Positions 1-64,000 of a DNA stretch of 64,000 nt are shown here, piece after piece. Under the pieces are notes generated by a model. The model had not been told where the DNA came from. It was given only the letters and a program-made list of their open reading frames with translations, and made no database searches. Source of the DNA: Kitasatospora sp. DSM 101779 (GTDB lineage Bacteria > Actinomycetota > Actinomycetes > Streptomycetales > Streptomycetaceae); NCBI RefSeq assembly GCF_025655475.1, contig NZ_JAHTIK010000001.1:8124606-8188605 (forward strand), given 5' to 3'. Every line of letters starts with the position of its first letter. The first letter of the stretch is position 1. Position numbers and translations under genes: made by a program.

Positions 1-1179
1 GCGCCGGACCGCGGGCACCGCCACCGCCGGGGCCTGCGCCGTCCCCCCGCCCGGGGCGTCGGGGTAGCGGAACAGCACCGCCACGGCCTTCAACTCACCG
101 TCCTTCAGGCGCCGGTACGTCTCGACGGCGTCGTCGAAGTCGGCGACGTGGGAGATCAGGGGTTCAACGTCGACCCGGCCGCGGGCCATGAGGTCGAGAA
201 AGCACGCCAGGTTGCGGCGCTCCGTCCAGCGCACGTAGCCGATCGGGTAGTCCCGCCCCTCCAGCTCGTACTCCGGGTCGTAACGCCCTGGGCCGTACGA
301 ACGGGAGAACCGGACGTCGAGCTCCTTCTCGTAGTAGGCGTTCCACGGCAGGTCGAGGCGGCACTTGCCGATGTCGACGACCCGGCCACGGTCCCGGCTC
401 AACCGGGCGGCCAGCTCGACGGGCTGGTTGCTGCCGCCGCCGGCGGCCAGGTACACCTGGTCCACACCGTGACCGCCGGTGAGCTCGGCGACGGCGGCCT
501 CCACGGCCGCGGACCCGGGATCGCCGGCGGCCGCGGCACCCAGGCGCTCGGCGAGCTCGCAGCGCACCGGGTCGGGGTCGGCCCCGACGACGCGGACCCC
601 CGCGGCGGCGAGGAGTTGGACCACCAGCTGGCCGATCAGCCCGAGGCCGACGACCAGCGCCACCTCGCCGAGCTGCGGCTCGCCCTGCCGCACGCCCTGC
701 AGGGCGATCGAGCCGACGGTGCCGAAGGCCGCGTGCCGCGGCGCCAGGCCGTCAGGAACCGGCGTGTAGAGGTTCTTCGGCACCCAGTTCAGCTCGGCGT
801 GCAGCGCGTGCTCGTTGCCGGCGCAGGCCACCAGGTCGCCGACCTTCACGTCGTCGACCCCGGCACCGACCTCCTCGACAACCCCGCACAGGGAGTAGCC
901 CAGCGGCGTGTAGGAGTCCAGCTTGCCCATCACCTTGCGGTAGGTGGCGGGCAGCCCGTTGGTGGCCACGCTCTGCATGACCTTGGCCACCTGGTCCGGA
1001 CGGGAGCGGGCCTTGCCCAGCATCGACATGCCGGCCTCGGACACCTTCATGAGCTCGGTTCCGGTGGATATCAGCGAGAAGACGCTGCGGACCAGTACAC
1101 CGCCGGGCTTGCACCCCGGCACCGGCACGTCGAGCACCGCCAGCTCGCCGCTCTTGTAGTTCTGCACAACCTGCTTCAC
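1..1179 (-). CDS. Bi-domain oxidoreductase, N-terminal alcohol-dehydrogenase half (partial)
   Basis: The frame opens at a GTG at 1179 with AGGGG about 7 bases upstream and stays open for 393 codons to the window edge, so the C-terminus is missing. The first ~150 residues are a GroES-like medium-chain dehydrogenase domain (GYSLCGVVEEVG, GDLVACAGNEHA). A Rossmann fold follows (ALVVGLGLIGQLVVQLL). This family, frequent in polysaccharide clusters, usually adds a C-terminal Gfo/Idh/MocA domain that would lie outside the window. It begins 36 bases after the asnB stop and is probably the operon's next gene. The substrate is not evident; sugar or sugar-nucleotide redox is an inference from context. 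Confidence 0.85.
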   Translation of the reverse strand, partial: MKQVVQNYKSGELAVLDVPVPGCKPGGVLVRSVFSLISTGTELMKVSEAGMSMLGKARSRPDQVAKVMQSVATNGLPATYRKVMGKLDSYTPLGYSLCGVVEEVGAGVDDVKVGDLVACAGNEHALHAELNWVPKNLYTPVPDGLAPRHAAFGTVGSIALQGVRQGEPQLGEVALVVGLGLIGQLVVQLLAAAGVRVVGADPDPVRCELAERLGAAAAGDPGSAAVEAAVAELTGGHGVDQVYLAAGGGSNQPVELAARLSRDRGRVVDIGKCRLDLPWNAYYEKELDVRFSRSYGPGRYDPEYELEGRDYPIGYVRWTERRNLACFLDLMARGRVDVEPLISHVADFDDAVETYRRLKDGELKAVAVLFRYPDAPGGGTAQAPAVAVPAVRR

Positions 1180-1215
1180 CGGAAGTCCCCTCGTTCCTCT
1201 GCCGTCAAGTGAGCG

Positions 1216-3150
1216 CTACGCCGTCAACCGGGCGCTGTGGCCGGAGCCGGAGGTCGCGCCGCGGTACCAGTACTCCAGGGTCAGCACGTGCCACAGGTGC
1301 TTGGAGTAGTCCTGCTGCCCGGCGGCGTCCGCAGCGACCATGCGCGCGAGCGCGTCGCGGCGCAGGAGCCCGGAGCCGACGAGCACGCCGTCGTTCACCA
1401 CCTCGCGCACCAGCGGCGCCAGGTCCCGGCTCATCCACGCCCGCAGGGGGGCGCTGAACAGGCCCTTGGGCCGGTACACGATCTCCCGGGGCAGGACCGA
1501 TGCGGCCGCCTCCTTGAGGACGGCCTTCCCCTGCCGTCCGACGATCTTGCGGTCGCCGGGCACGGCGAACGCCGCCCTGACGACCTCGACGTCCACGTAC
1601 GGCACCCGCACCTCGGTGGACGCGGCCATGCTCGACCGGTCCGTGTACGCGAGGTTCAGGCCCGGCAGGAACATCCGGGCGTCACCCAGGCACATCCGGT
1701 TGACGAAGTCGTCGAGCTCGTTGTCCTGGTAGGTGTCCGCGTGCTCGGTCAGCACGTCCTCGACCGTCCCGGCCAGGTCCGGGTCGACCAGGGCGAGCAG
1801 TTCGTCCCGGTCGTACATGGTGTAGCTGCGCCGGAACGCGGTCTCCTCCGGCAGCTCGGCGAAGGAGAGGAACCTCTTCGCGAACCGCACCGACCGGAAC
1901 CCCCGGCTGGCCGTGGCGACCGGCAGCCGGTCCACGACCGCGGACAGGCCGCGCCGCAGGGGCCGCGGGACGCGCTGGTAGCGCAGCGCGAGCCGGTTGG
2001 CCAGGTGCTTGCGGTAGCCGGCGAACAGTTCGTCGGCCCCCATCCCCGAGAGCATCACCTTGACCCCGGCCTCCCGGGCGGCCGAGCAGATCAGGAAGGT
2101 GTTGATCGCGGCGGGGTCGCCGATCGGCTCGTCCAGGTGGTACGTCATCCGCGGCAGCAGGTCGAGCACGTCCGGAGCGATCTCGATCTCGTGCAGGTCG
2201 ACGCCGAACCGCTCGGCCACCTGCCGGGCGTAGCGGAGGTCGTCCGGCATCGCCTCGAACCTGGCGTCCTCGGCGCGGAACCCGATCGTGTAGGCGGAGA
2301 TCCCGGGCCGCTCGCGGGCCGCGAGCGCGGTCAGGTAGCTGGAGTCCAGGCCGCCGGAGAGGAAGGTCGCCACCGGCACGTCCGCGAGCAGGTGACGCCT
2401 CGTCGACTCCTCGACGATCGCGGCGAGGTCCGGCAGCTCGCCGCCGAGAGCCCGCTCCCGGCCCTCGGCGGCGACGTCCCGCAGGTGCCAGAACCGGCCG
2501 CGGTCCACCCGCCCGTCGGGCCGGCACCGGAGCCAGCTCCCCGGCGGAAGCTTCTCCGCCTCGCGGAACGCGCACCGTGAGTCCGGCACCCAGTAGTACA
2601 GCAGTGAGGCCACCAGCGCCGCGGGGTCCACCTCCAGCGACCCGCCGGTGGCGGCGGCCAGCGCCTTCAGCTCGGAGGCGAACACCAGGCCCTCGCCGCG
2701 CCGGACCAGGAACAGCGGCTTGATCCCGAGCTGGTCGCGGGCGAGCACCAGCTCGCCGGTCCGCTCGTCGAAGATCCCGAACGCGAACATGCCGCGCAGC
2801 CGGGGCAGGCAGTCCGTGCCCCAGCGCCGCCAGGCCTCCAGCAACACCTCGGTGTCGGACGTGCCGCGGAAGCGCACCCCGCTGGCCGCCAGTTCGGCAC
2901 GCAGCTCGGGCGCGTTGTACAGCTCGCCGTTGTACGTCAGGACGAGGCCCTCCGAGGCCATCGGCTGGGCGCCGGTCCCGGACAGGTCGACGATGGCCAG
3001 TCGCCGGTGCCCCAGGTGCACCTCGCCGTCACCGACGGGGTGGCCGTACCGGCCCGCGCCGTCGGGACCGCGGTGCGCGAGGGTCTCGGTGAGCAGGTCG
3101 GTCACGACCTTCCCGTCCGGCCATCGGTACGTACCCGCGATGCCACACAT
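1216..3150 (-). CDS. asnB: AsnB-type glutamine-dependent amidotransferase
   Basis: This 644-residue protein has the full two-domain asparagine synthetase B architecture. The N-terminus starts MCGIAG, so Cys2 is the glutaminase nucleophile, and a class II amidotransferase domain fills roughly residues 2-210 (LTYNGELYN, GTSDTEVLLE). The ATP-pyrophosphatase domain carries the PP-loop SGGLDSSYL near residue 265 and GMGADELFAGY near 370. It would use glutamine ammonia to amidate a carboxylate activated as an acyl-AMP. Its SD (GGAGG) lies inside the end of the Wzz-like gene, 3 bases away, so translation is likely coupled. In exopolysaccharide loci such proteins often amidate uronic acid residues rather than make free asparagine. 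That role is inferred here from the dehydrogenase gene in the same operon. Confidence 0.93.
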   Translation of the reverse strand: MCGIAGTYRWPDGKVVTDLLTETLAHRGPDGAGRYGHPVGDGEVHLGHRRLAIVDLSGTGAQPMASEGLVLTYNGELYNAPELRAELAASGVRFRGTSDTEVLLEAWRRWGTDCLPRLRGMFAFGIFDERTGELVLARDQLGIKPLFLVRRGEGLVFASELKALAAATGGSLEVDPAALVASLLYYWVPDSRCAFREAEKLPPGSWLRCRPDGRVDRGRFWHLRDVAAEGRERALGGELPDLAAIVEESTRRHLLADVPVATFLSGGLDSSYLTALAARERPGISAYTIGFRAEDARFEAMPDDLRYARQVAERFGVDLHEIEIAPDVLDLLPRMTYHLDEPIGDPAAINTFLICSAAREAGVKVMLSGMGADELFAGYRKHLANRLALRYQRVPRPLRRGLSAVVDRLPVATASRGFRSVRFAKRFLSFAELPEETAFRRSYTMYDRDELLALVDPDLAGTVEDVLTEHADTYQDNELDDFVNRMCLGDARMFLPGLNLAYTDRSSMAASTEVRVPYVDVEVVRAAFAVPGDRKIVGRQGKAVLKEAAASVLPREIVYRPKGLFSAPLRAWMSRDLAPLVREVVNDGVLVGSGLLRRDALARMVAADAAGQQDYSKHLWHVLTLEYWYRGATSGSGHSARLTA

Positions 3151-3153
3151 GTC

Positions 3154-4683
3154 CTACCGCACCTCCTGGTCACTGTCCGGGACCCTCGCGGTCCGCATCG
3201 TCGTCGGTCCCGTCCGCCGCCGGCCCGTGCCGGTGTCCCGGGTCGGCCGCTCGTACCGGCCGCGCGTCGCGGTGAACGGCCCGTCCCACAGCGTGCCGTC
3301 GGTCCGGTCGCGCGGATCCGGGTCGATCAGCACCACACCGATCACCGGGATGTCCTGGTCCGCGAGCTGCCGCGCCACGGTGTGCAGCCACGCGGTGCTG
3401 CCGTGCCCAGCACGCACCACGAGCACGGTCCGGGTGCCGAGGTACCGGAGCTGGGTCCACGTCGTACCGGGCGACACCGAGCCGACGCCGAGCCGACGCC
3501 CCTGGCCCGCCCCGGCCGTCGCACGCTCGCCGCCGACCACGGTCGGCTCTCCCGGCTGCGAGCCGCGCTTGGCGAACCGCGGGCCGGGCAGCTCGTCGAC
3601 GAGAGCCACCGGCCCCTCGTCCCCCAGTGCCCCGGCGAGATCCAGGGCGATCGCGCCGGTGCTGCGCGCGCAGCCCAGTTCCAGCAGCGACACCGCCTCG
3701 GCGGAACCGCGCACGGTGCGGGCCAGGGTCGTGGCGAGCCTCGCCCGTGCCGCCCGGGTCCGTCGGCCCTGCCACCGCCCGGCCGGCCGGCGGGGCACCC
3801 GGCGCAGCTCCGCGATGACCGGGGCGCCGAGGTTCGCCGCGATGTCCCGGCGCAGCACGGGGCGGTCCGCCACCACCGTGCCGACCGCGGCCACCGCCAG
3901 CCCGAGGACGAGCCCGAGGACGAGTCCGATCGCGGCGTCGGTGGCGGCGGTCCCGGTCAGGGACTGCCGCACCGGGCGCGGGGCGTCCACGATCTGCGTG
4001 GCGGCGACGAGCCCGGGCGTGCCGACCCGCGCCTCCGCCGCGCGCTGGCCGAAGTCGGTGATCCGCGCGGTGAGTTCGGCCCGGCTGGCGAAGAGCGACT
4101 CCAGGCTCGCCGACGCCTTCGGCCCGCTCTGCTGCGAACCGTCGCCGATCGTCCGGTTGACCTGGGCGAGTTCCTCCTGCAGGCGGTCCCGCTGGTCGAG
4201 CAGGGCCTTGGCCTGGGCGTCCGCGGCTTCCTGGATCCGTCGCACGTGGTCCGCGACGAACGCGTCGGCGAGCGCCTTGGCCCGGGCCACCGCCTCCCCC
4301 TCACTGTGACCCGTCACGGTGATCTGCAGCACGTTGTTGGTGAGGCCGATGCCCCCGTAGTCCTTCATGAGGTCCTCCGGTCTCTCCGAGGACCCGAGGG
4401 ACTGCAGGGCCCTGCCGGCGATCCCCGTGGTCTGCAGCAGGGCGACGTCGGTGCGGATCAGCGTTCCGGGGTCGTTCGGCTGGTCCGCCTGGTGCGCGAC
4501 CAGCACCTTGACCAGCGCGGTCGGCGGCGGCGGCCGCAGGACGGCCAGCGCAGCGCCGACCAGCAGCCCGAGCAGCGCCGTCGCGCACCAGAAACGGCGC
4601 CGCCTGCGCACTGCGACCACCAGCGCCTGCAGGTCCACCAGCGGCGCGGCGGCCGACGACTCCGATGTCGTACTCGTCGTCAC
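3154..4683 (-). CDS. Wzz/chain-length-determinant family membrane protein
   Basis: The 509-residue protein has the Wzz/PCP layout. A cytoplasmic N-terminus leads to TM1 at about residues 34-55 (FWCATALLGLLVGAALAVL). An extracytoplasmic region of ~190 residues with coiled-coil character follows (residues ~135-195, many Gln/Glu/Leu heptads), then TM2 near 235-262 (AAIGLVLGLVLGLAVAAVG). The C-terminal ~240 residues are cytosolic and resemble a BY-kinase-like fold in spacing, but I see no Walker A lysine, so kinase activity is unlikely. It probably controls chain length or export of the polymer. Its start overlaps the stop of the second Wzz-like gene by 4 bases. Confidence 0.85.
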   Translation of the reverse strand: MTTSTTSESSAAAPLVDLQALVVAVRRRRRFWCATALLGLLVGAALAVLRPPPPTALVKVLVAHQADQPNDPGTLIRTDVALLQTTGIAGRALQSLGSSERPEDLMKDYGGIGLTNNVLQITVTGHSEGEAVARAKALADAFVADHVRRIQEAADAQAKALLDQRDRLQEELAQVNRTIGDGSQQSGPKASASLESLFASRAELTARITDFGQRAAEARVGTPGLVAATQIVDAPRPVRQSLTGTAATDAAIGLVLGLVLGLAVAAVGTVVADRPVLRRDIAANLGAPVIAELRRVPRRPAGRWQGRRTRAARARLATTLARTVRGSAEAVSLLELGCARSTGAIALDLAGALGDEGPVALVDELPGPRFAKRGSQPGEPTVVGGERATAGAGQGRRLGVGSVSPGTTWTQLRYLGTRTVLVVRAGHGSTAWLHTVARQLADQDIPVIGVVLIDPDPRDRTDGTLWDGPFTATRGRYERPTRDTGTGRRRTGPTTMRTARVPDSDQEVR

Positions 4684-6077
4684 CCCGCGGCGCTCCTCGT
4701 GTCGCCGCCGGCCGCGAGCACCGGCGTGGCGCCGTCCGGATCACGGCCGGCGGACCGTCCCGGACGGGCCCGGACCACGTCGGCGACGACGGTGCCGACG
4801 ATCTCGTGCCTGGCGTCCGCACACGCCTCCGCGATACCGGCGAGCTCCGCCGCCGTCCAGCAGCCCGCACTGAGCACGACCAGCGCGCCGGACTCGTCGT
4901 CGCGGTCCGGCACCAGCGGCCGGGACACCGAGACCCCCACCACCCGCAGCTCGGGGTATCCCCTGCTCGAAGAGCTTGGGGAAGGACCGCCCTCCGCCTC
5001 GGCGACGAGCTGCCCGGCTGCCCGGCCGGCCATCTCGTCCCCGTCCGGGACGATGACCAACAGCGGCCGGGGCTCCGGCAGCCGGTCCCGGAGGCGGTCG
5101 CAGACCCGCCGGAAGCGGAGCTGCCGACCGGCCTCGTCGCCGGGAGCGTGCCGGGTCGGCAGGTCCCACCGGACGTCGGTGCCCAGCAGCCGGCGGATCA
5201 GGGCCCGCGGGCCACGGCCCTCCGGCCGGTGGGCGGACCGTTCACCCGGCACATCGACGGTGCCGAGGAGCACCGAGCCCAGCGCCGCGGCGATCTCCGG
5301 TTCGGTGCGCAGTCGGCGGCTCATCCGTGCGGCGGTGAGATGGCCGACGACCCCGAGCACGAGGAACAGCGCCGCCCCGCCCGCGACGAGCTGCATCCTC
5401 GTCGGCGGTGCCTCCCCCGTCGGTCGGGCCGCAGGCCCCATGACGACCAGGTTGACCGTCCTGGTGGCGGCCGGGTCGACCTGGTCCAGCTTCTTGACGG
5501 CGTCCTGCAGCGCGGTGCGCAGCTTCACGAGCTCCGTGCGGGTCTGCACGCTCTCCACGCTCTGCCCCGAGCCGGCCGCGTCGGCCAGGTCGGTGATGCG
5601 GCGGCCGGCCTGCTCCACCAACTGCCGCAGTGCCTCGGGCTGCGCCGCTTCGGCGGCGGTGCCGTCGCCCGAGTACCGCGCGGCGAACGTGACGAACTCC
5701 TGGGCCACCTGATCGGAGAGCTGTTGCGCGCGCTCCGGGGTGTCGGCCGTACCCGAGATCTTGATGATGTTCCCGTCCGCGGCCGTGGCGCTCACCCGGT
5801 CCCGCAGCTCGTCGCCGCCGGCCCCGGACCAGGCGAGCGCGGCGGCCACGCGGTCGAGCACCACCGAACTGGTGGCAATCTGCGTCTGGGTCGTCAACTC
5901 GCGCTCCTGCCACGCCCCCGGCAGCAGGACCGAGGCCGACGTCGTGTAGCGCGGCGGAAACAGCAGGGAACTGCCGTAGCCGACGAACGCTCCCAGCACC
6001 GCGAGGACCGCGAGGAGCCGCCAGCGCCGACGGAAGATCTGACCGACCGTCACCAGGCGTATCGCTTCGTCGCTCAA
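4680..6077 (-). CDS. Second Wzz-like polysaccharide co-polymerase
   Basis: The 465-residue protein starts with a short cytoplasmic segment and TM1 at about residues 20-40 (LLAVLAVLGAFVGYGSSLLF). A periplasm-type domain and a second TM near residue 240 follow (LVAGGAALFLVLGVVGHL). The first domain begins TTSASVLLPG, typical of Wzz beginnings. The cytosolic tail (~250-465) has a degenerate P-loop-ATPase look (RPLLVIVPDGDE, GALVVLSAGCW) with no Walker lysine. It overlaps the GT gene upstream and the other Wzz-like gene downstream by 4 bases each. Two adjacent Wzz-like proteins suggest a hetero-oligomeric co-polymerase, which is inference. Confidence 0.83.
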   Translation of the reverse strand: MSDEAIRLVTVGQIFRRRWRLLAVLAVLGAFVGYGSSLLFPPRYTTSASVLLPGAWQERELTTQTQIATSSVVLDRVAAALAWSGAGGDELRDRVSATAADGNIIKISGTADTPERAQQLSDQVAQEFVTFAARYSGDGTAAEAAQPEALRQLVEQAGRRITDLADAAGSGQSVESVQTRTELVKLRTALQDAVKKLDQVDPAATRTVNLVVMGPAARPTGEAPPTRMQLVAGGAALFLVLGVVGHLTAARMSRRLRTEPEIAAALGSVLLGTVDVPGERSAHRPEGRGPRALIRRLLGTDVRWDLPTRHAPGDEAGRQLRFRRVCDRLRDRLPEPRPLLVIVPDGDEMAGRAAGQLVAEAEGGPSPSSSSRGYPELRVVGVSVSRPLVPDRDDESGALVVLSAGCWTAAELAGIAEACADARHEIVGTVVADVVRARPGRSAGRDPDGATPVLAAGGDTRSAAG

Positions 6078-7339
6078 CGGCGCGGCCTCTTCCCGGCCCG
6101 GCCCCGGCCGCCCGCCGACACCGGGGCGTGGTCACGGCAGGCAGCGGCGTAGGCGGCGAGCAGCGAGGCCTGCGAGTTCCGCCAGGCGAGCGGCCCGTTG
6201 ATCCGCTCCTGGCCGGCCTTGCCCATCAAGACCCGCTTCTCCGGATCGTCCAGCAGCAGTGCGACGAGTTCGGCGAATCGGGCCTCGTCGTTGGCGGGCG
6301 CGTAGACGGCGGCGTCACCGGCGGAGACCCGCGCCTCGCGGAGGTCGAAGGAGACGATCGGCCGGCCCATCACCATGTACTCCAGGACCTTGTTCATGGT
6401 CGACACGTCGTTGAGCGGATTGCGCGGGTCGGGGGAGAGGCACACGTCCGCGGTGGACAGGTACCGCACCAGGTCGGCGTCCGGAACGCGCCCGGTGAAC
6501 TCCACTTGCTCCGAGAGCCCGAGCCGCCGGGACAGCTCCACCATCGCGTCGAAGGTGTCGCCACCGCCGACGAACACCGCGTGCCAGTCGGTCCGCCCGA
6601 ACTCGTCGCGAAGCTTCGCGAGGGCCCGCAGGGCGTAGTCGACGCCGTCCTGAGGCCCCATCACGCCGAGGTAGCACAGCAGATGGGGCTTGCCGCGCTT
6701 CAGCTCCGGCTCGGGCGGCACCGGCCGGAACCGCCCGGTGTCGGGCGCGCTGCGCACCACGAAGACGTCGTCCGGGCGCCGGCCGCCACGGCGCAGTGCG
6801 ACGTCCCGGTAGCTCTCGTTCGTGGCGAGCACGACGTCCGCGGCCCGGTAGGTCAGCCGTTCCAGCGCGCACACGCCGCGGTAGAGCAGATCCTCACCGC
6901 GGTCGAACCGGGAGAGGTACAGCTCGGGTACCAGGTCGTGCTGGTCGAATACGAACCGGGCGCCGCGCCGCTTCAACCACAGGGCCGGCAGGAACAGCAG
7001 GTCGGGCGGATTGCAGGCGTGGACCACGTCCACCGGGCCGACCCTGCGGGCCAGCCGGGCCGTGTGCCACAACGCGGATCCGTACTCCCGCAGGTAGCCG
7101 GCCGGCCCTCCGGTGGCCGCGCGCAACGGGTACCGGTGGATCCGCACCCCGTCGATCACCGCCTCCGACTCGGTGTCCCGCTTGCTGCCCCGCGGGCAGA
7201 TGACGTCCACCGTCCAGCCCGCGTCGCGAAGCGTCGTGCACTCCTGCCACACCCGTCGGTCGAACGGCACCGACAGGTTCTCCACCAGGATCAGCGCACG
7301 ACGGCCCCGCCCGTCGCCGCCCGTTGTGTCACCAGGCAA
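6074..7339 (-). CDS. Glycosyltransferase family 4
   Basis: The 421-residue protein has a GT-B fold. The N-terminal Rossmann half carries ALILVENLSVPFDRRVW and DVVHACNPPDLLFLPA. The donor-binding half carries LCYLGVMGPQDGVDYALRA, VFVGGGD and the late MNKVLEYMVMGRPIVSFD acid region of retaining GT4 enzymes. Members of this subgroup use a sugar nucleotide to extend a lipid-linked oligosaccharide on the cytoplasmic face. The start is a TTG inside the last 11 bases of the upstream dehydrogenase gene. No other in-frame start precedes the conserved ALILVEN strand, so translation is probably coupled. Donor and acceptor sugars cannot be told from sequence. Confidence 0.9.
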   Translation of the reverse strand: MPGDTTGGDGRGRRALILVENLSVPFDRRVWQECTTLRDAGWTVDVICPRGSKRDTESEAVIDGVRIHRYPLRAATGGPAGYLREYGSALWHTARLARRVGPVDVVHACNPPDLLFLPALWLKRRGARFVFDQHDLVPELYLSRFDRGEDLLYRGVCALERLTYRAADVVLATNESYRDVALRRGGRRPDDVFVVRSAPDTGRFRPVPPEPELKRGKPHLLCYLGVMGPQDGVDYALRALAKLRDEFGRTDWHAVFVGGGDTFDAMVELSRRLGLSEQVEFTGRVPDADLVRYLSTADVCLSPDPRNPLNDVSTMNKVLEYMVMGRPIVSFDLREARVSAGDAAVYAPANDEARFAELVALLLDDPEKRVLMGKAGQERINGPLAWRNSQASLLAAYAAACRDHAPVSAGGRGRAGKRPRR

Positions 7340-8645
7340 GGCCCGCGTACCCCGGCTCGGTCCGGCGCGCCTCGGCGTCGGGAAGGCGGACGAGGTCGAC
7401 GATCACCGGGCTGCCACCGTGGGGCAACGCCGACAGCACGGCCGGGTCGCTGGTCCCCACCACGCACACCTCGGCATGGTCGAGCACCTCGTCGACGGAC
7501 TCCGCGAGCAGCTGCGCGAGGTGCGGCAGCCGGGTCTCGATGTACTCGCGGTTCGCGCCGAGCAGCCGGGAGAGGCTCACGTTGGGGTCGTGGATCCGCA
7601 GGTCGTAGCCCTTGCCGAAGAGCCTCTCCGCCAGTTCGACGAGCGGGCTCTCGCGGAGGTCGTCGGTGCCCGGCTTGAAGGACAGGCCGAACAGGCCCAC
7701 CCGACGCTTGCCGGTGCGCTCGACCAGCTCCACCGCGCGCTGCAGATGGTCGGAGTTGGAGGGCAGCACATGGGAGAGGATGGGCACCGAGACGTTGGCC
7801 CGCCGCGCCGCGTGGACCAGGCCCCGCAGGTCCTTGGGCAGGCAGGAGCCACCGAAGGCGAAGCCGGGCCGCAGGTAGGCGGGGCTGATGTTCAGCTTGC
7901 GGTCGGCCAGGAACACGTCGATCACCTGGTGCGAGTCCACCCCGAGCGCCCGGCACACCGCGCCCAGCTCGTTCGCGAAGCCGATCTTGAGCCCGTGGAA
8001 GGCGTTGTCCGCGTACTTGATCGCCTCGGCCGTCGGGACCGGCACCCGGAACACCTCGCCGGGCAGTCCGTCGTACAGCGCCGCGACGACGTCGCCGCTC
8101 GCCGGGTCGAGCTCGCCGATGACGGTCTTGGGCGGGTCGAAGAAGTCCCGCACGCTCGTGCCCTCGCGCAGGAACTCAGGGTTGACCGCGACCCCGAAGT
8201 CCACCCCGGCCGTGCCGCCGACGTACTTCTCCAGGATCGGTACCAGCAGGTCCAGGCAGGTGCCCGGGAGCATGGTGCTGCGGAACACGACGGTCTGCCG
8301 CCCACCCCGCTCGGCCACCGCGGCACCGATCTGCTCGGTGACCCGCTCCAGGTAGGTGGTGCACAGGCTGCCGTCGGGCTCCGACGGCGTGCCCACGCAG
8401 ACCAGCGACACCTCACTGCCCATGATCGCCTCGCGGACGTCGCCGGTGGCGCGCAACGCTCCGGCCCGCACGACCTCGGCGATCAGCTCGCCGATCCGCT
8501 CCTCGACCACCGGGGCCCTGCCCTCGTTGACCAGGTCGACCTTCACCTGGTTCACGTCCACCCCGATGACCTCGTGACCCATCCTGGCCAGGCACGCGGC
8601 CGACACACAGCCCACGTAGCCCAGCCCCAGGACACTGACCCTCAT
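7329..8645 (-). CDS. GDP-mannose 6-dehydrogenase-like (AlgD/UDP-Glc DH family)
   Basis: The 438-residue enzyme has all three domains of the family. The NAD fold is MRVSVLGLGYVGCVSAACLA. The central helix carries the catalytic lysine region (AEAIKYADNAFHGLKIGFA), and the nucleophilic Cys lies in FAFGGSCLPKD. A C-terminal nucleotide-binding half has GLFGLSFKPGTDDLRESPLV. Phrases such as SLVCVGTPSEPDGSL, VVFRSTMLPGTCLDLL and VDFGVAVNPEFLREGTS read closer to GDP-mannose dehydrogenase than to typical Ugd, so GDP-mannuronate is the favoured product. UDP-glucuronate remains possible. A good SD (GAGGGGAGGAACG) precedes the ATG. It supplies the uronic acid of the locus 1 polymer. Confidence 0.88.
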   Translation of the reverse strand: MRVSVLGLGYVGCVSAACLARMGHEVIGVDVNQVKVDLVNEGRAPVVEERIGELIAEVVRAGALRATGDVREAIMGSEVSLVCVGTPSEPDGSLCTTYLERVTEQIGAAVAERGGRQTVVFRSTMLPGTCLDLLVPILEKYVGGTAGVDFGVAVNPEFLREGTSVRDFFDPPKTVIGELDPASGDVVAALYDGLPGEVFRVPVPTAEAIKYADNAFHGLKIGFANELGAVCRALGVDSHQVIDVFLADRKLNISPAYLRPGFAFGGSCLPKDLRGLVHAARRANVSVPILSHVLPSNSDHLQRAVELVERTGKRRVGLFGLSFKPGTDDLRESPLVELAERLFGKGYDLRIHDPNVSLSRLLGANREYIETRLPHLAQLLAESVDEVLDHAEVCVVGTSDPAVLSALPHGGSPVIVDLVRLPDAEARRTEPGYAGLAW

Positions 8646-8718
8646 GACCCGTTCCTCCCCTCAAGCAGGCCCTTACGGCCGGCCGGCCGCGCGCCGATCG
8701 GACGACGCCCCCCACGCA

Positions 8719-10248
8719 TCAGTAGGCCCCCTGTCCCTGGAGCACCGCACGCAGCGTCTTCCACAAGATCACCGTGTCCAGGGCGAGCGACCAGTCCTCC
8801 ACGTACCGCAGGTCCAGCCGGACCGCCTCCTCCCACGGCAGGTCGCTGCGCCCGCTGATCTGCCACAGGCCCGTGAGCCCGGGCTTGACGAGCAGTCGCC
8901 GCCGGATGTCCGGGCCGTACGCGGCGGACTCCTCCGGCAGCGGAGGCCGCGGACCGACGAGCGACATCGAGCCGGTGAGCACGTTGAGCAGCTGCGGGAG
9001 CTCGTCGATCGAGTACCGGCGAAGCACTCCTCCCACCCGGGTCACGCGTGGATCCCGGCGGAGCTTGAACAGCAGGCCGGCGCCCTCGTTGCGGTCGGCC
9101 AGCTCGGCACGTGCCCTGTCGGCCCCGGCGACCATGGTGCGGAACTTGACCAGGGTGAACTGGCGGCCGTCCTTGCCGACTCTGTGCTGTCGGTAGAAGG
9201 CCCCGCCCCGACTGTCCACCAGCACGAGCAGCCCGACGACCACCATCAGCGGCGCGAACAGGACCAGCAGGACCGCGGCACCCAGCCGGTCGACGACCTC
9301 CTTGACCACCCGGCGGCCCCCGGTGAAGGTCGGCATGCTGACCCGCAGCATCGGGATCCCGAGCACCGCGTCGACGTGCAGCCGCGGGCCGGCCACCTCC
9401 ATCAGCACGGGGGCCACGACCATCTCGGCATCGCCGCCCTCGAGGTTCCAGGCCAGGCGCTGCAGCCGGTCCGGTGACCAGTACGAATCCGGTGTGACCG
9501 CAACGACCCGGTAGCCGTCGCGGCGGACGTGGTTGGCGACGTCCGTCAGCCGGCCGACGACCGGCACGCCGTCCAACCGGCCACCCTCGTAGCCGAGACC
9601 GTGCGGCGTACACACCGCCTCGACCCGCCAGCCGATGTGCGGGAACTTGCGGGTCCGGGCGATCAGGTCGCGCACGGTGGCCGGGCTCCCGGCGGCGAGC
9701 ACCGGGCGCAGGCACCGGCCCTCGTTCCGCTGCTTGTGCAGCCACAGGCGCAGCAGATACCGCTCGGTCATGGTGACGAGCGTGATCGCCGGGATTGCGA
9801 CGAAGATCCAGAGCTTGATGTTGTGCGAGGTGAGGGCGATCCCGCCGAGCGCCAGTACGACGGCCGCCGTGAACAGCGAGCGTCCGAGCCGCCGGAATTC
9901 CTCGGCGCCCTGACCGAGCACGGCCGCAGCCCACGACCGGGTCGTCGCGAGCGCTGCCAGCACCAACAGCTCGGTGCCGAAGGCGAGAATTCCCCATTTC
10001 TCGTGCCAGTTGGCCGCGTCCCGAATCCCGAAGAAGCGGCCTATCGCCGCCACCACGAAGGCGGTGGCCACGATATCGCTGATGATGACGGCAAGGCGGT
10101 ACCGCTGCTCCCAGTCACTCTCGGGCCGGCTGATCCTCCCGTTCGTCCGACGTCCCCGCGCCGGTGGAAACGGACTGATCAATTCTCCTTGCCCCTGCTT
10201 GACGGCCCCTTCCAGGTCGGCAGTGGGTTCGACGTGTTCGCTCCACAC
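8719..10248 (-). CDS. Polyprenyl glycosylphosphotransferase (initiating sugar transferase)
   Basis: The GTG at 10248 gives 509 residues and has a strong SD (GGGGGGAGG). The frame is open further upstream, but there it reads through a duplicated hairpin leader. Residues ~40-150 hold four hydrophobic helices and a central region resembles a CoA-binding/Rossmann fold (CLRPVLAAGSPATVRDLI). The C-terminal ~200 residues are the bacterial sugar transferase domain, with a re-entrant helix (LLVLFAPLMVVVGLLVLV) and FTLVKFRTM, LRRYSIDELPQLLNVL, MSLVGPRPPLP and KPGLTGLWQISGRS. It transfers a hexose-1-phosphate to undecaprenyl phosphate and starts the locus 1 repeat unit. It is the first gene of the operon reading leftward. 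Confidence 0.92.
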   Translation of the reverse strand: MWSEHVEPTADLEGAVKQGQGELISPFPPARGRRTNGRISRPESDWEQRYRLAVIISDIVATAFVVAAIGRFFGIRDAANWHEKWGILAFGTELLVLAALATTRSWAAAVLGQGAEEFRRLGRSLFTAAVVLALGGIALTSHNIKLWIFVAIPAITLVTMTERYLLRLWLHKQRNEGRCLRPVLAAGSPATVRDLIARTRKFPHIGWRVEAVCTPHGLGYEGGRLDGVPVVGRLTDVANHVRRDGYRVVAVTPDSYWSPDRLQRLAWNLEGGDAEMVVAPVLMEVAGPRLHVDAVLGIPMLRVSMPTFTGGRRVVKEVVDRLGAAVLLVLFAPLMVVVGLLVLVDSRGGAFYRQHRVGKDGRQFTLVKFRTMVAGADRARAELADRNEGAGLLFKLRRDPRVTRVGGVLRRYSIDELPQLLNVLTGSMSLVGPRPPLPEESAAYGPDIRRRLLVKPGLTGLWQISGRSDLPWEEAVRLDLRYVEDWSLALDTVILWKTLRAVLQGQGAY

Positions 10249-10315
10249 GGTTCCTCCCCCCGGGAGGCTTGCGCCTCCCGCACGGTTCCTCCCCTCGGGA
10301 GGCCCCCGCCTCCCG
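10249..10315 (-). promoter_or_regulatory. Tandem hairpin plus Shine-Dalgarno leader, two 35-base copies
   Basis: Immediately upstream of the GTG at 10248 lie two direct copies of a unit. On the minus strand each is an 8-bp stem (CGGGAGGC/GCCTCCCG, 4-base loop), then a GGAGGAACC SD, then a GTG. The stems are at 10261-10280 and 10296-10315. Only the inner GTG is in frame with the sugar transferase; the outer GTG is out of frame. The G-rich stem abuts the SD and could regulate initiation. It may instead be a simple slippage duplication. Confidence 0.7.
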
Positions 10316-10752
10316 TTCCGTGCTGTTCCCACCTCTCAATAGGCCCCGCCCCCCGCATGGCAAACCGGCTACCGCATTGCTTCGTGAACATCCCACCCGG
10401 ACGCCGGCAGGCTCGTATGTCCCGCCGGAGTCCCGAGGTGCATGGGAAACCGTCGTCGCCGGACCTATGGATCGTTAGTGCGCATCGCGTCCAACTGTGC
10501 GAAGCGACAATCAATCTAGAGCATCGGGACGCCCGGCGGGGGCGATGTGTGAAACGCGTGCTCGATATTTGAACTTGATCTACGGAACGGTTGTCGCGTG
10601 GGTTTATTGAGAAATAGGACATGTATTGTGACGTGTGATGCGGGAGTTAAGGACCCGGTCCGAGGCGGCGCAGCCGGAGGTCGGTCGCACCTCACGCGGC
10701 CAGCGCCTGGCGGAGCATGGCCCGGGTTTCTGCCAGCCCTTCCGGATCTGCC

Positions 10753-11623
10753 CTCCTGGTCAACGGGCTCGTCCGCCGGGTGGCGTGGGCGCCGGGTTCG
10801 GCTGCGCGGTGCAGCAGCGGAGCGCCATGCCGTCGCTGCTGCCGAGGCGGCTCGGGTGGCTGCCGCGGAGGTGGCCGACGAGCGACTCGTGTCGAATTTG
10901 CTGCGATGTCCGACGCGCTGGACCGGGACAGGGCGACCCGTCACCACCGGCGCCGGAGCGAGGGGAGCGCACCGTCATGACGGACGACCGGGCGGGCCAC
11001 GGCGCCGGCCGGGGGCAGCGGCAGGGGAGGGGCGGACCAGGCCGGCGAGGTGCACTTCCCGCCGGTCGAGTACGGCCTGGGACCACCTCGTCAGCGTGGT
11101 CGAGCACCCGCAGGGCGAGCCTCCGCGCTCCTCCGGCAGCACGGCGGGCGACCCGCAGCCGCCCGTCCTCGTTCCCGGCGCCCGGCCGCCGGCCGCCGGG
11201 TGCCGGGTGCGCCGCCCCGCGTCCGCATCGGCGACCGGGAGCCGCGGGCCGTTCGCCGCCGGTCAGTTGACGTGGAATCCGACGGACGGTCCGTTGCCCT
11301 GGTACTCCCCGGCCCGGGTGTACTCGGTGGTGCTGATGGAGAACGTCTGGCCCGCGAAGTGGGCGTAGAAGTCGGGGCGGGGCAGTGACAGCCGCGCGGT
11401 GAAGCGCCCCTCGCCGTCGGTGCCGGTCTCACCCATCCGGCTCGCGTGGAAGACGAACCTCACCGTCCCGTTGCGGATGAATCCGGAGCCGGTGAGGGTG
11501 ACGGTCGTACGCGTCGATCCGCTCCGGGGGCTGATGGCGAGCGTCTTGGGCACGTCTCGCGGTTCCTCGGCCTCCCCGCCCGGGTGGCCACCGGACCCGG
11601 CGGACGAGCCCGTTGACCAGGAG
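10753..11623. repeat. Perfect 29-base inverted repeat bounding 871 bp
   Basis: Positions 10753-10781 and 11595-11623 are exact reverse complements over 29 bases, beginning CTCCTGGTCAACGGGCTCG on the plus strand. The match stops sharply on both sides. In both orientations one frame reads LLVNGLVRR, but neither copy belongs to a convincing gene. The spacing suits terminal repeats of a small or decayed mobile element, or two opposed copies of a recombination site. No transposase is visible inside. Confidence 0.65.
11263..11553 (-). CDS. Small IPT/TIG-like beta-sandwich ORF, possibly a gene remnant
   Basis: A GTG at 11553 with GAGG 9 bases upstream gives 96 residues. The sequence reads as one Ig-like TIG domain (LAISPRSGSTRTTVTLTGSG, GTDGEGRFTARLSLP, FSISTTEYTRAGEYQG). 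The opening ISPRSGS resembles the mature start of the sortase-linked surface protein at 24518-25225, suggesting a shared surface-protein ancestry. There is no signal peptide at this start, and the longer in-frame extension upstream to 11790 is not protein-like. I read it as the tail of a once-secreted protein or a very small gene. It lies inside the 29-base inverted repeats. Confidence 0.45.
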   Translation of the reverse strand: MPKTLAISPRSGSTRTTVTLTGSGFIRNGTVRFVFHASRMGETGTDGEGRFTARLSLPRPDFYAHFAGQTFSISTTEYTRAGEYQGNGPSVGFHVN

Positions 11624-12217
11624 AGTGGTCGCAGGACCGCACGGCTGCACTGGCGCGGCTCCTGACGTGGCATCGACGCACGGCCGACGAGGCGGCCGAC
11701 CTGCTCCACGACCCTCGCCGAGCGGGCGGCAGGCTGGCCGATGCCCGTCCCGGCACGTCCACCGCGCCCGTTTGCATCGCGGTGCCCCATCCTGCCGGCG
11801 GCGCTGGAGTGGTTCGACCGGGAGCATGCCCTGCTGGCGGCGGTCGCCGGCCGCGCCGGGCAGGTGGCTATCCATCGCCCGGCATCTGCCCGTTCCCTCT
11901 GGAGCTTCTCCTTCCTACGCCACCGTCACCGCCGCCTGCTGCCCGCAGAGACCCGGCATGAGGACGGGTCGTGTGGCAGGCAGGGTGTGGCCGGGGGCGC
12001 TCAGGCAAAGCCCCGAGGCGAGGTGGCGAAGTGCCGCTCGACCGGGGCAGCGGCGGCCGGGCGAAGCCCCCGCTGCGGGCTGGCGGTGGGTGGTCGAGTG
12101 GGACTCCGGGCACCAAGCCGCCGGCGCCGAGCCCTGACCGCATGTCGATTCGTGCGGCCCTCTAGCATCAGCACCATCGCACGACGACGGAGCTGTGCAC
12201 ATCGAGGGGGAACGCCT

Positions 12218-13762
12218 GTGAATGCCCGGAAGATCGGCGCGGCCGCTGCGACAGCGGTGGCGGTTTTGGCTGTCCGCGACCTTGTGCAGAAGAGGCACGC
12301 GCTGCTGCGGAACTTCCCGGTGGTCGGGCATGCCCGGTACCTGTTGGAGCGGATCGGGCCGGAGCTGCGGCAGTACATCGTTGCCTCCAACGAGGAGGAG
12401 CGCCCGTTCAGCCGTGACCAGCGGACCTGGATCTACGCCTCGGCGAAGGAGGAGAACAACTACTTCGGGTTCGGTACCGAGGTGGATGTGGAGCACGTCC
12501 AGGGGCACGCGTACCTGAAGCAGCGGACGTTCGCCGGCCCGCTGCCCGACGTGCACGACCCGCAGGCCCTGCTGCCCTCGGCGAAGGTGCTGGGCGGGCC
12601 GCGCGGGCGGGCGAAGGCGTTCCGGCCGGCGAGCGTGGTGAACATATCGGCGATGAGCTTCGGGTCGCTGTCGGGTGCGGCCATCACGGCGCTCAACGAG
12701 GGCGCGGCGCTGGCCGGCGCGCTGCACAACACGGGCGAGGGCGGCCTCTCCCCGTACCACCGCAACGGCGGTGACCTGGTCCTCCAGCTCGGCACCTCGT
12801 ACTTCGGCTGCCGTGACGCGGACGGCAGCTTCAACCTCGACAAGCTCAAGGACGTGGTCGCCGGCGCGCCGGTGAAGGCGATCGAGATCAAGCTCTCGCA
12901 GGGTGCCAAGCCGGGGTTGGGCGGGATGCTGCCGGGGGCGAAGGTGACCCCGGAGATCGCCGCGATCCGCGGCATTCCGGCCGGGCAGGACTGCGCGTCG
13001 CCGTCGCGGCACAGCGCGTTCGGTGACGTGGACTCGATGCTGGACTTCGTCGAGCTGGTCGCCGCCGAGACCGGGCTGCCGGTCGGGGTGAAGAGCGCGG
13101 TGGGGGAGATGGGCTTTTGGCAGGAGCTGGCCGCGCTGATGGCACGCGGTGACCGCGGGGTGGACTTCGTGACCGTCGACGGCGGTGAGGGTGGCACGGG
13201 GGCGGCGCCGCGGATGTTCGCGGACTCGGTGTCGCTGCCGTTCCGGATGGGCTTCTCGCGGGTGTACGGCACCTTCGCCGAGCTGGGGCTGACCGACGAA
13301 CTGACCTTCATCGGCTCGGGCAAGCTCGGCCTGCCGGAGAACGCCGCGGTCGCGTTCGCCTTGGGTGTCGACATGATCAACGTGGCCCGTGAGGCGATGC
13401 TGTCGATCGGCTGCATCCAGGCGCAGAAGTGCCACACCGACAAGTGCCCGACGGGCATCGCGACCCAGAACCCGTGGCTGGCCCGCGGTCTCGATCCGGC
13501 TTCGAAGTCGACCCGGGCCGCGGTCTACCTGCGTACCCTGCGCCGGGAGCTGATGAAGGTGTCGGCGGCGGTCGGCGTCGCGCACCCGGCGCTGATCACG
13601 GCCGACGACGTCGAGATCATGAACGGCGACTACGAGGCCCGCACGCTGGCCGGCGTCTACGGCTACAAGGACGGCTGGGGATCGCTCGGCCAGGAGCTCG
13701 CCGGGGAGATCACGGCGCTTCTCACCATCGGGCCGAACTCGTCCCGGAGCCACCCTGTCTGA
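12218..13762 (+). CDS. FMN-binding glutamate synthase family protein
   Basis: Start GTG at 12218 follows GAGGGGG; the longer open frame upstream is not protein-like. The 514-residue product has an N-terminal hydrophobic segment (IGAAAATAVAVLAVRDLV) that may anchor it. A TIM barrel like the central and FMN domains of GltB follows: NISAMSFGSLSGAAITALN, ALHNTGEGGLSPYH, EIKLSQGAKPGLGGMLPG, FVTVDGGEGGTGAAP. The cluster CIQAQKCHTDKCPTGIATQ matches the 3Fe-4S cysteines. No glutaminase domain is present, so it is not a full glutamate synthase. These stand-alone proteins are common in actinobacteria and their reaction is unsettled. A strong terminator follows. Confidence 0.9.
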   Translation: MNARKIGAAAATAVAVLAVRDLVQKRHALLRNFPVVGHARYLLERIGPELRQYIVASNEEERPFSRDQRTWIYASAKEENNYFGFGTEVDVEHVQGHAYLKQRTFAGPLPDVHDPQALLPSAKVLGGPRGRAKAFRPASVVNISAMSFGSLSGAAITALNEGAALAGALHNTGEGGLSPYHRNGGDLVLQLGTSYFGCRDADGSFNLDKLKDVVAGAPVKAIEIKLSQGAKPGLGGMLPGAKVTPEIAAIRGIPAGQDCASPSRHSAFGDVDSMLDFVELVAAETGLPVGVKSAVGEMGFWQELAALMARGDRGVDFVTVDGGEGGTGAAPRMFADSVSLPFRMGFSRVYGTFAELGLTDELTFIGSGKLGLPENAAVAFALGVDMINVAREAMLSIGCIQAQKCHTDKCPTGIATQNPWLARGLDPASKSTRAAVYLRTLRRELMKVSAAVGVAHPALITADDVEIMNGDYEARTLAGVYGYKDGWGSLGQELAGEITALLTIGPNSSRSHPV

Positions 13763-13792
13763 CGCGTCGACCGGAACGGTCCAAGGCCCGAT

Positions 13793-13826
13793 GTGCGGCC
13801 CGCACCCTTGCTTGTGCGGGCCGCAC
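13793..13826 (+). terminator. Stem-loop terminator after the glutamate-synthase-like gene
   Basis: A perfect 13-bp stem (GTGCGGCCCGCAC, 13793-13805, with its complement 13814-13826) and an 8-base loop start 31 bases after the stop at 13762. There is no long T tract, as is usual in streptomycetes. The symmetrical stem could also act on minus-strand transcripts. Confidence 0.75.
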
Positions 13827-13859
13827 TCTCGCGACTGGTCAGACCCAGGCCCCTTTCCT

Positions 13860-14133
13860 TCCGATCATCGAGCGGCCAGACGAAGAGGTGGATCGAGGCG
13901 GCTTCCAGCTCCTCGTACGGTGCGTGGCCGGCTGTGAGCGCGGCGTTTTGGCGTGCCCACGGGCGGGGAACCGGCGCGCTGGTGGGGGCGCCGGGGTTCG
14001 GGCTCATCAGTCGTGCTCCTCCGACGAGCTCGATGCGGTGGCGAGTGTCCTTGGGCAGGGCCAGGACGTCGTCGACGGTCCATGGCCCCGAGCGAGTCTG
14101 GCCAGCCACCGAGCAGCAAGTGGGGAAATTCAA
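13860..14133 (-). pseudogene. Uma2 (DUF820)-family remnant, frameshifted and truncated
   Basis: The minus strand encodes the start of a Uma2-family protein. It reads GPWTVDDVLALP, then RHRIELVGGARLMSPNPGA, then jumps to another frame where HQRA appears, and returns to APYEELEAASIHLFVWP. Intact Uma2 proteins of ~190 residues continue with an extended PD-(D/E)xK-like core, which is absent. At least one frameshift plus loss of the 3' half mark it as dead. It lies between the terminator at 13793-13826 and the SnoaL-like gene. I see no recognisable gene in 14134-14539. Confidence 0.65.
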
Positions 14134-14539
14134 AGATCCTCATCAGGCGCTTCCGCTCCCACCTCTACGCACGCCATGTCCTTGCCCGCATGGCCGGCTG
14201 TCTCACCGACGAGGGCACCCCCTGGCCCGGCCGGCTGTGGGAGATAGGGTCCGTCCTCGCCCTGGAGGATCCGTGGGAGGCCGGCCACTGGCAGGCACAC
14301 AACGTGCTCTCGTCCACCGCTTCCGGCCGGCAGCGCGCCGAGCTCCGCACTGTCATCGGCCCGGACCGCGGCTCCGGCCACGGTCGGAACCGCCAGTGCG
14401 ACGGCCGCCGGACAGCTCGGCGGTGGAGCGGCGTCGGCATCGCCCCCCTCGCATCGAAGGCGGCCCGCCGCCACCCGGGGCAGAGTGGAGCCAGCACGCC
14501 CGGTGGGTGAGGCCACCGGCGCGAGACCCGGAGGTCACA

Positions 14540-15232
14540 ATGACGTTCGTGCAGATCGTCGAGTGCCGCACGGAGCGGCCGGACGAGCTCAACCAGCTGA
14601 TGGACACCTGGATCGAGCAGACCCAGGGCAAGCGCACCGCCACCCACACCATGGTCGGCTCCGACCGCGAGGACGACCGGCACATCGTGGAGATCGTCGA
14701 GTTCCCCTCGTACGAGGCGGCGATGCGCAACTCCGGCCTGCCGGAGACCGACCGGATCTTCCGGGAGATGGTGGCCCTGTGCCAGGAGCCGCCCACCTTC
14801 ACCAACCTCGACCTGGTCCGCGACGAGCAGCTCCTGAAGTCCGCGGCCCGCCGACTGCTGATGGAACCCGCGGCCGGCGACATGACCGTCATCGACGAAC
14901 TCGTCGCACCGGACTACCGCGACCACGACCCGTCCATGGACGCCGACACGGTCGGCCCGGCGGCCGTCAAGGAGATGATCGAGGGCTACCGCCGCGCGTT
15001 CGACTTCACCTTCGACATCCAGAGCCAGATCGCCGAGGGGGACCAGGTCGTCACCCGCTGGATGTGGCGCGGCACCCACATCGGCGAGTACATGGGTATG
15101 CCTGCCAGCAACAAGATCATCGAGGCCGCCGGGATGACGATCTGGCGGTTCGAGGATGGCATGGCCAAGGAAGGCTGGTGGAGCTGGGACGCCGTCGCCA
15201 TGATGCGGCAGATGGGCATGATGCCCGGCTGA
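14540..15232 (+). CDS. SnoaL-like/ester cyclase family protein with N-terminal ABM-like domain
   Basis: ATG at 14540 with GGAGG 5 bases upstream gives 230 residues. Residues 1-90 look like a small ferredoxin-like ABM/dimeric alpha-beta barrel (VQIVECRTERPDELNQLMD, HIVEIVEFPSYEAAM). Residues 110-225 form a SnoaL-type NTF2 fold (ELVAPDYRDHDPSMD, VKEMIEGYRRAF, WMWRGTHIGEYMGMPAS, AAGMTIWRFEDGMAKEGWWS). Such proteins bind small hydrophobic or polyketide-like ligands; the catalytic role here is unknown. It stands alone with no obvious partner. Confidence 0.82.
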   Translation: MTFVQIVECRTERPDELNQLMDTWIEQTQGKRTATHTMVGSDREDDRHIVEIVEFPSYEAAMRNSGLPETDRIFREMVALCQEPPTFTNLDLVRDEQLLKSAARRLLMEPAAGDMTVIDELVAPDYRDHDPSMDADTVGPAAVKEMIEGYRRAFDFTFDIQSQIAEGDQVVTRWMWRGTHIGEYMGMPASNKIIEAAGMTIWRFEDGMAKEGWWSWDAVAMMRQMGMMPG

Positions 15233-15772
15233 CCGGAGCCACCCCACCCGCCTGGCCGGGAGCAGCAGGCGCAGCAGGTGAAGCGCAGCCCGGCGAGGCT
15301 CCTGACCGGCGCCGCCTCGCGCGCCCTCTCACCTACCTCTTCCTGCGGATGGAAGGTGTGGAGGACGCGGTCGCTGTCGTGGTGTGCCGCACGTCCGTCA
15401 ACGTCGGCATGCTGTTCGCCCGGGCCAGGCGGGTCGCGAAGCACCACGGTCACATCTGATGCGCCGGCCGTGCCCTGCGTTTCCCGGTCACAAGGCCGGG
15501 GACCGCAGGGGCGCGGCCGAGATCCCGCGAGGCACGGCCCGGCGCGCACGCCCGTGGCATTGCCGAGATGTGGACAGCGGCCGGGCGCCGAGGAGGCGGT
15601 GCCCGTGCGTCGCGGACCGCGGCATCGCGTCCGCGGTGACGCGCACGCACGGGGGCCGCCTCGGCGCTTCACCGCCAAGGCGGGCCCCGGGACAGGAGCA
15701 ACCGGTCCGCGCACGACCCCATGGCGCCGCCGGCGGATGAAGCAGGCTCGACCGCGGCAGCCCATGCGGGTG
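15233..15772. other. Non-coding stretch with a possible sigma-factor relic
   Basis: Between the SnoaL-like gene and yjdM-like gene there is no intact gene. A plus-strand frame ending at 15459 reads RTSVNVGMLFARARRVAKHH, reminiscent of region 4 of an ECF sigma factor, but it lacks everything upstream and any start. I treat it as a possible fossil only. Confidence 0.35.
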
Positions 15773-16123
15773 TCAGGCCTTCTTGACCACGCTCGACTTG
15801 AGCTGCATGGCGCCGAAGCCGTCGATCCGGCAGTCGATGTCGTGCCCGTCCACGCCGTCGACCAGGCGGATGTTGCGGACCTTGGTCCCCGCCTTGATGC
15901 CCGAGGCGCTGCCCTTGACCTTGAGCGCCTTGACGACCGTCACGGTGTCGCCGTCGCTCAGCACGTTGCCGACCGCGTCCCTGACCACCCGGTCGCCGGA
16001 GGCCTCCGTGTCGCCTTCGGCGGCAGCCCACTCGTGTCCGCACTCGGGGCACACCACCAGTGCGTCCATCGCGTAGGTGTACTCGCTCGAGCACTTCGGA
16101 CACGGGGGCAGATTCTCGCTCAT
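15773..16123 (-). CDS. YjdM/PhnA-type zinc-ribbon protein
   Basis: The ATG at 16123 gives 116 residues, matching the usual ~110 of the family. The N-terminus is a zinc ribbon with two Cys pairs ([13 protein letters not shown], then [10 protein letters not shown]). The C-terminal PhnA domain reads [20 protein letters not shown], then [35 protein letters not shown]. The family was once tied to phosphonate use, but its real function is unknown. The frame is open back to GTG at 16219, but that extension is not conserved-looking. A palindromic operator lies ~120 bases upstream of the ATG. Confidence 0.88.
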
Positions 16124-16240
16124 GAACCCGATCTTCCCTGTCTGTCGCACTATCCCGGGGGAAACAGCGCGGGCCCGCTGCACCCCCATAGCGCTGCGAG
16201 CCCGCTCCGGCGGCACCACCAGGAAGCCACCGACACAACA

Positions 16241-16260
16241 AGTTTATCAGTTGAAAAACT
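16241..16260. promoter_or_regulatory. Probable MarR-type palindromic operator
   Basis: AGTTTATCAGTTGAAAAACT is a 20-base imperfect palindrome (16 of 20 positions symmetric). It stands out as AT-rich in high-GC surroundings and lies upstream of the leftward yjdM-like gene. AGTTTATCA/TGATAAACT half-sites are typical of MarR-family operators. The minus strand also carries GATAAA, a possible -10. No marR gene is next to it. Confidence 0.55.
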
Positions 16261-16976
16261 CTGCAAGTCTTGCACCGCGGCAGCCCGGGCGCCACAGCCC
16301 AGAACGCGGCCACCGCCCCGATCTGAGAGCTGGTGGTGGGCGGGTCTGGACGCGCCCGCCCCGGCCGGCCGAACAGGTGCCCGCCGCGCCGTGCCATGGC
16401 TTCATTGAACGAGCCGGCCGTCCAGCGGGCTGCAGTCGACGAGACCGGCGCCGAGGCCTTCCCCGACTTGGACGGGATCCGCCGGCGGTGGCGGACCGGG
16501 CCTTCAACCCGTGAGGGCTGAGCACTGTCGGCGGTGCTGACGGCCGGACGCCCCTGCGTGGGCGGCACAGCTCTGCGGTTCCTCGCCGACTGTCTCGGGC
16601 GCAGCCGGCTGCCGAGCGACGGGGGCGAACCGGTGTTCCGGTCCGCAGTGCCGCAGGCGGCGATCGCGTCGTACCCGGAACACGTCATCGGCCCTGGGCA
16701 GCGGTGTCCGGGCAGAGGATTGCGCTCGGCCGGTGGCTACCGGGCTCGTCCCGGTCATGCCATGACTGAAGCGGTTCGGCAGTCTCGCGCTCGAGTAGCC
16801 AGGCAGCCGCAGCTGCCAGTCCTCCCGTCGCTTCAAGCGGGCAGTCGAAGGAAGCGGTCCTCTGCTCGATCATGTGGCCGCCGCAGTCCTCCACCTGGGT
16901 CTTCGCGAGGTCGTGGGGCAGGGAGCGAGGGACGGAAGGCGGGCGGACGGGCGGTGCAGGCGTGCCGCAGCTGCCT
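16261..16976. other. No gene recognised
   Basis: About 700 bases lie between the operator and the broken kinase. Long frames exist on both strands, as expected at this GC content. None has a plausible SD, start and protein-like composition, and I recognise no domain in any of them. Confidence 0.5.
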
Positions 16977-17644
16977 CTATGGGGGCCCGGTGTACTCGCG
17001 GTTGCCGGTCAGGCACTCGATCAGCAGGAGGCCCAGGGCGTAGACGTCGGCTGCCGCCAGGGCACCCTGGCCGCGGATCTGTTCCGGGGCCAGGTAGGCC
17101 GGGGTGCCGATGACCAGGCCGGTGCCGGTGAGTGCCTCGTCACCGGGGGCGGCTGCTTCGTCGAGGAGGCGGGCGGCGCCGAAGTCGGCCAGCCTGGCGC
17201 GGCCGTCGCTGCCGACCAGGACATTGGAGGGTTTGACGTCCCGATGGACGACCCGTGGGAGTGCACGTGCGCCAGCGCCGTGGCCAGTTCGCGTCCGAGC
17301 CGACGGACTCGGTCGGCGTGCATCGGCGCGGCCCGCAGCAGTGCGGCCAGTGCGGGGCCCCGCAGCAGTTCCAGGGCGAGGTAGGGCCGGTCCGCCACGA
17401 CCCCGTAGGCGTAGACCTCGATCAGGCCCGGGTGGCGGAGCCGCGCCAGCAGTCGTGCCTCCGTGCCGAAGCGCCGGGCGGTGTCCGCACTCGCGCCGGG
17501 CCGGAAGACCTTGAGGGCCACCTCGCGGTTCAACCGCTCGTCCACAGCGCGCAGGACATCGGCCCCGCCACCCCGGCCCAACACCGAACACACTCGGTAT
17601 CGCTGCGCGAACAGTGTCGTCGCGGTAGTGCTTCCGGCGGTCAC
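16977..17644 (-). pseudogene. Ser/Thr protein kinase, frameshifted and C-terminally truncated
   Basis: From GTG 17644 the kinase N-lobe is clear: FAQRYRVCSVLGRGGGADVL is the glycine loop, NREVALKVF holds the ATP lysine, and then RRFGTEARLLARLRHPGL. Near 17255 the reading frame shifts by one base. The catalytic loop VVHRDVKPSNVLV, LADFGAARL (DFG), GTPAYLAPEQ and DVYALGLLLIECLTG continue in the neighbouring frame. The C-lobe ends abruptly after GNREYTG with a stop at 16977, losing the last helices and any sensor domain. Two independent lesions make a sequencing error an unlikely full explanation. Confidence 0.85.
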
Positions 17645-17873
17645 GGTCGTGCCGGTCTCCCGATGCCGGAGGTCACTGGCTGTCTGCGCACCGATGGGAT
17701 GCGTGCGCACCGCCGCCTACCCGCGATTCCCGGGAACACGCTCCTCCGTGCGACGAAACCCTTCGGTCCGGAGGAGCGTGCGTGTCGGTCGGTTGCCGGT
17801 GCCCGTTTCGGATCGCCGCAGACCGCGCTGCCCGGCTCCCCGCCCACCGGCCCGGAGGGCCGCCGCTCCGTGG

Positions 17874-20800
17874 TCAGGGAAGCTCCCGGTGGCGGACTTG
17901 AGCAGGGCGGCGGTGATCGCGTCGCCAGTGGCGATGCCCGGGCTGGTGGCGCGCACCAGGGGAGAGGCGGAGCGGCCGGCCGCCGCGTCCGCGGCCGCGA
18001 TCAGGCCCATGCAGGTGGCGAGGGCGGGGACCCGCGGGTTCGGCGTGCTCGGTGGGCCAGACGGCGATCGGGTTGCCCAGCCAGCGGGTGCCGGAGGGGA
18101 CCTCCTCGCCGCGCATGACGAGTGAGGCCGGACCAATCGTGGTGCCCGGTCCGACGGTGGTACCCGGCAGAACGATCGAGTGCGGACCGGCGGTGGCGCC
18201 GGCCTGGAGCCGGACGGCGTCCAGACGCATGACCCGGTCGTGGAACAGGTGGGTCTGCAGCACCGTACCGCGGTTGACGTTCGCACCCGCCTCCACGGTG
18301 ACCAGGTCGCTCTCGGGAAGCCAGTACGTCTCGCACCACACGCCGCGGCCGATGTTGGCACCGAGGCTGCGCAGCCAGAGGTTGAGGTACGGGGTGCCGA
18401 GCAAGAGCTGGCCGCCCCAGGGTACGGCGAGCTCCTCGACGAAGGTGTCGTAGAGCTCGTTTCGCCACACGAAGCTGGACCAGAGCGGGTGTTCGGCGGC
18501 CTTGAAGCGGCCGACCAGTAGCCACTTCGCGAGGGTGGTGACCAGGCAGGCGGCGAGCGAGGCACCGGCCATCACCAGCCCGGCGCCGGCCAGCGTGGGG
18601 GCGAGGCCGTCCTGGTCGCGCAGGGTCTGGAGCGCGCCGAAGACGAGGTCGGCGAGCACGGCGGTGATGACCAGCGGGATGAAGCGGCAGAGCTCCACGG
18701 CGGCCCGGGCGAATACCAGCCGCCGGGGAGGGTCGTAGGTGCGGCTCTCCTCGACGGTGTCCGCCACCCGGGGCAGGGCGATGCCGGGGCGGCCCAGCCA
18801 GGAGGAGCCGGGCTCGCTGTGCGCGGGGGCGTCGGAGAGGACGCCGACCAGCGCGTCGTCGGGGAGGGTGCGGCCGGGGCCGACGATGCCGGAGTTCCCG
18901 ACGAAGGAGCGCCGCCCGACCCGCGCGGGTGCGATGCGCAGCCAACCGCCGCGCACCTCGAACGGCGCGATCAGCGTGTCGTCCGCGAGGAACGCTCCGT
19001 CGTCCACCCGTATCAGCCCGGGCAGCGCCAGCACCGTGGAGGCCTCGACGCGGCGGCCCACCCTGGCGCCGAGCAGCCGCAGCCAGACGGGCGTTAACAG
19101 GCTTGCGTAGAACGGGAAGAGCGAGCGGCGCGCGGTGTCGGACAGTCGGCTGACGGCCCATACGCACCAGGCCACCCTGCCGTGTGCCGGGTGGAAGCCC
19201 GGGCGGATCGGACGGCTGAGGACGCGGATCAGCAGGGCCACCAGCGTGGCGTAGCAGGTGAGCGTGATGGCGATCAACAGCACGGTGGAGGGCAGGAGTT
19301 GGATCAGCGCGGTGCCGAGGGTGGGGTCGGTGTCGGTCAGCGGGTAGAGGATGGCGAACGCGGGGAGGGAGGAGAGTACGGGCAGCAGGCCGAGTACCAG
19401 TAGCCCCGCACCGTAGGCGAGGTCCCAGCGGCGGTAGTGGTGGCGGTGCGGCGCGGGCCAGTCGGGGCGCGGTTCGGTGCTGGGGCGGGCCGGGGAGCCG
19501 TGCCAGTGCGCGCTGGCGGGCACGGTGCCGAGGACGCAGCTGCCGGGGGCGACGTCGGCGGCGGCACCGACGCGCGCGCCGGGCATCAGGGTGGACCGGG
19601 TGCCGACCCGGGCGCCCTCGCCGATTTCTATCGCGCCGAGGCGCAGCACGTCACCGTCCAACCACCAGCCGGCGAGGTCGACTTCGGGTTCGACGCTGCA
19701 GTCCGCGCCGAGCCGGGCGAGGCCCGTCACCGGCGGGAGAGTGTGCAGGTCGACGCCCTTGCCGACCTTGCAGCCGAGCGCCCGTGCGTAGTGCCGGGCC
19801 CAGGGGGTGCCGGTCAGGCCGACTACGCCGAAGGCAGTGGCCATGCGCTCGGCCGCCCACAGGCGCAGGTGCACGGCGCCGCCGCGCGGGTAGCTGCCGG
19901 GTCTGAGGCCGGCGGTGAGCAGCCGGGCGGCGGTGCTGCCGAGCAGCAGGCGACCGGGGGCGCTGGAGAGCAGCAGCAGGCCGGTGATGATCAGCCACCA
20001 GGGGGTGTGCGGGGTCCGCCGCAGGGTGCCGCCGGTCATGTTGTCGAGCGCGGCGAGGGTGAGCACCCAGCGCAGCCCGACGACGGTGTACAGCGCGGCC
20101 AGCACGAGCGTCTGCCAGAAACCCGCGCGCAGCGGGGTGCGGTGCACCTGGCGGTGCTCGCGCGGCCCGGTGGCGAACTCGTCGAGCCGGGCGGCGAGAT
20201 CGAGCAGGGTGGGGTGGGCGTAGAGGTCCGCGACGGAGACGCCGGGGTAGCGGGCGCGCAGCGCGGAGACCAGTTTCGCAGCGGTCAGGCTGGTGCCGCC
20301 GAGGGCGAAGAAGTCCCCGTCGGCGCCGGCCGGCAGGCCGAGCAGGGCTTCCCACTGCTCGGCGAGCCAGCCGGCGGTGCCGGTGCCGGCGGCGCGCGGG
20401 CCGGTGCCCGGCTGCGGGCCGGTGGTGAGCGGCCAGGGCAGGGCGGCCCGGTCGACCTTGCCGGAGGTGCGGGTGGGCAGCTCGTCCAGCACGGCCAGGA
20501 CGGGGACCAGCGACTGCGGCAGCCGTTCCAGCAGGGTGGCGCGGGCCGCGACGAGGTCGAGCTCGGTAGCGGCCTGCGGCACGAGGTAGCCGACCAGTAG
20601 CTGGCCGCCGGCCGGGGCGGTCCGCACGGCCGCGGCGGCGGCCCGGACGCCCGGCAGCGCCTGGAGCGCGGCGTCGACCTCGCCGAGCTCGATCCGCTGG
20701 CCGGCCAGCTTGACCTGCTCGTCGGCGCGGCCGACGAAGATCAGGCCTTCGGGTTCGTTGCGCACCAGGTCGCCGCTGCGGTAGACGCGTTCGGAGTGCA

Positions 20801-21953
20801 GGTGCGGATGGGCGGTGAACTTCTCGGCGTCCTTGGCCGCATCTAAGTAGCGCGCGGTGCCGACGCCGCCGATCAGTAGCTCGCCGGTCTCGTGCCAGCC
20901 GACCGGTCGGCCCGCGGCGTCCACGACGGCGATCTCCCAGCCGTCCAGCGGGGTGCCGATCCGCACCGGCTGCCCGGGAAGCAGCTGGGCGGCGGTGGCC
21001 ACCACGGTCGTCTCGGTGGGCCCGTACGTGTTCCAGAACTCCCGGTGCGGGGCGGCCAGGCGTTCGACCAGGTCGGCCGGGCAGGCCTCGCCGCCGACGA
21101 TCACCAGCCGGACGGCGTCCAGGCACTCCTCGGGCCAGAGCGCGAGGAGGGTGGGGACGGTGGAGATGACGGTGATCCCGCGTTCCACCAGCCAGGGGCC
21201 GAGGTCGGTGCCGGCCTTCACCAGGGAGCGGGGCGCGGGGACGAGGCAGGCGCCGTGCCGCCAGGCCAGCCACATCTCCTCGCAGGAGGCGTCGAAGGCG
21301 ACGGACAGACCGGCCAGGACCCGGTCGCCGGGGCCGAGAGGGCGCTCGCGCAGGAAGAGCCGGGCCTCGGCGTCGACGAAGGCGGCGGCGTTGCGGTGGG
21401 TGACGGCGACGCCCTTGGGACGGCCGGTGGTGCCGGAGGTGAAGATGATCCAGGCGTCGTCGGCCGGGGTCGGCGGGGCCGGGAGGGGGCCCGGCACGGC
21501 GCCGGAGGCCGGCCGCGTGCCGGGGGCGAGCTGCCCGTCCGCCCCGACCACGGCGCTCACCTGCGCGTCCTGCCAGATCAGTGCAGCGCGCTCGTCCGGG
21601 TCGTCGGCGTCCACCGGTACGTACGCGGCCCCGACACGCAGCGCGGCCAGGATGGCGATGTAGAGGTCGGGGGTGCCGGAGGGCGCCCGGATGCCGACCC
21701 GGTCGGCCGGCCCGATGCCGTGGCCGGTCAGCCGCTCGGCGAACTCGTCGACGGCACGCAGCAGCGCGCGGTAGCCGAGCACCGTGCCACCGGCGTCCAG
21801 CGCCGGCGCGTCCGGATGGGCGTCGGCGGTGGCGGAGATGATGTCGAACAGGCTGCGGGCCGCCGGTGCCGCGGCCACCGGCCAACCGACGCCGGGGCCC
21901 GGCGAGGGTCGGCTCAGCGTGTACACACCCGCCGGGTTCTCGCGTGTTTCCAT
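17874..21953 (-). CDS. Pls-like membrane NRPS (poly-amino-acid synthetase)
   Basis: 1359 residues, close to the 1319 of epsilon-poly-L-lysine synthase, with the same order of parts. An adenylation domain (~30-520) carries IIFTSGTTGRPKG, NTYGPTETT, YRSGD and TSGKVDR. A carrier domain has its Ser in FFALGGTSL. Six TM helices then flank three tandem condensation-like/hexapeptide-rich domains (TIGR02353-type): TM pairs near 620-670, 870-930 and 1120-1180. Aligned by hand to GrsA, the specificity positions read D-A-E-S-I-G-T-V-V plus Lys in SGK, like published lysine codes. The acidic E239 equivalent favours a basic side chain. Predicted role: ATP-dependent polymerisation of lysine or a similar diamino acid at the membrane. 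SD GAGGAAG precedes the ATG. The last ~65 residues are Arg/Gly/His-rich and unlike the family. Confidence 0.9.
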   Translation of the reverse strand: METRENPAGVYTLSRPSPGPGVGWPVAAAPAARSLFDIISATADAHPDAPALDAGGTVLGYRALLRAVDEFAERLTGHGIGPADRVGIRAPSGTPDLYIAILAALRVGAAYVPVDADDPDERAALIWQDAQVSAVVGADGQLAPGTRPASGAVPGPLPAPPTPADDAWIIFTSGTTGRPKGVAVTHRNAAAFVDAEARLFLRERPLGPGDRVLAGLSVAFDASCEEMWLAWRHGACLVPAPRSLVKAGTDLGPWLVERGITVISTVPTLLALWPEECLDAVRLVIVGGEACPADLVERLAAPHREFWNTYGPTETTVVATAAQLLPGQPVRIGTPLDGWEIAVVDAAGRPVGWHETGELLIGGVGTARYLDAAKDAEKFTAHPHLHSERVYRSGDLVRNEPEGLIFVGRADEQVKLAGQRIELGEVDAALQALPGVRAAAAAVRTAPAGGQLLVGYLVPQAATELDLVAARATLLERLPQSLVPVLAVLDELPTRTSGKVDRAALPWPLTTGPQPGTGPRAAGTGTAGWLAEQWEALLGLPAGADGDFFALGGTSLTAAKLVSALRARYPGVSVADLYAHPTLLDLAARLDEFATGPREHRQVHRTPLRAGFWQTLVLAALYTVVGLRWVLTLAALDNMTGGTLRRTPHTPWWLIITGLLLLSSAPGRLLLGSTAARLLTAGLRPGSYPRGGAVHLRLWAAERMATAFGVVGLTGTPWARHYARALGCKVGKGVDLHTLPPVTGLARLGADCSVEPEVDLAGWWLDGDVLRLGAIEIGEGARVGTRSTLMPGARVGAAADVAPGSCVLGTVPASAHWHGSPARPSTEPRPDWPAPHRHHYRRWDLAYGAGLLVLGLLPVLSSLPAFAILYPLTDTDPTLGTALIQLLPSTVLLIAITLTCYATLVALLIRVLSRPIRPGFHPAHGRVAWCVWAVSRLSDTARRSLFPFYASLLTPVWLRLLGARVGRRVEASTVLALPGLIRVDDGAFLADDTLIAPFEVRGGWLRIAPARVGRRSFVGNSGIVGPGRTLPDDALVGVLSDAPAHSEPGSSWLGRPGIALPRVADTVEESRTYDPPRRLVFARAAVELCRFIPLVITAVLADLVFGALQTLRDQDGLAPTLAGAGLVMAGASLAACLVTTLAKWLLVGRFKAAEHPLWSSFVWRNELYDTFVEELAVPWGGQLLLGTPYLNLWLRSLGANIGRGVWCETYWLPESDLVTVEAGANVNRGTVLQTHLFHDRVMRLDAVRLQAGATAGPHSIVLPGTTVGPGTTIGPASLVMRGEEVPSGTRWLGNPIAVWPTEHAEPAGPRPRHLHGPDRGRGRGGRPLRLSPGARHQPGHRHWRRDHRRPAQVRHRELP

Positions 21954-22797
21954 CAGGTCTCTTCCTCGATTCCATGTACTGCCGAGTACGACGCGGACAG
22001 AGCTCTCCCCTGCACGGGAATGAGGGTGCGTGCCAGTGATTACGTTCCCATTCGCCCTGGCGCGCTCCAGTGGTGACTGGATGATGGGCAGGCGAGTTCA
22101 AAGGAAATTCTCATCCGCAGTCTCGAAAGTGCCGTGCGAGGGTTTCGGCCGTGCGCGACGTCGGGCCGAATCCGCAATGGACGGCCACCAAAGAATGAGA
22201 CTACTGCGCTGCGGGGTGGACTACCGGCGCGGGAATCCGAATGGGTGTACGCATTTCTTGTGCGGGTTCAGTGCGTTGGACGGCTCCGGCCGTGCGCGCG
22301 CGGGGGGCCGGGTGGAGCTCGCGATAAAGATTCGGCAAGGCGTGCCGCCGGTAGGGTGAATTCGCGTTCGTCCGCTCGGCGGAACGCCGCCGAGCAGGGC
22401 GTGGGCTGTGTGGGCGAAGGGATGTTCGACCGTTTGGCGCCGGGCGCGTAATGAAGGATGTCAGAGGCGTTCCGGCGGCGCTCCGGCATGCGGGACGCCG
22501 AGGGTCGGAGCGTGCGCCGGTTTGCGCAAGGAGACAGCGATGCTGACATTCGTGAGGTGCTGCCGGCCCGCCACCTGCCGTCTTACTGTCCCAGTCGAAG
22601 CCCTCCAAAAGCTCGGCGGGGATAGGGGATAGGGGTAGGGGATTGGGGGCAGGGGGGCAGCACAAGGCGCTCTGTGAAATTCCCTAGTGCGGTGACCGGG
22701 AAGGTTCACCGGTTGTGGCTGGGGTGTTAGTGCTCGGCCCGGGTCGGACGTCTTGGTCAACGAGAAGTCGGGAGGGGTGGTGGCGGAGCTGGTCAGG
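21954..22797. other. Upstream region of the Pls-like gene, no gene recognised
   Basis: About 840 bases contain no convincing ORF. The segment next to the synthetase start (21954-22350) is somewhat less GC-rich than its surroundings and probably carries its promoter. A dense G-tract motif lies at 22618-22657. IS630-like debris begins at about 22798. Confidence 0.5.
22618..22657 (+). other. G-quadruplex motif (six G-tracts)
   Basis: Within 40 bases the plus strand has six runs of four to six G separated by only 2-3 bases. The tracts are 22618-22621, 22625-22628, 22632-22635, 22638-22641, 22645-22649 and 22652-22657. Short loops and at least four tetrads predict a very stable parallel quadruplex. 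It lies ~670 bases upstream of the Pls-like gene and 140 bases before transposase debris. Confidence 0.75.
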
Positions 22798-22990
22798 GTG
22801 CGGAGGCTGACCGATCGGGAGGCCGGCGCCTGCAGCGGATCGTGCGGCGAGGCAGCACGAGTTCTGTGCGCGATCGACGGGCGATGATGCTGCTTGGCCT
22901 CGGCCGGCGGGAACCGTGCCCCACGGGATAGCTCGGTGTCTCGCAGCGCACCGTCCAGCGCTGGCGCGCACTCGGAGGCACACGACCAAC
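22798..22990 (+). pseudogene. IS630-family transposase N-terminal debris
   Basis: Three short segments in successive frames add up to the start of an IS630-type transposase: VRRLTDRE, then LQRIVRRGSTSSVRDRRAMM, then LASAGGN. The familiar MMLLASAGGN motif is itself split by a frame change. A further frame gives SQRTVQRWRALGG, an HTH-like piece. Nothing of the DDE core follows. At least two frameshifts and complete 3' loss make this a fossil. Confidence 0.65.
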
Positions 22991-23686
22991 TTCTACCCGC
23001 CCAATGGTCGTTCGGACAGATCGCGACGGTAGGTCGAGTGCACTCTGCGTCCCCGCTGTCGGCAGCCCCGGGCAACACGGTGGTAGTCCACTGGCCTCAG
23101 CGCGACGAACAGCATTGCTGCGGGTGACACTTACGCCGCACATCTGGGCATAGCCGGCTCGGAGTGAGGTGCGGATCCCGGGCCGCCGCAGATCCGCTAT
23201 GGCGCGCGGTTATCGGTGGCACGAGTCGAAGCACGGCGACGTGGGCTCCACGTGCAGGTGCGGCCCGGCGGCCAGAGCCATCGTCCAGGGCTCGTGCTCG
23301 CCGACCGTGGACCCGACGACGACTGAACTGCCGGCAGTGGCGACGAGGCAGATACTCGGCCGGCTGGCGACATCGATGGTGCGGGTCCGGGGCGTCCTGG
23401 ACGAGGGCTGCAAGGCTGGTGGTGGTCGGACGGACTTCCCGGAGCGCGGGTGCCGCCGCTTCGCCACCGGCCGGGTCCCGTAGAGGGTGGCCCGGCCGCG
23501 TGGGGGGACGGGGACGGCCGGGTTGGCCCGGCATCCTAGCCGCGCCGCTCCGCGTCGAGCGCCGCCGTCCGGCCGCTGCGCCGTGCCCGGATCCCGCGCG
23601 GGCCCGCAGGACTGCCTCGACCGGCCCATCTGCGTCCTCATCGAGGCCACCAGGAGCTGACTGCCGCACTGCCGCGGGCTGCGCCG
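22991..23686. other. No gene recognised upstream of sortase stop
   Basis: About 700 bases lie between IS630 debris and the sortase gene. Only GC-driven frames with no SD or domain are seen, and no clear hairpin terminator for the leftward sortase operon was found. Confidence 0.45.
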
Positions 23687-24424
23687 CTACCGGACGGCGG
23701 AGAGTGTTGCGTAGACCACGATGTTGTTCTCGTATCCGCCGGCCTTGGTGTAGCCGCCGCCGCAGGTGATCACCCGGAGCTCGGGCAGGCCGGAGTTCCC
23801 GTAGACCTTCTGGTCGGGGAAGTCCTTCTTCGCATAGGACTCGACGGCGTCGACGGTGAACACCGCCGTCCGGCCGTCGGTGCGGTCGACCGCGATGGTG
23901 CTGCCTTTGGTGAGGGCGCCGAGCAGGAAGAAGACCGCAGGCCCGGAGCGGGTGTCCACGTGGCCGGTGATGACGGCCGTGCCGGTCGACCCGGGGCTGG
24001 GGCCGCCGCCGTACCAGCCGGCGAGGCGGGGGTTGTCCGGGGGAGGCGGCTGCAGGGCGCCTGCCGCGTCGAGGTCCAGCTTCGCCAGGGGGGCGTCCAC
24101 ACCGATGGCGGGGATGCGGACGCCGGCAGGATCGGACGGCGGCAGGGGACGGACCTGCGTAGACGCGGCCGACCCGTCGGCACCTGAAGCGGCACCCGAG
24201 GCGGCAGCAGTCGCCGGAGCCCCGGCGGGCGGGGCGGAGGTGGGTGCGGCCGGGGCGGGGAGGCCGGGCGTGGGGAAGGCCTGGGCCGGGGAGGGCTGCG
24301 GCGGTCGTTCGGCGTGGGCGCCGTGGCCCACCAGCCAGCTGCCGATCGCGAGCGCACATACCACCAGGACGGTCGAAGGCGCGGTCGAGCGTTTGGGAAG
24401 CGGGGTGCGGTGCGCGGCGTCCAT
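23687..24424 (-). CDS. Class F sortase
   Basis: The 245-residue protein has a membrane anchor at about residues 18-36 (VLVVCALAIGSWLVGHG) and a Pro/Ala-rich linker to residue ~95. A sortase beta-barrel follows (VRIPAIGVDAPLAKL, GGGPSPGSTGTAVITGHVDT). His155 in TGHVDT and Cys221 in LRVITCGGG are the catalytic residues. Class F sortases of actinobacteria are short, extracytoplasmic, and often sit beside one substrate-like surface protein, as here. The upstream gene ends 93 bases away on the same strand. A housekeeping cell-wall-anchoring role is not implied; the substrate motif is unknown. Confidence 0.93.
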   Translation of the reverse strand: MDAAHRTPLPKRSTAPSTVLVVCALAIGSWLVGHGAHAERPPQPSPAQAFPTPGLPAPAAPTSAPPAGAPATAAASGAASGADGSAASTQVRPLPPSDPAGVRIPAIGVDAPLAKLDLDAAGALQPPPPDNPRLAGWYGGGPSPGSTGTAVITGHVDTRSGPAVFFLLGALTKGSTIAVDRTDGRTAVFTVDAVESYAKKDFPDQKVYGNSGLPELRVITCGGGYTKAGGYENNIVVYATLSAVR

Positions 24425-24517
24425 ACAGGTCAGGCCCCTGTTCGCGTACGTGGGCGGGATGCGCCCGGCGCCCCGGGCGATGACGTCCGGGGCGCCGGTG
24501 CGACGGCGGCGGGCCGT

Positions 24518-25225
24518 TCAGAGCCGCGCGGCACCGAGACGGCGGCGGATCTTGACGGCACCGCCGGCCACGGCGCCGGCCAGCAGCACACCGCCCAGTG
24601 CGACCTGGCTGCCGTCGGCGTCCGCTGCGCCGCCGAAACCGGCCGCGACCGCACCGCTCGGGTGGGGGTAGTTGTCCGCTGCGCCGCCGGAACCGGCCGC
24701 GGCCGCGTCGCTCGGGTGCGGGTTGTTGTCCGCTGCGCCGCCGGAACCGGCCGCGGCCGCGTCGCTAGGGTGGGGGTAGTTGTCCGCTGCGCCGCCGGGA
24801 CCGGCCGCGGCCGCGTCGCTCGGGTGGGGGTAGTTGTCCGCTGCGCCGCCGGGACCGGCCGCGGCCGCGTCGCTCGGGCGGGGCGTGATCGTGAGCGTGC
24901 CCGTCATCTGGATCCGCGGCGGACACTTCACCGTGATTCCGATGTCGCCGGGCGCGGCGTCCTCCGGCACCTGGAACGTCCCGACCAGAGTGCCCTTCTG
25001 GTCGCCCGCGAGGAGGTTGATCTGGTCGGTCAAATCGGAGAAGGCCTTGCCGTACGTCACGTCCGGCCCGCAGGCCGTCGTGCTGATGGTGACGGTCTGG
25101 CCTGGGCTTGCGCTCCGGGGGCTGATGGTGAAGCCGGAGTCCTCTGCCGCGGCAGAGGGCACGGCCAGGGCGAGGGCGCCCAGGGCCAGGGCTGCGGAAC
25201 CGGTGACGACGCGTGAAATGTGCAT
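24518..25225 (-). CDS. Secreted surface protein with 18-residue repeats and C-terminal anchor
   Basis: ATG at 25225 with GGAGG 9 bases upstream gives 235 residues. The signal peptide is residues 1-27 (GALALAVPSAAAED). A single Ig-like domain follows (FTISPRSASPGQTVTISTTA, PGDIGITVKCPP). Five tandem copies of an 18-residue unit, of the type SDAAAAGPGGAADNYPHP, come next. A C-terminal hydrophobic helix (VALGGVLLAGAVAGGAV) and a basic tail (KIRRR) end the protein. That tail resembles a sortase sorting signal, but no LPxTG-like pentapeptide precedes it. It is therefore either a membrane-held protein or a non-canonical sortase F substrate. It is probably co-transcribed with the sortase. Confidence 0.85.
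   Translation of the reverse strand: MHISRVVTGSAALALGALALAVPSAAAEDSGFTISPRSASPGQTVTISTTACGPDVTYGKAFSDLTDQINLLAGDQKGTLVGTFQVPEDAAPGDIGITVKCPPRIQMTGTLTITPRPSDAAAAGPGGAADNYPHPSDAAAAGPGGAADNYPHPSDAAAAGSGGAADNNPHPSDAAAAGSGGAADNYPHPSGAVAAGFGGAADADGSQVALGGVLLAGAVAGGAVKIRRRLGAARL
24645..24885 (-). repeat. 54-base tandem repeats in the surface-protein gene
   Basis: About four and a half near-identical 54-base units lie in frame (18 codons each). Copies differ mainly by Pro/Ser and Tyr/Asn changes, showing recent slippage or recombination. The copy number is likely to vary between strains and may be miscounted in short-read assemblies. Confidence 0.85.
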
Positions 25226-25721
25226 AGGTGTTTTCCTCCGAGCGGGCACGCGGCCGGGCTGTCCAGCGCCTCTTCCGTGCCCTGTGCCCGAGGAAACCGA
25301 CAGGTCGTCAGCCCCGCAACCTGACGGACTGCCACCTACGCCGTTTGGTCGGGCGTGGCGCGGTGACCCTGCCGCCGTCTGCGCAGGTGAGCGCAGGGAG
25401 CCGGGGAGCGGCCGGAAACCGGAGGACGGACCGGCCGACCGAAGGAGACCACCCGATGTCCCCACCCCCAACGTGCCCTGCCAGGTCCGCAGACTCAAGG
25501 AGGAGGTGGACAGGTTGTTCTCGAGGGCGGACCTCACCCCGGGTGGCCCGGGCGACGAGCTGAAGCCGTTTTACTGTCCGGGCTGGCCCGACAGGCTGAT
25601 TTAGTGCCAGGTCACTTCCAGGTGCGCACCTGGGGCGCGACGCCACGCGGGGGGTGCCTCTATGGGGTTCGTCAAGGAAATCGGGCTGCGGTCGGGTGGC
25701 GTTGGCGGGCAGCATGGCGGG
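25226..25721. other. Intergenic region upstream of the sortase operon
   Basis: About 500 bases lie between divergent genes. It should hold the promoter for the surface protein/sortase pair and for the rightward 25722 gene. I see no clear -35/-10 pair and no ORF with support. Confidence 0.45.
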
Positions 25722-26207
25722 ATGCCGGATCTGCTGTGGGACGACGTCAAGGACTTCTTCGACCCTGACCTGATGGGAGCTCTGCCGGACGTGTCTGTGG
25801 AAGGCACTTCGGTTGACGACTGGCAGGCCGTGTTCGACCTGGTCCGGTCGAGCGGTTGGGCGTGGGAGTACTTGGAGGGCCGCGTCGCGGTGCCGCTGCC
25901 TCCCGCAGCGGAGGTTTTGTCGCGTCCAGCCGACTCCGAAACGGTCAATCTGCAGGTCTGGCCGACTTCGGGCGTGCTGGCGATCTTCCGCCCGATGTCT
26001 GCGGAGGAGATCGACTTCGATGTCGACCTTCGCGAGCTGCAGGGCCAGGCGGGAGTGGACATCCTGTGCCGGTTCCTGGCGGCGGTTGGTCGTCGGCTGG
26101 GCAAGCGGGTGGTGATGACTGCCGAAGGCGACTTCGGGAACCGGGTGCTCGGGTTCGATCCCACGGTCGACCGCGTGGTGCTGATGGCGGACCCGCAGCT
26201 CAGCTGA
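25722..26207 (+). CDS. Conserved hypothetical cytosolic protein
   Basis: The 161-residue product starts MPDLLWDDVKDFFDPDLMG and continues with SVDDWQAVFDLVRSSGWAWE, LQVWPTSGVLAIFRPMSAEE and VVMTAEGDF. It is rich in Asp, Glu and Trp, with no signal peptide or membrane helix. The composition looks like a genuine soluble alpha/beta protein. An alternative ATG at 25662 has a G-rich SD and would add 20 residues; the later start is preferred because the added stretch is low complexity. I do not recognise the family. Small acidic proteins of this kind sometimes act as immunity or antitoxin partners, but nothing nearby proves that. Confidence 0.7.
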   Translation: MPDLLWDDVKDFFDPDLMGALPDVSVEGTSVDDWQAVFDLVRSSGWAWEYLEGRVAVPLPPAAEVLSRPADSETVNLQVWPTSGVLAIFRPMSAEEIDFDVDLRELQGQAGVDILCRFLAAVGRRLGKRVVMTAEGDFGNRVLGFDPTVDRVVLMADPQLS

Positions 26208-26614
26208 CCGCTTCGGCGGGCCGGGGTTCATAGAAGGTCCCGTCGCGGAGCATGGCGAGCTCGACCGCCGACAACCCGTGCCGCCTCAGGCCGACCCCTG
26301 AGGAACCGGCGCCTGGGCGTCCAGCGCCGTCCGCCCGGCATCGGTCAGGCTGCAGAAGCGGCAGCGAAATCCGCCCGCTCCACCGCCACGAGCCCGGCCC
26401 ATCGGCTCGCGGCGCAGCGCACCGGGCAGTTGTCCGTGTAGCTTGAGCCCTCCTGCTCCGCGGCACCACCGAACCGATCGGTGGGCGTACGGGGGTCGCT
26501 TCGTTGTCTCGCCCCCAGGTTCTGAATGGCGCCGACCAGCTGCCCCCGAGGGGCCGCGTCACGACGGCTGCTCGCTTGGACGCGGCCTCGCCCGTCACCC
26601 AAGACATTGGTCGT
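26208..26614. other. Gene debris, no intact gene
   Basis: About 400 bases. The minus strand has two short protein-like endings. One reads LTDAGRTALDAQAPVPQ, resembling the tail of a winged-helix or similar small protein. The other reads LSAVELAMLRDGTFYEPRPA and ends at 26200. Neither has an N-terminus, and I treat both as fragments of lost genes. Confidence 0.4.
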
Positions 26615-27229
26615 TCACCGCAGGAGCGCGAAGGCGAGGGCTGCTGCGCCGCCCAGTGCAGTTCCGGCGAGAACCTGCGCAGGCGTGTGGGCTTTGAGAG
26701 CGAGGCGGGACCAGCCGATGGCTGCGGCACCGGCGGGGGAGAGGACCATCGTCGGGCCGAAGACGAGTATCAGGGTCATCGCTGTGGTGCCGGCCGCGGA
26801 GTTGTGGATGGAGATCTGCCAGACGGTTACTGCCGTGGAGTAGACAAGGCCGACGAGCATGGCGCCGACCAGGGCGGAGACGTCGCGCGGTGCGCCGACC
26901 GTGTGGAGGAGGGCGAGGCCTGCGACGACGGAGAGGCCCGCCGTCATCGGCAGGAGGCGCTGGCGCCGCATGCGGATGTGCTTGTCCGTCAGAGCGCCGC
27001 GACGTACGCCGAACAGGATGAGGCTGATCGGGATGACGCCGCAGTACGGGGCGGCGAGCAGTCCCCAGCCCAGTCAGGTCCGGCTGTCCGTGCTGTGCCA
27101 GCCGATGAGAAGCAGGAGGGCAGTGACGAGGTTGGCCGGTGCGAGGACGTCCGTGAGGATGCGGGCGGCGTTCTCGGTGCCTGAGGAGGCGTTGAAAGCC
27201 GGGGGTGCGGGCGGGGCGAGCGTCCTCAT
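26615..27229 (-). pseudogene. PAP2-family membrane phosphatase with in-frame TGA
   Basis: From ATG 27229 (AGGAG 10 bases upstream) the frame reads a normal membrane protein start (ILTDVLAPANLVTALLLLIG). It then meets TGA at 27074-27076 and continues in the same frame without loss (GLLAAPYCGVIPISLILFGV). The rest carries the late PAP2 motifs: VWQISIHNSAAGTTAMTL and SRLALKAHTPAQVLAG. Four to five TM helices are preserved. A single nonsense change appears to be the only lesion, so inactivation is recent, or the base is miscalled. Restart at the ATG at 26971 would give a 118-residue C-terminal piece. Confidence 0.82.
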
Positions 27230-27371
27230 GCAGCGGGGCTCCTGGGCGGTTGCGGTGGTGGCGGTGAATCGGGTGGCGAGCGGGGAGGAGTAGACCGCGC
27301 ACATCTCGCGGAGGGCTCGTACTTCCTACGGGAGGTCGAGGTCTCCTGCGACGGGAACAGCGGCAGAGCCG

Positions 27372-27740
27372 GTGGCTGGGACGCCGGTCATTCGGGCGTG
27401 GCGAGCGGCTCGGATCGCTCTGTTCCTGTGCCACGGGCTGTCCGCGCGGACCTCGGTCGCCGTACTCGGAACCCTGATCTCGCTGGTGCTCATCGGCGTG
27501 CTCGGCCCGGTGTTCACCAACTGGGCCCACCTGACCGGCAATACCTCCGAGGAGACCGGCCTCATCCACGACCTCTACCCGAACATCGAGATCCGCGGAC
27601 TGTGCTGGCCGGCTTCATCATCGGTTCCCTGGGCGTGCTGGACGACGTGACGGTCACCCAGACATCGGCCGTGTGGGAGCTGAAACAGGCCGACCCCACC
27701 ATGAGCGCCCGCGCGGTGCTGGCGGGTGTCTGCCATGGCG
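27372..27740 (+). pseudogene. YibE/F-family permease fragment, frameshifted
   Basis: A central piece of a YibE/F protein is visible in two frames. First comes GLSARTSVAVLGTLISLVLI with TNWAHLTGNTSEETGLIHDL. Then a frame change near 27600 leads to LAGFIIGSLGVLDDVTVTQT and SAVWELKQADPTMSARAVL. The N-terminal half and last membrane helices are missing; the 3' end fuses to unrelated sequence just before the subtilase gene. It is a truncated, non-functional remnant. Confidence 0.7.
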
Positions 27741-27847
27741 GGATCTGGTCAAGGGCAACTCTCCTCAAATGGCTGGTGTTTGCGCAAAGCTGACCGGTCA
27801 TCTGGAACCGAAATCGGGACCGAATCTTCTACTCACCAGGGATGCTG

Positions 27848-30800
27848 ATGACCCTCGAATCCCCCGGCTCCATACCCACGGCCAGACGCGTAGGGCGCGT
27901 CGTGGCCGTGGCGGCTCTGGTGGCCGTCCTCGCGGCCACCGGCGCGGCGCCTGTCTTGGCGGCGGACGGGAACGGCGCTCCGAGCTCCGGCCCTGCCGTC
28001 AAGTCCGCCGATCAGAAGCTGGGTTCGGCCGATGCCGAGCTCCTGCAGGAGGCCAAGGCCAAGGGTGACGCGAATGTCACCGTCATGGTCGCCACGGCCC
28101 CCGGCCAGACCAAGCAGGTCGCCGACCAGCTCGACGCCGTCCCCGGCGCCTCGGTGGGCCAGGTCTACGACAGCCTCGGTTACGTGCGCGCCACCCTGCC
28201 CACCGGCAAGGCGGAGGGTGCGCTGAAGGCGGCCGCCAAGCTGTCGTCCGTGCACGGCATCGACCTGCGGCACGAGATCCAGCTGCCGGACCCGCGCCCC
28301 GACGCCAAGGGCGGGTCGGGCTCGGTCCAGAAGACCGCCGTGGAGTCCTACCCCGCACCGGACAAGAACACTCCCGCGAGGAACCCGTACAACCCGTCCT
28401 TCGAGACGGGCGCGGTGGACTTCGTCGCGAGGAACCCGCAGGCCGACGGCCGCGGTGTGACCATCGGCATCCTGGACTCGGGCGTCGATGTGAGCCACCC
28501 GGCCCTGCAGAAGACCACCACCGGCGAGCGCAAGATCGTCGACTGGGTCACCGCGACCGACCCGATCGCCGACGGCGACGCCACCTGGCGCGCCCAGATC
28601 ACCCCGGTCACCACCTCCGGCGGTACCTTCACCGCGGGCGGCGCGACCTGGAAGGCGCCCGAGGGCAGCTACCAGTGGAGCCGCTTCAGCGAGTCGATCA
28701 CCGCCAACGGTGACATGAAGGGCGATGTCAACCGGGACGGGGACACCACCGACCGGTTCGGCATGCTCTACGACGCGGCCGCCGGGACCGTCCGCGTCGA
28801 CACCGACCAGGACAACGACTTCACGAACAACGAGCCGATGAGGCCGTACAAGGACGGCTACCAGATCGGCTGGTTCGGCACGGACAACCCGGCGACCGAC
28901 GTCGCCGAGCGCATCCCGTTCGTGATCCAGATCCGCAAGGACGTCCCGATGGACCCGCTCGGCGGGGACTGGATCGGCAAGAAGGCCGACTTCGTCAACA
29001 TCGGCATCATCGAGTCCGAGCACGGCACGCACGTCGCCGGCATCACCGCCGCCAACAGCCTCTTCGGCGGCAGGATGAACGGAGAGGCGCCGGGCGCGAA
29101 GATCGTCTCCTCGCGTGCCTGCACCTGGTCCGGCGGCTGCACCAACATCGCCCTGACCGAGGGCATGATCGACCTCGTCGTCAACCGCGGCGTGGACATC
29201 GTCAACATGTCCATCGGAGGCCTGCCGGCGCTGAACGACGGCAACAACGCCCGTGCGGAGCTCTACAGGAACCTCATCGACACCTACGGTGTCCAGCTCG
29301 TCATCTCGGCGGGCAACGAGGGCCCCGGTGTCAACACCATCGGCGACCCCGGCCTCGCGGACAAGGTCATCTCCGTGGGCGCGGCGGTCTCCAAGGAGAC
29401 CTGGGCCGCCAACTACGGCTCCGGCGTGACCAAGAAGTACAACATGTTCCCCTTCTCCTCGCGCGGCCCGCGTGAGGACGGCGGATTCACGCCGACCATC
29501 ACCGCCCCCGGCGCGGCCATCAACACCATCCAGACCTGGCTGCCCGGCGCGCCCGTGAAGGAGGCCGGTTACAGCCTCCCGGCCGGTTACGGCATGCTCC
29601 AGGGCACCTCGATGTCCTCGCCGCAGGCCGCGGGCGCCAGCGCCCTGCTGATCTCGGCCGCCAAGCAGCACGGGATCGCGCTGTCCCCGGCGAGCCTGCG
29701 CACCGCGCTCACCAGCACCGCGAAGAAGATCGACGATGTTCCGGCGCACGCCCAGGGCTCGGGTCTGGTCAACGTCCTCGGCGCGTGGGAGTCCATCCAA
29801 CACGGCGCGAAGTCCGACGAGTTCACCGTCAAGGCGCCGGTCGACACCGCGATCGACCAGTTCCTGAAGACCCCCGGCTTCGGCACCGGCCTCTACGACC
29901 GCGAAGGCGGCCTGAAGGCTGGCCAGAAGAAGGTCTACGACGTCGTCGTCACGCGCACCACCGGCGTCGAGCACGGCACCCGCACCAAGCTGAGCTGGCG
30001 CAACAACGACGGCACGTTCAAGATCATCGGAGGCTCCGACTCCGTCAGGCTGCCGCTGAACAAGCCCGTCACCATCAAGGTCGAGGCCAAGCCGAGGACG
30101 GCCGGCGTGCACAGCGGCATCCTGCAGCTGGACGACGAGACCACCGAGGGCATCGACAAGCAGATCCTGACCACGGTCATCGCCTCCACCCCGCTGGCGG
30201 CCCCGGCCTACACCTTCTCGGACACCTCGTCCGTGCAGCGCAACAGCCACAAGTCGTATTTCGTCACCGTGCCGCAGGGCGCGAAGACCCTCGAGGTCGC
30301 CCTCGGCGGTCTCGCCGCGGGCAGCCAGACACGCTTCATCTCGATCCACCCGTACGGTGTGGGCATCGAGGACAGCGCGACCACCCAGTGCTACCCGAAC
30401 TACGACAACCCGGCGAACCAGTGCCGCCCGGACCTGCGGTCGTACGCCGACCCGCAGCCGGGCGTCTGGGAGGTCGAGGTCGAGTCGCGCCGCACCTCGC
30501 CGCTCCTCGACAACCCGTTCAAGCTGAACGTCTCCCTGCTCGGCGCGGCCTTCGACCCCGCGGTCAAGGTCCTGCCCGAGGCGAAACTGGGCACCCCGGC
30601 CCCGGTCCAGTGGACCGTCAAGAACGACGGTGCGGCCATCTCCGGCGGCAAGCTGAAGGGCGGCCCGCTCGGCTCCGCGAAGGTCGCCAGGCCGACCATC
30701 GCCAGCGGTGAGACCCAGACCACCGAGGTCACGATCGGCGAAGGCGTCTCCCGCCTCGACATCGCGATCGGCAAGGTCTCCGACACCGCCGCCGACCTCG

Positions 30801-31171
30801 ACCTCGACATCTACAAGGACGGCGTCAAGGTGGGATCCTCCGCCGACGGCGACTCCGAAGAGGCCGTGAGCCTGGTCAACCCGGCCGCGGGCACCTACCA
30901 GATCAAGGTGTTCGGCTACGCGGTCCCCTCCGGCTCCACCACCTACGACTACCGCGACGTGTACTTCTCGGCCGCCCTGGGCTCCGTCCAGGTCGACGAG
31001 GCCACCGCGGTGAACCTCGCCAACGGCGCCTCCACGGCGGTCTCGGCGAACGTCCTGGTCAGCGCCGCGGCCCCCGAGGGCCGACAGTTCTTCGGCCAAG
31101 TCCAGCTGCTCAACGCCCGCGGCACCGCCGCCGGCACCGGCAGCGTGCAGATCGACAAGGTCCTCCCGTAG
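27848..31171 (+). CDS. Large secreted subtilisin-like serine protease (S8 family)
   Basis: About 1107 residues with a Sec signal peptide (RVVAVAALVAVLAATGAAPVLA, shown in part). An I9-like propeptide (VTVMVATAPGQTKQVADQLD) precedes a split S8 catalytic domain. The triad is Asp in GILDSGVD (~206), His in HGTHVAGI (~393) and Ser in GTSMSSPQAAG (~588). A ~180-residue insert between Asp and His is typical of tripeptidyl-peptidase/TPP-like subtilases. Beta-sandwich domains fill the C-terminal ~450 residues. ATGs at 27842 and 27848 compete; the latter is better spaced from AGGG. No neighbour suggests a specific substrate; secretion and protein degradation are the safe reading. Confidence 0.93.
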   Translation: MTLESPGSIPTARRVGRVVAVAALVAVLAATGAAPVLAADGNGAPSSGPAVKSADQKLGSADAELLQEAKAKGDANVTVMVATAPGQTKQVADQLDAVPGASVGQVYDSLGYVRATLPTGKAEGALKAAAKLSSVHGIDLRHEIQLPDPRPDAKGGSGSVQKTAVESYPAPDKNTPARNPYNPSFETGAVDFVARNPQADGRGVTIGILDSGVDVSHPALQKTTTGERKIVDWVTATDPIADGDATWRAQITPVTTSGGTFTAGGATWKAPEGSYQWSRFSESITANGDMKGDVNRDGDTTDRFGMLYDAAAGTVRVDTDQDNDFTNNEPMRPYKDGYQIGWFGTDNPATDVAERIPFVIQIRKDVPMDPLGGDWIGKKADFVNIGIIESEHGTHVAGITAANSLFGGRMNGEAPGAKIVSSRACTWSGGCTNIALTEGMIDLVVNRGVDIVNMSIGGLPALNDGNNARAELYRNLIDTYGVQLVISAGNEGPGVNTIGDPGLADKVISVGAAVSKETWAANYGSGVTKKYNMFPFSSRGPREDGGFTPTITAPGAAINTIQTWLPGAPVKEAGYSLPAGYGMLQGTSMSSPQAAGASALLISAAKQHGIALSPASLRTALTSTAKKIDDVPAHAQGSGLVNVLGAWESIQHGAKSDEFTVKAPVDTAIDQFLKTPGFGTGLYDREGGLKAGQKKVYDVVVTRTTGVEHGTRTKLSWRNNDGTFKIIGGSDSVRLPLNKPVTIKVEAKPRTAGVHSGILQLDDETTEGIDKQILTTVIASTPLAAPAYTFSDTSSVQRNSHKSYFVTVPQGAKTLEVALGGLAAGSQTRFISIHPYGVGIEDSATTQCYPNYDNPANQCRPDLRSYADPQPGVWEVEVESRRTSPLLDNPFKLNVSLLGAAFDPAVKVLPEAKLGTPAPVQWTVKNDGAAISGGKLKGGPLGSAKVARPTIASGETQTTEVTIGEGVSRLDIAIGKVSDTAADLDLDIYKDGVKVGSSADGDSEEAVSLVNPAAGTYQIKVFGYAVPSGSTTYDYRDVYFSAALGSVQVDEATAVNLANGASTAVSANVLVSAAAPEGRQFFGQVQLLNARGTAAGTGSVQIDKVLP

Positions 31172-31191
31172 TCCCGTGGTACGGAGAGGAA

Positions 31192-31223
31192 CCGAAGGGC
31201 CGGTGCTCGCACCGGCCCTTCGG
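31192..31223 (+). terminator. Stem-loop terminator after the subtilase gene
   Basis: A perfect 15-bp inverted repeat (CCGAAGGGCCGGTGC at 31192-31206, complement at 31209-31223) lies 20 bases after the stop. A 2-base centre means an effective 4-base loop. No T tract follows. Confidence 0.8.
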
Positions 31224-31560
31224 GCTTCCCGCCCTGCCCGCCTACCTGCGCGCGAGGTGCTCCAGCGCCTGGCCGCCGGCCCCAAGGCCGACCCGGTCAA
31301 ACTGAAGAAGGCCCGCAAGGCGCTGGCACTCCTGCAGACCGACCCCCGCACCCCGGCCCGCACTCCCACCAGTACGAGAACTTCCCCGGTCACACCGACC
31401 AGAAGGTCTGGGACTCCTACGTCGGGAACCACACCCCTGACGCCTGGCGGATCTCCTGGACCTACGGCCCCGACGAGACGGACGACCAGGGCCAGACCGA
31501 CCAGGTCATCACCGTCCTGGTCATCCGCCCGCACCTGTGGCAGCACACCCGGCCCGGCCT
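31224..31560 (+). pseudogene. RelE/HigB-like toxin-family remnant, frameshifted
   Basis: One frame reads KKARKALALLQTDPR. After a one-base loss near 31350 the next frame reads SHQYENFPGHTDQKVWDSY, then WRISWTYGPDETDDQG and DQVITVLVIRPHLW. Joined, these match the usual layout of a small RelE-fold protein (conserved WRI and ITVL strands). No start codon with SD precedes the first piece and no antitoxin gene is adjacent. 31561-31809 holds nothing recognisable. Confidence 0.6.
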
Positions 31561-31809
31561 GACGGATCCATGCCCCCCGCCACCCGTACGGTCGGTGGTG
31601 CGGGCAGTGCTGTCGCCTGCATCGTCGGCCCGGCTGCTCCCCGTCTTGCTCCGGAGCCTCGTCGTGCCCATCGCCGCAGGTCAGCCGCCGGACTCAGGCC
31701 TTCCGTGCCCTTCTGATGCCCCCGACCGTCGACCCCGGGTCTCCATGCTGCTGTCCGGGGCCGACGGGGGGCGGGGCCAGCTGGACCACCGGTCGGATTG
31801 CTTGCTCGG

Positions 31810-32922
31810 TCAGGGGGCGACCTGTCCGATCTGGCTCGCGGAGTTCTCGGTGAACCAGAGGTCGCCGTCGGATCCGGTGGTGATCTCCAGCGCGTTCGAG
31901 CCGGACGTCGTGATCGCCGTTTCGGTGATCGTGCCGCCGGTGGTGATCCGGCCGATGTCGTTGCCGACGTTCTCCGTGAACCAGAGGGCGCCGTCCGGGC
32001 CGTTGGTGATGCCCCACGGGAACGGGAAGACGGCGTCGGTGAGGTTGTAGCCGGTGAATGATCCACCGGTGGTGACCTGCCCGATCTGCGAAGCCCCGGC
32101 GTCGGTGAACCACAGGTTGTCGTCCGGCCCCGAGGTGATGCCGATGGGCAGCGAGTCCAGGGCGGGGACGGCGTACTCGGTGACCGTGCCGCCGGTGGTG
32201 ATCCGGCCGATGCTTCCGTTCAGCACCTCGGTGAACCACAGGGCGCCGTCGGAGCCGGCGGTGATGCTCAGCGGGTAGGCGGCGGTGGTGACGGCGTACT
32301 CGGTGACCGTGCCGCCGGTGGTGATCCGGCCGATGCTGCTGGCGCCGGGCTCGGCGAACCACAGGGCGCCGTCGGGACCCGCGGTGATGCCCCACGGGTA
32401 GGCGCCGGAGGTGGGCAGCGTGTATTCGGTGAACGTGCCTCCGGTGGTGACCCGGCCGATCTTGTCGGTGTTCGACTCGGTGAACCACAGGGCGCCGTCA
32501 GGCCCGACGGTGATCCCGGCCGGACCCGAGGCGGAGGTCGGCACCGCGTATTCGGTGAACGAGCCGCCCGTGGTCACGCGCCCCACCGCGTTCGCGGCGT
32601 TCTCGGTGAACCACAGCGCGTCGTCGGGCCCCGCGGTGATGCCGACCGGACCCGAGGCGGAGGTGGGCGTCGCCCATTCGGTGAGGGAGGTGATCCGCTG
32701 GGCCTGCGGCGGCGCCGCAGGCCGGCCGCGCCGGGCGAGGCAGCTCACGAGTCCCGACGGCCCCCCGTGCCGCAGACAGGACTTCACCCACGGTCGCAGG
32801 GGCACGGGACGGGGCGGAGCTTCAGCCGCGGCAACGGCGTTGGGCGCGCCGACCGCGCCCGTCAGAGCCAGGACGGCGAACACACGAGAAAGCCGCCGGA
32901 GGCGGCCGGGACGGTGGGACAT
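31810..32922 (-). CDS. Secreted seven-bladed beta-propeller (virginiamycin B lyase-like)
   Basis: ATG at 32922 with AAAGGTG upstream gives 370 residues. A signal peptide (VFAVLALTGAVGAPNAVAAA) and a ~40-residue linker precede seven ~42-residue repeats. Each repeat has the pattern GITAGPDGALWFTE, then IGRITTGGTVTEY, the signature of Vgb/streptogramin-lyase propellers. The seven units predict a closed seven-blade ring. No histidine occurs anywhere in the propeller, although Vgb lyases use a catalytic His, so antibiotic-lyase activity is unlikely. It is more likely a binding or scaffold propeller at the surface. It is divergently oriented from the WxL-like gene at 33354. Confidence 0.88.
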   Translation of the reverse strand: MSHRPGRLRRLSRVFAVLALTGAVGAPNAVAAAEAPPRPVPLRPWVKSCLRHGGPSGLVSCLARRGRPAAPPQAQRITSLTEWATPTSASGPVGITAGPDDALWFTENAANAVGRVTTGGSFTEYAVPTSASGPAGITVGPDGALWFTESNTDKIGRVTTGGTFTEYTLPTSGAYPWGITAGPDGALWFAEPGASSIGRITTGGTVTEYAVTTAAYPLSITAGSDGALWFTEVLNGSIGRITTGGTVTEYAVPALDSLPIGITSGPDDNLWFTDAGASQIGQVTTGGSFTGYNLTDAVFPFPWGITNGPDGALWFTENVGNDIGRITTGGTITETAITTSGSNALEITTGSDGDLWFTENSASQIGQVAP

Positions 32923-33353
32923 GGAACACCTTTCAGACGAGAACACCGCGATCCGCGGCCGGATCGGCGCACGCAGGCCGGGACCGCCCAGGCGATCGCG
33001 CCGCGCACGCACAATCCCCGCCGGGCCGGGGCCGAAACAGTGAGACGAGTGATATCCCGACTTTTCATCAATCCAGACCATGGTGCGAAAAGTGATACTG
33101 GCGCATCTCTTCCGGGTGGATTCCGGTGCGGATCGGCCCAGTGCAGAGGCGGTCATCGATGCGAATTCATTAAGCAGTTCCGGAGCGGTGGTGATAAGTT
33201 TGCTGCCCGGCCTGACCGGGCCTCGGGGCCGTTCTCGGCCGAACGAGGGAATTGGCGTTTCGATGCCGTGCGTGTGCGGATAATAATCCGGGTTGCCGAC
33301 GGGGAGGCATTTCGAGCACTGCTGTCCATGTCAGGTCGAGAAGGAGAAAGTTC
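32923..33353. other. Divergent promoter region, propeller and WxL-like genes
   Basis: About 430 bases lie between two divergently transcribed secreted-protein genes. It is less GC-rich around 33060-33160 and 33280-33300, where promoters are likely. I cannot name reliable hexamers. No ORF here is supported. Confidence 0.45.
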
Positions 33354-33884
33354 ATGCGAATCCGATATTCTGTGGCCGCCGGCGCCGCCATCGCCGTTGC
33401 CATCGCCGGAGTGGCCAGCGCCGCCGACACGACGGTCACGTTCTCCGTCTCGGGCGGGGCGCTGTCGATCTCCGTCCCCAGCTCGGCGAGCCTGGGGAGC
33501 GGGTTGCCCGGAAATACCATCAACGCGCAGCTCGGCGCCGTCACCGTCACGGACGCCCGCGCCCTGCTCACCGCGTCCTGGGTCGCGTCCGTAACCTCCA
33601 CCAGTTTCACGACGGGTGGCGGCACACCGGCGGAAACCGTTCCGACCAGCGCGGTCTCCTACTGGTCGGGAACGGCGACCTCCACCACCGGCACGGGCAC
33701 CTTCACACCCGGCCAGGCCGCCTCCGCCAACGCCCAGACCCTCAGCAGCAGCCGCACCGCCTTCAGCCTCTCCGGCGGCACCGGCAACAACTCCGCCACG
33801 TGGAACCCCACGCTCGTCGTTGCCCTCCCCGCCGCCGCGGTGAACGGCACCTACACCGGGACGGTGACACATTCGATCGCCTAG
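33354..33884 (+). CDS. Secreted WxL-like surface protein
   Basis: ATG at 33354 with AAGGAG 8 bases upstream gives 176 residues. The signal peptide ends AGVASA. The rest is one Thr/Ser/Gly-rich beta domain: VTFSVSGGALSISVPSSA, LGAVTVTDARALLTASWVAS, GNNSATWNPTLVVALPAAAV, GTYTGTVTHSIA. This pattern (SISVP, VTVTD, two Trp motifs, TGTVTHS ending) is that of actinobacterial WxL-type domains, which in Firmicutes bind peptidoglycan non-covalently. It is homologous to the C-terminal domain of the protein at 35032-36534. The gene for a DUF916-like partner begins 28 bases downstream. Confidence 0.75.
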   Translation: MRIRYSVAAGAAIAVAIAGVASAADTTVTFSVSGGALSISVPSSASLGSGLPGNTINAQLGAVTVTDARALLTASWVASVTSTSFTTGGGTPAETVPTSAVSYWSGTATSTTGTGTFTPGQAASANAQTLSSSRTAFSLSGGTGNNSATWNPTLVVALPAAAVNGTYTGTVTHSIA

Positions 33885-33912
33885 CCGGGCGCGCGCGCTG
33901 AGCGCGGCCGCG

Positions 33913-34980
33913 GTGGTGCTCACGCTGGCCTGGGGCCCGTGCGCCGCCGCGGCCGCCCGCCCCATTCAGGCGGCGCCGTCCGCCGAGGGCAGCATCGGCC
34001 TCAAACTCCTCGACGCGCCCCGCGGCCGCGAAGCCGACCCCCGCGCGCACATGTACATCGTCGACCATCTCGCCCCCGGCACCGTCATCCACCGCCGACT
34101 GCAGGTGACGAACACCTCCGACACCGACCAGCGTGTCGACCTCTACGCCGCCTCCGCCGCGATCGACGGCGGCACCTTCAATGCCGACCCCGACCGCACC
34201 CAGAACGAGCTCACGACCTGGGTCTCGGTCGACGACTGCGCCGCGCAGAAGGCGGTGGCCGCCACACCTGGGGAGTGCGGCGCCCCGCGCGATAGCAGCG
34301 CGGCCACGCCGTCGGCGCCGCGCTCCCTCGTGCGCGACGTCCCGGCGCACGGCACGGCCGTGGTCGACCTCAGCGTCCGGGTCCCGCCGAAGGCGTCCGC
34401 GGGCGAGCGGTACGCCGTCGTGTGGGCGCAGGTCGCGGGCCCCGCTGATCCGGCCGGGAACGTCCGCATGGTCAACCGGGTCGGAGTGCGGATCTACCTC
34501 GACGTCGGCCCCGGGGGCGAGCCACCGTCCGACTTCCAGATCGGGGAGGTGACCCCCGCCCGCGCCCCCGACGGCACCCCCGAGGTGGTGGCAACCGTCC
34601 GCAACACCGGCAAGCGCGCCCTCGACATGACCGGATCGGTGTCCCTGGCCGACGGTCCGGGCTCACTCAGTGCCGGCCCCTTCCCGGCAAGCCTCGGCAC
34701 CACCCTCGGCATCGGCAGCACCGGGCGCGTCACGGTGCTGCTGGACCGGCAACTCCCGGCGGGCCCGTGGACGGTTCGCCTCACCCTGGCCAGCGGCCTG
34801 GTCCGTCACACCGTCACCGCCACCGTCACCTTTCCTGCCGGCTTCGCCGCCGGCGCGCCGGTCACTCCGCATGCGGTGGACTCCGCCTCGATGACGGCGG
34901 GCGTCTCCGCCGTCGCGCTGGGCGCCGTCGTCCTGGCCGCGTTCGGCTACGGGGTGGTGCGGCGCCGACGGACGGGTTGA
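33913..34980 (+). CDS. DUF916/WxL-interacting-like membrane-anchored protein
   Basis: Secreted N-terminus (VLTLAWGPCAAAAARP), then a DUF916-like region. It has Ig-like strands such as LKLLDAPRGREADPRAHMYI, RRLQVTNTSDTDQRVDLYAA and VDLSVRVPPKASAGERYAVV. A second beta-sandwich and a C-terminal TM (MTAGVSAVALGAVVLAAFGY) with RRRR close the protein. In Firmicutes, DUF916-type proteins are membrane partners of WxL proteins and help hold them at the wall. The start is awkward: GTG 33913 leaves a signal peptide without basic residues, whereas CTG at 33898 lies further upstream in the same frame. Translational coupling to the 33354 gene is likely. Confidence 0.78.
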   Translation: MVLTLAWGPCAAAAARPIQAAPSAEGSIGLKLLDAPRGREADPRAHMYIVDHLAPGTVIHRRLQVTNTSDTDQRVDLYAASAAIDGGTFNADPDRTQNELTTWVSVDDCAAQKAVAATPGECGAPRDSSAATPSAPRSLVRDVPAHGTAVVDLSVRVPPKASAGERYAVVWAQVAGPADPAGNVRMVNRVGVRIYLDVGPGGEPPSDFQIGEVTPARAPDGTPEVVATVRNTGKRALDMTGSVSLADGPGSLSAGPFPASLGTTLGIGSTGRVTVLLDRQLPAGPWTVRLTLASGLVRHTVTATVTFPAGFAAGAPVTPHAVDSASMTAGVSAVALGAVVLAAFGYGVVRRRRTG

Positions 34981-34990
34981 GGCCTCGCCC

Positions 34991-35024
34991 ACGCGCCCGT
35001 CGGCACAGTGGCCGGCGGGCGCGT
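34991..35024. terminator. Bidirectional terminator between convergent surface-protein genes
   Basis: A stem of 13 pairs with one G-T wobble (ACGCGCCCGTCGG paired with 35012-35024) and an 8-base loop lies between the stops at 34980 and 35032. It can serve both converging transcripts. Confidence 0.7.
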
Positions 35025-35031
35025 TTGCGCG

Positions 35032-36534
35032 TCAGGCGACGGAGTGGGTGATGGTGCCGGTGTAGGTGCCGGCCACGGCGGCGGCGGGGATCGTGACCAC
35101 CGCTGTGGGGGTCCAACTCGCCGAGCTGTTCCCGTTGCCGGTGGAGCTGAAGGCGGTTCTGGAGGCGCTGAGTGCCTGTTTGGCGGCGGCGTCGGACTGG
35201 CCCGGTGTCACGACGACGGTGCCGTTGACGTTGGTCGCCTGCCCGGACCAGTAGGAGACGTTCGCGGTGGTGATGGTCTGGGCGGGTGCCCCGGCGCCGG
35301 TGGTGAAGTTGGTGGCGGACACCGTCGCGGCCCAGGTGCTGCTGGCCACTCCTCGCTGGTCCGAGACGGTCACCGATCCGAGGGCCGCGCTGAGGGTGCC
35401 GCCGGGCGCCGCGCTGCCGAGGGCCGCGGTGGCCGGCAGGCTGATCGACAGCGTGCCCGTGTTCGGGATGACGCTGATCTGGGTGCTGTTGCTGCCGCTG
35501 GTCTCGATGGTGTCCACGACCGCGCGGGTGAAGCTGGCCTTGCCGCCGGAGGCGGCCGACAGCTTCCCGGCGGCGGTGTAGATCGCGCCGCCTGCGGTGA
35601 TCTGCGTGCCGTTTCCCGAGACCGCGACGCCCGCGGTGTTGTTGCGGTCGGCGATGAACGTCATGCCGGAGAAGGCCCCCGTGGTCGGTGCGCTGAGCGT
35701 GGTCTTGCCGCTGGTCTGGTCGGTGAAGGCCGCACCACTGGTGCCCGCCGCGCACGCGGTCGGGTAGGACGGGCAGCCGAGGTAGATCGTCACTCCCGTG
35801 CCGTTCAGCTTCCCGCCGGAGATCGTCATGCCTGCGATGCTGGTGATGACGTACGTGCCGGGATTGAGCGTGAGCGTGCCGCCCAGGTTCGTGATGCTGG
35901 TGTACACCCCCGGGCTGATCGTCTGGTTCCCGGTGATGTGGTTGATGGTGGGGTAGGGCGTGGCCGGTGTGGTGGGGCAGGCCGTGGCGGCCGGGCACTG
36001 GGCCAGGGCGGCGTACGGGTCGGTGCCGGCGGCCTGGTTGGTCGGGGTCGGGTTGTAGGAGCCGCCGCTCGAGGTGGCGAACCCGGCCGGCGCTGCCGGA
36101 CCGCCGATGGTTCCCCCGGTCGCGGTGACCGTGGTGCCACTGACCAGCGCGGCCTGACTGTTCGTCGAGTTGACCAGAATACTGCCGGTGACCTGCAGGC
36201 TGCCGGGGTGGACGTGCAGGGCGTTCGCGGCGTTCGGGCTGAGGATGCACAGGCTCGCCGTGCACTCGCCCGCGGCCCGCGCGAGAGGGGACGGACCGGC
36301 CACGGCCCAGGCCAGCGCGGTCACGAAGGCAAGCACCGTGGCGCAGACCGTCCGGGGCGCGCAGCGCCGCCCACGGCCGCGGACCGGAACGCGTCCACGC
36401 ACGGCCACAGGCCAGGGCCCCGGCGCCCGGGACACGTCAGGACGGCGCCCCGGCGCGCCGGCAGGCCGGCCGGCGCCTGCACGCCGTCCGGCCCGCACCC
36501 GGGCGGTGCCCGACCGTCCGGCGGTGAGTGTCAT
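35032..36534 (-). CDS. Secreted surface protein: TadE/G-like domain plus WxL-like domain
   Basis: About 500 residues. An Arg/Pro-rich N-terminus leads to a signal or anchor helix (TVCATVLAFVTALAWAVAGP). The middle (~60-350) begins CTASLCILSPNAANALHV and continues with ISPGVYTSITNLGGTLTLNP, GTYVITSIAGMTISGG and GVTIYLGCPS. This is the extracytoplasmic pattern of actinobacterial TadE/G-like and related polymer-type proteins. The last ~145 residues are a WxL-like domain closely matching the 33354 protein (TLSISLPATAAL, NNSAS-type Trp strands, GTYTGTITHSVA). The start is uncertain: ATGs at 36534 and 36570 are both in frame with weak SDs. Confidence 0.72.
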   Translation of the reverse strand: MTLTAGRSGTARVRAGRRAGAGRPAGAPGRRPDVSRAPGPWPVAVRGRVPVRGRGRRCAPRTVCATVLAFVTALAWAVAGPSPLARAAGECTASLCILSPNAANALHVHPGSLQVTGSILVNSTNSQAALVSGTTVTATGGTIGGPAAPAGFATSSGGSYNPTPTNQAAGTDPYAALAQCPAATACPTTPATPYPTINHITGNQTISPGVYTSITNLGGTLTLNPGTYVITSIAGMTISGGKLNGTGVTIYLGCPSYPTACAAGTSGAAFTDQTSGKTTLSAPTTGAFSGMTFIADRNNTAGVAVSGNGTQITAGGAIYTAAGKLSAASGGKASFTRAVVDTIETSGSNSTQISVIPNTGTLSISLPATAALGSAAPGGTLSAALGSVTVSDQRGVASSTWAATVSATNFTTGAGAPAQTITTANVSYWSGQATNVNGTVVVTPGQSDAAAKQALSASRTAFSSTGNGNSSASWTPTAVVTIPAAAVAGTYTGTITHSVA

Positions 36535-36763
36535 CGTCACGTTCACCAACGTCGGCATGGCTGAAAACATATCAAATGCGACATGCGGGACGCATATTCC
36601 TGTGCGAAGTGATGCCGTCCCAGCGTGTCGAGCCCGTCGAGCCGACAGATCGACCGCGCCGGGAAGCCATTCGCCATCCAACGCATTCACGAGGGATCAT
36701 CCTGCAGGGAACGGAATCTGGCCTCAGATCAGGCGCGAGGGCGCCCGGCCGTTCAGGATCAGG

Positions 36764-37009
36764 TCAACTTGACGGCAGGGGCGGTGCAGAGCCGAGGTCC
36801 GCGGCGATCTCTTCGCTGTGGTTCACGGCGAATTGGAACAGTTCGGAGACGATGCGGTGTTTCGGCTTGCGGATCTGCCAGTAGATGCGGTCGACCGCGG
36901 CGGCGAACGCGGCACCGGCCTCGTTCGAGACGTACCAGCTGCGGCGGGTCATCCCGTTCGTCTCCGCGTGCTCCGCCTCGGGAAGCGGACTCACGCTGTC
37001 TCCACTCAT
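36764..37009 (-). CDS. Small partition/RHH-like DNA-binding protein
   Basis: ATG at 37009 gives 81 residues, overlapping an upstream in-frame stop as TGATG. The core MTRRSWYVSNEAGAAFAAAV, DRIYWQIRKPKHRIVSELFQ and VNHSEEIAADL resembles the small ParB-like, ribbon-helix-helix partition proteins of Streptomyces plasmids (RRSWYVS, RKPKH, AAL pattern). No parA is adjacent. The upstream frame, ending at the overlap, is not convincingly protein-like apart from its last 40 residues. It is likely a plasmid-derived fragment kept in the chromosome. Function unproven. Confidence 0.6.
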   Translation of the reverse strand: MSGDSVSPLPEAEHAETNGMTRRSWYVSNEAGAAFAAAVDRIYWQIRKPKHRIVSELFQFAVNHSEEIAADLGSAPPLPSS

Positions 37010-37639
37010 CAGTCGTCCTCGACTCCGTTGAACAGGTACCCGGGCTCTCCGGGCCGTGGCCAGGCGCCGTGGAACGGCGCGTGTACTGCGATGGCTGTCG
37101 GTGGCGCACCCTGGGGCGCCCCGCCCCACGGACACCAGGTGTCCCTGGTCGGGATGGGGCTGCGTCTCGAGTCCACGTGAGGGTCACCGCCCTCGGATCG
37201 CCGGTGAGACGCCGCCGGGCCATGGGCGGAGGCGGCCGACCGGGCCGTTGCCGGTACGGCCCCGGCCTCCTTGCCCGTGCCGGGAAATCCCACCGCCCGG
37301 GGCCGTGAACCGGCCCGGCTCCGGGCACCACCGTCACGGCGAGGTCCGGCACGTCGGCGGCGGGTCCGTCTCCCCGGCGAACCCGCCGGGGAGACGGAAG
37401 TACGACTCGTCCCGGGGCCGACACCCCGCCCCAAGGTGTGCAAGGAGAAAGGACCCGGCGCCGTGACGCCGTTCTCCCCTCGATGCCGCAGGCGCGCACG
37501 CGATTCCCGGCCGCGACGGCGCCGGGGTGGTCGGGGACCCGGTGGGCGGGGGCGTCCCGGCGCGGGGCCGGCCACGTGCGGGTCCTCGAGGTCAATGCCG
37601 CCCCGGCCCCCGATCGTGTGGGTCGAAGCACCTGGCGCC
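37010..37639. other. Non-coding stretch upstream of the partition-like gene
   Basis: About 630 bases. A minus-strand frame ending at 37009 finishes with PRPGEPGYLFNGVEDD and could be the tail of a lost co-transcribed gene. The remainder of that frame is Arg/Pro/Gly-rich and not convincing. Confidence 0.4.
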
Positions 37640-38040
37640 CCGGGAATTCGGGCCAGTACGGGACGGATCCACCGCCGACCTCCGGACCTTGGTGACTCGG
37701 AGCCGGTGCAGACCGCGGGCGGTGACGGTCGGGTCGGTGGCGGCGACGGTGAGGCGTCCTCGGCATCGACGACGGCGACCGTCCGGACCCTGATCTCCTG
37801 GCCCGGGCGAACAGTGACGTACCGGTGGATGTCGTTCGGGGCGTCGTCACTGTCATCCTCGGTAATCGTGGCGGTCAGACCCTGGCGCTCCGGGAGGGGC
37901 CGACCTCGACGTGCTGGTGGATGCCGTTCCCGGCGCAGGCCGTACCGGCCGCGCCGGCGGTCATGGCGAACGCGATCAGCGCGGCGGCGGCAAGGGCGTG
38001 CCGGGATGCCTTTGACTCTCCCAGGGCAGTTGGAACATCT
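37640..38040 (-). pseudogene. Small secreted protein gene broken by frameshifts
   Basis: Reading leftward, one frame gives a signal peptide (LAAAALIAFAMTAGAAGTAC) followed by AGNGIHQHVEVGPSRSARV and a stop. The next frame continues TITEDDSDDAPNDIHRYVTV, RPGQEIRVRTVAVVDAEDA. A third frame continues LTVAATDPTVTARGLHRLRV. The three pieces join into one plausible secreted beta-rich protein, so at least two indels have disabled it. Family not recognised. Confidence 0.55.
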
Positions 38041-38753
38041 GGACCTTCATCGTGCGGCGCTCACAGTGCTTTCCGATTTGATGTCTCCGGCGTTTCACCG
38101 CGTCGGGTGAACAAGTTACCACGTGCAGGGGAATCGATTCCTCAGATCGACTGCGGAACAAGGGAATTCAGTGGTGCCGCGCCAGCAGATGTGGCAATGG
38201 GCCAGTGGGTGAGCGGCGTTGATAACTCGATCACAAATTCCCCGGGGATGCTCGTTAAATTTCCCCGATTCGGGCTTGGCGGAGATGTTCCGAGAGTCCG
38301 GCCCAGGTCTCCGCCGACGAGGGCCGGGCCGCCGGCCGCGGCCAGCGCTGTCCGCCCTGCTGTCCGGCGCGGCCGGGCAGGGCTGCTGCACCCGCAGGCC
38401 CGCCTGCAGATCTGCCGTCGGATGTCACTGCATCGGCGCATGTGTCACTGAGGGAGTGCCCGGTGGGTGCGGGCTGTTGACCGGCGTGTTCGTAGCTGCG
38501 CCCGGAGCCGGTGACATAGTGATGCCGACCTGTTGGCGACAGGCAGTGGCGTCATGCCGGGGCGCGGATGTGCGGATCGCTGTGCGTTTCCGGGCCTGCC
38601 CCCGGTGCCGGCCGTCGAGAAGTGCGAGGACCAGGCCCGTTGTGACCGTGGTGGTTCTCCTCCCGGCCGTCCTCGTGCGTGGTGGGCCGAGCACGGCGCC
38701 ACCCGCCTGCCCGGGACCGGCTGACGGGCCGCTCGGATCGGCGTCCGCATCCC
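38041..38753. other. No gene recognised
   Basis: About 710 bases lie between the broken secreted-protein gene and the SpoIIE-type phosphatase gene. The first ~230 bases are less GC-rich and may contain the old gene's promoter. No supported ORF. Confidence 0.45.
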
Positions 38754-40859
38754 TCACAGCGTGTGTCCGACCGGACCCGGCGCGGAGTGGACCTCGGCGA
38801 TGAGCAGGGCCACGTCGTCATCGTCGTCGTCCGCCCGCCGCAATGCGGTCAGCAGACGGTCGCAGGTTGCTTCCAGCGAGAGCCTGGGTCCGCGGAGCAG
38901 GCTCATGAGGGCATCAAGGCGCGTGTCGATGGCCTGGTCACGGGTCTCCACCAGGCCATCGGTGTACAGGAGCAGTCGGTCACCGGGCGCCAGCTCCACG
39001 CAGGCGGACTCGAACGGGACGCCTCCGACGCCCAGCGGCGCACCCGGGGGCAGCTCCAGCAGCACCGGGGCCCGACTGTGGCGGTGGAGCACGGGGGGCG
39101 GATGGCCGGCCAGCGCGATGCGGCACCGCCTCCTGTGCGGGTCGTAGACGACGTAGACGCAGGTGGCGGTGGTCTCGCCGAGTTCGGCGGTGACGCGTTC
39201 GAGGTGGTGCAGCACCTGAGCGGGGTCGAGGTCGAGATCGGCCAGGGTGCGGGTGGCGGTGCGCAGCTGGCCCATCCGGGCGGCGGCGTTGATGTCATGG
39301 CCCATCACGTCGCCGACGACCAGGGCGGTCTTGTCGCCGGCCAGCGTGATGGCGTCGAACCAGTCACCGCCGGCCAGCGCGGCGCGTCCCGCGGGCTGGT
39401 ACCGGGAGGCGACCTGGAGACCGACGGGCCGCGTGGGCACGTGCGGCAGCAGGTGGCGCTGCAGGGTCAGGGCCGTGTTGCGTTGGCTCTGGTACCAGCG
39501 GGCGTTGTCGATGCACACGGCGGCGCGGGCGGCGAGCTCCTCGGCCAGCACGATGTCGTCCTCGCCGAACGGCAGCGGATCGCGCACGCGCTTGAGGTCC
39601 AGGGCGCCGAGCACCTCGCCGCGGGCGATCAGCGGCACCGCCAGGTAGGAGCGCAGGCCTGCTCGGGCCAGCACGGCTGCGGCCTCGCCGTCTCGGGCAA
39701 TGCCCGGCAGGTCCTCGCCCGTCACGTGGGCCACGAGCACTGGACGGCCGGTGGTCACGCACCGGGTCACCAGGCGGTTGGCCTCGTACTTGGCGATCTC
39801 CCCGACCGGGTCGGCGGCGCGCAAGGCGTCGGAGGGGTAGGCCGCCGCCACGGCCAGGGCCCGCAGGGTCACCGGCCCCGCGACCGGCCCGGGTGTGGGC
39901 GGGCGTCCGCGCAGGACCGAGTCGAGAACGTCGACCGCGGCGACGTCGGCGAGGTCGGGGATGACGAAGTCGGCCAGTTCCTGGGCGGTCCGGCCGAGGT
40001 CGAGGGTGGTGCCGATCCGTATGGACGCCTGGGCGACCAGTGCCAGTCTCTGTCGGGCGCGGGCGGCCTCGGCGGCCGCGTGGTGCTGTTCGGTGACGTC
40101 CACCACCGTGACGGCCAGGCCGATCACCTGCCCGGCTGGGTCCTCCAGCCGGAAGTACGACGCTCGCCAGGCGTGGTCGCTGTCCGGATCGGCATGCGTG
40201 CGGCCGACCGTGAACTGATCCACCAGCGGCTTGCCGGTCGCCAGCACCTGGCGCATCGCGGACTCGACGGCCCCGGTGTCGAGGAACGGCAGCGCGTCGC
40301 GGACTTCGTGACCGAGGTGCTGCTCGGCCGGCAGGCCGTTGATGCGCTCCAGTGCCGGGTTGACCAGGACGTACCTCAGGTCGGTGTCCAGCACCGCCAG
40401 CCCGATCGGGGACTGGGCCACCAGCCGCGCCGACAGGGCAAGATCGCGCTCGACGTCACGTAGCGTGGCCTCGTCGGTGGCGATCCCCAAGGCGTAGAGG
40501 CAGCCGCGCTCGTCCTGCAGCCGCATGTTGCGGAACTCCACCAGCCGGGTGCTGCCGTCCTTGTGCCGTACCGGGAACACCCCCGCCCAGCGCCCGCCTC
40601 CACTCATCACCTCGGCGAACAGCTCGAGGATCAGCCCCCGGTTCTCTTCGGCGACCAGTAGCTCGGCCGCGTACCGGCCAAGCGCCTCCTCGGCGCTCCA
40701 GCCGAAGAGATCCTGGGCCTGCGGGCTCCACAGGGTGACCCGCCCATCCGCGTCCAACACCGCTGCGGCCACACCCAGCAGGTCCAGCAGGCCACCGGGC
40801 TCGGACGCGGCAGCCCGTACCGTGCCGACCGGAGGTGGGCCCGTATCGGAGGCGCTCAT
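38754..40859 (-). CDS. PAS-PAS-GAF-SpoIIE (PP2C) phosphatase
   Basis: ATG at 40859 with GGAAGG 8 bases upstream gives 701 residues. Two PAS domains come first (LLGVAAAVLDADGRVTLWSP; LVAQSPIGLAVLDTDLRYVL), then a GAF domain (~290-450; LRSYLAVPLIARGEVLGALD). The C-terminal SpoIIE domain has its metal ligands in GGDWFDAI, VVGDVMGHD, LLLYTDGLVE and DDDDDDVALLI. Such proteins dephosphorylate anti-sigma-factor antagonists in response to sensed signals, and are abundant in streptomycetes. No kinase domain is fused and no sigma or anti-sigma gene is adjacent, so its partner is elsewhere. It is soluble; no TM helices seen. Confidence 0.93.
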   Translation of the reverse strand: MSASDTGPPPVGTVRAAASEPGGLLDLLGVAAAVLDADGRVTLWSPQAQDLFGWSAEEALGRYAAELLVAEENRGLILELFAEVMSGGGRWAGVFPVRHKDGSTRLVEFRNMRLQDERGCLYALGIATDEATLRDVERDLALSARLVAQSPIGLAVLDTDLRYVLVNPALERINGLPAEQHLGHEVRDALPFLDTGAVESAMRQVLATGKPLVDQFTVGRTHADPDSDHAWRASYFRLEDPAGQVIGLAVTVVDVTEQHHAAAEAARARQRLALVAQASIRIGTTLDLGRTAQELADFVIPDLADVAAVDVLDSVLRGRPPTPGPVAGPVTLRALAVAAAYPSDALRAADPVGEIAKYEANRLVTRCVTTGRPVLVAHVTGEDLPGIARDGEAAAVLARAGLRSYLAVPLIARGEVLGALDLKRVRDPLPFGEDDIVLAEELAARAAVCIDNARWYQSQRNTALTLQRHLLPHVPTRPVGLQVASRYQPAGRAALAGGDWFDAITLAGDKTALVVGDVMGHDINAAARMGQLRTATRTLADLDLDPAQVLHHLERVTAELGETTATCVYVVYDPHRRRCRIALAGHPPPVLHRHSRAPVLLELPPGAPLGVGGVPFESACVELAPGDRLLLYTDGLVETRDQAIDTRLDALMSLLRGPRLSLEATCDRLLTALRRADDDDDDVALLIAEVHSAPGPVGHTL

Positions 40860-41621
40860 TCCCGGCCTTCCTTCTGCCCGCCACCGATACTGGCGGCCTC
40901 GTCCGATCCAGTCGCGTCGCTCGACCTCGCCTTCCGTCCCGCTGCCCTCCATCGTCTCTCGGCGGAGGCCCGCTGGACAGCTCAGGCGACCTCGCCCGCC
41001 GCCGCACCCTCATCAATGACGGGTGTGATCTCGGCTTCTCCCGCTGCCGCTCCACCAGCGACAATCCCGCCACGCTGTCCGGAGCGGGCGACTTGATCAG
41101 GTAGACGGCGGCAGACTGGCGGCACATCGAAGCTCCGGTGGTGCGAGGCGACTTGGGAAGGTCACCCCGTTCAACCGGAGCTTCGATGCGTTCGTGACGG
41201 CTCGGCCCGTACTCCTCGCACCGCGGCGACCTGCGGACTCACACGATCACCGGGACTTTGCAGTGAACCTGCCAGCGCAAGGCCGACGAGCTCGTCCGCG
41301 GCCTGGACGCCGAGCTCACCGCCATGGTCCCGCTGGGGTGCCCGGACCCCGACTGGAACCGCTCCCACCACCGGATGCTCTGCCACCTCCCCGGCGGCGG
41401 CGCCGCCACCGGCCCGGCAGCCGCACTGGCCTGGGCGACGACCCGTCCTTCCGGCCCGGTGCGTGGCTGCGCGAGCAGGCGACGGCCCGCACCGAAGGGA
41501 AGCTGACCGAGCAACAGACCGCGCTCCTGGACGCACGTCATGCTGCCGAGGCCGCCGCCGGCTGACAGCGCCGGTCCGGGGCGGGATCTGCCCTCACGGC
41601 GAGGTGGGGTGCACGGTGGCG
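40860..41621. other. Intergenic region with a helicase-associated-domain relic
   Basis: About 760 bases. Near 41440-41565 a plus-strand frame reads FRPGAWLREQATARTEGKLT and EQQTALLDARHAAEAAAG. This resembles the repeated helicase-associated domain at the end of some Streptomyces proteins. It has no start and no upstream domain, so it is a probable 3' fragment. The rest shows nothing recognisable. Confidence 0.4.
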
Positions 41622-42641
41622 TCAGGACGTGATGTCCACCAGGACCTTGCCGACCGTGCCGCTCTCGACCGCTCGGTGCGCGTCGGCGGTGCGGTCGAGG
41701 GGAAAGCGGGTCAGTGGCAGGCCGTGTTCCTCGCCGACCGGCAGGGCGCCGTCGCGTACTGCGGCGGCGACGTCCTGGGCGGCCGCGGCGCGCGCCTCCG
41801 GACCGGCTGTGTAGAGCACCAGGAACTGGAGGCGCGTGTTGAGCACCATGTTGTGCGGCACGTTCAGTTTGACCGGCTTGCCGCCGTCGTTGGCGTAGGT
41901 CGAGATCGTGCCGCGGGTTCGCAGTACGGCCAGGTCCAGTGCGAGGTTCGCGCCGAGCGCCACCTCTGCGACGATGTCGACGCCGTCCGGGGCGATAGTG
42001 CGGATCTCGGCGGCCGGGTCGCCCTCGCGGTAGTTGATCACGTGGTGGGCGCCGGCGGCGGTGGCCAGCCGGGCTTTCTCCGGGCCGCTGATCGTGCTGA
42101 TCACGGTGGCGCCGGCCCAGCGGGCGAGCTGGATGACCGCGTGCCCGACCGCTCCGGCCCCGCCCGCGGCGAGTACCACCTTGCCGTCCAGCGCCCCGGG
42201 CCGCAGGCGGCGCGGCCCGTCCTCGGCGACGGTGAGCGCGCGGTGCGCGGTCAGCGCGGGGACGCCGAGTGCGGCGCCGACGTCGAAGCCGGCCTCGTCG
42301 GGCAACGGTACGGCCTGTTCGGCGGGCACGACGGTGAACTCGGCGGCGGTGCCGGTGGGCCGCCCGGCGGCGGCCATGAACAGCCAGACGCGCTGACCGA
42401 CCCGGCTCTGGTCGACACCCTCACCGGCGGCGTCGATCGTGCCGGCGCCGTCGAGGTGCGGGGTGACCTCGGAGAACCGCTTGGTATGGGCGGGGCCGGA
42501 GCGGGCCTGCCAGTCGGTCGGGTTGACCCCGGACACGGCGACCCGGACGCGAACCTCGCCGGGGCCGGGCACGGGCAGGCGGCGGTCGACGAACTGGAGA
42601 ACGTCGGGGCCGCCGTTGTCGCGGTAGACGATGGCTTTCAT
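41622..42641 (-). CDS. Zinc-independent NADPH:quinone reductase (MDR family)
   Basis: 339 residues. A GroES-like N-terminus (MKAIVYRDNGGPDVLQFVDR, VRVRVAVSGVNPTDWQARSG) precedes a cofactor domain with VVLAAGGAGAVGHAVIQLAR and VISTISGPEKARLATAAGA. No structural or catalytic zinc ligands are seen, as in quinone oxidoreductases. It is third in the tetR-AKR-QOR operon, 24 bases after the aldo/keto reductase stop. The likely role is NADPH-dependent reduction of quinones or enones during reactive-carbonyl stress. Confidence 0.9.
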   Translation of the reverse strand: MKAIVYRDNGGPDVLQFVDRRLPVPGPGEVRVRVAVSGVNPTDWQARSGPAHTKRFSEVTPHLDGAGTIDAAGEGVDQSRVGQRVWLFMAAAGRPTGTAAEFTVVPAEQAVPLPDEAGFDVGAALGVPALTAHRALTVAEDGPRRLRPGALDGKVVLAAGGAGAVGHAVIQLARWAGATVISTISGPEKARLATAAGAHHVINYREGDPAAEIRTIAPDGVDIVAEVALGANLALDLAVLRTRGTISTYANDGGKPVKLNVPHNMVLNTRLQFLVLYTAGPEARAAAAQDVAAAVRDGALPVGEEHGLPLTRFPLDRTADAHRAVESGTVGKVLVDITS

Positions 42642-42665
42642 GATTCCGTCCTGGTCGGGGGCTGG

Positions 42666-43559
42666 TCAGCCGATGGGGACTTCGGCGGAGCGGGACTCAA
42701 CGGCGTCGAGGGTGGCCAGGGTGGCGGCGTCGAGAGTGATCCCGCCGGCGGCCGTGTTGGCCTCGAGGTGAGCGGGGTCGGCGGTGCCGGGGATGAGCAG
42801 CACGTTGGGGGCGCGGTGCAAGAGCCAGGCGAGGCCGACCTGGGAGGGTGTGACGCCCAGGGATTCGGCGACGGCGTGCACCGTCGGCTCGTCGGTCGCC
42901 TTGGGCAGGCCCGGGAAGGACCCGCCGAGTGGGAAGAACGGCACCCAGGCGATGCCCTCGGCCGCGCACAGCCGCAGCATGTCCTCGTCGTCGCGGGCGA
43001 CGAGGCTGTACGCGTTCTGCACGCAGGCGATGCCCGCCGGCAGGGCGCGGCGAAGGCCGCCGAGGGTGACGCTGCTCAGACCGATCGCGCCGATCTTGCC
43101 CTCGTCGCGCAGGGCGATCATCACGTCGAGCTGGTCGTCGAGGTCGACCACCTGGTCGCCGTCGGGGCGGAGGCCGGGGCCGGAGTCGAGCCGGCGGAGG
43201 TTGACCACCGGGAGCCGGTCGACGCCGAGGCTGCGCAGGTTGTCCTCGACGCTGGCGCGCAGCTGTTCGGGCCGCTGCGCGAGACGCAGCGGCATCGGCC
43301 CACCCGGGTCGGGGTCGGCACCGACCTTGGTGACGACCAGGACGCCGTCCTCGGGGCGCAGCGCCTCGCGGATGACCTGGTTCGCGAACCCGAAGCCGTA
43401 GAACTGGGCGGTGTCCACGTGGTCGACGCCCAGCTCGACCGCGCGGCGCAGCAGGGCGACGGCCTCGCCGCGGTTGTGGTGCAGGCGTTCGAGCTGGAGG
43501 GCGCCGTAGCCGACCCGGAAGACGGTGCGGCCGGCGAAGGGAGCGGTCAGGGTGGTCAT
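42666..43559 (-). CDS. Aldo/keto reductase
   Basis: 297-residue TIM-barrel oxidoreductase. Catalytic Asp and Tyr appear in LGVDHVDTAQFYGFG, Lys in DGVLVVTKVG, and a Leu/Arg-rich motif replaces the usual His strand (LPVVNLRRLD). The NADPH-binding end reads LLIPGTADPAHLEANTAA. It belongs to the AKR subgroup that reduces small aldehydes. ATG overlaps the tetR stop by 4 bases. Together with the quinone reductase and TetR it forms a compact carbonyl-response unit. Confidence 0.92.
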   Translation of the reverse strand: MTTLTAPFAGRTVFRVGYGALQLERLHHNRGEAVALLRRAVELGVDHVDTAQFYGFGFANQVIREALRPEDGVLVVTKVGADPDPGGPMPLRLAQRPEQLRASVEDNLRSLGVDRLPVVNLRRLDSGPGLRPDGDQVVDLDDQLDVMIALRDEGKIGAIGLSSVTLGGLRRALPAGIACVQNAYSLVARDDEDMLRLCAAEGIAWVPFFPLGGSFPGLPKATDEPTVHAVAESLGVTPSQVGLAWLLHRAPNVLLIPGTADPAHLEANTAAGGITLDAATLATLDAVESRSAEVPIG

Positions 43560-44113
43560 GACGCGGTCTCCTCGGCCGGTGACTGCAGGGCGGTGTACAG
43601 CAGGTGGGCCAGGTAGAGGCTCTGCACCCGGTGGGCGATCGGGTCGGCGCGCTCCGCGGCCTCGGCCGGTTCGACGTGTTCGACCTTGACCAGCCAGGCA
43701 GTGACGCTGTCGTGCACCATCGCGCGCATCCCGTCGATGGTGGCGACCACGATGTCGTGAATGGCAGGGTTGTTGGTCGCCTCGCCCCAGGTCTGCACGC
43801 CGACCCGGGCTTCGACGGGGTCGATGCCGGCGATGAGACGGGCGAGCAGTTCGTCGGGGTCGGGCGGGGTGTCGCTACGGGCGTACGCGCCCAGGGCCTC
43901 CGCGCGTTTGGCGAGCACCGCGTGGGCGGAGGCCTGCACCAGGTCGGCCTTGTTGCGGTAGTGGGCGTAGATCGAGCCCGTCGACAGGCCGGACTCGGCC
44001 GTGATGTCGGCGATCGAAGTCCGCTCCAGGCCGTTGCGGCTGAAGCAGCGTACGGCGGCCTCGGTGATCTGGGCGCGCCGGAGTTCCTTGCGTGCGTCGG
44101 TGAGTCGAGGCAC
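43556..44113 (-). CDS. TetR-family regulator of the AKR/quinone reductase operon
   Basis: GTG at 44113 (an adjacent GTG at 44116 is also possible) follows AGGGGG. The 185-residue protein has a TetR DNA-binding domain (RRAQITEAAVRCFSRNGLER, TSIADITAESGLSTGSIYAH). An all-helical ligand domain (~60-185) has a Trp-containing pocket segment (VQTWGEATNNPAIHDIVV). It is first in the leftward operon and two matching palindromes lie at its promoter, so autorepression is likely. Confidence 0.93.
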   Translation of the reverse strand: MPRLTDARKELRRAQITEAAVRCFSRNGLERTSIADITAESGLSTGSIYAHYRNKADLVQASAHAVLAKRAEALGAYARSDTPPDPDELLARLIAGIDPVEARVGVQTWGEATNNPAIHDIVVATIDGMRAMVHDSVTAWLVKVEHVEPAEAAERADPIAHRVQSLYLAHLLYTALQSPAEETAS

Positions 44114-44129
44114 CACACCCCCTGCAAAA

Positions 44130-44176
44130 AGAATCGCGGTTCTGCTTGTGGCCTCACTATAAAGAACCGTTGTTCT
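44130..44176. promoter_or_regulatory. Twin TetR operators overlapping a promoter
   Basis: Two related 14-base palindromes, AGAATCGCGGTTCT (44130-44143) and AGAACCGTTGTTCT (44163-44176), have centres 33 bases apart, about three helical turns. Between them the minus strand has TATAGT, a good -10 for tetR, with TGCAAA in the -35 position. The distal operator lies between -35 and -10, and the proximal one is just downstream, suited to repression. The consensus half-site is AGAAYCG. Confidence 0.75.
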
Positions 44177-44355
44177 GTTTGCACCGGCGACAGATGTGGC
44201 GGGGATCACGTTTCGGGGGCGAACTCGGCCGCCTCGCCCGCGCTGAGCTCCTGCCCGACGGCAGGCCCCCGCACTGCGGGCACGCCGATCCGCTGCGCGA
44301 GCGCATCGACGGACGGGTGGGCCAGTGACGGCCGGCCGCCGCGCCGCCTGAGCGG

Positions 44356-44402
44356 GACCGGGTGCGCCGACCGGGAACGAGTCCCGGCCGGCGCACCCGG
44401 TC
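44356..44402 (+). terminator. Long stem-loop terminator, orphaned
   Basis: A 21-position stem (14 pairs, one A-C mismatch, 6 pairs) with a 5-base loop: GACCGGGTGCGCCG at 44356-44369 pairs with 44389-44402, and CCGGGA with TCCCGG. It follows by 27 bases the stop at 44328 of a plus-strand frame. That frame ends GRLARAELLPDGRPPHCGHA and has no intact beginning, so the gene it served has been lost. Otherwise 44177-44533 holds nothing supported. Confidence 0.7.
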
Positions 44403-44533
44403 ACGGCGACTGTGGGACAGCTCAGGTGCCGGGCGGAGAACACCAGACCGCTGCGCCACCGAGATTGACACGGCGTCAGGCCGAGCGGTCCAATCGAGTC
44501 CGCACAGGGTCGCCGCGGCTGGGGGGTGGACGC

Positions 44534-45202
44534 GTGGACGTCGTGATGGCGCTCGGTTCGTTCTGTCTGCCCGCGCTGGCTGTCTGGGACGTCCTACGGA
44601 TCGCGGTGAGCGTCAGCCGGTCCGAAGCGCCCCGGTTCGGGAACCTGGTCAGCCTGGGAATCTGGAGCGGCGGCACCCTGTACGTCGGCTCGCACGGCGG
44701 CCCCGCCTTCCTGGTGCCGGTGGCCTGCGTGCTGCTCGGTGCCGCCGCGCTGCTGCTGGTCGTCCCGGTGGTGCGGGCCCTCCGGACGCCGGCGAGCGGC
44801 CGGGCGACGCGCACCGGCACGTCCACGCGGCTGTTCCGCCGGATCATCGCCACCACGCACACCGCCTCCGGCAGCCTCATGCTCGGCGTGACCGCGGACG
44901 GCGGCGTCATCCTTCCGGACAAGCCTCCGCTGGAGGACGGTGCACCGCCGCGCGTACGGCTCACCGAAGGCTGCCCGTACTGCCTGGTCGAGAACGTCCT
45001 CTCCCACCTCCTGGAGCTGGACGCCGCGCCGTTCATCCACGCCTACCGGCACCACGTGGCGTCGGGGGAGAACCGGGTGTTCGTCGTCGGCCGCGTCGAC
45101 GGCACCCCCGGGTGGACGACGGGAATGGCACCATTGGCCGGCCACGAGGTCGCGCCCGCCGTCCCCTGCCGGCACCACCGACCGGCCGCGGCGTCCGACT
45201 GA
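44534..45202 (+). CDS. Hypothetical membrane protein with cytosolic domain
   Basis: GTG at 44534 preceded by GGGGGGTGGA gives 222 residues. Two TM helices lie near residues 5-25 (ALGSFCLPALAVWDVLRIAV) and 55-80 (FLVPVACVLLGAAALLLVVP). A soluble domain follows with CPYCLVENVLSHLLELDAAP, a CxxC-like pair that could bind a metal or form a disulfide. No clear family. The C-terminus ends with several His residues. A solitary gene between the tetR operon and an IS3 fragment. Confidence 0.7.
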   Translation: MDVVMALGSFCLPALAVWDVLRIAVSVSRSEAPRFGNLVSLGIWSGGTLYVGSHGGPAFLVPVACVLLGAAALLLVVPVVRALRTPASGRATRTGTSTRLFRRIIATTHTASGSLMLGVTADGGVILPDKPPLEDGAPPRVRLTEGCPYCLVENVLSHLLELDAAPFIHAYRHHVASGENRVFVVGRVDGTPGWTTGMAPLAGHEVAPAVPCRHHRPAAASD

Positions 45203-45294
45203 CACGCCGACCGAGTCGCGCGGTCAGTCCACCAGGTCGCCGGACGGGTGCAGGCCATCCCCGAGCCCGTGGACGCCGAGCGGCGGAGCGGACG

Positions 45295-45998
45295 CCGCGG
45301 ACCCGACCGTCGGCCGCAAACGGGTCGAGCGCCTGATGCGCCAGGCCGGCCTGCAGGGCGTGAGCCCGCGTCGGCCCCGTTCCCTCACCCGCCGCGACCC
45401 GGCGGCCGACCTCGCCCCGGACCTGGTCCAGCGCGACTTCACCGCGGGCGCCCCGAACCGGCTGCGGGTCGCCGACGTCTCGCTGATCCCGACCGGCGAG
45501 GGACCGTGGTGGCTGGCCACGATCCGCGACGCCTTCTCCCGCCGGATCGTGGGCTGGCACACCTCCGAGCGCGCGGACGCCGACCTTGTGCTCACCGCGC
45601 TGGAGTACGCCCTGCACGGCCGGCCCGTCGAACCCGGGAAGCTGATCCATCACAGCGACCACGGGTGTCGATACACGTCCATCAAGCTCACAACTCGCCT
45701 GCTGAAAGCGGGAATCGAGCCGACTAGGGGAAGCGTGGGCGACTCCTACGGCAACGCCCTCACGGAGAACTTCTGGAGAGTCCTGAAGACCGAGTGCGTG
45801 CGCCGCACGACCTTCGCGACCCGCACCGACGCCGACCTCGCCCTGTTCGTCTCCATCGACGGCTTCTCCAACACCCGCCGCGTCCAACAGCGCCTCGGCT
45901 GGCTCAGCCCGGACGAGCACCAGGCGAAGTACTGCGCCGACCAGGCGAGGGCCGAACCAGTGGCCGTCGAACTGCCCGAACCCATCCTGGCCAGGTAA
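45295..45998 (+). pseudogene. IS3-family transposase OrfB fragment
   Basis: The frame carries a truncated IS3-type OrfB. VGRKRVERLMRQAGLQGVSP starts just upstream of the catalytic core. The DDE residues are Asp in RVADVSLIPTG, Asp in HHSDHGCRYTS and Glu in NALTENFWRVLKTE. The C-terminal FSNTRRVQQRLGWLSP end is intact, and the stop is at 45998. The N-terminal HTH and OrfA are missing, and no terminal repeats were found, so it is a relic. It lies between the membrane-protein gene and the polysaccharide locus. Confidence 0.85.
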
Positions 45999-46230
45999 TC
46001 ACCACCGCCCGCTCAAGCGGGGAAGCTCGATGCCACACGGTATCGACCTGCCGCCCGTGGATGCCAAAGTTGCTCAACCAGTACCTCGACTTCCTCGAGC
46101 TGTCTGGCTACCTGCGGGTGCCGAACGGCACGACGTGCGCTCGGCACGACGTTTATCACGCCGACGGAGAGCCTCTGAGGAGGTCGAACAAGCGCGCCCT
46201 CTTGACAACGTTTTGCATAGCAGGGCCAGG
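45999..46230. other. Short non-coding stretch after the IS3 fragment
   Basis: About 230 bases between the IS3 relic and the leftward GT4 gene. It includes a CCGCTCAAGCGG hairpin right after the transposase stop, which may be the element's end or a weak terminator. No gene seen. Confidence 0.4.
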
Positions 46231-47424
46231 TCAAGTTGACGGCCGGGTCAAGTCCCGGTACAGCTGCTCCAGTTGCGCGATCTTTACTGAGCCGCGTTCG
46301 GTCCGGTCGATCAGTTCCCGGTTCGCCTGCCGGTCGTCGGCGGTCAGCGGCTGTGCGTGTGTCAGCGCGTCGGTCAGTGTGGCTTCCAGCGGGTCGGGGA
46401 GCGGATCCGTGTGCAGGCCGTCCGCTGCCAGTTCGCGGTAGGGCGGGATGTCGGAGAGCAGCAGGCGACAGCCGGCGGCCGCCGCTTCCAGGACTGATGA
46501 ACTGCGTTGGTCGCTCCGGGGTACCGAGATTGCGAAGTGGCTTGCGCGCATCAGGCTGAACATCTCGGCTTGACTGAGCGGCTCTTCGATCAGAACAGTC
46601 CGGTCGGCCTGTTCTGCCATACGTTGACGCACCCTCGCAAGGTATTGGTGCTGCGCCCGTCTGGCCTTGGCGTCGGCGGGCCGGTGACCGGCGAGCACCA
46701 CGAGGAAGAGGTCGGACCGGACGCGTGCGGCGCGGGTGAAGGCCGCCGCGATCTCGTGCGTTCGGTAGACCTCGGCCGTGCTGCGGATTGACAGGGCGAC
46801 CGTGGCATCTGCTGGAATGCCGTACCTGGCGCGAACCGGTCCCGGGTCGGCGTTGTTCCGGGCGTCCAGCAGTGCGTCTGGTACTCCCCAGGACAGGGTC
46901 GTGATCCGCGATCGAGGGATGCGGTACCGGTGTTCCACGTGTCCGGCGACCTCGTGGGAGGTCGGCACGACCCAGGCGGCCCTGTGAAGGGTCAGCCAGG
47001 CTACGAGCGCCCGGCCGGGGTGCCGGGTTGCCGCGCGGAGTTCGGAGCCCCAGGGAGTGATCAGGCACGGTGCGGTCTGTGCCGGTAGTGCGAGGGACAT
47101 CGCGCCGTGGACGCCGAGGGAGTGCACGTGGATGATGTCCGGACGCACCCTGCGCGCCTCGCGGCGTAGCCAGCCGGCCGCGCGCGCCGCCCGCCATGGC
47201 CACCATGATCCGGCCGCGGGTGCCGACGCGACTCGCCAGTCGGCGGGACGGGGGCCCGGATCGTGCCAGCTGCACACCGAAACCGTGTGCCCGCGCGTGG
47301 CCAGATCATCGGCCCAGCGGCGTGTGTGCGCCGAGGCGGCCGGCGCGAGCAGGAGGATGCGCAGCGGTGCGGCGGACGCGGGGCCGCTGCCGGGACGCTG
47401 TCGGTCCTGGTCAGGATTCGGCAC
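46231..47424 (-). CDS. Glycosyltransferase family 4
   Basis: 397-residue GT-B enzyme. The N-terminal half has LRILLLAPAASAHTRRWADD and DIIHVHSLGVHGAMSLALPA. The donor half has VALSIRSTAEVYRTHEIAAA, VVLAGH, RTVLIEEPLSQAEMF and the retaining-GT4 acid motif in SVPRSDQRSSSVLEAAAAG. Start GTG at 47424 follows AGGGAG and overlaps the C5-epimerase stop by 14 bases. It is the last gene of the leftward wzx-wzy operon. It likely adds one sugar to the lipid-linked repeat; sugar identity unknown. Confidence 0.9.
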   Translation of the reverse strand: MPNPDQDRQRPGSGPASAAPLRILLLAPAASAHTRRWADDLATRGHTVSVCSWHDPGPRPADWRVASAPAAGSWWPWRAARAAGWLRREARRVRPDIIHVHSLGVHGAMSLALPAQTAPCLITPWGSELRAATRHPGRALVAWLTLHRAAWVVPTSHEVAGHVEHRYRIPRSRITTLSWGVPDALLDARNNADPGPVRARYGIPADATVALSIRSTAEVYRTHEIAAAFTRAARVRSDLFLVVLAGHRPADAKARRAQHQYLARVRQRMAEQADRTVLIEEPLSQAEMFSLMRASHFAISVPRSDQRSSSVLEAAAAGCRLLLSDIPPYRELAADGLHTDPLPDPLEATLTDALTHAQPLTADDRQANRELIDRTERGSVKIAQLEQLYRDLTRPST

Positions 47425-48373
47425 GGTACTCCCTCAGCACGAAGCGGCCTTTGCCTGCGGCGGCCCGCAACCGTCCGGCCGGGTTACGGGTGTAGCGATC
47501 CCAGCGTGCTGCCACGGTCAGCCACTGCCGGTCGGCGAGTACCCTTCCGGCGGCGGTCAGCAGCGCGACGTGCAGACAGTGGTAGGCGAGAGTGGCGGGC
47601 GCATGGTGTTGGAGGTCGTATCTCGTCCAGTACCCCAGGTCGAAGTCGGTCAGCGAGTCGCGGAGCCGGTCGGCCATCGGTTGGTGGGCGTGGCGGTGCT
47701 GGGCCCGGCCGAGTTCGAGGAGGCCGAAGAGCGCGAAGACGGCGCCGTTGAGAATGTGGCTGGCCGGGTCCGACGGACACTCCTCGGGGAACGGGCGGCC
47801 CTGCCGGTCGTAGTCCGCGCAGCCACCGTCGGCCAGCGGCCGGAGCATCAGCTCTGCCGCACCCTCACTCGCGTCGAGGAGGGAGCGTTCGCCGGTGACC
47901 GCGTGCGCGCGTAGCAGCACGGATACCGCCAGGCCCTGGGCCATCGCGGAGTACCACCCGGGGCGCACCCCGTATCGGGGTACCGATACCGGGTAGCGCC
48001 AGCCGCCGTTGCCGTCCTGCGCGGCCCGTAGCCAGGCGGCCTGGGTCAGGAGTGCCCGCAGGGCCGGGGGCTGGTCGGTGGGGGACTGGCCGGCGGCGAG
48101 TGCGCCGGTGTGCCGGCCGAGCGCGTACAGGCTGATCGAGACGGGGTTGCGGTACGTATCGCCGGTCGCGGTGCGTGTCACGACCAGGCCTTCGTGATCG
48201 AGCAGGGATCCGGCGGTCATCGGTCTGAGGTCGAGTGGGTACCTGTCCGGCGGGCCCGGCGGCATTCCGCCCGGTCGCGAGGCCGCGTCGACCGGGAAAC
48301 TGGGGCGTCGCAGGTCGCGCACCGCCTTGCGGGCGAGTCCTGCCAGCGTCGGTCCCGTCGTCGGGCCCGTCAT
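47411..48373 (-). CDS. D-glucuronyl C5-epimerase-like protein
   Basis: 320 residues. The C-terminal two thirds match the C5-epimerase catalytic domain (PF06662-type). It reads NPVSISLYALGRHTGALAAG, LRAAQDGNGGWRYPVSVPRY, GWYSAMAQGLAVSVLLRAHA, SHILNGAVFALFGLLELGR, and DLQHHAPATLAYHCLHVALL. The family flips glucuronic to iduronic acid within a polymer, as in heparan sulfate synthesis. There is no signal peptide, so it would act in the cytosol on a lipid-linked chain or repeat, or through a partner. Sandwiched between two GT4 genes, with a 4-base overlap on one side and 14 on the other. It is shorter than vertebrate Glce but similar to bacterial homologues. Confidence 0.88.
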   Translation of the reverse strand: MTGPTTGPTLAGLARKAVRDLRRPSFPVDAASRPGGMPPGPPDRYPLDLRPMTAGSLLDHEGLVVTRTATGDTYRNPVSISLYALGRHTGALAAGQSPTDQPPALRALLTQAAWLRAAQDGNGGWRYPVSVPRYGVRPGWYSAMAQGLAVSVLLRAHAVTGERSLLDASEGAAELMLRPLADGGCADYDRQGRPFPEECPSDPASHILNGAVFALFGLLELGRAQHRHAHQPMADRLRDSLTDFDLGYWTRYDLQHHAPATLAYHCLHVALLTAAGRVLADRQWLTVAARWDRYTRNPAGRLRAAAGKGRFVLREYRAES

Positions 48374-49593
48374 GCCGGGTGCTCCGGGCGGCGGAGCCGC
48401 CTGCGTGCCGCGTGGGTGGCCGACATTCGGTGGTAGAGCTCGTTCACCTGGTTCACCGTCCCGGTGATGTCGAACTGGCGGAGTGCGAGTTCACGGCCGC
48501 GGCCTGCGAGCTGGCGCCGCGCCGCAGGGTCGGCGATCAGCTCGTTCACGGCCTGCGCCAGGGCGGCCGGATCGGCCGGCGGGATCAGCAGACCGGTCTT
48601 CCCGTGCCGGACGGTGTCGGGCAGGCCGCCGACATTGGTCGCGACGACGCCCTTGAGCATCAGCATCGCCTCCACCACCGTGTAGCACGCGGACTCGTCC
48701 ATCGACGGGTTCACCAGCACGTCCAGTCCAGCCATGACCGAGCTGATGTCGGAGCGGAACCCGGTGAACCGGATCCGGTCGGCGACGCCGAGCCGAGCGG
48801 CGCGGTGCTCCAGTTCTCGCCGGTACTTCCCGTCCCCGATCAGCTCGTCGCCGACCACGAAGAACCTGGCGCCCGGATGCTGACGGAGAATCAGTGGGAC
48901 GGCGTCGATGAAGACCTCGTGCCCCTTGACGCCGATCTCCCGGAAGTCCCGGAACGTGCTCGGGTACATGTAGGCGACCATGCCGACCGTCGGTGTGTCG
49001 TCGCTGATCTTGAACTCCCGGCGGAACGGATCCGGTGGTGTGGCCGGATCGAACCGGTGCACGTCGCAGCCGTAGTAGCTGACCGCGACCGACCGCGCGC
49101 CCATCGCCTGATAGCGGCGCGCGATCTCCTGGCATGATCCGAGCACCAGGTCGTCTCGGTGCAGCGAGAGCCGGTCCAGGATGCGAAACGGCGCCATCCG
49201 CAAGTGCACCAGGCCCGGGACCTGGGACACCACGAGCGCGGACCGCCAGCCGATCGAGGCCACCCGGCCCGCCAGCATCGCGATGATCAGATGCGAGTGG
49301 ATGACGTCCGGCCGGTACTCCCTGACGAATCGTGTCAGCCGCCACTGTGCGCGGAGCAGGCCGGGCAGTTGCCTGATCCGCCGGGAAAGGCCGAACGGAA
49401 TGATTTCCACCCGTACACCGCCGATCTCTCGCAGCCGGTCGGCGAGCGGACCCTCGCGCGGCAGCACCGCGCACACCTCGTTCCCGAGCTCGGCCAGGCC
49501 CCGCACCTGGTCGTGAAACCAGCTGCCGCCGACCGCCGTCGAGGTGATCTGCAGGATCCGCAGCGGCGGCTTCCCGCTCTCCGGTCGCCTCAT
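48370..49593 (-). CDS. Glycosyltransferase family 4
   Basis: 407 residues with GT-B architecture. LRILQITSTAVGGSWFHDQV marks the acceptor half, and DVIHSHLIIAMLAGRVASIG the inter-strand loop. RFFVVGDELIGDGKYRRELE, FTGFRSDISSVMAGLDVLVN and PSMDESACYTVVEAMLMLKG give the donor half with the E-x7-E-like acid pair of GT4. LPDTVRHGKTGLLIPPADP follows. ATGA overlap with the wzx-wzy fusion upstream and the C5-epimerase downstream. Probably extends the repeat unit; donor unknown. Confidence 0.92.
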   Translation of the reverse strand: MRRPESGKPPLRILQITSTAVGGSWFHDQVRGLAELGNEVCAVLPREGPLADRLREIGGVRVEIIPFGLSRRIRQLPGLLRAQWRLTRFVREYRPDVIHSHLIIAMLAGRVASIGWRSALVVSQVPGLVHLRMAPFRILDRLSLHRDDLVLGSCQEIARRYQAMGARSVAVSYYGCDVHRFDPATPPDPFRREFKISDDTPTVGMVAYMYPSTFRDFREIGVKGHEVFIDAVPLILRQHPGARFFVVGDELIGDGKYRRELEHRAARLGVADRIRFTGFRSDISSVMAGLDVLVNPSMDESACYTVVEAMLMLKGVVATNVGGLPDTVRHGKTGLLIPPADPAALAQAVNELIADPAARRQLAGRGRELALRQFDITGTVNQVNELYHRMSATHAARRRLRRPEHPA

Positions 49594-52403
49594 CGCGTCA
49601 CCTGACCAGGCGCCGGCACCAGGCTGCCGGCTGTCACCGGTTCATTGGCCGGCACCAGGCTGCCGGCTGTCACCGGTTCATCAGCCGCTGCCGGTTTCGC
49701 GGCGAGGACGATCAGCACGAGACCGGACAACAGGGTGGGCACCAGCAGCACCTCGCCGAACACCGAGCAGATCCCCGTACCGACCATGGCCAGGAGCGCC
49801 GCCTCACCCGCATGATCACCCGATCGGAGCGCGGTCCACGCCCGGCGGACGCCGAGCGCGGCCAGTGAGCCGAAGCCGATCGCGCCCACCAGTCCGGTCT
49901 GCGAGAGCACCGTCAGGTAGGTGTTGTGGGCGAAGTCGAGGAGCGGGAACTGGAGGAACATCACGTTGTAATGACCCGTGGCGTGGTAGAAGGCGGGCAG
50001 TTGCCCCGCGAAGTTCAGATAGCCGACACCGAAGAGCGGGTGCGCGTCGAACATCCGCAGCGCGCTGCTCCACAGATCGAGCCGCACCGCGGAGTCGGTG
50101 TCCAGCGTGCTGCCACCGAGCACCAGGCCGAACCGGGCCGCGATCGCGGCGGGCATGAGCGGTACCAGGCAGGCCGCGCCGAATCCCAACGCCAGGATGC
50201 CGCGCAGCGCCCGGCGATAGGCGTAGACCACCAGCATCGCGATCCCGGCGAGATATGCCGCGCGGCTCAACGAGTATGCGATCCCGATGGTGAGCACGAC
50301 GATTCCGCCGCCGATCGCCCACCTGTGCAGGCGTGGCCGGATCGTCTGGAAGCGCGCCAGCAGTACGGCCGCCGCCATGATGAACAGTGCGGCCACGGCG
50401 TTGTGGTTGGCGATGCCCGGCTGGGTGATGGCCAGGACGGCGCTGTCCGCCGCGGCGAGGTCCGTGCGGGCCGCGAAGACGGAGTCGGTCCGTGCGATCT
50501 CGATCACGGCAAGGATCACGCTGCCGCCGCAGAACACCAAAAGCGCCCGGTCGAGTGTCGGCCCGGGTCCGGCGACGAGCGGCAGCAGCAGCAACGGCGC
50601 GCAGGCCAGCAGCAGGTACTGCCAGGTCCCGGTGCCCAACCGCGTGGTGCCGCCGGCCACGGCGGTGGCGGCGACCAGGCAGCCGACCGTGCCGACGGTG
50701 ATCAGTGTGCCGGCCGGCCTCGGCCTGACGATCTCCCGGCCCGTGAGGGCGCGGTTGAGCAGGCAGACGAGCATCAGCGCGACCAGCCGGTTCGAGGTGA
50801 CGAGTGAAGACCCGACGGTGGACTGCGACAGCGGGATCACGGCCGCGAGGGTGTAGAGGCCCACGTTCGGGGTCAGCACGCAGGTCAGCACGATGACCGT
50901 CAGCCCGCTCGCGATGGTTACGGGGCTGGATGCGGTCGCCAGATATCCGACCGTCGCCGCGGCCAGCAGTGCCGCCGCGGCCAGAGGTGCTCTGTCGGCC
51001 AGGACGCCCGCCGCCCGCCACGAGTGCGCGTGCCGGCGTGCCTCGCCGACCAGCCCGGTCAGCGCGGCCCAGACCGGTCGGGTTCTCGGCTCTCGCCGTT
51101 CTTGCCGCACCGACGGAGCTGACGGACGGGCGGCCGCCGGCCGCTTCCCGGCAGCGTGCCCGGAGCGGACTCGCGACCGGATGGCGCGGCCGAGCAGCGC
51201 GGCGAACACCAGGAATCCGGCCGAGTCGGCGGCACCGGCACCGACCGCACCGAAGGAGGTGGTCAACGCCCCGAGCAGCACGACGTTGACGACGGCACCC
51301 AGGGCGGTCGCGATGATCACCGGCCGGAGCAGGTCCGTGGCCGCCAGATAGGCTTGGAGTGAGCGACCCGCGCTGAACAGCACCAACCCGGGCAGGACGA
51401 CCCAGATCACCGGAACCGCCGCGGCGTACAGCGGCCCGTAGACCGCGGGAACCACGAAGGGCGCGGCCACCGCCGCCCCGGCGGCCGTTACGGCGGCGAC
51501 GCCGAGGACGGTCCGGGTGATCCGGGTCACCGCGTGCGCGTCCAGCGAACCCGACGTCGCCTGGGGGAAGATCATCAGCGCTACCGTGGTCGGCATCAGG
51601 AGCATTCCTTCGGCCACCGGCAGCGCTACCACGTACATCGCGACCGCCGTGGACCCGGCCAGGAGCTGGATCACTGGCACGTCGAGGCGCAGCATTCCGT
51701 AGTGAATGAGGTTCGGCAGATAGGCCCTCAGCGCGAAGCTGCCGAAGGCCCGGGCCGGCACCCGTTCGCCGTCGGGGTGCACGCGTACGGTGGCGGCGAC
51801 CAGGAGCGCGGTTGCCGCCGCCAGATGCCCGGCGAGTGCCGCCAGGAAGCAGCTGGTGACGGTCAGCGATCCGGTTGCCCGCAGGCCGATGACTCCGGCG
51901 AGGTAGCAGAGCGAGGGGAGTGCGGTCGCGAGGTAGTACGTCATGACCCGGCCGCGGCCGATCTCCGCGGTGCCGAGCAGCGTGGTCAGCAGGGTCGCCG
52001 GGCACATGGCCGCCGCGAGCAACGCGAACCGGAACGGCAGGCCGAGCAGCAGCACCGGCCAGTGATGACCGAGCAGCAGCCAGAGCCCGGCGGCTGCCGA
52101 ACCGGCGATCAGGGAGAACGCCAGGCTCCCCCGGACGATCTGACGGAACGCCGTGTGCGAGGTGCCGGCGAACCGGGCGTTGGCGTTGTCCATGCCGAGG
52201 ACCGTCAGAATGCTGAGAACGGCAGGGGCGGAGACCATGAGGGCGAGCATTGCCCGGCCATGGACCCCCAGGTCGCGGGCGGCGATCACGCCCGCCACGA
52301 AGCTCATCGCCGTGGCCAGCAGACGGGTCGTCAGCGTGCCGCCGAGCACGGCGGGGCTCATCCCGGGCAACCGGCAGCGCAGGCTCTCGATGATTCGCCG
52401 CAC
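49590..52403 (-). CDS. Wzx flippase-Wzy polymerase fusion
   Basis: GTG at 52403 with GGAGG 10 bases upstream gives 937 residues. Residues ~20-420 form a MOP-superfamily flippase with ~12 TMs (LLATAMSFVAGVIAARDLGV, RAYLPNLIHYGMLRLDVPVI, GLVLFSAGRSLQAYLAATDL). A charged linker (~430-480) follows. Residues ~480-920 are an O-antigen-ligase/Wzy-like polymerase of ~12 TMs (AYSLSRAAYLAGIAMLVVYA, HPLFGVGYLNFAG, DFAHNTYLTVLSQTGLVGAI). Both are normally separate proteins. One chain could couple export of lipid-linked repeats to polymerisation. First gene of the leftward operon; divergent from wecB. Confidence 0.88.
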   Translation of the reverse strand: MRRIIESLRCRLPGMSPAVLGGTLTTRLLATAMSFVAGVIAARDLGVHGRAMLALMVSAPAVLSILTVLGMDNANARFAGTSHTAFRQIVRGSLAFSLIAGSAAAGLWLLLGHHWPVLLLGLPFRFALLAAAMCPATLLTTLLGTAEIGRGRVMTYYLATALPSLCYLAGVIGLRATGSLTVTSCFLAALAGHLAAATALLVAATVRVHPDGERVPARAFGSFALRAYLPNLIHYGMLRLDVPVIQLLAGSTAVAMYVVALPVAEGMLLMPTTVALMIFPQATSGSLDAHAVTRITRTVLGVAAVTAAGAAVAAPFVVPAVYGPLYAAAVPVIWVVLPGLVLFSAGRSLQAYLAATDLLRPVIIATALGAVVNVVLLGALTTSFGAVGAGAADSAGFLVFAALLGRAIRSRVRSGHAAGKRPAAARPSAPSVRQERREPRTRPVWAALTGLVGEARRHAHSWRAAGVLADRAPLAAAALLAAATVGYLATASSPVTIASGLTVIVLTCVLTPNVGLYTLAAVIPLSQSTVGSSLVTSNRLVALMLVCLLNRALTGREIVRPRPAGTLITVGTVGCLVAATAVAGGTTRLGTGTWQYLLLACAPLLLLPLVAGPGPTLDRALLVFCGGSVILAVIEIARTDSVFAARTDLAAADSAVLAITQPGIANHNAVAALFIMAAAVLLARFQTIRPRLHRWAIGGGIVVLTIGIAYSLSRAAYLAGIAMLVVYAYRRALRGILALGFGAACLVPLMPAAIAARFGLVLGGSTLDTDSAVRLDLWSSALRMFDAHPLFGVGYLNFAGQLPAFYHATGHYNVMFLQFPLLDFAHNTYLTVLSQTGLVGAIGFGSLAALGVRRAWTALRSGDHAGEAALLAMVGTGICSVFGEVLLVPTLLSGLVLIVLAAKPAAADEPVTAGSLVPANEPVTAGSLVPAPGQVTR
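49612..49681 (-). repeat. 34-base direct repeat at the wzx-wzy 3' end
   Basis: Copies at 49612-49645 and 49648-49681 are identical, with a period of 36 bases. They add twelve codons encoding a second EPVTAGSLVPA to the C-terminus. It is an in-frame duplication just before the stop that overlaps the next gene. Confidence 0.85.
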
Positions 52404-52599
52404 CAGGAAGTGACCTCCGAAATCGTCATCGGGGACAGGAGTGGGAAAGCCGACGGGCATCCCCTCGGCGTGTACACATCGTCATAGCACGAACACGCAC
52501 CGTAGCATTCGTTTTCGGCTGCCGGGCGAGCCGGGGCACAGCCATGTGCCGCCGGGTGGCTCCCCGGCACAATGACCGGCGCGACAGGGAGAAGCCATC
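52404..52599. promoter_or_regulatory. Divergent promoter region, wzx-wzy and wecB
   Basis: 196 bases between two divergent starts (GTG 52403 leftward, GTG 52600 rightward). It must carry the promoters of both operons. The less GC-rich centre (~52470-52510, with TGTACACATCGTCATAGCA) is the likely promoter core. I do not see unambiguous hexamers. Confidence 0.5.
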
Positions 52600-53712
52600 G
52601 TGAAGGTGCTCAGTGTGGTCGGCACACGTCCGCAGCTCATCAAGCTGGCCCCGATCGCATGGGAGCTGGCCGCGCGCGGCGACGACCACCTGATCGCGCA
52701 CACCGGCCAGCACTACGACCACCTGCTGTCCCAGTCGTTCCTGGACGACCTCGGCCTCCCCGCGCCGGACGTGAACCTGGAAGTCGGCTCGGCCCCGCAC
52801 GCGGAGCAGACCTCCCGGATACTGGCCGGGCTCGCTCCGGTCCTCGCCAAGGCGTGTCCCGACTGGGTACTGACCTACGGCGACACCAACTCCACCCTCG
52901 CCGGAACCCTTGCCGCGGCCGCGACGGACCTGCCGATCGCGCATGTGGAGGCAGGGCTGCGATCCTTCGACCGGCGGATGCCCGAGGAACGCAACCGGAT
53001 CGTCGCCGATCACCTGGCCGACCTGCTGCTCGCACCGACCGCGGCGGCAATGGCCAACCTGGCCGCCGAGGGCCTGGGCGCCCGCGCGGTACTCGTCGGC
53101 GATCTGATGCTGGACACACTGAAGACGGTCAGGGACCGGTCCGCCAGGCCCCGCGGGGACGAACCGCCCCCGTTTCTCACCGAGAGCCCCGGTCCGTACC
53201 TGCTCGCCACGGTGCACCGGCAGGCCACCACCGACGATCCCGAGCGGCTGGCCGCCGTCGTGGCCGCGCTTGCCGCCTGCCCACAGCCGGTCTGGCTGCT
53301 GGTGCACCCACGGCTCGCCGCCCGGTGCGGCGCGTTCGGCATCGACCTTTCACGCGGAGCGCTGCGGGCGGTAGACCCCCTGCCCTATCGGAGCATGATT
53401 GCCGCGCTGGCCGGGGCAAGCGGACTGATCACCGACTCCGGCGGCCTCCAGAAGGAGGCACTGGCGCTCGGCGTCCCGTGCTCCACCCTGCGCGCCGAGA
53501 CGGAATGGCCGGAGACACTCCACGACGGCTGGAACGTCCTGGTGCCCGACCCCCGCGACCTGCCGGCGGCGGTGGCCCGGCCGAGGCCCGCCGGCGAGCC
53601 ACCGAGCCCGTTCGGCGACGGTGGGGCCGCAGCCCGGATCATCGCCGCGCTGACCTCACGGACCGGCGCCGCAACCGCGCCCGGCGCGCCCCCGGCCCTG
53701 GCGACGACGTGA
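52600..53712 (+). CDS. wecB: UDP-N-acetylglucosamine 2-epimerase
   Basis: Start GTG at 52600 with GGGAGAAG upstream. 370 residues of GT-B-like epimerase fold. Hallmarks are VVGTRPQLIKLAPIAWEL, HTGQHYDHLLS, YGDTNSTLAGTLAAA, HVEAGLRSFDRRMPEERNR and ITDSGGLQKEALALGVPC. It converts UDP-GlcNAc to UDP-ManNAc, or acts as the WbpI-like 2-epimerase on a 2,3-diamino uronate, given the neighbouring dehydrogenase, Gfo/Idh and aminotransferase. First of a two-gene rightward unit with the 53975 GT. Confidence 0.92.
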   Translation: MKVLSVVGTRPQLIKLAPIAWELAARGDDHLIAHTGQHYDHLLSQSFLDDLGLPAPDVNLEVGSAPHAEQTSRILAGLAPVLAKACPDWVLTYGDTNSTLAGTLAAAATDLPIAHVEAGLRSFDRRMPEERNRIVADHLADLLLAPTAAAMANLAAEGLGARAVLVGDLMLDTLKTVRDRSARPRGDEPPPFLTESPGPYLLATVHRQATTDDPERLAAVVAALAACPQPVWLLVHPRLAARCGAFGIDLSRGALRAVDPLPYRSMIAALAGASGLITDSGGLQKEALALGVPCSTLRAETEWPETLHDGWNVLVPDPRDLPAAVARPRPAGEPPSPFGDGGAAARIIAALTSRTGAATAPGAPPALATT

Positions 53713-53876
53713 TGTCCTCCCGGACGCACCCGAACGTGCGCGACGGCTCGGCCGTCTGCGCATCGTCCGGGTAGAAGCGGAACTCGCAGGCCGCCTCATG
53801 TGAGCGGCCGTCATGGCCCACGGCGGACGCCGTCAGATCGCGATCACGCGTGGGCGATCACCCGCCAAGACGCCAT

Positions 53877-53952
53877 CACCGCCTTGGCGGTGGCCTGACA
53901 TTCCCCGTCCCGCTACGCGCGGGAGTTTCGTTTCCTCCCCGGCTGAAGCCGG
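53877..53952. other. Hairpin cluster between wecB and GT4 gene
   Basis: Three small hairpins follow in 76 bases. CACCGCC/GGCGGTG is at 53877-53892. CCCGC/GCGGG comes next, close to 53905-53925. CCGGCT/AGCCGG is at 53939-53952. The last one with flanking CGTTTCCTCC is reminiscent of IS200/IS605-type right ends read on the minus strand. No tnpA or tnpB is present. It may instead be a terminator for wecB. Confidence 0.4.
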
Positions 53953-53974
53953 AAGTACCCCCGAAGGAGCCCGG

Positions 53975-55285
53975 ATGAGGATCTGGATCTTCAACCACTA
54001 CGCGGCGCCACCCGACTGCGCGGCCGGCACCCGGCACTACGATATCGGCCGGGCACTGACCACGGCCGGGCACGAGGTCACCGTCTTCGCCAGCAGCTTC
54101 AGCCACTTCAGCAGACGCGAGGAGCGGCTCGCGCCCGGCGAGAGGACCGCCATGCGGACCATCGACGGCGTCCGCTTCCTCTGGGTCCGCACACCGTCCT
54201 ACCTGAGCAACGGATACCGACGGGTGCTCAACATGCTCGCCTACACGGCCCGGGTGCTGCCGGCGCAGCGCCGCCTGGAGCGGCCGGACGTGATCGTCGG
54301 CTCATCGGTCCACCCCGCGGCCGTGCTCGCCGCCTGGCTGGCGGCCCGCCGCCGCCATGCCCGGTTTGTCGTCGAGGTGCGGGACCTGTGGCCGCAGACC
54401 CTGATCGACATGGGCGCGCTACGCCCGAACGGGCTGCCCGCCCGCCTGCTCCGGCTCGCCGAGTCCTTCTCCTACCGGCGGGCGTCCGCCGTGATCTGCT
54501 TGCTGCCCGGGGCCGCCGGCTACCTGGAGGCCCGCGGCGTCCCGCGCGACAAGATCCACTACGTGCCGAACGGGATCAGCGAACAGCCCGGGGCCGACGG
54601 CACCGGTGAGCGTGCCCTCCCCGACCTACCGGACGCGGGCAGCGGGGCCGCTGAGCTGATCGAGCGGATCAGGCGCCTTCGCAAGGACGGCTTTCTCACC
54701 GCTGGCTATCTCGGCTCGCACGGCCCGGCCAACGGGATCGGCACCGTCGTCGAGGCTGCGGCCGAACTGCGCACCAGGGGAGCGCGGGTGGCCGTCGTGC
54801 TGGTCGGCGACGGCCAGGAAAAGGCCGCGTGCCAGCAGCTCGCCGACCGCCACGGTCTGGACAACGTGCTGTTTTGGCCGCCAGTGCCGAAGCAGGCGGT
54901 ACCGGCCGTGCTGGCGGAACTGGACGTGACGCTGTTCTGCGTGCGCGACGTCGCCGTGTTCAAGTACGGCCTGAGCAGTAACAAGCTGTTCGACTATCTG
55001 GCGTCCGGCAGACCTGTGCTGTTCGCGAGCAACGCGCCGGGCGGCCCGGTCCGCGAGTCCGGCGGCGGCCTGTGCGTGCCGGCCGAGTCGCCGCCGGCCA
55101 TGGCCGACGCGCTGTCCGCGCTCGCCGCGATGGGCGAGACCGAGCGCAAACGGATGGGCGAACTCGGCCGCCGATGGGTGTACCTGAACCACGGCATGAC
55201 CGCACTGGCCGACGCGTTCCTCGCCGCCGTCTCAAAACCGTTCGAACCGTCCGAGGGCCGCCCGGTCACCGACGTACGCGCGTGA
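53975..55285 (+). CDS. Glycosyltransferase family 4 (WbuB-like)
   Basis: ATG at 53975 with GAAGGAG 7 bases upstream gives 436 residues; the longer frame upstream is not coding. Motifs match WbuB-type GT4: MRIWIFNHYAAPPDCAAGTR, HYDIGRALTTAGHEVTVFAS, DVIVGSSVHPAAVLAAWLAA, VVEVRDLWPQTLIDMGAL, GYLGSHGPANGIGTVVEAAA, VFKYGLSSNKLFDYLASGRP. The family often transfers N-acetylfucosamine or related amino sugars in O-antigen synthesis. A strong bidirectional hairpin terminates it. Confidence 0.92.
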   Translation: MRIWIFNHYAAPPDCAAGTRHYDIGRALTTAGHEVTVFASSFSHFSRREERLAPGERTAMRTIDGVRFLWVRTPSYLSNGYRRVLNMLAYTARVLPAQRRLERPDVIVGSSVHPAAVLAAWLAARRRHARFVVEVRDLWPQTLIDMGALRPNGLPARLLRLAESFSYRRASAVICLLPGAAGYLEARGVPRDKIHYVPNGISEQPGADGTGERALPDLPDAGSGAAELIERIRRLRKDGFLTAGYLGSHGPANGIGTVVEAAAELRTRGARVAVVLVGDGQEKAACQQLADRHGLDNVLFWPPVPKQAVPAVLAELDVTLFCVRDVAVFKYGLSSNKLFDYLASGRPVLFASNAPGGPVRESGGGLCVPAESPPAMADALSALAAMGETERKRMGELGRRWVYLNHGMTALADAFLAAVSKPFEPSEGRPVTDVRA

Positions 55286-55330
55286 CCTCCGGACATCGCC
55301 GGCGCCGGCTTCGGCCGGCTGGCGGAAACG

Positions 55331-55368
55331 GTGCGGACGGCGGCGGTGGTGACCGCCGCCGTCCGCAC
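55331..55368. terminator. Bidirectional terminator, 17-bp perfect stem
   Basis: GTGCGGACGGCGGCGGT (55331-55347) pairs fully with 55352-55368 around a GGTG loop. It is 45 bases after the GT4 stop and 136 bases from the stop of the converging dehydrogenase gene, so it can end both transcripts. Confidence 0.9.
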
Positions 55369-55504
55369 CCACACGCGACGCCTGTCGGTGACTGCCCACT
55401 GCCCGCGCCGGACCGGCCGAGCCCTCATCTCAACGGGCACCGGCCCGGCCCGCCGCCCGGGACCGGGCCGTGGACCGGTGGCGACCGGTCGATGTCGCCG
55501 CTGG

Positions 55505-56872
55505 TCAGGTCACGGTCGGCGCCCCCGCGAAGGCGTACTGACCGTCCCGGGCCATGGCCTCCGGCCCAGGACTGGCCGTGCCGCCCGTTCCGATGGCCAG
55601 CCGGGGTACGCCGGACCAGAGCGCCGGATCGGTCACCGATCTGCCGTCCAGCAGCGCGGCGACCCCCGGTAGGTCAGCGGGCCCGATCCGGGCGTACTCC
55701 GCATGGTCCGCCTGCACGATCGCGACATCGCACGGCTCGCCCAGGTGGTAGGGCCGCAGGCCGAGCGCGGTCAGCTCCGCGTCGTCGTACAGCGGGTCGT
55801 GGACCAGGGGGACCGCGCCGTGCTCGGCCAGCGCGCGGACGACCGGCAACACGCCGCTGAACGCCGTCTCCTTCACGCCGCCGCGGTAGGCGGCGCCGAG
55901 TACCACGGCCCGCCTGCCGCGCAGATCGCCGGCCAGTGCCACCAGCATCCGGACCGCCCGGGCCGGCATCGCGTCGTTGATCTCGCGGGCCAGTACCGGC
56001 ATCCGGGCCGCCGGATCGCCGACGGCGTACAGCCAGGGGTAGACCGGGATGCAGTGCCCGCCGACCGCGATCCCCGGCCGGTGCAGATGGCTGAAGGGCT
56101 GGCTGTTCGCCGCCTCGATGATCGGCAGCAGATCCAGCCCCGCGTCCTGCGCGAAGCAGGCGAATTCGTTGGCGAGCGCGATGTTGACGTCGCGATAGGT
56201 GGTTTCGGCCAGCTTGGCCAGCTCGGCCGCCTCTGCCGAACCGAGGTCCCAGACCCCGTTGGGACGTGGCAGGTCGGGCCGCTCGGTGAAGCGCAGCACG
56301 GAAGCGTAGAACGCGGACGCGCGCTCCCCACTGGTCCGGTCGATACCGCCCACCAGCTTCGGGTACCGGGCCAGGTCGGCGAAAACGGTACCGCTGGAGA
56401 CCCGCTCCGGGCTGTGGCAGACGCCGAAGTCGGTGCCCGGGCGCAGCCCTGATGCGGCCGCGAGCCGCGGGGTGATCCGCTGTCGCGTGGTGTGCACCGG
56501 CAGGGTGGTCTCGACGATCACCAGCGATCCACGCCGCAGACCGGCGCCGACCGCGTCCACGGCCGCGTCCAGTGCCCCGTAGTCCGGCCGCCGGTCGGCG
56601 CCGATGACCAGCGGCACCACGATGACGATCAGCTCGCTGTCGGCCACCGCGGCCGCGGTGTCCGTGGTGGCCCGCAGGGTCCCCTCGCCCGTGACCTCGG
56701 CGAGCAGCCCGGCGAGACCCGGTTCGCCGGGGAACGGCGGCACGCCGGCCGCCACGGCGGCCGCCACCCGGGGATCGATGTCGGCGCCCCTCACGTGATG
56801 TCCCGCGGCGGCGATCGTGACCGCGAGCGGCAGACCGATCTTGCCCAGCCCGACCACCGTGACCATGGCCAT
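55505..56872 (-). CDS. UDP-N-acetyl-hexosamine 6-dehydrogenase (nucleotide sugar dehydrogenase)
   Basis: ATG at 56872 overlaps the previous stop as TGATG with GGAGG 8 bases upstream; a second ATG is at 56866. 455 residues. It carries MVTVVGLGKIGLPLAVTIAA, the central TYRDVNIALANEFACFAQDA, catalytic Cys in IAVGGHCIPVYPW, and a C-terminal binding domain (VVLGAAYRGGVKETAFSGVL). The GKIGLPLA opening and GHCIPVYP pattern fit the UDP-GlcNAc/UDP-ManNAc dehydrogenase branch (WbpA/WecC-like) rather than Ugd. Last gene of a five-gene leftward operon. Confidence 0.88.
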   Translation of the reverse strand: MAMVTVVGLGKIGLPLAVTIAAAGHHVRGADIDPRVAAAVAAGVPPFPGEPGLAGLLAEVTGEGTLRATTDTAAAVADSELIVIVVPLVIGADRRPDYGALDAAVDAVGAGLRRGSLVIVETTLPVHTTRQRITPRLAAASGLRPGTDFGVCHSPERVSSGTVFADLARYPKLVGGIDRTSGERASAFYASVLRFTERPDLPRPNGVWDLGSAEAAELAKLAETTYRDVNIALANEFACFAQDAGLDLLPIIEAANSQPFSHLHRPGIAVGGHCIPVYPWLYAVGDPAARMPVLAREINDAMPARAVRMLVALAGDLRGRRAVVLGAAYRGGVKETAFSGVLPVVRALAEHGAVPLVHDPLYDDAELTALGLRPYHLGEPCDVAIVQADHAEYARIGPADLPGVAALLDGRSVTDPALWSGVPRLAIGTGGTASPGPEAMARDGQYAFAGAPTVT

Positions 56873-58044
56873 CAGAAGAACCTCCGTGAGTTCAGGGCCG
56901 GTACGTAGCCCGCGACCAGTACCGGCAGGTCCCCGTGCGATGCGGCGGACGGCTCCGCGCGCGCAAACGCGGCCCCGGGCACGGCACCGTCCTCGCCCGG
57001 CCGCGGCGGGACGACGGCAACGACCCGCTCGGGGCCGGGAGGGGCGATATCGGCCCCGCCGTGCGGCACCTCGACGCCGACCCGCGGCGCCGAGAGGATG
57101 GCGCTGGTGACGTCCATGACCTCCACGCCGGCGCGCATGGGCACGATGTGCTCGGGCCGGCCGTGCACGGCGGCTACGAAACCCTCGAGCTCGGCCCTCA
57201 GCGGCTCGTGGGCGGCCAGCTCGCAGGCAATGCCCCGGTCGTCGGCCACCGGCCCGGCGGCCCGGTCGTCGGGTGCGGAGCGGAGGTCGTGGCGGTGCAG
57301 CCGGAGTGCGAGAGCCAGCAGGTCGCCGCGCAGACAGCCGAGTTGGCCGGTCACCGTCACCAGCCGCTCCTTGACCGGCGACAGCCAGTTGACCAGGTGG
57401 TTGACGACAGTGCCGTCCTCGAGCACACCGGCGACCGCGGCCAGGTCCTCGTGGCTGCTGCCACCGGTGACCTGGTTGGTCACCGCCGACACTTTCAGGT
57501 ACGGCGACCCCGTGATCCATCGGGTCAGATCGATGTCGTGGCTGGCCAGATCGAGGATCACCCCGACATCGCGGATGCGCCGCGGGTACGGTCCCTGGCG
57601 GCTGGTGGTGACCTGGAGCACGGTGCCGATCTCGCCCCGGGCGATTCGGTCCCTCATCGCGCGGACCACCGGGTTGAACCGCTCGATGTGCCCGACGCAG
57701 CCGACCAGCCCGGCCCGCTCGAAGGCATCCGCCAGCGCCCGGCCCTCCTCGGCGCTCGCGGCGAGCGGCTTCTCGATCAGGGCGTGTACGCCTGCCTGGG
57801 CCAGCCGGGTGCCGATGTCGGCATGCGCCAGCGTGGGTGCGGCCACCACACAGATGTCCAGGCCCAGACCGAGCAGTTGGTCCAGGTCCGGGAAGACCGG
57901 CAGGCCGGCGACGGCGTGACGGGCGGCCTGCGGGGCCGGATCGCAGGCACCGATCAGACGTACGCCGGGCATCGCGGCCAGCACCCGGGCGTGGTGCCTG
58001 CCCATCGTGCCGAGCCCGACAACCCCGGCGCGGAGCGCGGTCAC
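56872..58044 (-). CDS. Gfo/Idh/MocA-family oxidoreductase (WbpB-like)
   Basis: 390 residues. NAD-binding fold MTALRAGVVGLGTMGRHHAR, DPAPQAARHAVAGLPVF. The signature EKPLAAS near residue 93 precedes a C-terminal beta domain (GVILDLASHDIDLTRWITGS). Such enzymes oxidise a sugar-nucleotide hydroxyl; next to a UDP-HexNAc dehydrogenase and an aminotransferase it matches the WbpB step, forming a 3-keto uronate. The last ~60 residues are Pro/Ala-rich and unlike the family core. Overlaps both neighbours by 1-4 bases. Confidence 0.87.
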   Translation of the reverse strand: MTALRAGVVGLGTMGRHHARVLAAMPGVRLIGACDPAPQAARHAVAGLPVFPDLDQLLGLGLDICVVAAPTLAHADIGTRLAQAGVHALIEKPLAASAEEGRALADAFERAGLVGCVGHIERFNPVVRAMRDRIARGEIGTVLQVTTSRQGPYPRRIRDVGVILDLASHDIDLTRWITGSPYLKVSAVTNQVTGGSSHEDLAAVAGVLEDGTVVNHLVNWLSPVKERLVTVTGQLGCLRGDLLALALRLHRHDLRSAPDDRAAGPVADDRGIACELAAHEPLRAELEGFVAAVHGRPEHIVPMRAGVEVMDVTSAILSAPRVGVEVPHGGADIAPPGPERVVAVVPPRPGEDGAVPGAAFARAEPSAASHGDLPVLVAGYVPALNSRRFF

Positions 58045-59291
58045 CGGTCACCGACCGGCTTCGGGGCGCTCACCGCGTCCAGCGGCACGCCCCCCGCAGC
58101 GGATGCGCGGCCCGCCGGAACGGCAGCGGACGGCACCGAGACGGCACCGGGCGGCGCCGCCGCGGCCCGGCCCACCGCGGCGATCACCGCGTCGGCGATC
58201 TCCGCCACGTCGGCCTCGGTCAGACGGTGGTGCACCGGGACCGAGAGCATCGCCTCCGCGACCGCCTCGGTGACCGGCAGCTCGGCAGGCCCGCCGTCCG
58301 CGATCGCCCCCCCGCCCGCGCCGCACCGCGCGAAGAGCGGCTGCCGGTGCACCGGCGGGAAATAGACCCTGGCCTCGATGCCCCGGCCGAGCAGGTCCGC
58401 GAGCACCCGGTCGCGGACCTTGGGCAGCAGACAGGTGTACAGCATCCAGGTGCCGCGGGCCTCGGGCGCCTGGTACGGCGTGGTCAGGCCGGGCACCCCG
58501 GCCAGCCGCCGGGTCAGCGATTCGGCGATCGCGCGCTTGCGCTCCAGGATGCCGTCCAACCTACGGAGTTGCACCCGGCCGATCGCGGCCTGCATCTCGG
58601 TCAGCCGCCAGTTGTGGCCCAGGCTCTCGTGCCGGTACAGCCCGGTCTGACCGTGGTTGCGGAGCAGTTTCAGCCGCTCGGCGACGTCCGGGTCGTCGGT
58701 CAGTACGATGCCGCCTTCACCGGTGGTGATGTTCTTGGTCGGCGTGAAGCTGAACATCGCCGACCGGCCGAACGTGCCGACCGGCCTGCACCGGTACTCG
58801 GCACCGGCCGCCTGCGCGGCATCCTCCAACAGTGACACCCCGGCTTCGGCACACAGCCCCGCCAGTGCGTCCAGGTCGCCGGGCTGCCCGGCATAGTGCA
58901 CGGTCAGCACCGCGCGGGTGGCCGGTGTGAGTCGGGAGGCGACCACAGCCGGATCGAGGTTGAAGGTCTGCGGGTCGATGTCGGCGAACACCGGCCTGGC
59001 ACCGACGTGGCACACCGCGGTGGCGGTGGAGACGAAGGTCATCGACGGAACGATCACCTCATCGCCAGGGCCGATGCCCTCGGCGAGCAGCATCGCGTTC
59101 AGCGCGGCCGTGCCGGTGCAGAACGTCACGCCGAACCGCGCCCGATGGCGGTCGGCGAACTCCTGACCGAAGGCTTCGTTCTCCGGGCCGTTGGTGAGTA
59201 CACCGCTGCGCAGCACGCGGCGTACCGCGTCCAGTTCCTCCTCACCGAGGTCGGGGCTGGCGAGCCGGATCCGGGCGTTGTTGTCAGGCAC
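58041..59291 (-). CDS. DegT/DnrJ/EryC1/StrS aminotransferase (WbpE-like)
   Basis: 416 residues, start GTG at 59291 with AAAGGA upstream. PLP-fold motifs are VTFCTGTAALNAMLLAEGIG, DEVIVPSMTFVSTATAVCHV, LEDAAQAAGAEY and SFTPTKNITTGEGG with the Schiff-base Lys. NHGQTGLYRHESLGHNWRLT closes the active site. It transfers an amine from glutamate to a keto-sugar nucleotide. Given the Gfo/Idh gene overlap (4 bases), the 3-keto uronate is the likeliest acceptor; the 4-keto product of the CapD-like dehydratase is the alternative. The C-terminal ~50 residues are Ala/Pro-rich. Confidence 0.9.
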   Translation of the reverse strand: MPDNNARIRLASPDLGEEELDAVRRVLRSGVLTNGPENEAFGQEFADRHRARFGVTFCTGTAALNAMLLAEGIGPGDEVIVPSMTFVSTATAVCHVGARPVFADIDPQTFNLDPAVVASRLTPATRAVLTVHYAGQPGDLDALAGLCAEAGVSLLEDAAQAAGAEYRCRPVGTFGRSAMFSFTPTKNITTGEGGIVLTDDPDVAERLKLLRNHGQTGLYRHESLGHNWRLTEMQAAIGRVQLRRLDGILERKRAIAESLTRRLAGVPGLTTPYQAPEARGTWMLYTCLLPKVRDRVLADLLGRGIEARVYFPPVHRQPLFARCGAGGGAIADGGPAELPVTEAVAEAMLSVPVHHRLTEADVAEIADAVIAAVGRAAAAPPGAVSVPSAAVPAGRASAAGGVPLDAVSAPKPVGDR

Positions 59292-59997
59292 CTAGGGTCC
59301 TTTCTGGTGTGCGAGCGATCGGATCGCCGTCGTGGCTGGCGGTGGCGCCGCCCCGCGCCAGGACCGTCCAGACGGTGCGCAGGAGGATCGTCAGGTCGAG
59401 CAGCAGGCTCTGCCGGCACAGGTACTGCAGATCCCACTCGATCCGTTCCGGCCAGCTCAGTTGCTGCCGTCCGCGTACCTGTGCCAGGCCGGTCAGGCCG
59501 GGTGTCGCCCGCAGCCGCAGCCTCTGCCGGTCGGTGTACCGGCCAACCTGGTAGAGAAGCGTGGGCCGGGGGCCGACCAGGCTCATCTCACCGCGCAGCA
59601 CGTTGATCAGCTGTGGCAGTTCGTCGATCGACAGCCGACGCAGCAACCGGCCGACCGCGGTCACCCGTGCGGTTCGGGTACTTTCCGGCGTGGCCGCGCC
59701 GCCCGGCGGATCCCCCATCGTCCGCAGCTTGAGCAGGACGAACAGCTGTCCGTCGCGGCCGACCCGGCGCTGCCGGAACAGCACCGGCCTGCCGTGCGCG
59801 AGTAAGTGCGTCAGCGCGGCCGCCGCGCAGATCACCGCGGCCGGCCCGATCAGCAGGCAGGTCACGACGAGGTCGAACTGTCGCTTGCCCTGGTAGGACG
59901 GCCGGCTGCTGGCAGCGGTGGCGAACGCCGGCCCTGCGGTGGCGGCCCGGACGGGCGTGTCCGCGCCACGTCGGCGCCGCGTCCCCCGCGCGGTCAC
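59284..59997 (-). CDS. Small monotopic phosphosugar transferase (PglC/WcaJ C-terminal type)
   Basis: 237 residues with only the sugar-transferase core. One re-entrant membrane helix (FDLVVTCLLIGPAAVICAAA), then VLFRQRRVGRDGQLFVLLKL, LRRLSIDELPQLINVLRGEM, SLVGPRPTLLYQVGRYTDRQ, RATPGLTGLAQVRGRQQLSW. Lacks the four N-terminal TM helices of the locus 1 transferase. Transfers a phospho-amino sugar to undecaprenyl phosphate and so defines a second polymer. GTGA overlap with the CapD-like gene; 8-base overlap with the aminotransferase. Confidence 0.92.
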   Translation of the reverse strand: MTARGTRRRRGADTPVRAATAGPAFATAASSRPSYQGKRQFDLVVTCLLIGPAAVICAAAALTHLLAHGRPVLFRQRRVGRDGQLFVLLKLRTMGDPPGGAATPESTRTARVTAVGRLLRRLSIDELPQLINVLRGEMSLVGPRPTLLYQVGRYTDRQRLRLRATPGLTGLAQVRGRQQLSWPERIEWDLQYLCRQSLLLDLTILLRTVWTVLARGGATASHDGDPIARTPERTLGA

Positions 59998-61976
59998 TGG
60001 CCGGCCTCCGCTGGTTCGGGCGTCGCGGGGCGGGCAGGTAGTGCCGCTGGTTTCCCCGGCACCGGTTCTGGCATCGGCGCCGGGCCGGGCGCGGCGGTGA
60101 GCCGGACGAGGGCCGCGCGCACCTCGTCGGGATCGGTGAGGTGACTGATGTCCGTCACCTCACGGGGTTCGAGCGCCGGTACGGGCACCTGCCTGACCAG
60201 CGGGTGCTGTGGCCGGTGGTCGCGCTCCCCGGCGCCCAGCAGGTCCTCGACCAGCTTCTCGCCGGGCCGCAGCCCGGTGAACACGATCTCGACCCGGTGC
60301 GACGCCGTGGCCGCCATTCGGCGCGCGAGGTCGGCGATGCGGACCTGCTCGCCCATGTCCAAGACCAGCACCTCGCCGCTGTGCCCCACGGTCACTGCCT
60401 GCAGGACCAGCTGAACGGCCTCGGTGGCCGTCATGAAGTACCGGGCGACCTGCGGATGCGTCACGGTGACCGGGCCGCCCGCCGCGATCTGCGCGGACAG
60501 CGAGTCGAGCAGGGAGCCGCGGCTGCCCAGCACGTTGCCGAATCTGACCGACACCCAGGTTCCCGGAGCCTGATCGGCCATGTGCGCGGTCAACCGCTCC
60601 GTGATCCGCTTCGAGGTGCCGAGCACGCTCACCGGGTCGGCGGCCTTGTCGGTGGAGATGTTCACGAAGGACTGCACACCGCAGGCGGCCGCCGCTCGCA
60701 ACACGTTCAGCGTGCCGGCCACATTCGTCTTCAGCGCCTCCGACGGGTACCGCTCCAAGAGGGGGAGATGCTTGACCGCTGCGGCGTGGAACACGATCTC
60801 CGGCCGGGCCTGCGCGAACACCTCGTTGATCCGGGCCGTGTCTCTGATGTCGGCCAGCACGGTCTCGTCGGAATCGAGCAGCGCACGGCCGTGCAGCGCG
60901 AGCTGGATCGCGTGCAGGGCGGATTCGTCCCGGTCGAGCATCACCAGTGCCGCGGGGTGCAGCCGGTGCAGCTGACGGCACAGTTCGGAGCCGATCGAAC
61001 CGCCGGCGCCGGTGACCAGGATTCGCCGCCCGGCGAAACGGCTGGCAGCCGCCGTCAGGTCGAGGCGGATCGGCTCGCGTCCCAGCAGGTGGGTGATCCG
61101 CGGGTCGCGGACGCCGTCGATTTTGGCCGAGCCGGAGACCAGCTCGTGCACCGGCGGAATGACCTTGGCCGTCAGCTCGGCTGACTCGGCCAGCGACACC
61201 AGGTCCGCGATCACCCGACCGTCGCCGCGCCCGCCAGCGATCGCGATCACCACGATCTGGGCCCCGGTCTCGGCCGCGACCTCGGCGAGCCGCTCCCGGC
61301 CACCTCGCACCCGGACACCGCAGATCCTCAGCCGGTGCTTGCCCGGGTCGTCGTCCAGCAGGGCAACCGGCTGATACCGCGCGCCGCGCTGGCCGGCCAG
61401 CCGGTGTACCAGCTGGGTGCCCGCACTGCCTGCGCCGAACACGATCACCTTGACCGCAGCCGGTGCCGGCCGTCTCGGCCTGCGCCGGACGGCGGCGACC
61501 GCAGCCCGCGCGGTGATCATCCCCAGGGCGCTGACCATGGCGGTGATCTCCGCCGCGGCCGACTCTCCGCCCATCAGCGGGAGCCGGTCGCTGCCGACGG
61601 TCTCCAGGCACAGCGCGGTCAGCCCGGCGGTGCCCAGCACGGCGCCTAGCTCCGCGCCGCTCTCCAGCTGAAACCGCCCGGAGTACAGGCCGCATACCGC
61701 TCCGGCCAGGACCGCGGCCACGGAGGTGACGAGGCAGGCGAAGACCACAGGACCGCTGACGGCCGACAGGCCGGTACCGCCTTCGCCGTTCGGGCCGACG
61801 ATCAGCAGACTGCACGCCCAGGCGAGTGCGTCGGCGGCGGCCCACGCCACCCGCGCGCGACGGCGAGCGGCAACGTGAGACCGGCCGACGGCGTCGGCAG
61901 GTGGCCGCTCGCGGTCGGTCTGCTCGGCGGCTGCGGCAGGGCGGACCACCGCATGACTGGCACATTCCCCGTGCAA
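59994..61976 (-). CDS. CapD/WbpM-type membrane nucleotide-sugar 4,6-dehydratase
   Basis: 660 residues. Four N-terminal TM helices (for example VFACLVTSVAAVLAGAVCGL), a first Rossmann domain (VIVFGAGSAGTQLVHRLAGQ), then an SDR dehydratase with RRILVTGAGGSIGSELCRQL, FHAAAVKHLPLLERYPSEAL, NISTDKAADPVSVLGTSKR and RFGNVLGSRGSLL. Typical of UDP-GlcNAc 4,6-dehydratases that feed FucNAc, QuiNAc or bacillosamine routes. The start is TTG at 61976 with GGGAG 6 bases upstream; GTG at 61949 is an alternative. An IS5-type element ends only 16 bases upstream, so its native promoter may be displaced. Confidence 0.92.
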   Translation of the reverse strand: MHGECASHAVVRPAAAAEQTDRERPPADAVGRSHVAARRRARVAWAAADALAWACSLLIVGPNGEGGTGLSAVSGPVVFACLVTSVAAVLAGAVCGLYSGRFQLESGAELGAVLGTAGLTALCLETVGSDRLPLMGGESAAAEITAMVSALGMITARAAVAAVRRRPRRPAPAAVKVIVFGAGSAGTQLVHRLAGQRGARYQPVALLDDDPGKHRLRICGVRVRGGRERLAEVAAETGAQIVVIAIAGGRGDGRVIADLVSLAESAELTAKVIPPVHELVSGSAKIDGVRDPRITHLLGREPIRLDLTAAASRFAGRRILVTGAGGSIGSELCRQLHRLHPAALVMLDRDESALHAIQLALHGRALLDSDETVLADIRDTARINEVFAQARPEIVFHAAAVKHLPLLERYPSEALKTNVAGTLNVLRAAAACGVQSFVNISTDKAADPVSVLGTSKRITERLTAHMADQAPGTWVSVRFGNVLGSRGSLLDSLSAQIAAGGPVTVTHPQVARYFMTATEAVQLVLQAVTVGHSGEVLVLDMGEQVRIADLARRMAATASHRVEIVFTGLRPGEKLVEDLLGAGERDHRPQHPLVRQVPVPALEPREVTDISHLTDPDEVRAALVRLTAAPGPAPMPEPVPGKPAALPARPATPEPAEAGQ

Positions 61977-61992
61977 CGTGGCTCCCGACTAA

Positions 61993-62846
61993 GAAATCAT
62001 CTCATTTGGTGAGTCTTCGGTGGCAGATGATCGCCGCGGCGATGGTGGCGAAGGCCGCGAAGTGGTCGGCCTCGCGTTCGTAGCGGCGGTGGAGTCTGCG
62101 GAAGCCGCCGAGCCAGGCGACGGTCCGCTCGATGACTCAGCGGTGCCGGCCGAGGCGGCCCGAGGACGCAACGCCGCGACGGGCGATGCGTGTGCGATCT
62201 GCCGTCTCCGCAGGTAGGAGCGGATGAAGCGGTGATCGTAGGCTTTGTCGGCGTGGAGCTTGCCAGGCCTGCGCCGCCGGGGCCCGCGGCGGGAGCCGAT
62301 CGGCGAGATCGCCTCGACGAGCGGGATCCGTGCCTGGCTGTCGTGCAGGTTGGCACCGGAGACCGCAAGGGACGGGGGCAGACCGGTGCGTTCGGTGAGC
62401 ACGTGGATCTCTGACCCGAACCTGCCCGATCGGCAGGATTCGGAGGACCTGTCAGCTCCCCTTTTTGGTGGCGCGCACGTTCACCGAGTCGACCGCGCAC
62501 CGCGCACCTGGACCAGTCCAGTTCGCCCCGGGCGCCGAGTTCGTCCAGGACCAGGCGGTAGAGCTTCGCCCGTACCCGGGCCGCAGTCCATTCGGTGAAC
62601 CGCCGGTGCGCGGTCGGCCCGGACGGTCCGAAACAGGGAGGGAGCTGGGCCTATGTGCACCCCGACGTGGCCACGAACACGATCGTGGCCAGCACCTCAC
62701 GGTCCCCGTGGCGGCGTCGGCCGCCGCCCTGCGGCCGCGCCGGCGCCGCCGGCACCACCCGCTGGAACGGCTCCCACAACTCAGCCGACACCAGGCGCTC
62801 CACAATCGTCACGCGAGCAGCGTATAGGCCCGAATGAGATGACTTC
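61993..62846 (-). mobile_element. Decayed IS5-family element, 854 bp, with TAA target duplications
   Basis: Terminal repeats GAAATCATCTCATT (61993) and, reversed, GAAGTCATCTCATT (ending 62846) match at 13 of 14 positions. TAA flanks both ends (61990-61992 and 62847-62849). Inside, the minus strand carries an IS5-type transposase split over frames: ELDWSRCAVDSVNVRATKKG, then GLPPSLAVSGANLHDSQARI, PLVEAISPIGSRRGPRRRRP, LHADKAYDHRFIRSYLRRR. A stop interrupts the N-terminal part and frameshifts occur near 62430 and 62190. No intact transposase remains, so it could move only with help in trans. Confidence 0.88.
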
Positions 62847-63459
62847 TAATCCGATGCCGATGGCCGGCAGCACGATTCTGATCAGACTCCGTTCGTCCAC
62901 ATCTGCACCCTAGGACGAGAGGTCGATCCGCCTGCCCAGCCCGTTGGGGAGATTCGTGTAGCGACAGCGGAAAATCGCCAAGCGAAGGCGAATTCACATT
63001 CGTAGGGCGATTCAAGCTTTCGGTCAGGTAGTCTCCGGAAGGGATGAGATCGGCCGGCGAAGGCCGGTGCCTCCCTGTGGCCGCACGTCCCCGCGTCCCG
63101 GCCGCAGGCCGGCCGGGGCGAGACCACCCGCTCCCAAATCCCCGCTTTTACAGGTTCGTTCGTGCATGGCGTGTCACTTCCGGAATGCGGTGTCGATCCG
63201 CTTTGATTGCCCACTGGATCCTTCGCCGTGGACCACATGCAGCGGCTGGGCTCCGGGTCGATGCCGCGGGGGCGCCAATCGGTTCGGTGGCGCCGAGCGA
63301 GCCGGGTGTGCGTGGGCCACCGCGCTCCGACCCGGCGAGCAAATCTGAAGGCCGGTTGGGAAGGGATTGCCGCCGGCTCTCCGGAGCAGCACCGGGCCGG
63401 CGTCGTGCTGTACGCCGACTCGTGCAGGTTCCCCACCGTAGAAGACAGGAGACTTCGGG
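62847..63459. other. Non-coding stretch between IS5 element and broken lyase gene
   Basis: About 610 bases. It originally lay directly upstream of the CapD-like gene, so it may contain that operon's promoter, and it should contain the rightward lyase promoter. No ORF with SD or domain evidence. Confidence 0.45.
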
Positions 63460-64000
63460 ATGGACAGACGCAGCTTTCCGGCCGGCAGTGTGAATGCGGC
63501 AGGCCTCACCACCGGTGCGGGGGCCTGGTCTCCGCGGCCGCCCGTCGTGCCGTGAACCCCCGCGAGCGTCAGCGTCAAAGACTCCGGCGCTGTGGGCGAC
63601 GGCGTCGCGGACGACACCGTCGCGATCCAGACCGCGGTGGACCGCGGCGACCCCGTTGTACGGTTACCCGCGAGAACATACAAGATCACGGCTCCTTTCA
63701 GGCTCCGCTCGAGCCTCACCCTGGTCGGCGACGGCATGGCATCCACCGCCATTAACCAGACCGGGGCCGGCGCCCACGGACTGGTCGGCGCGGACGGGAA
63801 TTCGTGGTCGTCCGAGACTTGATGATCTCCAGGCCGAAGGGCACCGCAGCGTCCGACGGCATGCACATCGCCAGCGCCAAGGCCGCCAACATCGGCATGT
63901 TCTATCGGCCCATGTCCAATGTCATGATCCGCCGGTTTCCCGGCTCCGGGTCGGCGGTGCAGGACCCAGTCATGTGCGACCTGACGAACGTCACCGCGAA
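63460..64000 (+). pseudogene. Tat-secreted pectate-lyase-like beta-helix protein, broken and cut by window edge
   Basis: ATG 63460 with AGGAG upstream begins a Tat-type signal (MDRRSFPAGSVNAAGL). A TGA at 63553-63555 interrupts it. The frame then reads VKDSGAVGDGVADDTVAIQT, RLPARTYKITAPFRLRSSLT, LVGDGMASTAINQTGAGAHG, the start of a Pectate_lyase_3/right-handed beta-helix domain. Near 63800 a further frameshift moves the rest to another frame (VVVRDLMISRPKGTAASDGM, FYRPMSNVMIRRFPGSGSAV). Two lesions within 540 bases. It probably once cut or trimmed the uronate-rich polymer of this locus, which is inference. Confidence 0.75.

What the first reader, a model, noticed from the sequence alone, without database searches (positions are those of the whole stretch)
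17874..21953. Pls-like synthetase predicted to make a cationic homo-poly-amino acid
The A-T-(TM pair and C-like domain) x3 layout is that of epsilon-poly-L-lysine synthase, and manual alignment to GrsA gives the code D-A-E-S-I-G-T-V-V-K, like published lysine codes. Polymers of this class are antimicrobial, and few synthetases have been tied to products. Orphan position, with no degrading hydrolase beside it, makes the product and its control unknown.
Basis: partly seen in the sequence, partly recalled or inferred. Interest (0 to 1): 0.88.

Follow-up and report, generated by a model that had tools for sequence, protein, structure and literature searches.

The report
Second, orphan polylysine synthetase gene
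This looks like an intact gene for the enzyme that makes the natural food preservative epsilon-polylysine; it is the second such gene in this actinobacterium, and it belongs to a branch that lacks the usual neighbouring polymer-cutting enzyme.

Summary
The 1359-aa ORF at 17874-21953(-) is a complete Pls/PosA-family synthetase (TIGR02353, 709 bits against a cut-off of 423) with A, T, six TM segments and three beta-helix parts. Its nine pocket positions read DAESIGTVV, identical to the crystallised epsilon-poly-L-lysine synthetase 7wew; 29 of 30 pocket-shell positions match. The best-supported product is therefore epsilon-poly-L-lysine, a known polymer.

What is new is the context. The genome holds two pls genes. 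Pls1 is followed by a Pld-like M1 hydrolase; the window's (Pls2) is not. Across 70 genomes of the genus, 67 of 68 Pls1-scoring matches have that hydrolase 42-353 bp away, against 0 of 35 Pls2 matches within 9 kb. Pls2 is one clade in the full-length tree but not in the A-domain tree. At the position of W646, whose mutation shortens the polymer in S. albulus, the window and its nearest relative have arginine, so a short-chain product is a testable guess. Whether Pls2 is already characterised, as the short-chain "plsII" of Kitasatospora aureofaciens, could not be settled. I rate it a new member of a known kind.

The parts
17874..21953 (-). pls2: Pls/PosA-family synthetase ORF (1359 aa)
20424..21857 (-). 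adenylation domain, residues 33-510; code D221 A222 E225 S264 I285 G287 T309 V317 V318 K499
   Evidence: 66.4% identical to 7wew over 500 columns
20184..20369 (-). thiolation (carrier) domain, residues 529-590, with the LGGTSL serine motif at 551
19938..20108 (-). TM pair 1 (616-634 and 654-672) and its linker
20016..20018 (-). codon 646 (Arg) in the TM1-TM2 linker, aligned with chain-length residue W646 of S. albulus Pls
   Evidence: function of W646 from PMC8506220 section 8
19404..19937 (-). C1 part, beta-helix (about residues 673-850)
   Evidence: borders approximate
19227..19403 (-). TM pair 2 (851-869 and 891-909)
18684..19226 (-). C2 part (about residues 910-1090)
   Evidence: borders approximate
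18540..18683 (-). TM pair 3 (1091-1109 and 1120-1138)
18054..18539 (-). C3 part (about residues 1139-1300), probably close to the true functional end
   Evidence: borders approximate
17877..18038 (-). Arg/His/Pro-rich tail (residues 1306-1359), probable read-through; the coding-like frame here is +1
   Evidence: (GC by position 0.93/0.67/0.72 over the last 180 bases)
21959..21967 (-). Shine-Dalgarno-like GAGGAAGAG
   Evidence: read by eye
21954..22471 (-). upstream stretch shared with the nearest relative (G030/L115), unlike the S. albulus pls promoter

Best explanation
The gene encodes an intact membrane-bound epsilon-poly-L-lysine synthetase, the second one in this Kitasatospora genome. The A domain activates L-lysine, the T domain carries it, and the TM/beta-helix part adds it repeatedly to free lysine chains to give a cationic isopeptide. 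It belongs to a lineage (Pls2) that stands alone, without the M1 hydrolase (PldII-like) that nearly all other pls genes examined here have next to them. Protection, if needed, probably comes in trans from the hydrolase next to Pls1. Shown by sequence: family, layout, pocket identity, residue conservation, absence of the neighbour. Inferred from known relatives: substrate, polymer and mechanism. Guess only: a shorter chain because of Arg646, and protection in trans.
For: TIGR02353 far over its cut-off. Best PDB match is 7wew, 'Epsilon-poly-L-lysine synthase'. Nine pocket positions identical to 7wew; the same code in all 80 rows of the 'actino' set and in 36 of 38 Pls2 rows (the other two, L134 and L135, unreadable in my alignment); 20 of 22 Kitasatospora Pls1 rows were cut before the first three positions and agree at the other six; the seven outgroup rows read DFECLS.. 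(six) or DMEHNGTVT (one). 29 of 30 pocket-shell positions match 7wew. Ala at position 2 goes with Lys, Met with Orn, Phe with Dap/Dab (PMC10522769 passages). Of 183 columns near-invariant outside Pls2, the window departs at 2, both in the A domain, and at none of 71 in the TM/C part. Hydrolase next to 67 of 68 Pls1 and 0 of 35 Pls2; one close Pld in the window's genome, next to Pls1, plus two at about 40% identity.
Against: No product, transcript or protein evidence. The PMC8117764 authors saw no polymer from C. variabile despite a working gene, so possession is not production. The window's upstream region does not resemble the S. albulus pls promoter (score 24; maximum of 100 shuffles 31), and pls promoters are said to matter for expression. 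Two window-only A-domain changes, G83A and R419Q, sit at otherwise conserved columns. The C-terminal end looks rearranged.
Confidence: 0.85

Rival explanations
1. The enzyme polymerises another basic amino acid (ornithine, Dab, Dap, beta-lysine), as its distant relatives do.
For: Relatives with these products share the architecture (PMC10522769). Pls2 differs consistently from the other near relatives at 12 columns, seven of them in the A domain.
Against: Code identical to 7wew and unlike the Orn (DMEHNGTVSK) and beta-lysine (DGESISVVNK) codes in print and the DFECLS-type code here. None of the 12 columns is one of the nine code positions.
Confidence: 0.06
2. Intact by sequence but silent or decaying in this strain: a mobile single-gene remnant in a chromosome arm. 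Not exclusive of the best explanation.
For: Only the gene with about 500 bp upstream is shared with the nearest relative. A probable transporter remnant and a kinase split over two frames follow it. It lies about 208 kb from the end of an 8.35-Mb contig. Promoter unlike S. albulus.
Against: No stop or frame break up to the tail; GC by codon position 0.76/0.56/0.93. All 71 near-invariant TM/C residues kept. The lineage is present in 32 of 70 genomes.
Confidence: 0.2
3. Pls2 is the already studied short-chain synthetase 'plsII' of Kitasatospora aureofaciens (AZL89021.1), so the lineage is not new at all. Not exclusive of the best explanation.
For: K. aureofaciens makes short-chain epsilon-PL, and its plsII transfers that trait to S. 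albulus (PMC7188835 section 3; PMC8506220 section 8). Same genus; Pls2 is common in it.
Against: Nothing decisive: I had no way to fetch AZL89021.1, and 31 of 32 Pls2 genomes also carry a Pls1, so either gene could be it.
Confidence: 0.4

Closest known systems
epsilon-poly-L-lysine synthetase Pls of Streptomyces albulus (A-domain structure 7wew)
   Same: Domain layout, all nine code positions, 29 of 30 pocket-shell positions
   Different: 66.4% A-domain identity; no adjacent pldII; no detectable promoter similarity; R for W646
Pls1 of the same genome (G000:C1:483650-485701, locus L009)
   Same: Same code and family
   Different: About 59% identical, with an M1 match starting 57 bp after it; W at 646 in 22 of 22 Kitasatospora Pls1 rows
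PosA (delta-poly-L-ornithine synthetase) and PDAP/PDAB synthetases
   Same: A-T-TM/beta-helix architecture (PMC10522769, PMC4668381)
   Different: Pocket position 2 is Met or Phe; rows here with such codes are 35-39% identical to the window or 7wew
Kitasatospora aureofaciens PlsII (short-chain epsilon-PL)
   Same: Same genus, same family, experimentally confirmed (PMC8117764 methods)
   Different: Not compared here; sequence not at hand

Membership tests
Pls/PosA family NRPS (TIGR02353) | C-terminal domain over the curated cut-off | tested here: met
   709.3 bits against 423.1
Pls/PosA family NRPS (TIGR02353) | Single A and T domain, no C or TE domain, three TM pairs with three beta-helix parts | tested here: met
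   no C or TE family in the Pfam scan at E 0.001
epsilon-poly-L-lysine synthetase | Pocket code of the known lysine enzyme | tested here: met
   9 of 9 code positions equal to 7wew, plus K499
epsilon-poly-L-lysine synthetase | Falls with confirmed epsilon-PL synthetases, apart from Orn/Dap/Dab types | tested here: met
   Outgroup rows split off with full support (seven, four). The order of Pls2, S. albulus type and Pls1 is not resolved; the only confirmed enzyme present was S. albulus (7wew)
epsilon-poly-L-lysine synthetase | Adjacent PldII-type M1 peptidase (usual, not required) | tested here: not met
   0 of 35 Pls2 matches
epsilon-poly-L-lysine synthetase | Makes epsilon-poly-L-lysine | not testable with these tools
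   needs expression and mass spectrometry

The most novel reading that the evidence does not exclude
Kitasatospora and some relatives carry a second epsilon-polylysine synthetase lineage that was cut loose from its hydrolase once, spreads as a single-gene cassette, and makes a polymer (in this strain a shortened one, through Arg646) with a role other than the hydrolase-guarded antimicrobial of Pls1.
Probability: 0.25. Interest if true: 0.55.

Novelty: new member of a known kind. Interest (0 to 1): 0.38.

Why it matters
PldII is described as pivotal for self-protection in S. albulus (PMC9223678, passages), although knocking out both Pld enzymes was reported to change neither yield nor chain length (PMC8506220, passages). 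Nearly every pls gene outside Pls2 that I examined has such a neighbour (76 of 80, one of the four exceptions being a Pls2; 67 of 68). A widespread lineage that does without it lets one ask whether protection works in trans and what a second synthetase is for. The natural Arg646 variants in an otherwise intact enzyme offer a direct test of chain-length control. The polymer itself is known.

Tried and rejected
A conserved partner gene for Pls2: none found. No window ORF within 8 kb either side had hits at 1e-8 in two or more of the Pls2 flanks (37 loci). The most widespread flank family occurs in 12 of 37 loci (window included, L011 left out), downstream.

Remnant of the M1 gene behind Pls2: none by tblastn at 1e-20 in any of 38 Pls2 loci. 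Loci L145, L140 and L141 hold only 387, 1271 and 2317 bases downstream.

Sister relation of Pls2 and the S. albulus type: supported in the quick full-length tree (SH-aLRT 98), not in the smaller A-domain tree, so not claimed. In that second tree Pls2 is not one clade (L002 falls apart from the other ten rows; 0 of 200 bootstrap trees unite them). Labels: Pls2 was assigned before the trees, from the bit-score group 635-712 plus L001, L002 and L011, which lacked M1. Five family matches in three genomes (G001, G041, G056; partial, 210-466 bits) were left unclassified and not counted. Dropped rows: L134, L135 and L146 from the tree (144 rows kept); these and L145; L093-L112 also because they are cut at the N end. 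The A-domain tree used 38 rows.

W646: in the 80 'actino' rows 63 have W, the rest F, V, A, N, D, Q or a gap, so Arg646 alone is weak evidence. Host conditions also change chain length (PMC8506220).

Papers: Hamano 2014 was not held; Hamano 2014 and Xu 2019 are cited only through other papers. PMC10522769: outline, sections 6, 8, 10, 11 and 13, and passages. PMC8117764: parts 1-3 of 4. PMC4668381: outline and section 5. PMC8506220: section 8 and passages. PMC7188835: section 3 and passages. PMC9205021, PMC9223678, PMC10012588: passages. All others: search listing only.
Full report
What is there. The ORF at 17874-21953 on the minus strand (1359 aa) is a complete single-module synthetase. Pfam finds an AMP-binding domain, a carrier domain and a hexapeptide repeat; NCBIfam names the C-terminal 683 residues 'Pls/PosA family non-ribosomal peptide synthetase' at 709 bits against a cut-off of 423. 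Hydropathy gives three TM pairs. A model of residues 600-1300 is confident (mean pLDDT 86.3, pTM 0.89), and its best structural matches are hexapeptide acyltransferases (three matches at E up to 0.001, TM-scores normalised by the whole model only 0.10-0.12 for these), in line with the published PosA model of left-handed beta-helices (PMC10522769 section 13). The 'C-like' parts thus look like acyltransferase folds, not NRPS condensation domains.

What it activates. The structure 7wew has the same nine residues and 29 of 30 shell positions (shell positions recalled, four of the usual 34 lying outside the fragment used). PMC10522769 reports Ala at position 2 for lysine enzymes, Met for ornithine, Phe for Dap/Dab, and a different code for the beta-lysine polymer enzyme. 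That paper names 7wew as the epsilon-PL synthetase A domain; that it is the S. albulus one is recalled. Epsilon-poly-L-lysine is therefore the expected product.

Is it intact. Of 183 columns that are at least 98% invariant in 89 family members outside Pls2, the window differs at two, both in the A domain (residues 83 and 354), and at none of the 71 in the TM/C part. The final stretch after about residue 1305 is odd: lengths after the GNP motif range from 21 to 68 residues among 34 Pls2 rows, the window (67) and L115 (68) being longest, and the third-position GC signal in the window's last 180 bases is in another frame. In the relative L115 that frame gives a weak, below-cut-off DMT transporter match (E 3e-5, 23.4 bits against 50); the window's own frame gives none, and Pfam finds nothing in either. 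I read it as pls joined to a transporter remnant, with modest confidence.

Two pls genes. The genome G000 carries a second, higher-scoring copy, Pls1, with an M1 peptidase match starting 57 bp after it. The window itself has none. The genus is Kitasatospora by inference: contig G053:C30 has the length (81,610) of the Kitasatospora sp. GP82 contig in L011. In 70 genomes of the genus, 69 have a family match. Two main score groups appear: 68 Pls1-type matches (in 67 genomes) and 35 Pls2-type matches (in 32 genomes, 31 of which also have Pls1); five matches score 542-554 and five partial ones were left unclassified. The close Pld-like gene lies 42-353 bp (match to match) from 67 of 68 Pls1 matches, and within 9 kb of 0 of 35 Pls2 matches (the listing of weaker M1 hits was cut off, but searched the fetched loci directly at 1e-20 and found none near Pls2). 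The one exception is G054:C38. In the wider actinobacterial set, 76 of 80 loci have M1 on the same strand within 700 bp downstream; the exceptions are L011 (a Pls2), L018 (contig end), L051, and L074 (3.4 kb away).

Descent. All 35 Pls2 rows used form one side of a branch in the full-length tree (SH-aLRT 98, quick method). The order of Pls2, the S. albulus type and Pls1 differs between the full-length and the A-domain tree, and in the latter L002 leaves Pls2. One loss of the hydrolase is therefore likely but not proven. The nearest relative, L115 in G030, shares at blastn level only the gene, 518 bp upstream and 20 bp downstream at 93% identity, in the 8-kb flanks compared as far as L115 holds them, so the unit seems to move alone. 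Pls2 copies also lie on plasmids pKVP2 and pSCAT.

Chain length. In S. albulus, changes at W646 and L883 in the TM linkers shorten epsilon-PL, as reported in PMC8506220 section 8. L003, which has W646 and L883 at those numbers, served as ruler. Position 646 is Arg in the window, in L115 and in the more distant L141, and Trp in the other 31 of 34 Pls2 rows and in 22 of 22 Kitasatospora Pls1 rows; the L883 equivalent (L879) is kept. The linker is modelled with lower confidence (block pLDDT 65). A shorter product is a fair guess, no more. K. aureofaciens is a natural short-chain producer whose 'plsII' carries the trait; I could not learn to which lineage that protein belongs.

Control. The 500 bp upstream do not match the published S. 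albulus pls promoter (local score 24; 100 shuffles up to 31; L012 376 and L003 274 as positive controls). So regulation may well differ.

Verdict. The new part is a hydrolase-free second lineage present in 32 of 70 genomes of the genus. In the listings of the paper searches no title or opening of an abstract speaks of a second or orphan Pls lineage in Kitasatospora, but I read only the papers named, and most subscription papers are not held.

Noticed in passing
window 17720-18076 (-): Frame +1 at the end of pls2 looks like the C-terminal half of a DMT-type transporter in the relative L115 (weak, below cut-off), broken in the window.
   Followed up: partly
window 16977-17710 (-): Ser/Thr protein kinase match split over two frames and cut short, just downstream of pls2; probably a pseudogene.
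   Followed up: no
L147-L151 (five Kitasatospora genomes); also pSCAT 731610-733568: A third Pls-like paralogue scoring 542-554 bits, with code DFECLS.., i.e. Phe at position 2 as in Dap/Dab synthetases. For pSCAT only the score (552) was seen.
   Followed up: partly
L134 and L135 (G065:C1 at 97047 and 7596762): Two equally scoring Pls2 copies in opposite orientation near the two ends of one contig; their code region did not align in my extraction.
   Followed up: no
G054:C38:22502-24595: Pls1-scoring match with only an 875-aa open frame and no close hydrolase near it; the genome also has a Pls1 with one.
   Followed up: no
window 1216-10332: Probable exopolysaccharide cluster: asparagine-synthase-like protein, Wzz chain-length protein, sugar transferase (three proteins scanned).
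   Followed up: no
window 27842-31171 (+): Large subtilase (S8) with a pre-peptidase C-terminal domain.
   Followed up: no
control genome Corynebacterium glutamicum: Listed as carrying a TIGR02353 match over the cut-off; PMC8117764 used C. glutamicum as an expression host for a pls gene.
   Followed up: no
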